From Hydractinia symbiolongicarpus (Eukaryota > Cnidaria > Hydrozoa > Anthoathecata > Hydractiniidae), in contig NC_079876.1 of assembly GCF_029227915.1 (NCBI RefSeq), positions 12,276,001-12,340,000 of the forward strand: a stretch of DNA of 64,000 bases, in the 5' to 3' direction. Shown here one piece after another: positions 1 to 64,000 of this stretch. Position 1 is the first letter of the stretch, and every line of letters starts with the position of its first letter. The position numbers and the translations under genes are program-made. A model generated the notes under the pieces. It had not been told where the DNA came from and did not search any database. It worked only from the letters and a program-made list of their open reading frames with translations.

Positions 1-3000
1 AGGAAGGTAGATTTCTTATTCAATAATTTTTTTGATGCTAGTTATTTGCTTTGGGTTCCAGAATAACAACACAAATTGATAGAAACAATGTATTTCCTTT
101 TGCTGGAATGAGTATGTACAACACATTCAGTATATGTAGACTAGTATTTATGGAAATTTTTTGGGGAATGGGCGCTTCGTCAAATGCACAAATATATAAT
201 GCATAATCTGAGTGTCAGGATAATAATGATTACACTAGAGATGCCCTGAGCGTCTGGTGCATCAACATGTCCTGAGAAATGTGACTAATAACCCTGGCAA
301 TCTTTAAGATTAGCTCTATAGGTAGAAACCATCCCCAATGTGCCAGGCTTTACATGACATGTTCAATGACTAAGGTAAACCTAATGTATATTACCCACAA
401 TGCTAAAGAGCTGTACTTCTGTCACCACAATTAACATGAGCAAAACTTGCAGTTTAGCTCCATCTAAGTGTAGTGAGGTAACTACATATTTTATTACTGT
501 CTTGTAAACATTATTCCGCAAAGTATATTTTGTTAGCTAGACAGAGTAACCATGGGCTGTTTCCTGTTTTTTTATTTAAACTGTTGTGATATAATCTAAA
601 TTAAATTAATCATGTGTGACACGGTTTACCTGTTTTAAACGTTCAACCTGGTGTTAACAACGGGTTGTTTTGTGTGTTTTTTTTTAAGTTATGAAAAAAA
701 ATTTTAGGAAAAGGCTATTACGCCTATGTATGACACAGTTTACCTGTAGTAAATGCTCATTCCATTTTCACAATTAAGTTATTACCGTTTACCTGAAACT
801 TATTCTGCAAAATTAAAAAATATAGACTACTGTAAAGAAAGAAACTTTCGCTGGTAGAAAGTTTGTGGTTTGGAGGAACAGCGAAAATTTTGCATTTTGC
901 GGGAAAAAACTTTCGCGGATGAGCATTGTGGAAATTTTTTACAGGCAAAAAACTTTTGAGGACCGAAAATAAAGTATTAAAAACAATAGAAAACAAAGGA
1001 TATGAATGTAATTATTTTATCACAAAAAAACAAGAAATCTTCCGAAAAATTTCATCAGCTTTTTGAATGAAAATTTTTTTTCGTTGACAAAAATTACAAA
1101 AATTATAGTTTTGCTTCCTTATCACCTAAACAATACTTGTTTTTTGCTTTTACTGAGTAGTTAAATACAAATAACATAAAAAGCCTGCACTGGGAACTAA
1201 ATTTACAATTTATTTTAAATTTATTTTAAACCCTTCTATGAGGTTAGCTCTTAATCTGCTCGATTCTGCAGACACTACATTGCTAAAGTCTTCCTTGGTA
1301 TGGTAGATGATCATACTAGCAGTACCAAATATAGCTTGTTATGTAGCTATAAATAATGCTCTAAAAAATGGCACCACATCACAGTTAGTAAATTGATATC
1401 CTGATGGTGTGAGGAACACACGGAAACGTTCCTTTAACAAAGAACCCAATACCTATGACCATACTTCACTTCCGTACTTTATTTTTTTCTCTCAATAACA
1501 ATTTCATCACTCTTTCTAAAACACGATTCTTTTGTGTTGAATGTTATTTTAATCTATTTATATCTTTACAATCACATTGAGCATATTGAAATTATTTGGT
1601 ATCATTTTTAAGTGTTGTTAACATGTATTTCACAATCTAGTGCCCAGGACTAAATTGATCAATGCTGTTAAAAGACAGTAAAGAAATTAACAATTAAGTT
1701 TCAATGATATTCATTCATTCTTTCTTTTCTTTTTTATATTCACTACTTTTAAACAACGGGTGACCACAGGAAATGTGGAAACAAAATTAAAAATACAATT
1801 AATAAGACAACTAAACTTTGTCCTCTCCATTAATGCCGCTTATTTTATTATGCACACTATGATTGGTAAGATTAAAATGGATAGTATGAGAAAAAATCTT
1901 CTGTACTTCGTTGTTACAGATGATCTGTAATAATTCATTATTTTGTTTCTTTTTATGCATTTTAACTACGCAGTTTTCTATGTATATGAAAAAGATTTAA
2001 GTTAACGATAAGGGTTGTAAAGCCTTCTTAAATCAAATTTGCATGGGTGATTAATTGCACGCCTAAACAGCTCTATGCGATAGCACACTCACAAAATGGT
2101 CTGACTGGAGAGAATGTTTTGTGTGTTTTTTGTCAGACCCAGCATTCTTACCCCTTTTTCACAAAATATACCTTTACATCAGGCTTTTAAATGTTTCTTT
2201 ATAGGAATATACAGCAATTAAATCCTTTCTACAAAAACAAGGGACTAAACACATTCCTGGACAAGCTTGTTTTACTGTATCAAAGCTCATCAGCTGGGCT
2301 AGTGTTGGGTCCTAACCACGATATATAATGGATTATGGTAAGTAGTATAACTTTGTTTTCTAACCATACAGCTTTGTTTTCTAGCCATATTTTGAGGTAA
2401 TGAATTTGATTTATGTATGCATTTAATTACTTATAGTTTTAATAGCTATAAGAGCATATCTCTTATAATAATACGGAGCTTCCCTGTCTGTGTCTGTCTT
2501 TCACTTTTGCAAAGTTGATTATATTCTTCAAAATTTTCTTCAATAAAGCCTATAAAACATCACCTATAAAATTGTTATGTAATTTACCAAATCTTGACGT
2601 TAAAACAATATTGACGTCAAAGGAAAGTATATTAACAATAGTGAAGCGATTACAATGCACTTAAAAGTTTGAGGTTAAATATCCTTGATTTAGACTGTTT
2701 ATACTACGAGGTGCTTTATAAAGGCATTTTTGACTGTAGAGCCTTTTTGTTCATTTTTATTTTGCTGCAACATCTGTATTTTTTGAACTTTGCAAGTTAA
2801 AAGTCAACATAAAAAAATTTAATAGACTGCAGCCTTTCATCAGAAATAGAAAAATTTTTTTTGATTAAAAGGATTAAAAAAAATCTATTTACAGTATATA
2901 CAAAATTATGCTATTATAGAAATTAATTTTGAAATTGAAAGCTTCAATGAAAATTTTTTTTTGTGAGTTTAGAATTCTTCTCTAGAAAACTTCCTAAAGT

Positions 3001-3911
3001 ACAGTCAAGACTGTCAAGACAGTCTTGTAGGGCAGAGGAAAAAAATGGCTGTCTTCGATTAAAACAAATATTTTTTGCATACCGTAAAGTTTAGAGTTGC
3101 ACCTTTATTTTTTATTGGTACTTAATAATACGGTAACCAGGACTATTAATAAAAAATTGATCAGCGTGATAAATGGCATGCTCTTATCTTAGGTTATTTG
3201 GTTTGTGCTAGTGGTCCCTAAATATAAAAAATATGAAAAATGTAGAAAATATAAAATAACAAAATGTAGACTGCACAGGGGTTGAGGTTGTGGCATGGGT
3301 AAGAAGTGTAATACAAGTTCTAGAAATATTAACAGCAGGGAATTTCAACCGAGATATAAAAAAGTTGTAAGTCAGGTCATTAATTAAATACTTGCGAAAC
3401 AAACAGTATTTATATGACTACTTGTGTAACAAACAATATTATATGTATATTTAATTTTTGATTTTATTTTTTCACTTTTTCCGAAAGACGACCATACCAG
3501 TGCTTTAAATAACATTTTCAAGCCTGACGTTTGTCAGATTGTTACTTAATCCTGAGAATTTTACTTTCCTAAGAAACGCAATGTTTACGCACCTCGCATC
3601 CTTTATTTGTGTGGAGGTGAACACTGATAAGACACGGATGAAATAAGTCTCCATAATTGCAGTTACAAGAGAAACAGACAATATATTGTTTGCATCATTG
3701 AATTTCCGCGCCCGAATTCTCTAATTCTCTAAAACCGTTGTTTTTTTCTTTTGCAGCATTTTTTGAGGAAAATCGACCCTGGGATTTCACGTTCCTCTGA
3801 GAGGAGGATAATATTGGTTTCCAACTGCTAACTAACTAACTAACCCTGCCCCAAATGGTCAATTGCAACGTCACAAATTTAAACTTCGTACCCAAACTCC
3901 CTAAGTACTTA
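1..3911. other. Gene-free AT-rich sequence with dispersed repeats
   Basis: No exon or ORF here has a recognisable protein. A block at 2205-2337 looks exon-like but is closed in all frames. A Helitron-like left end (TCTCTTATAATAATACGGAG) begins near 2458. Short copies of GACACGGTTTACCTG occur near 617 and 730. Confidence 0.4.
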
Positions 3912-4312
3912 AAAGTCATCTAAATTACGTTTCAGGCCAAAATTGGTATTTGTTTTCGACCAAATTCGGCACAGTTAACAAAGAAAGTATGCTGAACATA
4001 ATGATGACATTATAATTTTGATTTTGTCACCTAAATGTCATTTTAGGCCAAAAATGGTCCAAAAATTAAAACTACTTTATTTTCGACAAAATTTGGCACA
4101 GTTAACAAAAAAGGGCATGCTGAACAAGATGGTGACATCAAAATTTTAAATTTCTGCCACCTTAAATGTCATTTTAGGCCAAAATTGGTCCAAAATTTAA
4201 AACCACTTCATTTTCGGCCAAATTTGGCACAGTTAACAAATTAAGTATGCTGAACATAATAGTGGCATTAAAATTTTGATATTTTTCCGCCTTAAATGTC
4301 ATTTAAGACCAT
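3912..4312. repeat. Tandem repeat of about 128 bp, roughly three copies
   Basis: The core TTTTAGGCCAAAATTGGTCC ... AAATTTGGCACAGTTAACAAA ... GCTGAACATAATGGTGACAT recurs with a period of 127-131 bp (GGCACAGTTAACA at about 3969, 4096 and 4226). The copies are diverged. No protein is visible. Confidence 0.7.
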
Positions 4313-6778
4313 AAACGTTTCAATCGCAAACATGAATGATATGCTGTATTTTTTGTTAGCAATTTCTTTTAAAATGTGAGTTTATTATGACACGTTTCGT
4401 TTCGTTTTGTTTGCGTTTGTTGTACGATATAATGTCACTGGTGTGCTTTATCTTCAAAGCTTCATGCACCAAACTGCTTCGAATGTTTGGCACGATAACA
4501 CAACGAATTAGCAGGTTCTCATCAAATATTTTGGTAGCGAGCGGAAATTCTTAGAGCCGCCAGGACTTCTTGTTTCATTTACAACTATTTTTTATTTCGA
4601 AACTAAAATATGTTCCATGGTAATCTAAATGAAAAAAAAAATTATTAGAAAAACAAATTCAAAGTACCAAGTTCAAGCTAGCCAAACGTGTTGTGGCATT
4701 AAAGGAGCAGTTAATGGCCCAGCTATTTCTCCATTTATTTGAATTGGGCTTGTTTTAGCCTGGGTAACCCCTTTTGACACACATTCAGTTATCTGAAATT
4801 TTTTCAAATCACAAGAAAATTATGTTTTCGAAAATATATGTGTTCTAAAATTAACAATTTAGTTTTTGTTTGCTTATTCATAAATTATTGTACTTTGGAG
4901 CCTAAAAAGAAGAGGTTATATCAAGCAAAAATTATTTTTAGGATATCAAGATTTTGAAATTCAATTTGGCTAAAAAAAGAAAAAAATTGGTTGTTATTTT
5001 ATGTTTTTCCTTTTTTTTATTTTTTTTACTGTTATTTTTTTTTTGTGTTTTTCAATGAAAAATCCACAAAATTAACAATTTGGATTTGTTTTGAAAATAT
5101 AAATATTTGTTTATGATTTAAAATATATAATCTTGAATATTAATTCCCTTGCGTGAATAACTAATGTGAGTCCACAACACGCAAATCACGGGTCACATTT
5201 TTATGACCTGACCGTACGCTAAAATTACTAAAAAATAAGTAAGCTACCAAATGAGAAAACAGGGGGTCCATTTGTCATTCTTGTCGTTCGTCGTTACGGT
5301 TAAGATAATTTAATTTTACCCCAGGCTTACCATGTGCGCGCCGTATCTCACAGAAACAAGTTGGTTATCAACTGAAAAAAGAGAACCCTGTCTTGTCTTG
5401 AGCCAAAAAATATTTTCTTTAAGCACTTTTTTTGTAAGAATATACTCTGAAAAATGGGTCAGAAGTTCAGAATATCCTAAGAATATGTCTAAGCTTGATG
5501 GTTTGTTTTAAATACATTGTATGACGCACAAAATTGATTAGAAGTTTACTATTTTATTGTATATCAAACGAACTGAACTTTTTTGTGTCCAATCAATGGG
5601 CCGTGTATTTTCAGGCCATAGTCATGCGAAGAACATATTCAGAATAACGAGGATAGCATTTGTCAAAGAGGCTGAAACTGAAACACAATATTCTTATAAA
5701 AAGTGTATATCCCAGAGAAAAATTTACATAAACTGTAAAAAGTAATTTTTCCGTTGTAACTGTATTTAACACTACAGATTGTGTGTGTGATAAACCTAAA
5801 ACCTAAACTTAAATCAATATTTACATCTGTTACGTTACGATTGTTTGAAATATATTATAAATTCGAAAACGCTGCATTGTTATCTTTTTTGATTTTATGC
5901 ATGATTTTCTTGATTAAAAGCTTGGGTCTATAAGGCAAACTGTTCTTTTAATATTTTAGAGTGAAATGTTTTGGTAGATATACAATATACCAAATGATTT
6001 AATTTTTATATTTCTCTTTTATCTGTTTTCAACTATTAATTTCTTATATTTTGAGTATAACTTTGGAAGGTTTGTTGTATACATTAGACTGAATAGCTGA
6101 TTTTGTATGAATTAACAAAAATGTTTGATTTTTTTTTAATGCTTTGTATCCTTTTTTTCCCTGGTGTACTTCTGGAATGGCAACGCAAGTATGTAGTTTT
6201 AGTGTATTTCGCTTTTTACGTAACGGTTGTTAGACACCTTTGATTTTTTTGGACATTTTTCGTTTTTATTTTATAATAATTTTTTTGTTGTTGTTGTTGC
6301 ACATGCTTATAAATTTCAGACGTTTTGTTTCAGCAGTTATAAACATAGATTAATGCAGATTGTGAGCAACCTCGATCTCAGGGCTTTTTTCTCTTTTTGA
6401 CATCCCATTATAAAAGAGACAAAGAGCCCGACGTCGGTGTTGTATGTTTTTGTTTGGTATCCCTTACATCGGTTTAATGAAATATTCAATGGATTCTTCC
6501 ACGGGAATTCAGCTAGTATATAATTCAGGGTCGGATCCAGGATTTTTATGTAACTAAGCAAAAAAAATTTGTGGGAGATTACCGCCCAGAATGGGCGTTA
6601 AAACACGCCAAATGGGCGGACCCAATAGTAACAAAATTTATCACCTTGTTCAGGCTTTTTCCAGCGTTAAAAGTACAATAAGTAACAGTATACATAAAAA
6701 AATATACAGCTAAAATATATAAAACAAAACTATATGTATAAATCAATCAGCAAGTATATGTATTTCAAAAAGCCTTTA
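4313..6778. other. Gene-free AT-rich sequence
   Basis: A GGAGCAGTTAATGGCCCAGC...GAATTGGGC segment near 4704-4750 recurs at about 45383-45432 ahead of the LINE, so it is part of a dispersed repeat. Otherwise I see only low-complexity sequence and spurious ORFs. Confidence 0.4.
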
Positions 6779-7110
6779 TTATGTTTTATTATGTTCAGCA
6801 AACTCATCTATCACTTCATCAGAGATCACAGTGATTGACCTGTTAAACATGATAACTGCTAGGCTGCTTAACCTTTCTCCGACATCATGTTTCGCATCTG
6901 AGTCTTTAAACGCCTTAGTCCAGAGATACTTTTCTCACAAGTGCATGAGGTTACAGGAATTGTAGCCAAAATTCTAAAGATTCATGGATTGATGGAAATA
7001 TGTACCTATTTGTGGTTTTAAGTAAAGAGGTGATATCTGTTGGTAGAGCACCTTGATAGTTTTTCCAAAATATCCCCCACAAATATGTTACTAAGGGCCG
7101 GAATATCACT
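6779..7110 (-). pseudogene. Broken hAT transposase C-terminus (ZMYM1-like dimerisation region)
   Basis: The minus strand reads, over at least two frameshifts, LPTDITSLLKTTNRYIFPSI, then ATIPVTSCTCEKSISGLRRL, then a frame change to RLSSLAVIMFNRSITVISDE and a stop at 6779-6781. The CTCEKSxSxLRRLKT block and the following RLSSLA block are the conserved C-terminal dimerisation region of hAT transposases. The frameshifts at about 6895 and in the 6970-7050 stretch kill it. No terminal repeats were identified. Confidence 0.65.
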
Positions 7111-7276
7111 CGCAAACAATTGCAGAAATTCTTTAAACTTAACCTTCTAGTTAAATCAAAATATCTTCACAGAAACACCAGCAACACCTCTCCTGGGCTC
7201 TCCCTAGGATGCTACAAAATTAAAAAATATATAGTGACACAAATTTTAAAGGTACTGCCTGCATCACATATAGTTT

Positions 7277-7358
7277 ACTCCTGTCAGGAATCGAACCTGT
7301 GTTCGGAATGGTATGATATTTATGTATCATAAATATCATACCATTTGATCACAGGAGT
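7277..7358 (-). tRNA. tRNA-like sequence (probable pseudo-tRNA) containing a perfect palindrome
   Basis: On the minus strand 82 nt begin ACTCCTG and end CAGGAGT, a perfect 7-bp acceptor stem. A perfect B box GGTTCGATTCC sits in a T arm with four paired bases and a TTCGATT loop. A D-arm-like ATCA-AATGGTA-TGAT follows the acceptor. The anticodon arm would be ATTTA/TAAAT with loop TGATACA, which lacks the U at position 33. Positions 7307-7345 form a perfect 18-bp inverted repeat with a 3-nt loop, competing with the cloverleaf. No T-run terminator follows. It could be a tRNA relic, part of a tRNA-derived SINE, or a hairpin element. Confidence 0.35.
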
Positions 7359-7458
7359 TTAGACATTTAGTAAAAAATTATTATACCTCAACAACAGTAA
7401 AAATTGACAAAACGCACATAAATGATGACCAAATGAAGGATTTTGAAACACATCTTGC

Positions 7459-7650
7459 TTACTCAATTATGACCAGTTCTCTTGACTTGGTCTTTGTATA
7501 CACATCACAACCATCCGATAAACATTGCACAAAAATATTGTCAAGCGGTTGATCAAAATTCTCAAAAGCCAGGGTTTCGTCACGAATAAGCAACACAGAA
7601 ATAGATCTGTAAAGAGAGTTACCATCTCCTCTGACGCTGCATAACAAAAA
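7459..7650 (-). pseudogene. OTU-protease-like fragment with catalytic Cys replaced by Ser
   Basis: About 60 open codons on the minus strand contain CSVRGDGNSLYRSISVLLIR, close to the OTU cysteine-protease motif GDGNCLFRSIS; the catalytic cysteine position reads serine. No His-containing end of the domain is visible. It lies 350 bp upstream of the hAT relic in the same orientation and may come from a mobile element that captured an OTU domain. A splice-bounded exon of a true gene is not excluded, but I see no partner exons. Confidence 0.35.
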
Positions 7651-7659
7651 AATACATCA

Positions 7660-9126
7660 GATAAAAAGGCAGTTATGAAATAAAAATATTAGTAAGATTG
7701 GTAAGATTTTTTCTATCCATATTGTTATAGCTATATAACATATGTCAAAGAGGTCTTGGCAGAGAGCACCACTACAATGACTTGGCTTGAAAATTGATGG
7801 ATATGTTTTCCATCCTTAATACAGCTCTGTTTCCACTCATCATACTGGCTCAATTTTCTCTTAAAAAATCTTGCTAGGTATAAAATAACAAATGAAGCAC
7901 CACATGAACACTTCAGAATTATTTTGAGTGTATTTTTCTTTTAATTTATTTATTTGTGTGGTGGGGAGGTTTGAGTATAACACATAAGACAAAGCAGTAG
8001 CTACAAACTCATTTTGTTGAAAAAATATAGCACCAGAAGTTTTATACAGAACAGGATCAGTGAAAGAACTTAGTGTACACACATTCTCATTCACTATAGT
8101 GAATAATAAAGAAGTATCTCACTCACTATACCTATATATATATATAGATATTTTTGCAGAGAGAAACCTTTTAAAATAATCTTCTCAAGGCAAAAAAAAA
8201 TCTGATATTTTAGCTTAGGGAATAAACTATACATACTACTACACACTGGGTACTTGAGATTTATAAGAAATAGTAAAAAAGACATCCAGAAACCTAAAAG
8301 TATCACACTAGTGTCCATCTTTGGTTGATTGGTTATAAACACGAAGAACGTGGCCTGTTTGCAATCATTTTGTTACGGTTGAGAAATTCTGTCTACCTTG
8401 CCTTTTTTTTGCTTATTTGCTTATACGCGATAGCAAAGTAGTTTTTCATCTCTGCATTCTCTCCATGCAAAAAAGCAAATATATCAACTTTGACACGCTT
8501 ACTTGCTTATTCATAAATAAGCGAGAAAGCAAAGTTGCTTTTCGTTTCGCTTGCTCAGAGGAGTTTCTATCTACTTTGTTTGGGAAAGTAAATAAGCGCA
8601 ATAAGCAAAAACACAACTTCCTTACCAGACTTCCTAAAAAATACAAGGAAAATTACACACACGAAACGAGTGCAGGCTTTTTCTCTACGTTTTTAAAAGT
8701 AAGCGCGCGCTTATCTTGCTTATACCTCCATCCGACCCTGTAATTAGTTTCCTTAACTTTAACTAATGTAAATTATTCATGGAGAAAAAAACAAAAAATT
8801 ATTTTCGCTGTAATATGTAAAATTAATAACTCTACAAAATTCTCCTGAACAGCTTCTTGCCTTAAATTACTTCAGAACATGTGATTAGAAAATTTAAAGC
8901 ATATATATTTTAATTCAATAATTGAAAACACAGCCCCTTAATTAATTCAGGTATTAAGCTGCAAACACACTGTAGGATAATAATACTAATAAGATATAAG
9001 ATATAATATGTAATATATAATAATATAACAATAATAATACGACTGATTAATATTAGTAAAAAAGATTAAATAATTAATATTTTGAATACATTCAGACATC
9101 AATGTTCATGAATTAATTCTTTTTAG
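7660..9126. other. Sequence upstream of the first recognised NTPase-gene exon
   Basis: The missing start exon of the NTPase gene may lie here or farther upstream. Frames at 7861-8094 and 8094-8342 (minus) and 8417-8743 (plus) are open but unrecognised. The stretch 8990-9090 is almost pure A/T with TAATA repeats. Confidence 0.35.
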
Positions 9127-10107
9127 AACGATTGCTACTTGCATACAAGCTCTCTGTGGAATTTAAAGAAAAGAGAGAAGATGGGGAATTATTTTGTCAG
9201 TGGGTGCTTAATGATGATAATAAACCTCTTGAAATATTTGCTAAAACCTCAAGAACTGAAGATCCAGTAATAGAATGTGTATGTGAATGGTTTTTAAAAA
9301 AAAAGAAAAATATTTCTATTGCCGAAATTATTAAAGAAGTCAACAAATGTCTGAAAAAATGTGGTAGAGGCCTGGAGATAACCGAAGATGACTTGAAACA
9401 CAGTTTTCAAGATACTGAAGGTATAATATACCTAAAATATAAAATAACTTTTACTTTATTACATAATATTGTTATGCGGTTTAGTACACATTACCCACAG
9501 ATTATGTCTGCTACCACTAACTATGGGAACTGTTTTTGGATATGGTAACCTCCTGAGATACATAATAAGTATATTTGAAATATCTCCTTTGCGGTTGATA
9601 GTAGCGCCATCAAATATAACATACGTCCTCTGTGTATTATGTAGTTGTTGAAAATTATATTAAAAACTTGTGAGATAATTGTAACAATTTACGTTGATAA
9701 TGTCTTGTAGTAACAAGACGAAATATCCGTTAAAAATTAAAATGCTGGATGATTTTTGAAATTACAGATCCCGTTTTATCATAAGGTGCTTTGACTAGAT
9801 CGCCCTCTTGACTGATATTGTATATATGTTTTAGTTAGACATGATCATCCTTCAATTTCATTTGAGATGGAAGACAAAATTTATCGATACCTATTAGAAA
9901 AAATCTCACCATGGGACATTCGTTACTTTGCGCATTTTCTAATCCCTTACAATGAAGTAAGCAAAATATTTGCAGACAACGTCGGAAATATTGAAAGGGT
10001 GATAACGTTAGTACTTGAAAGATGCAAAAAAAAATCTACTTCATGGCATCAACTAAAATCTGTTTTAAATTTTTTAAAAATGGACGATCTCGTAAATGAC
10101 ATCCAAG
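9127..10107 (+). CDS. Two exons encoding tandem death-fold-like domains (N-terminus of the NTPase gene)
   Basis: Exon 9127-9420 follows a TTTTTAG acceptor and ends at a GTATAA donor. Exon 9835-10107 follows a TTTTAG acceptor and ends at GTAAGA. Both introns leave one base of a codon, and the joined codon reads valine. The first segment has the amphipathic pattern of the later helices of a death domain (VIECVCEWFLKKKKNISIAE, then a Gly-Arg near LKKCGRGLEI). The second ends in a Trp-Leu-Leu-Leu pattern (STSWHQLKSVLNFLKMDDLV) resembling the last helices of death or DED folds. These assignments rest on pattern alone; the segments could be other six-helix bundles. No catalytic residues are expected. 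The position ahead of a P-loop NTPase is where NLR-like proteins carry their effector domain. Confidence 0.6.
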
Positions 10108-13100
10108 GTAAGAAAATTACACTTTCAAAATGTTTGCTTTGTTTTCACACAATTTTGATATTATCACACTTAGTTCCATATTTATTTCGTTGTAAATAAA
10201 ATAAAATCATGCATTATTTAACACTTTTAAAAGTGCTTGACACAAAAAAAATATATTATGGATAATTTAGTGGTAAAGAATTTATTGTCTGTTGATTTAA
10301 AAATGTTAAATACTAAGGCTAAATATGAACTTTAGAAAAATGTGTCTTTTTAGCCTAATAGGGTTAAAAGCCAAAACAACTTTGTTAATTGTAAACAATA
10401 ATTTTAACAAAATGACCAATGATTGTTTCTGTTTCTTTTACCAATTATTACTCAACTTTTGACTATGCTAAGAGCATAAATTTTGGTGAATTGGTGGAAA
10501 TAATCACAGTAAACAAAACATTTTAATCTAGTTGTATTTAATTCTGCACATAGCAAAAAAATCAATTTTGTCAGGAAATTAATTTCCTGAGTGATGAAAG
10601 TAGTCTTATTTGTTGTATTTTTTTTATAAATATGCCAATCCGGTCAAATTTTCTTTCCCTTATTTTCAATAAAACTGAACCATCACAAAGTATTTGAGAA
10701 TGAAGGCGGTGATACACGATTCAATTAATCGAACTCGATTTGTCGAATGCGACAAATTGGATTGTGTATCATGTAAAAATCGTATGCTTTTGGCATGTTC
10801 AGACTTGTCAAATTCGATTTTTAAACAGTCAGAGCGGTTTATTCTTTTCGATTAATCGAAGGGTTTTTAACCAATCAGAATGCTTAAAATTTGTCATCAA
10901 ATGTCATTCACAAAAATGTGAGTTTCTATATTATAAAAAGCGCTCTAGAGCGTATTAGCAGAAGACATCCAAAGAAAATTAAAATAATCTTCTTGCTCTA
11001 ACCAAAATTCGTTTAGAAACATATCGCATACTCCTAAACAAGATCTTTTCTGCAGCCATTCTTTCGTCCACATACAAGGTTTCTGACATTTTCTTAAATA
11101 AATAAATAATAAAAGCAGTGAGTTCAACTTTATCTTCGCTCTCTGAAGACATTTTAATCAAAAGAAAAATATCAAAAGTTTGTTCTCGTGTATCACCTGT
11201 CAAGTTTTGATTTTATTTTAATGCCCAATATAATTTTAACAAACCAAATTCGATTAATTTCACCGTGTATCACCGCCTTAAATTAAGTAAAACGCGAATT
11301 ACTTCAATTAATTCAATTCATGCTAAAGATTCAATTTTACGGATCTCTGAATGTATGTTTCAAAATTGATCTTTTTTTTTCTAGGTGGCATTCAAGATGA
11401 ATTTGGTAAGTCCAATGCATTAAAGAGTGTTTAAGTGGCATTGTTAAGTAAACTATTCATGCCTTTATCATCTGCCAAAACTTTTCTTTGCCTAAATCAC
11501 ATCAAACATGCTTTCATCACAAAACTTTAGGAAAATTCACAAGGTCATAATAACAATTGAAAAGTTTATTAAATTTATTGAAAGTTTAAATTCATATCAG
11601 AAAACCGTTTTTACAGATTGTAAGGGTTTTAAAGAAATTTTGCTGTTTAGTCATCTTTTTAATAACTCGATTTAGCATGTTCTTATTCTTAACACTTGTG
11701 CGTATTCCCACAATATACTCTTTTCATAAGGATAGCTTTTCCTGAATATGTTGAAATTAGTGTTATGGCCGTCTTTCAAATTTTAATAGATGAAATGCAT
11801 TTTGCAATCTCCTGTAGGTCTTTTTTTGTCTTTACACAACCACAAATGTTGAAAGAAGTAGTGTTAAAAAAAATGAGACTTTTCTTTTATCAAATTAATA
11901 CATACACATTGTATGTATTGTACTTTGAAGAACTTTTTCTTTTTTAATAATTGCTTTGTAATAAAAAGTTCAGATTTTTTATTTCAAATAAATACTAACT
12001 TGACTGTTTAGCTTTCCAACGGTGTAAAAAACAAAGTTTAGCATATATCCTTAAGCAAAAGGGAATCACTCAATTTCTTACACAAAAACTTGGTTTGTAA
12101 TATTTTGCACTGATATGTCAACCATTTCACCACTACTTTTCCCTATTATATATCATTAATTTGTTTTTAGCCAACAACACAACTTCTCCAAGGTATGTGA
12201 TTTCTTATTTACTTTTATTTTTTATGTTTTTTTGTTTGTTTTTTTTGCTTTGTTGAACTTGTGGTTCGGGTTTTATTTCCGGATATTTTTTATAACAATG
12301 TTTTAAATATTAGTAACTTGAAAAAATAAAACTACCAATTTGTTCTATAGCACTCGAAGCTGCAACTACCATTTTTTAAGAGCTTTTGATTGTTCTGAAT
12401 AGTCAATAACTGTGCTTTTCCCCAAAAGCATTCTTTCCACATACACATCTGTCCTATGAGAAGCAATAGAACATAGCTTGCATTAGTCAAAAGCAAAACT
12501 TGAAATTATAGGCCTTTAAAAACTCCTAAAAAATTAAACACAAAACTGAGAATGTATATTCCTTATTTATTAAGTCAGAAGTTACGTACGTAACAATCAG
12601 GAAAAAGTCGAATAAGCTGATATGATTGTTTATCATTTCTGATTTTGCTAAGAATTTGAAAAAACTGTCAGAGAAAGAATCAGAGCAATGTTTGTGTCTT
12701 TTTAGAAAATTATCATAATAATCTTACTGCAAAAATTAAAGTTAACTCCAAGAAATCAAAATAGTTAGAGTAAACCCGAGGTGTAAAATGATATTGGACT
12801 TATATTATAGAGCCTAAAATGTTGGTTATCAAGGCTCTTTTCGTTTTCAAGATATTCACAAGAATTTCATATTTAATTATGTTGCTTAAATTATGATGTC
12901 ATATTTAAGCAATAGCAAATTTTGACATTTTCTGTCGTCTGTATTTTTAGACCTGTTAAGGAATGTGCATTCAAACTAAATCAATGTATAGAATTGAATA
13001 CCATAAATTTTTTTGCCAAAATTACACTTGTTTGCTCGTCCCAGGCCCAAGCTCACACAGAAAATTTTATTGCAAACCAAGGTGTCTATCCCGTGTCATT

Positions 13101-16100
13101 GGTAAAAATTACGCTAGGTCTCAAATGACTTCTCTGTGGTCAGAATACTGACGGTGCTTTCTGATTGGTTAATTCTATATTCACATCAATATCATGAAAT
13201 CTCTTGTTTTAAGTGTAAATGGCCTCATTGACCCAAACAAATAAGAATAATTCTTCTTTCATTTAGAGGGTAAGATGTGACCATGCCAACTTTTTCCTTA
13301 ATAGTTGATTGACCATGCCAACTTTGCTTAATAGTTGATTGTAATTCGGGATTTGCTATGAGGTGGATTTGAATTTATTGATTTGCTATGACATTTAAGC
13401 TTTCTTTTGGGAGATACTGAATTTGATATCCTCAAAGAATACTCTGTTAACTAGGCTAATACCTTCCCTGATAAATCAAACTGCCGAAGAATAAAGATCA
13501 ATTCGAATTTCAAAAACGATTTTTTCAAGAACTGGTCAACAGTTACCGGGGTCTTTCGAACATACTATTCATAGGATTGCTCAAATTGAATGAAACTTGG
13601 CACACTTATAGTACGTCATAAAAGGAACAAAATGGCGGCAATAAATTTTTGCTTCCGTCAGCACATTTCTGTGACGTCATCAGAAGCTTGAACATTGTTA
13701 AAAATGCCACTATCTGCTTAAAATATAATTACTTTTGTTCTAAAGCGAATTTTTACATTCTGTTTGAAGTTTCTGAAAGCTAAATAAAATTTTTTTAACA
13801 TATCTTCCGGTTTTACATGGATCGGATAAAAAATTGCCCGAAAATCCGGTTTTTTCTATTCCGTCCGGAATCCGTTACTGGAGTTACTGTATGTTTTTAT
13901 GTTACCTCATATTTTAGTTATATGTTGATCAAGAATTGCAATGGAAACCTTGTTGTGCAAATTGAAGACAACTCATTCTGGTCTATTCAAAGTGTGAAAA
14001 GTGTGAATGTTGAAATTGACTACATTGTTGAAAGGAAAGAAGGAAAACTTATGCTGCTCATTCATAGCCAAACTCCAGACTCTACCAACTTATCAATCAC
14101 GTTGGTTGACAATGAAAGAAAAATTCAATTGATTACAATTCAAGGTCTGTTGTGTTAATGATATATTATTTAAATATATTCAATATATCAATTAAAAGTA
14201 CAAATTTATGTTGTAGTGTCGAATTATGTTCTTAAGATTTGGAAAGGAATCACTATAGCATAATTCACCATTTAATATAGAAATAAAAAAATAACATTTT
14301 TGTTTAACAATTATGTAAAATGTATGTCTCTGTCTAATGAAACACGAAAACAGTTACTTTCATTTTGTTTATTGTGCTTCCAGCGTGTAATCCAAAAATT
14401 AAAAATACGGGCTGGTAAATCCTAAATAAGAATTCATCATGGTAGTTTGAGGGATTTAAGGAAAACGTATCCCTTTACAACTTGGATGAAATGGGTTTAT
14501 AAGTCCCATACTCTCTGGGACATAATTGTAGAGTATATGAATTAAATATTCTAGCCGTCTTGATAACTTTTTTCAATAATAACAGTAAAGAAAGCTTTTC
14601 CTTCTTATTGGATCATAACGTGCTACTTTTTAAACATTGCATGCTAATTTAAATTTATCCTTCGAATTCTTAGCAATTCTGCAAAAGATACGTAAAGAAT
14701 ACTATATTAAGTTTGTGACAATTTCTTTTTTTTTGATAGGTAACAATCTGGCACACCAATGTACAACAACTAACCATTTGATTATTATTACTCACAACAG
14801 TTGTAAAATATGCAATGATATTGAGTCTATTGTAAACACGCCAACAGAAGAAACAGTTGTTGAATTTTTTTGTGGGGGGAATCTACAAAGAATGACAGAA
14901 GCAGACTATGAAAAAATTGAAAAAGGCTATATTTATGAATATTTTACACGTGATGAGAAATCTATGGAAGAAGCACTCCAATTTCCACCTCCAATGCTAG
15001 ATCTAAAGTGCTCTGTGTTTGCCCAAAGAATTAAAGCTGTTATGGTTAAGTCAAAGCATCGGTTATTTACTGTATTAACACATTACGATGCCAAGAAGCA
15101 CATGGAATTTTTAAAACTTCACAAAGTATTTCCTGTGAAGTCATTTTCTGATGAAAACAGAATCTTATTTGTGTTCCTTAACACCATTATAAACATGAGG
15201 TACACAGAAACAACCAATGCAATGATTATACAGAAGGAAATTTTAGCAGGCGAGGAGAACTTAAGAGAGCTCTGTATTGTCTATAAAAAATATTTAAAAA
15301 ACAGTAACTTGAGAATAATTAATGTTGTGGCTGCACCTAATTTCGAAGACAAGCAGGACACTGCAATTTGTGTTGATTGCAAAATAATCTTTAGGAACAC
15401 TTGGTCTGAAGATAAAGCTATTATGAAGTTCTTTTTAAACATATTACAGGGAGAAAGCAATATATGTAACAAGAAAGAGCAATATATCAACATAGTCAGC
15501 AAAATCTTTTGCTTTATGGCTACTCGAACAGCACTCTATTCAGTCCCTTCACTCAGTGATAACACCCACGAAAAGATAACTTCACTGCTACTAACTTGTC
15601 AACAACAGCGTATTTTGTATGACAAGTCGAAAAAAAAAATTATAACTGGTTCCTTGGGTAGTGGTAAAACTGTATTAGCCTTGTCACATTTAGAACGTGC
15701 TTATCAAATATCTGAAACGAATTCTGTTATATACTACGTTATATGGGATGATAAAACGCTACTGAAACAAGATGTTGCCAGTCATGCTAATAAATTCAAC
15801 AACAAAGCCAATGTTACAGTTCTCGTTAGAGAAGTTGTGGAACTAGCTAAGGACTTAAAGATGACAAACGTACCAGCACCATCGCTGTTGTTGATATCGT
15901 TGGTTGAAAAACATACTAACGAAAACTTACATGTGATAATTGACGAATTAAATGGTGAAGTATTGGATAAGGAAGAATCGTCATCGCTGAAACACTGCCT
16001 GGAGACTGAAAGTAGGTTGCAAGATTCTCTTGTAATTATCTTTCCTCAATCTGTTGAGAAACATAGAACGTTTATTTCAGACGAATCTATCACTAATCAT

Positions 16101-19100
16101 TACAAATATAATTATAAGGACACAGGAATGAAATTATTTAAACTAACCAGAGGAATGAGAGCATCAAGAGCCATTTTTAACTTTTTAAAAGCCTTCGAGC
16201 AAAAAGCAGCCAAGGAAAGGACGGTCATTAAACTTCCTGTTAGACAATCTCATCTAAAAAATGATGCAGTAATATCACCAGGTAATATTGATATCAGGAA
16301 TAATTCAAGAGAACAAGAACAGCCTATAGTTGAAGAACAATTACCGCAAGTTGTTCCCCATACTACAGCCTCTGCAGAAGAGAAAGAAGAAGAAAGTTTT
16401 AAAATACCTGTTGATATTGATGTCATTGCAGCCTCTATGAATGATACAGAGCTTTCAGAACATTGTAGAACGGAAATCGAGCTAACATTTAACTCAGCAG
16501 ATAATATAGGTCATAATATAAAAGGTACAAAGCCATTACTAATACATCCAGTAATGCAACAAATGACGGAAGAAACAGTCATTCTATTGTTAGCTTTTGC
16601 TTTAAAAGATATTGGTTTATTTGATAAAAACAGGAGCCTGTTAATTTACAACACCTTGCATCAAATGACAATACTTTACAGATTGCTAAAACTGTTAGAA
16701 ATAGATTTCTTTCATTACGATGACTCCACTAAATGGAAAATCCGGAAAATTCAGACAGGTGAAATAGTTCAAGATCTTTCCAACTATACCAACTATGCCA
16801 TGCTTACTACAACACAAGGTGCTCGTGGTATTGAAGCAGCTGAATGTATTTGCATAATCGACAAAGACGACTGTAAGTTAAAACATTTAACTATAGAAGG
16901 AATGTCAAGAGCAACACAAAGCCTTATCCTTTTGTCGATGTCAAACATTAACAAATCAAACATGCTGAAGTCATCAACTGGTAAGATTGTCAGTGAACTT
17001 ATGTCTGAATATCTAATAGAATGTTGCTTAGAACACTCAGATGATAACGAGACAGAAATACCGTTCACAAAGACTTTATATGACAATAAAAGAACTTACA
17101 GCATTCACACTCAATCATGGGAATATGAAGAAATGATGGAAAAACTTAATCATGTTGAATGTCCACGCACGTCCGAAATTAAAAATGCAAACGAACTAAT
17201 AGTTAAAAAGTAAGAGGATTAGGTTTATGAGTAGAGCGTAAAATAATTCTGTTTCAATAGGGAAATAGCAAAGCATGTTTTCTTGTTATAATCAGTTACC
17301 CTATCGCTATTAAACAATGTATAGTTCTTTTATAATTTTTATTTCAGCCTTCATCCCCCTGAAATATCCGATAACACAATTTGCTCGTATGTGTCAGACA
17401 CAACATGTGAATTAAGTTGGGAAAATAAAGGCTACAGATACACAATTAAGAAGCAGGACAACGAAAATCTAGATTGGAAAATTGTAGCTAGTAACATTAC
17501 TTCTAACAAATTCGTACTGAATGATATGGTGATTGGTGAACTGTACAAGTTTTGTGTCGTTGCTAGTAATCAAGTTGGTAAATCTGATGACAATATCGTG
17601 CCTTATCTTCACAAGTAAGACAAAATAATAATTTTTCTTTCATGTTAGTAGAATCTAAATCATAAATTTTAAATCTAACGTTACTTTCGCAAGCTGCTTA
17701 ACCCTTTTAAGGGGGATTTTCACGAAGCGAATTGAGCGGCGAATTTGACAGCGAATTGTATCTGAGCATGCGCAGTTTTGTTTATTTTGATTTTGCATCC
17801 CCTTTAGTCCTAGACAGCTGTGCATTTTTGGAAGAAAAAGCATTACACAAGTTTTGCTGCGTCTAGTCACTAGATTTGGAGATATAGCCTTTCCTAAATT
17901 GGTAACCAAGACCAACCACCCTGTGAGTGGCTGCGAATGAAATATTAATTATATGACCGAAGATAATTTATAACTTGAAACAGTTCAGTTTCCAACCCAA
18001 ATAGGTTATCGTGTAGTCAAATTTTAGCGAATATGAAATTTTAAAACATTTTAAAATTTAATGCAAAACCTCATCTGAACCCTCGAAAAGCATTTGATTT
18101 AAATATTACAGCTGTTGTACTTTTTATTTAGATTGTCAAGCACGTCGGATATTATGGTTGAAGGTATGTTTATTTTATTAAACTGTTAAGCACGTAGCTT
18201 CAATGATAAATACTTAGCATGTATAGAGAATAAACATATGGAATGACTGTATTTACAAATTATTTTTTTCGGGGTTTGCTAGAGCTAGTACGCGCTACGC
18301 AATATACCCTGATTGGGGCATATAATACAATTCTTTCAGAATTGTATTATATGCCCGACGGTGTTAGGTACGAACAAAGTGATGTTCGTTCTGATATTTC
18401 TTCTGGCGAAAAATATAAAGTGTACAAAATAATACACAAAAAAGAATATACATCATCGAAAAAGAATTATTCGATTTTTATTTCTTTTTTTTCTTTGCAC
18501 TTTTTTTCGTAGATACTAAAAGTAGGAACCAGCAGTAACCAACAGTAACCAGCAGTATTTCGAAGTAACCACTGGAGAACCACCAGTATTATGAAATAAC
18601 CACAAGAGAACCAGCTGGTTTTTTAAGTAACCACAAGAGAACCAGCAGTTATTAATAATTTACTCCAGATAAGGCAGCAACAGCGGCGCAAAGGTGTTGT
18701 GATTTTTATGCACAACACTTCATGACCTTAAAACTACCAAATATGATAAATAAAAGGACACGTAGTTCCCAGGCCTTTTTTCTAATACTTTATGCTCCTG
18801 CTAACCAGCTACTTTTATGTTGTTTACACAAGGTCCAATAAATGGATTCCGCGAAGATTAATTTACGAAAACATGAATAAAACTCGCGGAATTCGCGATA
18901 ATTAACCAACTAAAGTTATTTATTTATTTATTTCGCCTAAAGGCAGTAATCCATTACAAGAATTACAGAACGAAAATGGTGTTTTCAGGATTAAGGTTCA
19001 TTCTTTGAGATAAAATGTAACATGTTTCAAGAAAAAAACGTTCATTTCGAAGGCATAATTTTTTTTTTACTTGAACAGAAACCATGTGAGAAAAACAAAC

Positions 19101-22100
19101 TTATATTTTCTACCGGATGCCACGATATTTCTCCACAACATTTATTAATTCATTCAAACTTTATGAAAAAATGTCTCGTTTTGGACCATCCTCCGTATAG
19201 TGTTGTTTTTCGTTATCTTTGGTTTACAATTCAGATATTAGTTCGTTATTTAAAATATTAATTTTGTTTTTGTTAATTCTCGCGTGTGGTTTTAAAAGCC
19301 TTCTGGTGTCTCAACTGTTGCATAAAGCCCAAGTCACACCAGACATAAAAATTTCAGAAAAATGGGTCATGAATTGTTGTGTACATTATAAAATGTTTCA
19401 CATCGAAGCTGTAGTTGCGTTTATTTCGTTTTATCTATTTAACTGGTCTTTCTCTTGTTGTCACTTAAAAAAATGCTGGTTCTCCGTTAGTTACTTCAAA
19501 ATACAGATGGTTCTCTGGTGGTTACTTCAAAGTACTGCTGGTTACTGCTGGTTCCTACTTTTAGTAAAAGCGACTTTTTTTATACTCGTTTATAGTAGCC
19601 TAGTTAACTAAGCTTTTTTCTTCGAGTTGATAAAATGAGTTTCTCTCAAACTAAAGCTTAGACGCGAACGAATTACTCAGTGGAAACTCCGAGTTTAAGT
19701 CGAACAATGTGACTAATCGCTTTAGAGGACATTTTAATTTATCTGTGAGTTATTTACCAAGTTTGGCCATATCTTACTTTGGTAAAAACTTTGTAGAACA
19801 CTAATGTTTATTAGGGTGAGTGAAACCACTCGCTGAAATTTTCGGGATGAAAAGGGCTTTCCCCGATAATAATCACGTGAGCAGAGAACAATAGAATTAG
19901 CCAATCAAAAAGCGCGGCCAGATTTTGGCCGCAGAAAAATCGTTTGAGACCCAGCGTAATTTTTCCCACCTTAACTACTCCGATTTCCCGGTGGTAAGAA
20001 AAATTACGCTGGGTCTCCTGGCTAGTTTATAGGGACACCAGTTGATAAGCGCACGCTCAGATAAGCGCATCAAAATCTTGCTATGCGCTTGATTTCGGCA
20101 TTTTACTGTAAATTGAATACAAAATTGTTCCGTCTATTCGGGCCTTTAAAGTTTAAAAATAATCACTTCCAGCCTTAACCGAAATTCTTATAAAAAGGAT
20201 CTCAAACGATTTTTCTGCGGCCAAAATCTGGCCGCGCTTTTTGATTGGCTAATTCTATTGTTCTTTGTTCACGTGTTCCAGGTTGGGGAAAGCCCTTTTC
20301 ATCCGAATATTCCAGCGATGGCCAATTGGCTTTTTAATTTTCACGACAAAATGAATTAGGCGCCAAATTCGCAAACTAGCAGCGAAACCTTTAGCCGCGA
20401 AAAAGTAGGAACTGTTTCTACTTTTCAGCGAAGCGAATATTTCTATGCAAAATCAAAAAAACAAACTGCGCATTCTCAGATACAATAAGAAGTTACATTT
20501 GGGTCTCAAAGATTTGTAAGAATAATTTTAGTTCAAACATGACAAAAAGGAACACCCAAATTTCCAACTACTTGTGAATAGTTTATAGAGAAAAACAAAC
20601 CAAAACCAAAACTAATTTATTTTTAAAAAATTTAAGCTTGTAAAAAAAGTAAACGTTTTTTAACCGATCGCGTGTCAGAGAAACATCTTTGAAATGTTGG
20701 TGCAGACGAAATCGAATATATTGAGTACAATTTGTTCTATTTTTATCACTATATCATACTCAACTAAAACGAATATGTTTCATTCAGCAAATAATGTTGA
20801 TAAAATGTGTGAGGTGAGAGAAAATTTAATTTTGATAAAAGCAGCAGCTAGTTTTTATTATGCATTTTTTTTTTTCATGAGAAACCCGTTTACAATTAAC
20901 AGAGTATTTACTAAGAGCTGTGTACCTAAGTCTCGTGTTCTTTAGAACTTGTTCTTATAAAAAACCGATCGCGTGTCAGAGAAACATGAAATGTTCGTGC
21001 AGACGAAATCGAATATATTGAGTACAATTTGTTCTATTTTTATCACTATATCATACTCAACGAAAACGAATATGTTTCATTCAAGAAATAATGTTGATAG
21101 GTCGTGTGAGGTGAGAGAAAATTTAATTTTGATAAAAGCAGTAGCTAGTTTTTATTATACATTATTTTTATTCATGAGAAGTCTGTTCAATTTATTTTTA
21201 CAATTTTTACTGAAAAAACGAAGAAACTCTTTTTGCGTGCTTTAGATTATTTTCTACCTTTATCCTGCACTTTTCTCCATACAATCTGAAGAAAGCTTTT
21301 TTTGTTCATTTGTTAGGTAAACGCAAGTTGAGTGCAAAATAAAAAGTAGAAGTTCAGTATTTATATTTAGTGAAGTTTTTTCTTTGTTCGTAAGAAACTA
21401 AATAAAGTCATGGAATAAGCATACTAGCCAGCCTCGGTTTTAGGGATTTATCGCCGTCTTCCCACATGCCATATAGATAAAAAATCCCTGGAACCGAGAG
21501 TGCTAGACTAGGCAATATTGATATTTGGTAAAGTTTCTCTTTGTTCGTAAGAAGCCAAATAGAGTCATGAAATAAGCATACTAGCCACCCTCGTTATCAG
21601 AGATTTTTGCCTTTTTGCTATAAAACATCCCTGGGGACGAGAGTGCTAGACTAGGCAGTATTAATATTTGGTAAATTTTTCCCCTTGTTTTGAAAACGGC
21701 TAAATAAGTCATGAAATAAATAGCTAGCCATCCTATTCTCCAGGGATCTTTACCTGTTCGTTCTTTTCCCGCATAAGAAATGGATAAAAAAAACCCTGGG
21801 GACGAAAGTGTTAGACTAGGTTGGTTTATAAAAACGCATTATGTTATCGTAATAATTGTAGGAATAGCTATATTTACTTCCGAGATTTTTATTAAAAATG
21901 TCATGTGAAATTATTTTAACAAGCGAAAAATTTTAGAGTCTCGACTTTAACTGAAACATTTCCGTGGTTCATACAAGTAGAATAATTTTCTCCTGATGCA
22001 AATTATCCTTTACATGATGACGTCAACATATTAATATTAACTTGAATAAAAATAAATTATTACTATATTTTTTGTTTCTGTGTTTTCACAATTACTTTTT

Positions 22101-23508
22101 TATGTTTAATACATTATAAAATGTTTTACAATAAAAAAAAGTATTTAATGATGTTATAAGTTTTTCGTTATCATGTTTCATTAATTTATAAATTTATAAT
22201 TTTTATTCATTTATTATTTTATATTTAGATATCGAGGAAATTATTGAATCTAACGATATCGAGAAACTGAAAAAATTACTATCCATTCATCCAAACATCG
22301 TTCACATGAGAGATGAACGTGAAAACACACCATTGATGTGGACAGTACTTCACACCGACAATACATCAATGGTGGAAATACTCATCTCATATGGGAGTGA
22401 TGTTTGGGCGGAAGATAGCTGGAAACAAAACAGTTATCATTTTGCTGCATCAGAAGATCGTCACACAATATTAGATATGTTATGTCGACATGATGTAACA
22501 AACATCAACCGTGGAGATGTTGACAACTACACACCATTACATGATGCTGCATTGCGTGGTCACATCTCATGTGTTGATGTTTTGTTACGTTATGAAAATA
22601 TTGATGTGACGATCAAAGATATATTTGGAAACACAGCTTATGATTGGGCTGGAGGATGGAAGAATGAACAAAACCGGAAAATAATAAGACGAAAAATAAA
22701 AGAATACGAAGTAAGTTATTAAGTTGATTTAATAAATTAGAAAGAAGAATAAATGTGTAATTAGTTTTAATTTGAAAATAAAAAGGAATATTTATTTTTA
22801 AAAAAGGTTTTAGGTTAAGAATGTTATTTTTTATATTCCGTGCGGAGTTGTTATATTAAAATTTTGAATAATAATAAACAAAAATATATAAAGACAATAA
22901 TATAATGAATAAATAAATTTAATAAATGTTATATACGGGGTATTATAATTTTAAAGTAATTTAAGAGTTGTATTTTTGAAGCAAGTGAAAAATTAAAATA
23001 TTACGAAGAAAGTTTTAAAAGTTTTATAAAAATTAATTACGAAAAAAATATTTAGTTTGGGTTGATGATAATAAACGAAATGATATAAGACCAAATATGT
23101 TTAGAATATATTTTAATTCGTATGTAAAGTGATTGTTGAAAAATAAAGTAATTCAATATTAATGTATTTTTTTGCCAGCGATAAATGAAATTTGTAAAGT
23201 TTTTTTTTTTTTCAGAGTATTAGTTAATAATTCTTTTTTCTTCATATTATTATAAGAAATATAATAAACAATTTATAATTAGTTGCTAATAATTGTTTTA
23301 TTGTTAGGTTTGAAAAGAGGATAAAAAATACAATTTCGTTTCCAGACCGTTTTATACTTTTGTGTAAAAACTAGAATTAATTGTAAAAATGAAATAATAC
23401 AAATTTCGAGTGCGTTGCATGATGGGAATTAAAAAAACATTTTTAGCGTAAATTTTTCGATCTTGCGACTAATAAAAATAATTATTTTTTTAGGCTAGAA
23501 AGAAGTAA
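9127..23508 (+). CDS. Death-fold / SF1 (Schlafen-g3-like) NTPase / FN3 / ankyrin protein, 5' incomplete
   Basis: I reconstruct one gene as join(9127..9420, 9835..10107, 11385..11405, 12171..12192, 13918..14144, 14740..17209, 17348..17614, 18132..18163, 22229..22710, 23494..23508). Every junction has AG/GT borders and the codon phases match at all nine joins, giving at least 1366 residues. Domain order: two death-fold-like helical segments (about 1-95 and 105-188), two microexons, a beta-rich segment (about 204-278), a P-loop NTPase (about 560-1040), an FN3 domain (about 1103-1190) and four to five ankyrin repeats (about 1203-1350). The first exon here begins inside a codon and has no in-frame ATG, so at least one upstream exon is missing. 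The last exon adds only four residues and a stop; if its donor is not used, translation ends three codons past the ankyrin exon. Known: death folds nucleate signalling complexes, and P-loop NTPases act as switches in NLR-like proteins. Inferred: a cytosolic innate-immunity or cell-death sensor. No exact homologue is known to me; the lone-gene model is strong on phase but lacks transcript support. Confidence 0.8.
10703..11279 (-). mobile_element. PIF/Harbinger-derived short transposon in the NTPase-gene intron
   Basis: Perfect 16-bp inverted termini AAGGCGGTGATACACG (10703) and CGTGTATCACCGCCTT (to 11279) extend imperfectly to about 40 bp. The minus strand keeps the N-terminal part of a Harbinger-like transposase: WTKEWLQKRSCLGVCDMFLN then YFNFLWMSS (10945-11087), and an overlapping frame 10979-11203. 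The catalytic core is deleted. The target duplication is unclear (TTA on the right, no match on the left). Confidence 0.6.
11385..12192 (+). CDS. Two consecutive microexons (21 and 22 nt) of the NTPase gene
   Basis: Exon 11385-11405 (21 nt, residues GGIQDEF across the junction) lies between TTTTTTTCTAG and GTAAGT. Exon 12171-12192 (22 nt, ANNTTSP plus a split serine) lies between TTTTTAG and GTATGT. They preserve the reading frame from the second death-fold exon to the exon at 13918 and supply a short polar linker. An alternative acceptor at 12950 also fits the phase, but that path reads into a dispersed repeat and a stop at 13126, so I prefer 13918. Such short exons are easily missed by gene predictors. 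Confidence 0.6.
13918..14144 (+). CDS. Beta-rich exon of unknown fold between death-folds and NTPase
   Basis: About 75 residues begin YMLIKNCNGNLVVQIEDNSF and show alternating hydrophobic strands with short polar turns (VEIDYIVERKEGKLMLLIHS, then NLSITLVDNERKIQLITI). I recognise no family. The exon has an ATTTTAG acceptor and a rather weak donor (GTCTGT), yet its phase joins both neighbours exactly, completing a serine codon upstream and a glycine codon downstream. A long open frame extends upstream to 13817, but that part lies in intronic repeat sequence. The segment may be a small beta-sandwich or a structural lead-in to the NTPase. Confidence 0.55.
14740..17209 (+). CDS. P-loop NTPase exon, SF1 helicase / Schlafen group 3-like (DUF2075-like)
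   Basis: This is the largest exon, 2470 nt. A glutamine-rich lead (LLLTCQQQRIL, Q-motif-like) precedes Walker A GSLGSGKT at assembled residues 582-589. Walker B VIIDELNGE has D680 and E681. LTRGMRAS lies near 747, TTTQGARGIE at 968-977 resembles SF1 motif V, and MSRATQSLIL at about 1000-1009 resembles SF1 motif VI, with Arg1002 as the likely arginine finger. This order is typical of UvrD-like SF1 NTPases and of the helicase part of group 3 Schlafens. About 90 residues between the LTRGMR motif and the C-terminal lobe (roughly 775-865) are acidic and low in complexity. Some 300 residues before Walker A have no recognised domain. A frame upstream to 14637 is intronic; the true border is the TTTTGATAG acceptor at 14739. 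ATPase competence looks intact; helicase activity is not shown. Confidence 0.8.
17348..17614 (+). CDS. Fibronectin type III domain exon
   Basis: The exon lies between TTTCAG and GTAAGA and joins the NTPase exon by completing an asparagine codon. Its 88 codons begin LHPPEISDNTICSYVSDTTC, then show the FN3 hallmarks: a B-strand tryptophan (ELSWEN), a C-strand tyrosine (YRYTIKKQ), a tryptophan near WKIVAS, and the conserved leucine-tyrosine pattern GELYKFCVVASNQVGKSDD at strands F-G. One domain occupies exactly one exon. There is no signal peptide or membrane segment, so this is probably an intracellular FN3. FN3 followed directly by ankyrin repeats is the arrangement of FANK1. Confidence 0.75.
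18132..23508 (+). CDS. C-terminal linker, ankyrin-repeat exon and last exon
   Basis: A 32-nt exon (18132-18163) encodes a serine-rich linker and splices over 4 kb of repeats to 22229-22710. That exon carries ankyrin repeats: a degenerate first unit (IEEIIESNDIEKLKKLLSIH), then units starting ENTPLMWTVLHTDNTSMVEI, QNSYHFAASEDRHTILDMLC and NYTPLHDAALRGHISCVDVL, and a partial last unit (GNTAYDWA). The TPLH and LL motifs and the 33-residue spacing are clear. The exon ends with a basic helix. A strong GTAAGT at 22711 leads to a short last exon at 23494 (ARKK then TAA). The long intron carries a foldback element and several MITEs, which would split this gene in automated annotation. Confidence 0.7.
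18316..18356. repeat. Perfect 19-bp hairpin with 3-nt loop
   Basis: GGGCATATAATACAATTCT (18316-18334) and its exact reverse complement (18338-18356) are separated by TTC. It sits in the intron just after the 32-nt linker exon. Length and perfection resemble the hairpins at 7307-7345 and 50153-50193. Confidence 0.75.
18516..19564. mobile_element. Foldback-type transposon with subrepeated termini and TA target duplication
   Basis: Perfect 25-bp inverted ends start CTAAAAGTAGGAACCAGCAG and lie at 18516-18540 and 19540-19564. Each is followed inwards by irregular copies of AACCAGCAGTAACC / GAGAACCA units (to about 18650 on the left, from about 19470 on the right). TA on both flanks fits a Tc1/mariner-type target duplication. 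The interior has no transposase; open frames at 19022-19261 and 19219-19611 show no recognisable protein. Located in the intron ahead of the ankyrin exon. Confidence 0.6.
19831..20317. mobile_element. MITE with long inverted repeats and a nested inner hairpin
   Basis: The left end (CGCTGAAATTTTCGGGATGA...) and the inverted right end share about 115 bp, including GAACAATAGAATTAGCCAAT and GCGCGGCCAGATTTTGGCCG. A second hairpin (GACCCAGCGTAATTTTTC ... GAAAAATTACGCTGGGTC, about 19948-20018) is nested next to the left arm. Related fragments occur at 13085-13130 and 17700-17790, so this is a dispersed family. No coding capacity. Confidence 0.6.
20662..21190. repeat. Direct duplication of about 225 bp, period about 301 bp
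   Basis: Two copies beginning AACCGATCGCGTGTCAGAGA lie at 20662 and 20963 and match nearly base for base to about 20885 and 21185, with scattered substitutions and one short deletion. Both keep an open frame on the plus strand, but the protein is low in complexity and not recognisable. It is a fairly recent tandem duplication inside the intron. Confidence 0.7.
21371..21820. repeat. Three tandem copies of a unit of about 150 bp containing the CTCG...CCCTGG foldback
   Basis: Each unit has CTTTGTTCGTAAGAA-like sequence, then GTCATG(G/A)AATAAGCATACTAGCC, then a foldback with CCTCG...CCCTGGGGACGAGAGTGCTAGACTAGG. The three copies diverge moderately. The unit links the foldback family found elsewhere in the window to a fixed flank, showing it was amplified here with its insertion site. 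Confidence 0.65.
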
Positions 23509-26350
23509 ATATCTAACGAAAGAATTTGTTTCGATTGGAAAAACGACAATCCATTTCTCAGGTAAGGTACTTCGTAATTTGTATATTTATGAGAGTGGAA
23601 TTTTTCTGCATTTTTTCTTGTCTTCGGTGTTCTTAAACAAAAATATTTTTATTCAGAGTTTGTTTGAGTAATGTGATCTTTTCTTTTTAGACCAGAAAAG
23701 AATTCGTTATCACATTTTATTATTTTTTATAATATATTTTATAATTTCTTATTTATAATGTACAAAATTTTATATATATGAAAATATTTGTATCAAAAAG
23801 TATTGTAAATTTAATATATAGAAAAACAATTTTTGTTCGAATTATTTTCGTCATGTTCGATTGTGTCGTGTTTCGTTTCATTTTCATTCACAAAAAGATG
23901 CATGGTCAAAGTCACGTGGTTTTACTGTGTTCACTCTGTCTAGTTTTTAAGAATATTTTAGGCGCAATTGTAACAAGTATACCGTAAAATGACGTAATGA
24001 AGCGCACCCGGTTGTAAGCGCACCAAATCCTTACCAAAATTTTATTCGCGTTTATAAGCGCACCCTTAGATAAGCGCGTTTAGAAAAAGATATCGAAAGC
24101 AATAAAATTAAAAAAATAAAAAACATGATTTATATGAACTTCATAGGGCAATACAAATCATTGAAAATATTCAGTAATTCTTTCGTTTTTTCTTGCACTT
24201 TTTTATACTCGTATATAAGTGTACCCCTGGATAAGCGCACGAAAGTGATTACAACATTTTTCAGTATTTCCGTCGTAATGTATCGTTAGTGTTTATTATT
24301 TAAAAAATAGATGTATTATTTAAAAAAATAGATGTATTTATTATTTAAAGAAATAGATGTATTTATAATTGAAAAAGTGGAAGGATGATTTGAATTTTTA
24401 CGAAATATTACGAATAATAACTTTTGTCATTCTTACTGGTTTGTTGGTTATTCCCTTATTAAATTGTGTATACATCTGGTGAAGCCATACCATTGCAGTT
24501 ATAACTTTTAGGCCAAATATCTTAGAAACGAGCTGGTGACGTCAGTCATTTTTCACCGCGTAGGTAACTAGGGACAACCTGGGACCAAATTGCGTAAGTT
24601 TCCCAAACCTGGGTGTCCGAATCTGTTTCGGAATGGACGGGTTGATGCTTCAATCTTTCTTCAAATATTACATGATCTTAGATATTTTCCTTATCAGCGT
24701 TTCAAGACCTATACAATAAAGGCAACGACAAAATTTTAAAACCCTTATATCTCCTTATGCCTTCGTTGCAAGCATATGATCCCTATACACAACCTCGTCC
24801 CCAGGGCATCTAGCATCTTTTCTAACATCGGATAGCGTCCCAAGATAAAAAGAGACATCGGGCGCTGGGAACGAGGTTGCCCTGTACATTATTTTCATCG
24901 GCGTTTCAAGCTCCACACATTCAGGTACCGTCTAAAAAAATTGTGAAAACAATCTTTGCGCATCAACGCGTCATTGCTGACACCATCTTTTTTGCAAGTG
25001 GATTTTTCCACGGGCCGTTTCGACTAGTGAAATAACGTCGCGGCGGTGGTGGTCTTTAGGAAAGTTTTATCACCCTGGATTCTAGTCATTGATATTGCTC
25101 ATTCACTGGATAAAAAAATTCTCCACTATTTGCTCGCGTAAACGGAAAGCTGATGTTCTTCTTTCCTGATATAAAGAAACAAAACCTTAATCTTAAGCTG
25201 TTGATGCAGCGAAATTTTTCTTTCTTCTTTTTAGCGAAACAAACAAGCAAACAAACAAACTAATTTTCATTATGTGTATTTCGCCATGTATTAAAGAATC
25301 GTAGCTAAGAATTTGTGTGTCGTATAATTTATTGTGTCTTATCTGGACAATGCTGTATTAACATATAAAGTTTCAACTTTTTGAGAAATATACAGTTTAT
25401 TTTATTTATTTTTTTCACACGCGCTCTCACAAAAGCAAAACTCATATTCGGTTTTGCTTTCTTTCTGCATATTCTTTGAAATAAGTTCTTGCGCGAAAAG
25501 GATAAAGCTTGCATACAAAAACCATTTGGCAATTTTAAAAATCTTAATCTTAACACGTCTAAGGCTGGGATTATTCTTGGCTTGTTTTCTTTTCCTCTTT
25601 TTACACACCGTGTTATTAATATCTGGGTCGGTATTATATCGACATTTTCTTGGCAGGTACGCGTAGACTGAAATTTTTCGTTATGTGTGATTTCAAACCA
25701 CCACGGTTTCTTGTTAACATTATGCCAATACACACCTAGCCAGTGTGGTCACACTTTACCCTTCTAAATAGTAAGAGAATTAATTATGTTTGTTCAGGTG
25801 GAGAGTACGACCATTCGCGCAAACATAAAAAAAAGGATTTCCAGATAAAATATAAGTCTTACTGAATCAGATGATTATGACACAGTAAAGCAATGCTGTG
25901 ATGAACTGACCCTCGTCCCCAGGGTTTTTTGACTTTTTGATATGAGCTCTCATATTAAAAAGACAAAAAACCCTGGGACGAGGGTGGTGATGAACTGACT
26001 GAAATTCAAGTTGTATTCTGATCTTGTGTGTCGACAAAAGTAGCAGCTCCGAGGGCCTTTGTCACTATTTTGCTGGAGATTAAATCTCGCGATGCGATAC
26101 CTATTAAGTATAGTGATGTTGAGAAAACAAACAAAATAGATATGTTGCTTGACAGAATGGATTGCAAATATTTTTAAAATAAACATGAGATACTACCTGC
26201 GCGACCATCCTAAATATAAGAAAAGCCAAAAGGGATCCTGGGGCAGGGTTGGTCAAGACCTTAGACTGTTATTATGAACATAACATGCAGAAATAAATGT
26301 AAACAAAGTATTGTGAAATACCAAGATAGTATTAAAAGACGAAGTTAGTA
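23509..26350. other. 3' flank of the NTPase gene; repeat-rich, no gene seen
   Basis: ATAAGCGCAC-type repeats lie at 24000-24240, with related copies at about 20044-20070. A segment at 24530-24650 has the look of a dispersed repeat. The foldback family occurs at 24794-24885 and 25911-25986. A 134-codon minus frame at 25329-25733 is unrecognised. An AATAAA near 24103 could serve the NTPase transcript. Confidence 0.4.
25911..25986. mobile_element. Foldback MITE (CCTCGTCCCCAGGG family) with 13-bp target duplication
   Basis: The two arms of about 34 bp, CCTCGTCCCCAGGGTTTTTT... and ...AAAAAACCCTGGGACGAGG, pair almost perfectly. GTGATGAACTGAC flanks it on both sides (25898-25910 and 25987-25999), a clear 13-bp duplication. 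Related copies or halves occur at 21420-21820 (three), 24794-24885, about 27048-27072, about 43575-43602, 43757-43812 and about 63827-63860. There is no coding capacity. Confidence 0.65.
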
Positions 26351-26440
26351 CAGTAGAATTCCTCTAACCGTCCGACTTATTTAATGTCCGAGAGATCCGA
26401 AGTCTCGATAACTCGGACTTTCTTAACAAGGACGTCTTAT
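26351..26440 (+). mobile_element. Tigger/pogo-like terminal sequence
   Basis: CAGTAGAATTCCTCTAACCG follows TA, and the next bases repeat TCCGA/CTCGATAACTCGGAC motifs, as in Tigger element ends. No matching right end was located; the transposase tail at 28821-29130 could belong to it or to another copy. Confidence 0.4.
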
Positions 26441-26827
26441 CAGAATTTTTAATTTTAATATAATAGGGTTATTACAATAGAGTAGCTGATTTTAATCCTT
26501 ATTGCGAAGAATTCGTTAGAATAAGAACACATAATTCTTTGGTTTATTTAAAGTTGGTGTAAAAAGTGCCAATAATTTCTCAATATAAACAAGCCATTAG
26601 GCCATAAGAAGACATTGCAACACAAGTTTTAAACAAAAAACTCCCGAAATTAAAAAATTCAGTTTATATAACAGAAAGTAATAATGGCTGAATATGTCTT
26701 AGAAGACGAGTTACCTGTACTCTTATTCAAAGAGCATGAATTGGCATTATAAAAGCATATGCAATAGGGGAAAGCTTTGAACCTCGACGCAAACCTGAAA
26801 ACAAATGCGACAAGTTTGTCATAAAAG

Positions 26828-27560
26828 GATCCGAGGCGTGATAACGAGGCGCGAGGCGTAGTAGAAGGACCTGTATGTCCTAGGAGAACGCAAGGTGTAA
26901 TAGGGCGTTTATTAGCAAGGCGTAAAATAGGAGGATGCGTGACAGAAAAAAAACTACGTTTCTATCTTCCCTTTTTTTTTGTCATAATACTTTTAAAAAA
27001 ATGAAGAAAGACATAATATAACATAGTCCCAAGAGCGTTTGCGTCGAAAAGGAGAAGACGCCCTGGGGACGAGATTGGTACAACATTTGTCAAGAAAACT
27101 TCCACCATAATCTCTTGTGCCTATTAGAGGGAAATTGTAGAGCAGAATATTAATAAACCTTCATAAATGACGAATCTAATAAAGGGAAACTGGTGGTGGG
27201 AATCTCAAAAGATGGAGAAGAGCACCTACGATAATGAAGAACGGGTGAGAACTACTGTCGTGACTATTTTTTCGCGTGGATAGTATTAGATACATTATAA
27301 ATGTCAAGTTAAGTAATTATTCAACCAAACGTTTCGTTGGTCATCAATTCGTTATTCATAACAATGGACTTTCTACGTTCATGTGTTTCTCTCTCTGCAT
27401 TGTTCCCTTTCACTGCTACTACACATGCTTTCAAATATATATATATATATATATATAGGAGAGAAAAATCAGAGAGAATTATTACGCCTCCTCCCATTAC
27501 GCGTTACGCCTCACGTCTCTCTATTACGCCTCGCGATCTTTTATATCGACGCGATCTGTA
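26828..27560. repeat. Region bounded by inverted GAGGCGTAATA-type repeats
   Basis: The left side (26828-26945) has several loose copies of GAGGCGTGATA / AAGGCGTAAAA, and the right side (27478-27560) has the inverse form, ATTACGCCTC, four times. Together they could be the ends of one element of about 730 bp. A perfect (AT) run lies at 27437-27458. No coding region is recognisable between them. Confidence 0.35.
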
Positions 27561-27949
27561 ATACAACACGACACTTAGCCTGAGTTTTGTTCAGTACATG
27601 ACTCCATAAATTTTCTGCAGCTGTAACAAGTTCAGAAAAAGTAGTGAGACATCTATCAAAAGGCAAATCTAGTCAGTTTTTCATTCTTTTTGCGTGCTGA
27701 CACATCCTGTTGTCATATCAAAGTTACATGGAAAATAAACATAGTTGATGAGTAATAACTTCAAATACCTTGAACGTTGATTTTTACTGAACAAGCAAAT
27801 GACATTGAAAAGTTAGCAGACATGATATCTGTATAAAAAAATCGTTTAATGAAATCGACTGCTCGAGAATAAAATTCAACCTCGATATTTTGATGGAGTT
27901 TGATAAAATTTTGATACATTGCGTCCGCCATTTATCCCATAAAATGGTT

Positions 27950-28108
27950 GAAGTGTATTGAAGAATTTCGAGTGCATTTCAGTGTTTCGAAGTGTATTTC
28001 AGTGTCTCGAAGTGTATTTGAGTGTCTCGAAGTATATTGAAATGTTTCGAAGCGTATTTCAGTGTTTCGAAGTGTATTTCAGTGTCTCGAAGTATATTGA
28101 AATGTTTC
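27950..28108. repeat. 20-bp minisatellite, 8 copies
   Basis: Unit GAAGTGTATTTCAGTGTTTC with variants (GAAGTATATTGAAATGTTTC occurs twice). All units are 20 bp except the second, at 19 bp. The alternation of variant types suggests higher-order duplication of a 60-bp block. Confidence 0.8.
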
Positions 28109-28820
28109 GAAATCAATAGAAGTATTATCAGGGGAATTTAAGTGTCTACTACAAGTGTATACAACAGTTTGGAATTGTATTAAAAAATGTTTTGATGGAA
28201 AAGCAGCCTAAAAGTGTATGAAAAAATTTGAGGTGTAAGCTTAATCCGATTTAGTTTAGCAAAAAGTTTTGAAGTGTATTGAATAGTTTTTTAACAGTTC
28301 TGTGTGTTGGGTAGTTTTAAGGAAATATTCAAGAATTTTTAAATTATTTTTAGAGTAGAAGAATTTTAAGAGTAGGGGTTACAAGATTTTTCTGTATCTC
28401 AAGTGCAAATCAAAGTAACGTAGCAAAGAAAGCTATTACATAAAATCAAATTCTTCACGACTGAGTATTAACAAAAAGTTAAAAGGGGGAAAGGATAAAT
28501 ATGCAGTTATAAGGAAAAAAAACTAATTAAACCTCAATGAACAAATCAGATATAGAATTACAAAAGAAACATAAATACATTTTCGCGTAGACGGGCTAAA
28601 TTTTTTTTGCTCGTATTAATTTTTGCGCATTCGAAAATTTTTAAAACTTAAATTGACTTTTGGAGTTGTTAGCTAGTGAAAACTATGTAAGCTGTAATAT
28701 TGTCCTTGCATTAAAAATAAGCAGAAGATTCAACCTCATACAGCTCTTCTGTTCTTTTACTTTTTATGCTCGAAATTATAATTATTAATAATTATATTTT
28801 TAAACGTATCGACGTAACTA

Positions 28821-29130
28821 CTAATCACAAATATCAAAATCATTACGACCATCAACTCTTTTCCACTCAGAGTCATCCGAATCAGTGTCCCATGCTTTCT
28901 TCTCTGTCGTAAGATCATACTCACTATCTTCGGCTACTGGAGCAGCATCAATCGGTACTGTATGATCTTAAACCATGGGTTTAATATCTGCAAAGGGATC
29001 AATCAATGGAAGGTTTTTCGAACCAAACTTGAGAGCGTCCTAGATTGCCGATTTTTTCCATCCTTCAATCACAACATCTCTTGTTCGTGATGATGTCACC
29101 TCGTTGTAAAGATTAACCAGCCAGCTTGCA
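28821..29130 (-). pseudogene. Degenerate DDE transposase C-terminus (Tigger/pogo-like)
   Basis: The minus strand reads SWLVNLYNEVTSS, VVIEGWKKSAI, stop, DALKFGSKNLPLID, stop, then an acidic tail DTDSDDSEWKRVDGRND ending at a TAG at 28821-28823. A late helix with GWKKSAI-like sequence and an acidic tail are what remain at the C-terminus of many Tigger-type transposases. Two in-frame stops show decay. The family call is tentative. Confidence 0.4.
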
Positions 29131-29952
29131 TGCAACAGGTTTCATATAAGATTAATATCAACTTGTTGTAAGGTTCATATAAGATTAATGTTCCAAAATG
29201 TCACAAATAAGCGTTAGAGAACAACTGAAGAAAATGAAAACGACAGAATCGTGATTTTGAATTAAGCCTACTGTATTAGAGCATGCCGTGTTTGTAAATA
29301 TTATCAGTCTTAGTTATGTATTTAAATTATGTTTCTTCAACATTTTACCTGGGGAAAAGGAATCAAAATTATGAATTCTTTTCTTTATTTTCTCGGGGAA
29401 AAAAATTAATTTTCGCGCGTATTAATTTTCGCTCACCGCCCCTTTAAACTTAAATTCTGTACTAATGTTCGCGCGAAAACAGAAATTGTTGCGCGAATGC
29501 GCGAAAATTCGTACGCGCAAAAATTAGTACGAATAAGGTGTGTCGTCACTAAATTACATAAGAAGAGAAGAGTGCAGAACAAGAAAAAAAAAATGGAATA
29601 TAAAAACTGTCTACTTCTGATTATTCTTACAATTCATCTTTTTAATGCAGAACTGATTATTTAGCAGACACGAATAATTTGAAGTTTCCTTAAACATACA
29701 TTACAAAACAAAAAAGGATCACTGCATTACGCAAGACAAACATTACAACAATGAAATCACTAATAAGACACACCATCTTACAAATTTGAAATTATGTCGA
29801 ACATCAAATGTTACCTTTATGAATAAAACTAAGAATTACAAAGAAGGAAATAACTATTAGAAAGTAAAAGTCACGACGTATTTCTACCACAAATACTTCC
29901 AGTATGTCGTAGTCAGTATTTGCATATTCAGATTGTCATACTTCCCCTAATT

Positions 29953-32535
29953 CTATGTCCACTGCTGAAAAAGTTTTTTATTCTCTTCCGATTCAAATTT
30001 GGGTTTGAAAATGATTTTACAAATTTTTGAAAATCCTTCTGAAACACTTGGTTCTTCATATTTGTTTTTGTAAACATTATACCCGACATCAGGAATTCGC
30101 CGCGTCTTTCCAGCAGTCTCTATTTGTCTGTACATATTCAGATGTTTAGCAAGATCAAGAGGCGTCTGAAAATGAAAACACCTTGCAGGTACGCCAGCTT
30201 TTTTTGCAACTTCTATATAGAGCTTTCGTGTTTCTTTTGAAGGATTTGTGTTATCTACCACAACACTCTTACCGTTCATAATGTTTTCCATTGCAACTTT
30301 TAGGCATTTCTCTTGTGTCTTCAATCTATCCCTATTCACACTAACATAATTTTTAGGTTGTAAGTAATTTTTATGAAAAGTTGACTTTCCAGATGCTGGG
30401 ACGCCAACAAATACAATCAATTCTGTATCCTAAAAATAAGAATATACTTAAAGTTCAAGTGTTGTAAAATTTACTCACTTTTTAAGGAATTACTGAATTC
30501 TCTAAAATCATATTTATACACATAACAAAGTTACCTTAATAAAATAAGCGCCAACGTATCAACTTAAATCTTAAGTAGCACCATGAAAAATTGGTTTATG
30601 TGCTTTTATGAAGTTGTCACTACCAGTATGCAGGTATGTGATTTTATGAAGTTGTCACTGGCAGTATGTAGTTATGTGATTTTATGAAGTTGTCACTGGC
30701 AGTATGTAGTTATGTGATTTTATGAAGCTGTCACTGGCAGTATGTAGTTATGTGATTTTATGAAGTTGTCACTACCAGTATGCAGGTATGTGATTTTATG
30801 AAGTTGTTACTAGCAGTATGTAGTTGTGTGATTTTATGAAGTTATCACTACCAGTATGCAGGTATGTGATTTTATGAAGTTGTCACTAGCAGTATATCGT
30901 TATGTGCTTTTATGAAGTTGTCACTGGCAGTATGTTTTTATGTGATTTTATGAAGTTGTCACTACCAGTATATAGTTATGTGATTTTATGAAATTGTCAC
31001 TACCAGTATGCAGGTATGTAATTTTATGAAAAATTACTTTAAGAGTGATTTAAATAAATCACAAGTAATTAAACAAAATATATATAAATTTTAGTTACCA
31101 TACCTTTGATGCGATATTTTCATAACTGTCATCAATATTTGCGCTGGTCAAAACCTTCGTTGGATCAATTCCATACCAGTCAAAGTTTTTATACGGTTTT
31201 GCTCCATCAAAAAATTCTTCCGGTGTATAAAACTTCAGTCCAACATTAACAGCGAATTTACGATCACTACATGAGAAATCTTTTTTTCGTCCTAAACAAA
31301 AAAAGCTGTTAAAAATTATCTCTGTTTGTGTTATGCAAGTTTCAGGTCTGATACAACGTGTTCAAAATTTGTTACAAATTTTGCTACAATTACACTGACA
31401 CTTAACAAAAGAAATATGTTTAACGGTAGTGACAGTCCTTTTGTTCACCCTCAAACCCATCTTGTAAGAATGGAATATGTTAAAATAAAGTCATTGACTT
31501 ACAACTTCAGTTATAAGATGATGTTTCAAGACTAATCTTATAGTACTACTTCTTGACTATCTTTTTTAGGTTTTCAAAAGTAAATACTTAAAAAAGGGGC
31601 GATCATTTTGATTAAATAATAAAAACAAAACTTCCACTTCAATAAAGGTAATAAACATGGTCTGGTGACATACTTCTAGAGACAAAGTGAAGAAGTTATT
31701 ACATTAATGTGTCTGATGTAACACAGTGAAGTTACACACTTTTTTATAACTAACCTGCGCTATAATAGGAATAGACAAAAAATGTGTCTGTTAAATTTAT
31801 CTGAATGTTATACGTCCTTGATTTAAATCCTAAAAACGTCCTTGATTTTAATCCTAAAAACTCAATTTTTACAAATTCTTTTAATTTTCCCATTTGGAGC
31901 CTTACTTTCTCATTTATATTGGCATATTTATCAGCGTGTTTACTTAAGACAAGCAAAAATAAAAACTCACCTACAGCCCAGTTTTTCGGTCTTCCAGCTG
32001 CATCACCAACATAGTAAGACGAATTAATATCAACTTCCAAACAACCATTACATTTTTTGATCATAAAATCCCACATTGAGGTGTATGGCTTACGATATAT
32101 ATTTTCACCTGTTGCAACAAACACCTGGAATGCGAAGCCTAATTTAGACATGATGGCAGATATTTTAGTCTGTATTTCATTTGACTTGACTTTCTTTTTT
32201 TCTAATCCGGCTTGATTTGTAAATACAACTATTTTGTATCCATCTTCGCGTAACGATTTTAGCTTAGGTATGACTTTTCCACTTAAAAACTTCCAATCAG
32301 CAGGCCCCGTGGGAAATGCTTTCCCACTTTGAGTAGCAATTAAAGTATAGTCTAAATCGAATCCAGCTATTTTAGCTGAAGGCGGTATATCTTCCCCGTC
32401 TAAATACATCAAAGGCTTCAAACCTTTCGCTTCTTCACCATGGTACTTCCAATTAACTTTAAATTTCCCTTCCTCCTTCTTTGCAACTTTTGATGGCTTC
32501 TCTCCTGCACCACTTTTGCATAAAGATCTTTTCAT
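29953..32535 (-). CDS. PNKP: Bifunctional polynucleotide phosphatase/kinase (PNKP), without FHA domain
   Basis: complement(join(29953..30429, 31104..31291, 31971..32535)) gives 409 residues with all phases matching. PNKP repairs DNA strand-break ends by removing 3'-phosphates and phosphorylating 5'-hydroxyls, in the nucleus. The phosphatase half carries the HAD motif FDLDYTLI (Asp60 and Asp62), FTNQAGL and YYVGDAAGRP. The kinase half has the P-loop GVPASGKST (about 260-268), VNRDRL and VDNTNPS. The chosen start is ATG at 32533-32535; a longer frame to 32592 crosses a TTTTACAG acceptor-like site at about 32579, so those codons are probably not translated. The N-terminus is a short lysine-rich tail instead of the FHA domain of vertebrate PNKP, as in the shorter nematode enzymes. 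Intron 2 contains a 38-bp minisatellite. The gene lies head-to-tail behind RUVBL1, 786 bp from its stop. Confidence 0.92.
30597..31030. repeat. 38-bp minisatellite in PNKP intron, about 11 copies
   Basis: Unit TATGTGATTTTATGAAGTTG plus TCACTACCAGTATGCAGG, with alternate ends TCACTGGCAGTATGTAGT. The two end types are interspersed. It lies in the intron between PNKP exons 31104-31291 and 29953-30429. The spacing has no unique spacers, so this is not a CRISPR array. Confidence 0.85.
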
Positions 32536-33321
32536 AGTGTAGTAATGTAGTTGTGCGGTTGATATAACAAATTTGTTTCTGTAAAATATCATGCAATTTT
32601 AACTAAAATATTGCAAAACATAATTTGACTAACATATCTTAAGAGAAATTTTACCAGAAAGAAAATTTGGCACATTTAGCACTCATAAAAATCTGCACAA
32701 TTAAATTCCTTCACAAAATTTAATCTCCCTGTCCCTAAATTTAATATTTTTCGTCATCCTTTTAATTAACTTCCTGTTGATTTCTTTTTCGAAGGTAAGT
32801 CCTGAAGCTTGCCAAAAAAATAAATTGAGTAAATTGTCAGAAATTTTGTCAAAAATATGTGAATTCTTTAAATTTTTACGAAATTAACTTCACTGGTGAC
32901 AGAAAGTGGTTGATTGTACAGGATTAAATCATTTTTTATAAAACATACAATTACAGACAAGACTATCAAGTATCTAAAATTTCCCTTTGCAGTTAAAACC
33001 CTAATTCTAAGATTTTTTTCTTGTTGTTAAAATTTTGATAACAAAGTAATTATAACTTCATTTTTTTGGAGACAACTTGTGTAAGTAGTAAAATAAGATA
33101 TAAAATCCACATTTAAAAGGAAATAATAAAAATATCCACTTTGCATTACTATGCTATATATATTTAATCTAGCATGATCATGTTTACAAAAACAAACATC
33201 TTTTTAACAATATTTTAAGGGAACAAGATATTGACTTAATGTTTCGTATAGAGAACACGGTTATTTGCTACACTTCATACATTGCCACAGGTGCACAGGT
33301 TAAGTTTATTGTTTATAACTT

Positions 33322-44113
<10,792 letters not shown>

Positions 44114-47100
44114 ATGGCTGTAAAAATGGAAGGGCCGCTTACCAAGTGGACAAATGTTGTTCAAGGTTGGCAATATCGTTGGTTTGTTCTTGATGAATTT
44201 ACTGGTCTTTTGTCGTACTACACGGTAAGATCAACCTTGTATATCATCAGCCAGCAGGAGGTAGCTAGCCTGCTCTTTTTGTGTGGTGTGCGTGGTGTGA
44301 TGATAATTGTACAGTCAGGTAAACACCTACCTAGATGATTTGTAATCTAACTAGGCTATTATATAGATACTACTCCAAAGGTTTCCCAAAACACTTGTTT
44401 GGGTTTGTGTGGAAGAAAAATTGCAACAGTTTTTAAAGCTTCATCAGTGACAAAAAAATGTTTATTAAAATCAACTCAAATTATTTGTACTGGTTAAGAC
44501 TAAATTATTTATTTTGTGCGAAACTTTCAATATTACTAAATTACTCTCTTCAAAGTGGTGAAAATGAGACAAGGGTGTGGGCGATTAGCTGAAAATGCCC
44601 ACATGTATGAGGGTGTTTTGCCCAGATTATAAACGCTGCCCGGATTATATACGGCAGCTTGCCCCGTTTATTAACAGGGCAGAAAATAAATAATCAGGGA
44701 AACATAATCAAGCCCTATCAATAACAAAATAACACCTAAGAAATAAATCACTCTCCCACAACGGTTAGGCAACCGTCACAAATATTTGGTGTTACATTCA
44801 TTTGGGCACCAAAAATAGCGTCGGTCGGTTGGCGAATGATAATTCAAAAATTTTAAGATTGTATCCAACCATCTAGCCATCAACGCGCGCCATTAAACCA
44901 CCGATATTTAATGATAACTTGGGCACTTCGTTTAAATGGAGTTTTTGCATGCCTTTTGCAATTAGTTTTCAGGACCTTTTCTGCATTTTAAAGCGATGCA
45001 CAATAATAATGGTGGGTAATGGCTGTCGGGAGACAACAATCGTATAATATTTTTTTGTCATTCTAGCTTTTCTGACTCAGTATATCAAAAATTTTGATCA
45101 AAAAATAGGTCAGGTGACTCTAACACCAAATATTTTTGACATCCGGCTTACAATATTTTAGACTGGGTGAACAATCGGAATAAATAGAATAAGTTTATAA
45201 ACACATATTTTATTACAAAATCTTATTATCTTATCTTCCTATTTTTTCTTCCTATTTTTTACCTTTTATATATTTGTTTTGGTTATTTTGTCTGCAATCA
45301 ATCAAATAATAAGAAAGAAAGTACTGATTTCTATGTAAGATGAGTTAATATTGCTCAGCCAAAAAAACTTTTTGTGTAATTGGGGGAGCAATTAATGGCT
45401 CAGCTAGTTTCTCATTTCCCAGAATTGGGCAAGCCTTTGCGTGAGCAAGAGCAATGCCCCCCCCTTATTGATAGGCCTGCATAATCAGGACAGGTCGGCT
45501 TATATATGGCAGTTAAAAAATATTATTTGGCACCTATAAAATGAACATAATCAGGGCAGGCAGGCTTATGTACGACACATTTTATATTATTTGGCACTTA
45601 TGTACAACAGTTAAAAATATTAATTGGGACTTATAGAACGAATTAATCAGGGCAGGCCGGCTTATGTACAACATTTTTATATTATTTCTTACTTATAGAA
45701 CGAACATAATCGGAGCAGGTCTGCTCATGTTTTTATATATTATTTCTCACTTATAGAATGAACATAATAGAACTAAATTTGGGGATTCGTAATTTACAAT
45801 GAGACTTCTTTTTCGCTATGCCTAGTTTTTAATGGTGTGTTATCTTGCAGAGAAAAGTTACGTTGAGACTTTTTTTTTCGCCATGCCTAGTTTTCATTAG
45901 TGTTCTATCTTGCAGAGAAATCCATCATTCTGTGACATTAATTCATCATTGTTTCATTCACAAAAGTTTGAAGAAAATGCCAATCACAACCTGCCTCGCC
46001 AGCCATTATATCAGCGTTCTTAATCTGGACACCACAACATAATCAGGGCAAAAAAACATAATTGGGCCATGCATACAACAACAACAAAATGAGTCGACTA
46101 GATAGGAGTTTCTTTTCTATCTCTTCACTTGATGCCTGCAATAGAGTTTCTGAAAGCCAGCTCACTCTCCAATTAAAATTAATGGCTTTATCAAAACTTA
46201 AGCCAAGCAGGCACAAGTATTTCTATTTTTTAATCCTCTTGTCAGGGGACATCTGCCTCAACCCAGGTCCTGTTAAGTATCCCTGTTCTTCATGCTTAAA
46301 ACCTGTGGCAAAAACACACAAAGCACTTTCTTGTGACAAGTGTGGATTATGGGCTCATAAAAAATGTGAGCGTATTTCTGATAAAAAATATCAACAATTT
46401 ATGAAGACTCCTGAAGATAAACTGTTTTTCGTTTGCAGTCCCTGTCTTTCTCGTAATTTGCCCTTTGCTAATGAGGAGTCATTTGGTGACGAAATTCCGG
46501 ACAACATCAATATTACTATTGATGAAAACTTTGATTTTGAGGCAATCAGAAATGGGAAGGGCTTAAAAATGGCCCATCTCAACATTAATGGTCTGTCATC
46601 CAAACTAGACTATGTTAAACTTCTGCTACATCAAACAAAACTTGATGTATTCTCCATCTGTGAAACCAAAATTGATGACACCATCACTGACAATGACGTT
46701 AAAATTGATGGCTATGTTTGTTATAGGAATGATCGGAATAGACGAGGTGGGGGTGTTCTAATTTTTGTTAATGAAAACTTGGATAGCCACCTTTTGAAAC
46801 ACCTTTACTTCGAAAATGTTGAATCACTATGGGTGAAAGTGTGCCTGAAAAAAACTAAACCTATTTACGTGTGTGGGGTTTACAGGCCACCTGGAGGTAG
46901 TGATTTGCAGAGTACCGAAAACCTGTGTACTTATTTTAAACAGTGTTTTAACAAGCTCCCAAAAGAAAAAGAAGTTTTTATCTTGGGAGATTTTAACTGT
47001 AACATGCTTTCAAAATATGCCCTTTCCTCCAAAATAAAGGAATTATGCTCCACTCTTTTCCTAAAACAACATATTACGGAGCCAACTCGTGTTACTGAAA

Positions 47101-50100
47101 ATAGTAGCACTCTTATAGACTTTATACTTTCTAACAGTTCTTGTATTTCTAAAACTGGTGTCATGGATTTAGGCATCAGTGATCACAATTTAGTTTATGT
47201 GATCAGAAAATTCAAAAGGCCAAAATTTGAACCTAAAACATGCAAGGTTCGTAGCTACAAGAACTTCAGTAAAGAGGCTTTTCTGAAGGACCTCAGGAAT
47301 TTAGACTGGTCATATTTTAATAATTATGATGACCTTGATGAAGCATGTGAGAAACTGAATAAAAATGTCAAAACAGTGGCTGACAAACATGCCCCTTTCA
47401 AAACACATAGATTTTCTGGCCGTGTTGAGGCATGGGTCACTGATGAATTAATAATAGCCATCAAAGAAAGAGACTTCTTGAAACGGAAAGCATCAAAAAC
47501 AAAATCCATCATAGACTGGGAAGCTTTCAAACAAAAAAGGAACCAGGTAATAGGTCTCAAAAATCGACTCAAAAACGAGTACTATAATGACGTTTTGCAG
47601 GACTTTCAAAAACGGCCAAAACAACTTTGGAAAACCCTAAAAAAACTGGTTCCTGATAAGTCAGGCAATACTACCTCGATAAAACGAGTAGTCCAAAACG
47701 ATGGTACAGAAACTTCTCACCCAAAAGAAATTTCCAACACATTCAATTCATTTTTTGTCAGTGTTGGTGCCAAACTAGCCTCTAAATTTTCTTCTGACAC
47801 TACTAATGTTAATCCACCTGTTAGCGGACACGATTTTCGGTGGGCTCGTATTGAGACCAAAAGTGTCGAAAAAATAATTAGTTCACTAAAACTTAATAAA
47901 GCTACAGGCTTGGACGGAATTGGTTCACGACTGCTAAAAGCAGGTTCGTCAGTTTTAAGTATTTATTTATCAAGTCTTTTCAACAAATCTTTATTTACTG
48001 GTTATGTACCTAAATGTTGGAAGACTAAAAGGGTCTCGCCTATTTTTAAAAGTGGCAATAAAACAGATCCTACTAATTATCGGCCTATCTCCATTTTGCC
48101 AATTCCTATGAAAATTTTTGAAAAGTTAGTGCATGAGCAAATGTCTCATTTTATTTCTGAGCACAACTTCCTGAATGACAGACAGTCCGGATTTCGAAAA
48201 CTCTTTTCCACAGAAACTGCAGTAGTCGATGTCTCTGATTTTATTCTTACTGAGCTCGACCAACATAACTTTGTTTGTGCTGTGCTCATTGACCTTAAAA
48301 AAGCTTTTGACACTGTTGATCATAAAATTTTGTTAAAAAAACTATGGTGTTTTGGCATCAGAGATGCTGCCTTTGACTGGTTCGAGTCCTACTTAACGGG
48401 CCGAATGCAGCTGACTCTTGTAAACGACACAGGATCAGATCTGCTTCATGAAGACGCTTTTGGGGTGCCGCAGGGATCTGTGTTGGGGCCCCTGCTCTTT
48501 CTTTTGTATATTGATGACTTAAAATCTGTCATCAATTCAAACTACCACCATCTATATGCAGATGATACAATAATTATTTTGTCTCATAAAAACTTGGATA
48601 CCCTTGTCTCCCAGGTCGAGTTAGAACTTTCGCAAGTCGACCTCTGGCTGAATAATAACAAAATGACTATTAATACGGACAAAACTGAAACAATCTTTTT
48701 CGGCAACCACAGCCAGTTAAAAAAAGTTGAGAACAAAACTATCAACTATATGGGTATTCCTTTGAAGAGGAGCGAAAAAGTTAAATATCTTGGGGTAACA
48801 TTTGATCAAAAAATGCAATGGGAAAAGCACATTAATGACATAAATAGAAAAATACTAATTAAATATTCTAAAATTAGAACCATTGCATCCTGTTTAACAC
48901 CTCACACAAAAAACCTTTTAATTAATGCACTTGTCATGCCATATTTCCACTACTGCTCCTCGGCATGGGCTTGTGCCACCCAAGGTAGATTGGGAAAACT
49001 AGAAAAACGATTAAAATGTCGCAATCTGGGCAGTTCGCAATCTGGGCAGAACAATGGTGAGTTTGGGTAACTATTTGAATAAAATTCGCTTTTTTTGTTA
49101 ATAACTCCCCAGAACTATTCCCAAAATGTAAAACAGGTCTTTCAAATATTGTTGACTCACAAAAAAGGTAGCTAATTATAGAATTATTACATATACTTCT
49201 GTGAATTTATTTAATAAATATTTTCAACAAAGTTTGCTCTTGATACTATCACAGTATATCTGACATTATATATGTTTTTCGTCAAAGTTATGTTGACATA
49301 AACTTTGTGTTTTTCTGACATTAGTAAGTTCCTGTGGGGTTCTAATATAAAGCAATGATGTTTTTTTGCTATATACAATTTAAAAATATGTTTTTCTTTA
49401 ATTGTTAAAATGGATTTGGACTTTATCCAGCAAAATTGGGAGTTTTTTAAAACGGCAGACTCGCCCAGAACGCTCCCGAGCTTTTTTGTTGTAAAATGAG
49501 CAGCCCTACCTGTTCACAATTGGCTTGCAGAATATGAATTTGTGCTAAATGATTTTGGAGATGCTTGAAACAGTGCTGATCAGGCAGCTTCAAGATTTTT
49601 TAACATAAATTTATATTCTGACCCAACTTATAACACAGCCTGTTTATAGGCAGGATGGACCATTTTTAAACCTGGCAACCCATATCTTTTACATACTTCT
49701 CTGTCAATTGACGGGCCAGGTCCAACTTTTGACATTTTTTTTGCAAAAAATTTAATTGCATACACCGAGAAGTTGCATTAACTTAAACTAACTCTAATAA
49801 AGTGGAAAAAATAAACTGCTGCAATTTTCTATATGGTGTATTCTTGTAAATATGCGGTTGAACTAAGTGATGCATTTGAGGCTTGTTGTGGGTAGCTAAG
49901 ACTTGCTTGTTGCCTAATTGGAGATATATTAATTTTTAACTGAATTATTCTGTGCATAATAATTATGACACTCTAAGAAATAAAGGTTAGGGTACAAGAT
50001 TTTTAGCTATCTTCTTCATCCTAAATATTCCTATTTATTCCTCCCTATTGTGGCTTTCCTTTGCCTTGCTGGTGATGCATTCCTGGTAGAGTAAAGTCTC

Positions 50101-53100
50101 AATGTTCACATTAAAAATTAGTGTTGCAATGTTGTATTAGGACCTGATATTTGATAATTACCCTAAATAACGCAATTATTTAGGGTAATTATCGTTTATG
50201 ACGCTGCTTATAGAAAAACTAACCTAGATTTTAGCACCATTATGATATACAGTAAGTATATGCCACTAGTGTAACACATTAATATATATATTAATATATC
50301 TCAAATAAAATTTTTAAATCTTGTTTATTTTAACCTGAAACTCAAACCCACTAACTCTTGTTTTTTTTTTTAAATTTATGTTTAACCAATTTTAGTCAAA
50401 AGACAAGATGATGAGAGGAGCCAGACGAGGTTGCTTAAGACTGAAGGTAGCTTTTTATTTTTGTTATTTATCGCCAGAAGTTTTAAGAAAATAGATTTTA
50501 GTATATAATATGAACATTATGCATGTACACATGTATGCACTTGTGTGGGCACAGTTATTTAAAGTAAATTTGACCAAACACCTTCCATGACATGACATTA
50601 TTTTTAATTTTAAGACTGTCTTTGGAAATCTTAATTCTGATTTTCGAATTGTTCTCACTGCAATTTTAGTTTCTGTAAATTTTTGAGATTTAGCAGAGAT
50701 AGCATTTTATTTTAAACCGTGTAAACGTTCATTTATTGTTAATTCTTAAACAAGAATTTCTGTATTTTATTAAGGGTGGAAAAATAGGAATAAATGATGA
50801 AGATGACAGCACATTCACTATAACTTGTGACCACAGAACATTTCATTTTCAAGGTGGGTATTATAGATTTTTTTTGTCATAAACAAGTAGTTTATTAATG
50901 ATAAAAAATATGCCAGAGAATTATAATGTAAAATCTATTAGACATAACAAATACTTTTCAAAATTTCACTCATTGTTTAGTTTTTTTAATAAATGTCTAT
51001 ATATAATTATAACATTTTATTGATACTGACAATGATATGAATATATCGAAAAGCTTTTGCAAGAAATTTCTAATGGATTTTACATACTATTCCAGGCTAC
51101 ACTTTCATAGCTACAGTTGTTATCAACAGGGATGGATTAAAATAACATTGGCTATTTATTATTTCAGGAGATCAGTTAATTAAAACAAATAAAAATTACC
51201 TAATCAGATCACAAGTGGTAGTTGTAAACAATAGTTAAACAATAATACAAAATTGTGAACAAAATTTTCTTCAACACATGGCAGTCATTTTAATTAGACC
51301 AAAAACTGTTGTTTTTTTTGAAAAGCTTGCAGGTCTTGTGACTCTAGACTTATTGCTCATTGCTTCCACTATGCTAAATATCTGGCTGTTTCAACCCAGT
51401 CCCATCACTTCAGCCTAGACTGCTTACAAGCCTTATCAAAAATGTCTAAAACTGAGTTACTTTCAACCATATTTTTTTTAAAAGTTTTACCAATTTTTAG
51501 TTTATAATTCCTTTACAGAGTTCATTGACTTCTGTGGTCTGTTATTCACATTTTTTTTATGTATGGCAATGATCGGGCATGACCATTGTTCTCAATGCAA
51601 GATTAAAATATTGTGTGGCAGGAAATGCAGTCTATAATACTAATCAGTAATTGTTAGATGTTTATGATGAAATATTTATTTTTAGCACGTGATGCTGAAG
51701 AGCGGACACAATGGGTAAAATGTTTAGAAGAAACCATAACAAGCCACACAAATGGCGGCTTAATTGGTTCATCTGGAGTTTATTCAATTCCAACTGAAGA
51801 GGAATTAAATCGTCGCATGCAAGAAGCAGAAGCTTATTTCCGCATTTTAACGCGACAAGTTAAGGTAATAAATCTATTCTGATGTTATTTTTTGTTTATG
51901 AAGGTTTTTCACGAGGTACATGTGGCCACAATAGAATTATACAAACAAAAGATAAGTGTGTTCCATACTCCATAATTGTTATGTGTTTCTATGTTTAATT
52001 TAGCAACTTGAATCTCAGATTAATCACTCAAACAATTCAAAATCAGAGGTATGTTGAGCAAGTTAAGTAAACCAGTTTTTTTTTTGTTTTCATAAAAGTC
52101 TGTTTTTTATTTTAGCGTTCAATGATGTTAAAGGACTCTCTAACTGTAAGTCAACAATTTCTTTACATAGTTTTTTGACATTTTAATGATAAAAATGATA
52201 GAAATGGAAAAAGTAGTATTTTTTTTAGCAAATGATTGAAACTATGGGTCAAACCATTGAACTTCTACATGACGCAAAGGTACTATTTTACTTCCTCTCT
52301 TGCTTATTTGTTAGGATGCTGTTATGATGAAGTATTGTACTGCAGTCTTGTATGTTCTTTGCATGTCGTCCTAGTTAACACATCAGCTTTGTGAATGAAA
52401 AAACCTGTACCAAAATAATTTTATATGTTTGTTGTTTTTATTTAGATATCTCTTGCTAAAAAGGTACCCGTTCCAGTTGTATCTTCACCACACCTTAACA
52501 AGACAACAAAACCTCCACTCCAACAAAAGTCTTCTGACTTAAGTGAAAAGTCATTGGAACAAAATAGTAGTGATATCAGTTGTTCTCCAACTCGCTCAGT
52601 CAAATCTCGAAGCAGTAGTGGCACAGATAATGTTGAAGTGGCTTGTGAGGCAACAGAAAGTGAAAATCAGATAACAAAAACAGAAAAACAAGCATTGGAA
52701 GAATGTAATAAACACGCACAAGAATTAAATTACATAAACCTTGAACACTCTGACACTAATTATGCTCCTGCTATTGTTCCTATTAGTTCTTACACGAGTA
52801 GCGATGAAGAAGACATTGACGAGTTTTATGATGCGAATGAACAGTTTAGTGAGATAACTGTTGAAGATATAGAAAATAGTTTAAAATTGGAAGAAGAGCA
52901 ATTATACTCTAAAACAAAAACATCTGATAACGATTTAATTGATTTAAATTTGATAGAACAAGAAGAGAAAACAGATGAAGAGGAAAAAAGTATAGAAAAT
53001 CAGAAAGAAATAAGGTACTTTTCATTATTGTTAGTAATACATTTATAAAGTTCAATGCAGTAATTCTCTGTAGTGAAGAGGCTCTTTAAGATATTTGCAG

Positions 53101-56100
53101 CTTTTCTTGGAATTTTAAAATGTCGTATTTCAAGTGTTTTAGGTGTTTTGTGTAGCAAAATATATCAAGTTCCAACATGTGCTAAAGCCAAAGGGATACC
53201 GAAATGTGCGAATCGTAACACAATACAAAGTCTAGGAGTTCAGGATATAATACTAGTGTTCAAATGTAAACAATAAAGTGCCCAGATAAATATTTCAAAA
53301 TAGCCTCTTCTTTTTAGCACTTTGTTTATGCTTTGCAACCAAGAACAAAGTCTAACTTAACTCACTGCAAGAAGACAACAACATTAACTTTGCCACCATC
53401 TTGTTTTATGAAGTCTTTTTGTCTCTTTTTTAAGTTTTTTAAATTAACGTTGTGCTGTTGTACTTAATGTTGAAAAAATTTTTTTTGTTTACATGTGCTT
53501 TTAATACAACAGACACTGGTCTACATTGCCAACAAAGTAAAAAAATAATTTGTACAAATAAATAACATGGACTTTATAATTTTTTTGCATATGTGTATTT
53601 AAGATTGTTTTCTTTAAATCTATTTTAGACAATCACCTGATTCAATTTCAACAGGTAACCACAATTTTCCTTAATGCCAATTACCTATCATGCAAAGGTA
53701 TTATATTGTAATGTCTTAAACATTTGGATTTAGAATCTGATGAATTTGATAAAGATGATCAAAATACTGATGATGAAGAAAGTAAGTTAAAGATAATATT
53801 ATATGTAATCACACAACTACTTGTGCATTGTTGTCATCATTGCATTTATTTGTTAGGCCATAGTAGTCTAAGAAAAATCTTGATTTTCTCTTTTGCAAGT
53901 CTGCTCACTTCATAACCAAGTATTTTTGTGCTGAAAATCTTATTCTTTTTACGTTCATCTTGATTATGCACCTATATCTGGTGATTGTAATTGTGTGGTG
54001 CAAATTCTAACTCCTTACAGGTGTTTTTCACATCATCATTTTCATGCAGGTGATGACATGCAACAACATGGCTCTGTCATTACTCATTTACTTTCGCAAG
54101 TCAGAATAGGGATGGATTTAACCAAGGTTAGTCTTTTAGATTTACATTGAAGTAATCACGTTCTGTGCGTAAATTGTCACTTGAATGTTGATTATATTTG
54201 TTGTTTTAACATGTTTCGTATAATAAGTATTTCATTAAACAAGTGCAGGTTTAATAAAACGATTAATGTACAGCTATTATAAATTTCTTTGTTTACTGTA
54301 GGGGAAATTGAGCCTTAAATTTTTTTCAAGAAATGGTTAAAATCCAAGCAGTATAAATACTTAAAAAAGGAAAAGTCTTTTTACCATTTTTTTTAATTGT
54401 ATTGTATAAAATGCAGTACAGAATTTCTTGCTCCTTATTTAGAAAGTTTTATTGTGCAACAGTTTGCAAGTGCACACTCCACCATAGGTGGGAAACATTG
54501 TTAAAACATCATAGAATTGTCAATTTATGTTTTTTAGCTTTATGCAGAATATTCAAAAATTGATCAGAAAATAAAAATATTTCTCAAAATTACACAACAT
54601 TTTTTTTAAGGTTACACTACCCACTTTCATTTTGGAGCGTCGGTCACTGCTTGAAATGTATGCTGATTTTTATGCCCATCCTGATTTGTTCAAAGGGTAA
54701 GTGAGTGTCAGATTATTAGGACAAAATCTAAACATCGATGTGACATTTAGCATCCTCTTTTTTTTTAATTTGGAAATTCCTTCTAAGGATATGGTTTTAA
54801 CATGTTTAGTGTTCCTGATTTGGCAGATCCGGGTGATCGTATGATTCAAGTTCTACGATGGTATCTTTCATCATTCCATGCCGGTCGTAAGGTATCGTTA
54901 AAGTACCATTTAAAAGTTGTAAAGACCACTGTTAGTTGCTAGTGTGAGGTCTATTTTTCAAGTGTGTTTTGTGAAAAGTGACGTGCCTGCGTTTTTTGCT
55001 GTGTTTTTTTTCAATGAAAACTGAGATATTTTTGTTAAACTATTATAAATCTTTAAGTTGTATATTTTTTAGGGTTCAGTAGCAAAGAAACCTTACAATC
55101 CTATTCTTGGCGAAACGTTTCAATGTTTTTTTAATTTAACTGATGATCAGAGTAAACGCAAAACTCCGGTAAGTTTGAATTAACTATCATTGAATCAGAA
55201 ACGAAGCAATCTTACATTGCAGTATGGCATGTTAATAAAAATGTGTTTTTGGCAAGTGCGAACAGTTTTTCCTTACGAGCGAAAGTTTTTTTTCGAAATT
55301 GTTACAAGAAATTCTGTAAAAATTAAATTTTTATTCAGACTGTTTCACCTACATGCTACCAATAATAAACTAGGTACCAGGCTGCAGTGCTTGTGTGGAA
55401 GGATAAACGTAGCATTTGAGTTATTTTAAATGATGTAATATTTTTATTAGGAACATTTGTCAACAGATGGTCCTATACCATGGGCCACAAAAGATGATGT
55501 CACCTTTGTAGCAGAGCAAGTTTCTCATCACCCACCTAGTATGTAGTAACTATTCACCTGGAGGCTATTTTAAAGAAAGAAAATCTCTCGATTTTGGTAT
55601 TTTTGCCTAAAATCTTGAAAGCTATGCACTGCAAAAAATATTTAAAAGACTTAGTTGCAAAAGTTTTTCCCTCAAATTATATTGAAATGGTCTATTCGCA
55701 AATAATCAATTCTAATAAATTCTGATATTTTCTTAATTTTTTTTTTTGAGATAAAAAATTCTGTTTAATTAATCCTGTTTCAGGTTTCAAGTAATAATTG
55801 TTGACCAACTTGTTGAATCGTTTGAAATAATGTCTTTTTACGTTAATGCATGCTTTCTCAAGACCTTTTTGAACTTGTAAAATTCAACACCTATGCCTAC
55901 TCGTAAAAGTTAATTCTTGCAAAAAATGTTTTAAATTATTTGCAAGAAACAATTGGAATATCATTTTTAAAACTTATGTCGGGCTATTTGCGAAAGTTGT
56001 TTTCCTTGATTCCATGATATTTTTAACTCGCAAAAGTTTCTTTCGCATTATATTTGACCTCTGATAAGTAGGTTTTCTTGACTGATTTTTTAAAACAACT

Positions 56101-59100
56101 ATAAACAATATTGCTGTATTAAAAATTTGGCTTTATTTTTGTGTGACGTAACAAAAAAAGACGAGACTTGTATAGAGCCTGAATTGTCAGGGATACACAC
56201 ATGGCACATGTGTAAATGTTTTTTTCAAGGGATGACTTTGTACGATGAACGCCATTTTCATTACAGCTAACCTGCTGAAAACGAATGCTCTCTCTATTTT
56301 TTCGTATGCATAAAACTAATTCCATACAGTCTCATGAGTACAAAGGGACGTTATGTTAATCTTCTTCTTCTATTTATCTTAGTATCAGCGTTTTATGCCG
56401 AATGTGAAAATAAGCGCGTCTGTTTCAACTCTCATATTTGGACCAAATCAAAATTTCTTGGATTATCAATCGGTGTCCATATGTATGGAACTGGTAAGTC
56501 ATATTACTTTTTATATAAAATGTTTGTTCTGATCCAATGTTGCTGAGATACTGGCATATAAAGAAGGTTCCCATTAAATCAACTTGGCCAACATTTTAAT
56601 TAAATTCAGTGCTCTGATTGGTTTATAATTAATTTTCAGGGTTTGAAAAGCAACCAATCACATTTTAGATTTCGTATTGTCAAGCGGGCAGACCTGTTTT
56701 CTAGCAACTCATCTTATATATTATATTTTGAAGATAATAAAATAAGTTTCTTTGATATAACAGCTCCTTTTTCATGCATTGTAATCCGACCACACATCAC
56801 TTTATGTGCCCAATAAAAAAATTCCAAGGTATACTATCATAGAAGGTGCAATTAAAAGCCAAGATAAAGCAAACACTCTTTGTTTTTACTTGGGTTTCTA
56901 AAATTTTGAGTGAAAAAATAACGAAAGCGAACAATTATGTTTAAAATGTTATAATAATTATGTCTAAAATAGACTTTTTTTCTGTGTGATATTTTTTTGA
57001 GGAGGGAGTGAGAGGGGATGATCGACCCCCTTCCCCCCTCTCCCCCCTTCCTCCCATCTTTTCCCATCACTTACGCCCCTTGTTTTTTCTGTAAATTTTT
57101 GTTTTGTTTGTAGCGCATTTGTTTGTTTCTGATCACGATGAAGAATACATTGTTACATTTCCGAACGCATATGGAAGGTGTGTACTTTTAGTCATTGTGG
57201 CAGTTTTACAATTATTTTTGAGATATTCCTAAAAAATAGTTTTAATTAAGATTCTGTGATTGCTGTCCAATCAGTGATAAATGTTTTTTTTATCAGTAAG
57301 AAATTCGGGATCATGTACCTCTTCTTTTAAAATATATATTTTAAAGGCGTTTCATTGCTAATAAAGTTAGCAAACTGGCATATGGACTGAAATAATGTTT
57401 TTTAGTCAATGATTTTTCAACCTGTTCAGAAATATGATCAGAACAAGCGAGTGGGTTTAGTGTGTGTGATAATGTTTAAGTTAGTACTGTAGTGAGTATA
57501 ATTGATCTGTGGTTGCTAGAACTAACATTCTTAACCAAAACCATTGCGCGACTAGATGCTCGACATTTATTTGTGTACATATTGTCCACATTTTGTCTAC
57601 TGAAGGATGTTTGTGTATGTCACATGACCTGCTTTGTTTGCACATCAAGCATCCTGTACAAGACATTATTTCTACTGACTTAACGTATTTCTCGTAGATC
57701 TATTCTCACTGTACCATGGGTTGAGCTTGGTGGCAAGACAGAAATTCAATGTCCAAAAAGTGGTTATTCCGTACAAATAGACTTCCTTACAAAGGTACCA
57801 TCTAATTAATACTAAGAAAACAAACTGGGCATTTTCAGTCTTTTTACACCTTATGTTTTTGTTACTTTTCTTTTAGCCATTTTATGGAGGAAAGAAGAAT
57901 CGAGTAACAGCTGAAGTATTGTAAGTGATGACTGCTATAAATTGTCAGTACTTCTTTTAAAGTATACAGACTTCTGTGAAGTCACTTTGCTTGGATATGT
58001 GCCGCCTTCTGTCTTATCACAAAACTTTGGAGTATTACATTATACTTATGTGGAAATGTTTGGTGATATAGGTTTGACTCAATTTATTTCACAGTGCACC
58101 CAACCAGAAGAAAGCATTTATGTCTGTGTATGGAGAATGGAATGGAATTATGTATGCGAAATACGCAAACAAAAAGGTACGATATATTTGTTTCTAATGA
58201 TGGCTACTTTCACCGGCCGTGTATATAACGGCCGATGAAATCAGGGGTGGTTCGGGGAGACGAGGGAGAAAGGGAAGCTATGACCTCCCTATTTTAGCTA
58301 ATTATTGCTTTTAAAACACTATTTTCTTCATTTTAACACATTAGCATAGTGTTTAAGCCAATCTCTTATAATTCAAAAATTTTTTAAGCCATCTCCAACC
58401 ACGGTGTTGCATTCGTCACTGTATTGACCCCTCCATTTTTACAACCTATTTGTTGGGCCTGGAGAACATTGGACCGAGTGGAAAGGTCACTGCAATGTGC
58501 GGATTTTTTACAAAATTAAATTGTATGTCGATATTTTATTTTTACTTTTTGTTAAACAACGTAACCAGCCACGACTACTCAAAGTTCATTTAAACATTTG
58601 GAAAAAGTCACATTAGTTTTTAGTGATCAAACTGATTTTGATAGCCAAACAGCTAACAACCAAGTCTCTATAATAATCTCTTTAATAATAGCCGTATTGT
58701 GTATGTGTGTCCGCGAAAGCCGCGTCCCGAAACACGAAATTTTTAAAATGCGCATCAATACCAAATGCGATATTTTTCTGTCCACTTTGTTGCAACGGGT
58801 TAATTTAAAGGACGGGCGACCCCGTGAATTTTTCCCCTGGTTAACAGCTAGTCTCAATAATAATAGCCGTATTTTGTCTGTCTCTGCGCAAGATGGCACC
58901 TCAAGTAGCGAGACATACGAAATGCGGTATATACAGGACGGGCGACCCCGTGGATTTTTCACGGGTTAACGACTAGTTTATAATAATAGTATCAGACCAA
59001 AAGTGTTTAATCAAACATCGAGACAAAAAATATGATAAACTCTTAAAGTTTGATTATAGTCAATGCTTTTTTTCTTTATGTGTTTGTATTTTTCTGCAGG

Positions 59101-60630
59101 AACCTGAAGTGTTTGTTGATACGTTCAACATGTCAATCATCAAAAAGAAAGTGAAAGTGGTTGGCCAACAAGAAGAGTTTGAATCTAGAAGGTAATTACG
59201 ATTTTATTGTTAAAGCTGTTAAACTGTTTTGCACTCTCTGATGGAGCGTTCGGTGCTGTTAGACTGGATTGCTCAGAACAAGTAGTGCTTAGAACAACTA
59301 TGCGGTAATGAGCATGGTTGTACACGGCAAAAACAAATACCTGTCACTTCCTTACCATCAAACGATCAAAAATTATGTTTTATCTACTGTTGCTGCGCAC
59401 GTATTTCCGCTTTGGAGATTCACAAACACATAAACGATTTTCTTTGCTTTTTTTAGGTTATGGAAAGATGTAACAGTTAGCTTGCAAAAGAATCTGATCG
59501 AAAACGCCAGTGCTTCGAAACATAAGGTAAGTTAAAACTTCCATTTAACACGTGTCCATCCCATGGTAACGCCAAGTAACACGCATCTATCTTGTTATAA
59601 CGCCATGTTGCATCTGTTCATTTCATGATAACGCCATGTAATATATGTTGTCCCATGTCCACGCTATGTGATCCAATGGCAACACCATTCAAAACACGCC
59701 CATATCATAATAACGCCATGGAGTACGTGTCCACTTCGCAATAACGCCATGTAACATGTGTCTCTCATAAGAACGCCATTTAACACGTGTCGATCTTATT
59801 ATAACGCCACCTGCGACTCTGTTTGCATCTTTTGTTGTATCGGATCCACGGCCTATCTGACCGACATAATATTTGAATTTCTAGCTTGAGGAGAAGCAAC
59901 GCCAAGACGCGAGAGTAAGGAAAGAAACAAACACGAAATGGGTGACCAGGGTATGTAAAGTAATATACATGAAATTGAATAATATGTTCGAAAATATAAA
60001 TGTTCGATATTAGTGGATAAGTACGAGTTTTTGTAAATGCTAAGTATTTTCTATCTGGGAACAGAGGCAGTAAAGTCCGGTAGCGAAGAATTCTGTGTCA
60101 AAGAACAGTTATTCGACTCTAACTTGTAGACTCAAAAACGTGCTCATCTGTCTTTTGTACAGTCTCATTTAATTTTCTATGCTTAACCTCGCTACCAATA
60201 AAGACGAAATTACTAAAACGCTTGTACAGGGGGTTTTTTAAAACAGGAATTTACCATTCAAACTGGGCGTTGGGAAAGACTTAAAAATTCGAATTGTATT
60301 GTTTGATAATGATGTGTCACACTTAAAAGCTTTCCAAATCTGATTCCCATTTAAACACGTCTATCTCCATTTTATTTTTATCTATTTGTTACTTTTATCT
60401 ATTTATTTATTTTTTTTTATTTTTTTATTAACTTTTTTTTAATTATTTATTATTTTTATGTAGTTATTATTTTTATTTATTTTTTATTTTATTTTTTATC
60501 TATTTATTATATTTTATTTATTTAGTTATTCGATGAATGGGAAGAAGGAACGGAACACAAATATTTTTATAAATGGCCGTTGTATAAAAGACTTGGTTTA
60601 CCGAAACCTGGAGCCAGCGCTCAAAGATAA
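44114..60630 (+). CDS. OSBPL9: Oxysterol-binding protein-related protein 9 (ORP9) orthologue, 24 exons
   Basis: join(44114..44224, 50396..50446, 50775..50853, 51686..51864, 52004..52048, 52116..52145, 52229..52279, 52446..53014, 53629..53654, 53734..53781, 54050..54126, 54611..54696, 54810..54891, 55073..55168, 55451..55538, 56383..56493, 57114..57177, 57698..57794, 57877..57920, 58095..58176, 59100..59191, 59457..59526, 59885..59950, 60526..60630) encodes 782 residues; all junctions are GT/AG and in phase. A PH domain (about 4-97, [20 protein letters not shown]) is followed by a helical region, a low-complexity linker, a FFAT motif EFYDANE at 308-314 with an acidic lead (VAP/ER binding), and the ORD lipid-transfer domain (about 395-760). 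The ORD has [10 protein letters not shown] (483-492), the signature EQVSHHPP (532-539) and WTKSKFLG. It probably exchanges sterol or phosphatidylserine for PI4P at ER-Golgi contacts. Intron 1 carries a LINE; later introns hold Helitron-like and minisatellite repeats. Confidence 0.95.
45480..49070 (+). mobile_element. CR1/L2-like LINE with 5' tandem repeats, inserted in ORP9 intron 1
   Basis: The coding frame is preceded by about four imperfect repeats of 65-95 bp, each starting AATCAGGGCAGGC-GGCTTAT (about 45480-45775), and by a duplicated segment ending TTATCTTGCAGAGAAA (about 45800-45930). This arrangement suggests 5' UTR promoter monomers. The 3' end is abrupt: the conserved tail of the reverse transcriptase region breaks near 49010 into a short duplication of CGCAATCTGGGCAG, so the element is 3'-truncated or rearranged. 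The orientation is the same as the host gene. No target-site duplication was identified. Confidence 0.7.
46089..49070 (+). CDS. LINE ORF2-type protein: 2A-like peptide, PHD-like finger, AP endonuclease, reverse transcriptase
   Basis: 993 residues starting at the first ATG; the frame extends nine non-ATG codons upstream. A hydrophobic run and [10 protein letters not shown] (NPGP at residues 58-61) resemble 2A ribosome-skipping peptides, except that the usual Glu of DxExNPGP is Cys. A Cys/His finger follows ([20 protein letters not shown]; about 65-125). The endonuclease shows [38 protein letters not shown] and SDHNLV. The reverse transcriptase shows [40 protein letters not shown] and YADDT (823-827). 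The frame is open throughout, implying recent activity, but the C-terminal domain is cut short. Role: target-primed reverse transcription of its own RNA. Confidence 0.85.
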   Translation: MSRLDRSFFSISSLDACNRVSESQLTLQLKLMALSKLKPSRHKYFYFLILLSGDICLNPGPVKYPCSSCLKPVAKTHKALSCDKCGLWAHKKCERISDKKYQQFMKTPEDKLFFVCSPCLSRNLPFANEESFGDEIPDNINITIDENFDFEAIRNGKGLKMAHLNINGLSSKLDYVKLLLHQTKLDVFSICETKIDDTITDNDVKIDGYVCYRNDRNRRGGGVLIFVNENLDSHLLKHLYFENVESLWVKVCLKKTKPIYVCGVYRPPGGSDLQSTENLCTYFKQCFNKLPKEKEVFILGDFNCNMLSKYALSSKIKELCSTLFLKQHITEPTRVTENSSTLIDFILSNSSCISKTGVMDLGISDHNLVYVIRKFKRPKFEPKTCKVRSYKNFSKEAFLKDLRNLDWSYFNNYDDLDEACEKLNKNVKTVADKHAPFKTHRFSGRVEAWVTDELIIAIKERDFLKRKASKTKSIIDWEAFKQKRNQVIGLKNRLKNEYYNDVLQDFQKRPKQLWKTLKKLVPDKSGNTTSIKRVVQNDGTETSHPKEISNTFNSFFVSVGAKLASKFSSDTTNVNPPVSGHDFRWARIETKSVEKIISSLKLNKATGLDGIGSRLLKAGSSVLSIYLSSLFNKSLFTGYVPKCWKTKRVSPIFKSGNKTDPTNYRPISILPIPMKIFEKLVHEQMSHFISEHNFLNDRQSGFRKLFSTETAVVDVSDFILTELDQHNFVCAVLIDLKKAFDTVDHKILLKKLWCFGIRDAAFDWFESYLTGRMQLTLVNDTGSDLLHEDAFGVPQGSVLGPLLFLLYIDDLKSVINSNYHHLYADDTIIILSHKNLDTLVSQVELELSQVDLWLNNNKMTINTDKTETIFFGNHSQLKKVENKTINYMGIPLKRSEKVKYLGVTFDQKMQWEKHINDINRKILIKYSKIRTIASCLTPHTKNLLINALVMPYFHYCSSAWACATQGRLGKLEKRLKCRNLGSSQSGQNNGEFG
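50153..50193. repeat. Perfect 18-bp hairpin with 5-nt loop in ORP9 intron 1
   Basis: GATAATTACCCTAAATAA (50153-50170) and its exact inverse (50176-50193) enclose CGCAA. It lies about 200 bp before ORP9 exon 2. Confidence 0.75.
58677..58976 (+). mobile_element. Two tandem Helitron-like non-autonomous elements
   Basis: Copy 1 (58677-58851) starts TCTCTTTAATAATAGCCGTA and ends GGTTAACAGCTAG. Copy 2 (58852-58976) starts TCTCAATAATAATAGCCGTA and ends in the hairpin CCCGTG-GATTTTT-CACGGG, then TTAACGACTAG, followed by T. TC starts, a 3' hairpin 8-11 nt before CTAG and the absence of target duplication are Helitron features. A similar left end occurs at about 2458. Located in the ORP9 intron between 58176 and 59100. 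Confidence 0.5.
59544..59812. repeat. OSBPL9: Degenerate repeat of about 31 bp in ORP9 intron, about 8 copies
   Basis: Unit TAACGCCATGTAACACGTGT plus a variable CCATCTCATGA part, spaced 29-31 bp apart. It lies in the intron between exons 59457-59526 and 59885-59950. Confidence 0.65.
60361..60525. repeat. T-rich TTTA/TTTTTA low-complexity tract before the last ORP9 exon
   Basis: About 165 bp of TTTATTTATTTTT-type sequence leads into the TTTAG acceptor of the final ORP9 exon and acts as an unusually long polypyrimidine stretch. Confidence 0.7.
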
Positions 60631-61881
60631 CAATTTGGCACCGTAGATGACTTTTTATAGCTAACAATTTCGTTAGTAATATTTTTATTTTTTTCTCACC
60701 AACAAATTATTTTTCTCTGATTCCGTCTTCACCTTTTTTGAATGAATCTTCGGCTACCGTCAATTCGGTCATAGAAATGACTCCAGAACATTCGTGAACA
60801 TTACGAACTTGTGTTTTAAACTTGTCCATTTTTTTTAGTTAAGTTTAATTTTTATATAGTGTAAAACTAGCTTTAATTTGGAGTTGCGAAAAATTTACAA
60901 GAATTAGTATTTTTAATAAATCTTATATTTTGAGCACTTAGAGTTATAATTTTTTTTTATTCACTGTGCTTTATGAACTATAAAAGGCTTTGCAGGGCAT
61001 TGATTGATTGATGATTGGTTGGTAATAAGGTTAGGTTACCGTCACATTGTACGAGTTTTTTTCCTTTGATGCGTTATTTATATATCCACCATTATGTAAC
61101 TTTACATTGAAATCAAATAGTATTTTCTTTAGTATGATTGTTTTTTGTTGAAATTCTTTAAAGTAAGTAAGTAAGTAACAGGAAGTTTTAACGTCCTTGG
61201 GAAATGCATCCTAAGGATTGGCTGTTCCTCTCCTCGGACTGTAACTATGTTACATTACCGTCAAAGATACGATTAACATTGCTCTAACTTGCTTGCTTGC
61301 CACACAAGCCGGTTAGCGGAAAAGAAATTCGTTTAGCAGACACTTCAATGAGGTGCCATCTTGATTTTTTTTATCGAGATACGGCTAGATTTCATAACAT
61401 CACAGAGATTTATAGAGATTCATAGACAAACATTTTTTACATGCTTTAAATAAGAAGATTCTGTATAGTCAGATATTTGCAATTTAACGTGCATTGAAAC
61501 CTGATCGAGGTAGATTTACGAAAAGACTTGAGTGAGGTTTTACAATACTACACAAACATGAAACGATCTGACAGAAATCTATTGAAGTCGTAAAAGCCTC
61601 AACATCCCAGCACTTTTTTTTCGTTCCCCAGACCGGAAGTACAAATTACTGCGTCACGCCAGAATCCAATATAGCACCTTAATTTTGAAATCGTTTATCA
61701 TGAAATTAGCTTCTGCGTAAAAAAAATCATCTCACAAAGTCATTTGCGAAGGGTTATTAACGCGAGGAAATATTTTGTCAATTTTGTTTTCATTCATACT
61801 TTCAAAATTGTAACTGTCGTAATATTTATATACTAATAGTTATTAAAAGTTATTTTACTATGTCCACTGGAGAAGTATGAC
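60631..61881. other. ORP9 3' UTR and intergenic stretch to the GPCR gene
   Basis: The convergent 3' ends of ORP9 (plus) and the GPCR (minus) meet here. Contents are an AT-rich ORP9 3' UTR to about 60940 and a simple AAGT repeat near 61164-61180. I see no gene. Confidence 0.5.
60915..60920 (+). promoter_or_regulatory. OSBPL9: Poly(A) signal of the ORP9 gene
   Basis: An AATAAA stands 285 nt after the ORP9 stop at 60630, in a T-rich context; it is the first such hexamer I see on the plus strand downstream of the stop. Confidence 0.5.
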
Positions 61882-63393
61882 TTATGTGCGATAAACTTCG
61901 GTGTTTCCGTTTATCGTGCTGCCGTTATTCGGGAGTTCCTGAAGCACGAATACTTCCTCGCTACTTTCGACACCATTTTGAATGAGCTCATCTTTCGCAC
62001 TTCTGTCGCTGCTTCTACTTTTGTTTATATTCATTTTAAGTAACGGTTGTTTCAAGTTGTCTTGTTTATGAATCATTGACGTCGATTGAAAGACTTCATC
62101 GTCATCGTCGCTCAGTTGCTTTGGAAACGTCGGTGAATGATTTTTTATCGAAAATTGCTCCTCGCCATAATAAGTACCTGCGGTTACATTTGTCGCCGAT
62201 GAATCTGCAAGTTTGACGTCGACTTGTCTTTTATTATTGTGATTTAAATCTTCTGGATTACTTCTCTTTCGTGACGTCAGCAGATCTCGATTTGACGCGC
62301 TGCTACTGCGCGACCATCTTTTACTGCGGACTGAAAACGAAGTTGTTAAAGTGTTGCGAAATGTTTCCCATCGGTAATTTCGAACTCGTCGAATACAACA
62401 CGAACAAAATAGTTTCAACGTCGTACGTCGAAACGACGTGTGTAACTTGCTGTATATGATTGGATTAGCACAGTTGTTTGCCATTTGTATCGTCTGCAGA
62501 ATTGTGAAAATGCGAATGGTGAGACGAAAACTCATTTTGTGGTCACCGTACATGTACAAGAGATAAAAGACATTGATTGGAATAACACAAACGTAAAACA
62601 CAATAATTATCGTTATTAATAAATTCGCAGCTTTTCGATTGCGTTTTATACGCAGTCGCATTGCTTGTTGGTGGTGCACGAACAACTCGTTTCTTGCAGA
62701 CTTTCCCAACTCTATTATTATCAATGGGTAAATAATGGAAATCAAGACAATCGGAAGAAAGAGCTGGGCAAATAGGGCAATAAAAATGTGTTTTTCTCTT
62801 GTTTCTGCGCTACCAAAATCTCGACAGACGTGAATGTCGATTGGTTTGTCGTGATGAAGTTGAATTCTGTCGCCGACAAAATAACTGAACCCAACACCAC
62901 TGCTAATCAACCACGTAACAACGATTACAGTTACTATCGTGCAAAGTTCGGGCCGTTTACGTAGTGGCCATCTTACTATTACAAAGCGATCAATCGATAT
63001 AACAACTAACGTTAAAGCAGACACGGTAATACTCGTCATCGATAAAAACGATACAATTTTGCAACCAGTGTCCCCTATCGCGTGAAAACTATGTTCCATA
63101 TTCTCTAGCAACATTTTTCCTGGCACAATAATCGATCCAATCAAGTCTGAACAGGCTAAACTCACCATCAGCATTTCACACGTTTTTAGTTTGGACCATC
63201 GAGAACCAAAGACAAGCAAGACAAGAATATTACCCAGAATTCCAACAATAAAAATTAACGTGCAAAAGATAACTGTAAAGTACTTTAATAAAGTGTCGCT
63301 CTCCGGCGGAGAAGGTGTTGTCTCGTTCAAAGTAGTCGTGGTTGTTTCCACCGATGACATTGAATAGTTGATCAGTTGTGTTGCAAAAGCCAT
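61882..63393 (-). CDS. Class A (rhodopsin-like) G-protein-coupled receptor, single exon
   Basis: One open frame of 503 residues with seven hydrophobic segments from about residue 37 to 317. Family residues visible: GN55 in TM1, LACSD83 in TM2, Cys111 and Cys190 for the extracellular disulphide, D135-R136-F137 at the end of TM3 (DRY variant), W161 in TM4, FYVCVIP in TM6 with Cys-Val-Ile-Pro in place of CWxP, and NPIIY (310-314) in TM7. The short N-terminus is Thr/Ser-rich with N-glycosylation sites at N9 and N23. After TM7 come a Cys pair suited to palmitoylation and about 180 residues of Ser/Arg-rich cytoplasmic tail. This shape fits peptide receptors (galanin/NPFF/QRFP-like), but the ligand cannot be named. 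The gene is tail-to-tail with ORP9. Confidence 0.9.
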   Translation of the reverse strand: MAFATQLINYSMSSVETTTTTLNETTPSPPESDTLLKYFTVIFCTLIFIVGILGNILVLLVFGSRWSKLKTCEMLMVSLACSDLIGSIIVPGKMLLENMEHSFHAIGDTGCKIVSFLSMTSITVSALTLVVISIDRFVIVRWPLRKRPELCTIVTVIVVTWLISSGVGFSYFVGDRIQLHHDKPIDIHVCRDFGSAETREKHIFIALFAQLFLPIVLISIIYPLIIIELGKSARNELFVHHQQAMRLRIKRNRKAANLLITIIIVFYVCVIPINVFYLLYMYGDHKMSFRLTIRIFTILQTIQMANNCANPIIYSKLHTSFRRTTLKLFCSCCIRRVRNYRWETFRNTLTTSFSVRSKRWSRSSSASNRDLLTSRKRSNPEDLNHNNKRQVDVKLADSSATNVTAGTYYGEEQFSIKNHSPTFPKQLSDDDDEVFQSTSMIHKQDNLKQPLLKMNINKSRSSDRSAKDELIQNGVESSEEVFVLQELPNNGSTINGNTEVYRT

Positions 63394-64000
63394 AATGGTG
63401 CATCAACAGCGCAGCTCGTTTTTTATTTCTAAATGAAAGAAATTACACGTTTAAATACTCGTGTTTTTCATATGAACTTTTCAAACTGCTTCACTCGAAA
63501 CTACTAAATTTACTGTTTCCATTGGGTACGGAAAATGATATAATGGTAGATACAGCAAAGACGTCATCTTATGACGTATACATTTTAAAGTTAGCAAGTA
63601 AACCGTAATGTGAGGACATTAATATTTACTTGTTTAAGCTTCACTGCATGGAAAGAATTATGCCTTGTTTACTCAATTCAATAACAAAGAAAGTCATTCT
63701 AGTAAGCGAGCAAAAGGGAAAATTTTACTATCCTTTAAAACCGATATAGAATAAATAAAAAATACAAATAAAAAATATAAAAAAAAAGAAATAGACAAAA
63801 AACTAATGACACAAGCTTGCATAAACCTCGTACCCAGGGCTAAATATTTTATCCTGAAAAAAAAAGGATCGTAGCAAATCCTTCTTATGAACTTTATATA
63901 TATATACCATGTTATATATATATAACATGGTATATATATGCCATATTTGGGACGACTCCATGTTTAGGAGGACACCATGTTTGGGAGGACATCATGTTTG
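63394..64000. other. Upstream region of the GPCR gene, with palindrome and short tandem repeat at the window end
   Basis: It contains the GPCR 5' region, a half copy of the CTCG foldback family near 63827, an AT palindrome centred at 63918/63919 (TACCATGTTATATA and its inverse), and from about 63953 a 17-18-bp repeat of GGAGGACACCATGTTT running off the window. I see no gene. Confidence 0.5.

Follow-up and report, generated by a model that had tools for sequence, protein, structure and literature searches.

A Hydractinia gene family with an SF1 helicase-type ATPase, Death or HEPN domains and a hypervariable ankyrin face that looks like a set of immune or self-recognition receptors

An animal that lacks adaptive immunity should need receptors of many specificities, but to our knowledge few kinds are known beyond the Ig-like, LRR and lectin types. 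Several described systems share parts with the family reported here, as far as the passages cited describe them. In Podospora anserina, fungal NLRs with ankyrin repeats have combinatorial effectors and a concave binding face that is under positive selection (PMC4986451). In Cnidaria, HEPN-NACHT and Death-NACHT proteins have undergone large expansions, and ankyrin, CARD, NACHT, DEATH and LRR are listed as fusions of DZIP3-HEPN (PMC8260672, PMC3710099). Bacterial proteins that carry HEPN and an SF-I helicase in one chain have been read as defence (PMC3710099), and metazoan TRADD-N/Death-like expansions include ankyrin or helicase (Mov10, DDX60, RLR) fusions, some of them cnidarian (PMC8195603). 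The zebrafish NLR family holds nearly 400 NLR proteins, and the paper describing it uses the term gene conversion 22 times (PMC4852459). In DARPins the variable positions lie on the concave ankyrin surface and the scaffold is fixed (PMC8229355).

The window analysed here is a stretch of 64,000 bases, C2:12276001-12340000 of Hydractinia symbiolongicarpus, and relatives were searched for in 480.9 Mb of genome. It holds the gene LOC130629453, with the domain order exon 1, Death-domain fold, linker exons, SF1 helicase-type ATPase, FN3 and ankyrin repeats; the tripartite layout of effector, switch and repeats is present. Like the Podospora ankyrin NLRs, the family joins an effector, a nucleotide switch and ankyrin repeats with selection on the concave face, but the fungal switch is NACHT/NB-ARC and the Hydractinia one SF1-type (PMC4986451). 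The Podospora repeats are described as highly alike internally and polymorphic in number, whereas the Hydractinia proteins have about four repeats in one exon, which vary between loci. The effector types, DZIP3-like HEPN and Death, are shared with the cnidarian HEPN-NACHT and Death-NACHT proteins; the switch there is NACHT, however, and SF1 helicase is missing from the DZIP3-HEPN fusions listed in these passages (PMC8260672, PMC3710099). The bacterial HEPN/SF-I fusions are of restriction type, and the passage on them makes no mention of FN3 or a hypervariable ankyrin face (PMC3710099). The TRADD-N expansions are alike in being lineage-specific and in joining death-fold adaptors to RNA helicases or ankyrin repeats, but the present searches turned up no TRADD-N domain, and the Hydractinia helicase is of UvrD/Schlafen type (PMC8195603). 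The zebrafish proteins are NACHT-LRR, as against SF1-type plus ankyrin in Hydractinia (PMC4852459). DARPins are man-made libraries and the Hydractinia family is natural, and both diversify the concave ankyrin surface (PMC8229355). A search of open-licence PMC papers found no description of this family, and the original prediction knew of no named family with such a domain order. Each principle has precedent; what differs is the combination and the animal setting. The best reading would be a receptor class with NLR logic and another switch, made of a conserved motor, a swappable effector and a diversifying sensor.

The ten exons proposed for the gene, all on the forward strand, are bordered by AG/GT and connect in a single reading frame (splice check of the window). 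The NCBI protein model is 99% identical over 85% of the query, and its isoform P0001 is the same chain without exon 2, beginning MDYE and ending KEYEARKK. The predicted gene end at 23508 agrees exactly with the P0001 C-terminus, exon 10 (23494..23508) encoding ARKK and the stop. The predicted start needs correction: the gene probably starts upstream of exon 1, at a likely 10-base exon 0 (2328..2337, + strand; ATG GAT TAT G) that fits the MDYE start of P0001. This exon, ATGGATTATGGT, matches once in the whole window, is followed by the donor GTAAGT and encodes MDY and the first base of E. Exons 3 (11385..11405) and 4 (12171..12192) are linker mini-exons, read as GIQDEF and ANNTTSP in P0001, and a third linker mini-exon, exon 8 (18132..18163), is also present there. 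Exon 5 (13918..14144) encodes about 75 amino acids that are kept in paralogs (38-45% by tblastn to paralog loci where found). In two short contigs, P0005 (4575 bases, 1475 amino acids, HEPN type) and P0019 (4336 bases, 1395 amino acids, Death type), a single open frame runs through effector, ATPase, FN3-like and ankyrin parts. Both lack introns and are therefore taken here to be assembled transcripts; this speaks against an ATPase transcript separate from an FN3/ANK one.

Two death-fold-like segments had been proposed at the N-terminus, and one of them is supported, by predicted structure. Exon 2 (9835..10107), which is absent from NCBI isoform X2, was modelled as the six-helix bundle of the Death fold; rows 1-25 of the structure comparison were Death domains, and CARDs appeared from row 26 on. 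The Z score against Death domains was 12.7, just below 13, the tool's warning level for helical bundles, and Foldseek gave a probability of 1.00, yet no E-value below 0.001. Profile searches with exon 2 gave no Pfam or PDB match. Exon 1 (9127..9420), of about 97 amino acids and kept in the Death-type members, had no significant relative in the profile searches. A HEPN domain was not found in the window gene. Among the paralogs, PF18738 matched both HEPN-type proteins that were scanned in range (E 1.5e-19 and 2.8e-18), and P0013 gave no PF18738 match at a cut-off of 0.1. All 12 HEPN-type proteins, taken without motif-based selection, carry the RNxxxH motif.

Exon 6 (14740..17209) encodes an N-terminal region of about 285 amino acids, modelled with low confidence, and the core of an SF1 helicase-type ATPase, recognised by profile, fold and motifs. 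The core has Walker A and B and the C-terminal RecA residues of SF1 helicases (R-G-x-E and the R of motif VI). Residues G303, G306, G308, K309, D401, E402, R695, G696, E698 and R723 are conserved in all 50 aligned relatives. The fold was closest to UvrD and Schlafen 11/14 in a model comparison made by VIA re-alignment only. A 50-member ATPase profile had its best sequence match in the group 3 Schlafens SLFN11 and SLFN14, which also give the tied-best structure match of the ATPase. Searches with the window ATPase alone against NCBIfam, PADLOC and PDB (phmmer) gave nothing useful; PF09848 scored 14.2 bits in the window exon, under its cut-off of 24; of the 50 relatives, 7 matched it at E <= 0.01, the best E being 0.00042. 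The SF1-type NTPase with intact motifs that had been predicted is supported by profile, fold and motif conservation, with Pfam below threshold.

Under another explanation the proteins would be Schlafen-like antiviral factors, in which the SF1 module itself would bind RNA or DNA while tethering to viral proteins would be the task of the ankyrin face. We regard this as possible but rather doubtful. The motor is like that of the group 3 Schlafens, but the window ATPase misses the PF09848 cut-off. Unlike the Schlafens, the Hydractinia protein has FN3 and ankyrin repeats; no Schlafen core was detected by Pfam, the N-terminal part of exon 6 being modelled with low confidence. We prefer a receptor with NLR logic, whose switch matches SF1 helicases in fold and would be NLR-like in its working, and for which we claim no membership of the NLRs.

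The ATPase exon was found in at least 55 places in the genome, obtained by merging 66 matches, with 39 on contig C2; all copy numbers are lower bounds. The N-terminal class upstream, on the same strand and within 12 kb, was HEPN at 35 places, Death at 4 (the window, C2:12469011, C3:15245322 and C15:11341482) and neither found at 16, using the best 43 of 81 HEPN matches and all 22 Death matches, the latter paired over up to 20 kb. Fourteen of these 16 form one group of 37-38% ATPase identity with no effector detected, an observation that we count against a receptor reading. An ankyrin exon lies within 20 kb downstream, on the same strand, in at least 50 of the 55 places (best 61 of 125 ankyrin matches). 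Conversely, 42 of the 43 close ankyrin exons (>= 78%) sit behind an ATPase exon, and 39 of the 43 were analysed, four being left out; one of the 39 read, L058, has no adjoining ATPase exon. At one locus (L021, L003, L022), read on both of its sides, the exons are arranged in the order HEPN, exon 5, ATPase, FN3, ankyrin. The effector is swapped among family members, with HEPN or Death in front of the ATPase.

FN3 in exon 7 (17348..17614; Pfam fn3 E 2.7e-6) and ankyrin repeats in exon 9 (22229..22710; Pfam Ank_2 E 5.6e-23) are both present as predicted, with the end of exon 9 corrected to 22710. The idea that the ankyrin repeats serve as scaffold did not stand, because the exon 9 face is hypervariable at DARPin-type positions. 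We defined a DARPin set of 20 codons, positions 2, 3, 5, 13 and 14 of four repeats; these positions and their mapping here are our assumption, the papers giving the concave surface only. Across the 39 exons, 81 of 163 codons are invariant while the exons show 37 distinct surfaces, with 13 amino acids at residue 108, and 16 of the 21 codons with entropy >= 2 fall in the DARPin set (p 1.6e-14). When 19 exons were compared, entropy reached 1.6 in 24 of 163 codons; 18 of these 24 lie on the 20 DARPin positions (p 6e-17) and three more are position 10.

The ankyrin face is under extreme diversifying selection, and the conserved ATPase is under purifying selection. Nucleotide diversity is 0.51, 0.51 and 0.23 at positions 1, 2 and 3 of the hypervariable codons and 0.06, 0.02 and 0.03 in the other codons of the ankyrin exon. 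In the 19 exons, pN/pS is 4.86 at the DARPin set (pN 0.47) and 2.53 at position 10; the remaining repeat codons give 1.18 and the codons outside the repeats 1.83. At 11 matched HEPN-group loci pN/pS is 0.38 in the ATPase, 1.24 in FN3 and 4.86 at the ankyrin surface codons, and entropy >= 1.6 is reached by none of 849 ATPase codons, none of 88 FN3 codons and 22 of 163 codons of the ankyrin exon. A codon model on 38 exons (L057, identical to L056, was left out) gave omega 1.65 outside the DARPin set (2dlnL 14) and 45 at the set (2dlnL 164 against omega 1), the latter likely an overestimate because recombination between copies violates the tree model and saturation also inflates it. With 39 of 55 copies on one contig and some blocks that look duplicated, one might suspect an artefact of assembly or alignment, or dead copies that drift neutrally. 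This is nevertheless highly improbable, as 52 of the 55 ATPase places are free of internal stops and so are all 43 close ankyrin exons, the flanks and synonymous sites change little where the surface codons change much, and NCBI protein models and other contigs repeat the pattern.

From its sequences, the family looks like a home-grown set of immune or self-recognition receptors. We consider it fairly probable that the members are germline-encoded intracellular recognition proteins, in which the ankyrin repeats would be the sensor, the SF1-type ATPase the switch and Death or HEPN the output. The diversified face would bind variable protein ligands, and binding would be relayed via FN3 and the ATP-dependent helicase-type motor. 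The switch would then release or cluster the N-terminal effector, Death here and of HEPN RNase type in most paralogs, and the domains suggest cell death or RNA cleavage as output. Such a protein would rebuild NLR-like logic around an SF1 helicase-type motor with directly readable variable recognition residues, so that ligand search, population polymorphism and the origin of new specificities would become testable in a laboratory cnidarian. The surface variation could instead serve endogenous partners, a point that we count against the receptor reading.

Comparison of the copies suggests that the ankyrin exon has most probably been passed from locus to locus, whether by gene conversion or by exon transfer. 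Over 4.3 kb, L025 and L028 have 97.8% identity: the 450 bases upstream of the ankyrin exon are all the same, the exon is 90.9% identical and the sequence downstream 98.4%. A single 250-base slice, which lies within the exon, dips to 0.87, and no other slice falls below 0.93. The exon differs at 44 places, 28 of them at the DARPin set or position 10, with one synonymous codon change. Between the window exon and seven loci with 37-38% ATPase identity, pS is 0.011 outside the surface. L022, of the HEPN group, is similar to four members of the 37-38% group in the exon, about 45-140 bases on each side and an intron element, and in two of the four also in a 106-base piece. Such near-identity of the exon at synonymous sites across loci with distant ATPases suggests that the exon moved and its face diversified. 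The ankyrin surface of L024 recurs in L027, and the exons of L056 and L057 are identical; we count these pairs against the receptor reading.

Hydractinia is a fusing colonial animal, and the receptors could police colony contact and fusion, the ankyrin face recognising polymorphic self or non-self proteins. If the roughly colinear blocks of C2 at 5.7-7.0 and 10.8-12.2 Mb are haplotypes, the ankyrin variation would be allelic. Of five pairs compared on the ATPase side, three reach 99.4-99.7% identity although their ankyrin surfaces differ. The blocks may, however, stem from segmental duplication; identity in the remaining two pairs is 95.0 and 97.8%, and a further pair, L056/L057, has identical exons. 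The known Hydractinia allorecognition genes encode membrane Ig-like proteins, and we think a role in allorecognition unlikely. The family might also, though we put this forward tentatively, be a natural counterpart of a DARPin library, a germline set of intracellular binders whose fixed ankyrin scaffold has a diversified face, with the exon moved across ATPase groups and effectors, allelic diversity serving recognition of self and non-self or of pathogens, and possible help from a recombination or diversification mechanism that is bound to the locus and linked to the intron element.

The intron element is tandem-repeated and lies about 1 kb upstream of the ankyrin exon (20657..21189, + strand; sequence matches). 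No match to it was found in L030-L035; all 9 long loci that have the hypervariable exon contain matches, L024 over 74-77 bases only. The element may be unrelated to the receptor system. Selection and exchange may suffice to generate the diversity without a special mutation mechanism. Shuffling of whole repeats was rejected as the main source, as 2 of 741 pairs among the 39 exons share exactly one repeat haplotype and two more share all four. Inspection of the variable codons by eye showed no single-base mutation pattern. Several bases occur at their positions 1 and 2, with few cases of C at position 2, and in many of these codons the third position does not vary.

A tandem element was found by sequence matches between loci in the intron that precedes the ankyrin exon, at 20657-21189 (+) of the window and also in L022-L029, family loci fetched from the same genome. 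The unit is around 300 bases long and the element lies about 1 kb 5' of the ankyrin exon, in the same orientation. The copies are 87-97% alike, also across different ATPase groups, and all nine of the long loci having the ankyrin exon were matched, with a match of just 74-77 bases in L024. No match to the element was observed in the family loci L030-L035 in the same comparison.

On contig C2, family members occur in two blocks, at 5.7-7.0 Mb and 10.8-12.2 Mb, that are roughly colinear with each other. Possibly both haplotypes were retained in the assembly; alternatively, the blocks could reflect a segmental duplication. On contig C1, 48 additional ankyrin matches (39-48% identity) are scattered along the sequence, which perhaps suggests a second expanded ankyrin family.

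In the ATPase exon (exon 6), the helix and strand order of residues about 90-213, a low-confidence region of the model, recalls a PD-(D/E)XK-like fold. The catalytic residues of such a fold are not obvious in this region, and the resemblance is a lead only. Every sequence of the 19-row alignment has C210 and C213, and conservation of these two residues is nearly complete in 50 rows. In the proteins P0004, P0007, and P0013, a repeat of the 'IKQNQDDIKANKDNIQQNEDG' type, perhaps a coiled coil, fills long stretches between the HEPN domain and exon 5, and these stretches differ greatly in length among the three.

The open frames at 29953-34611 (-) and 61882-63402 (-) of the window, which we take to resemble PNKP, a RuvB-like helicase, and a GPCR, are ordinary neighbours. 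The 1002-aa open frame at 46062-49070 (+) is presumably a LINE-type reverse transcriptase.
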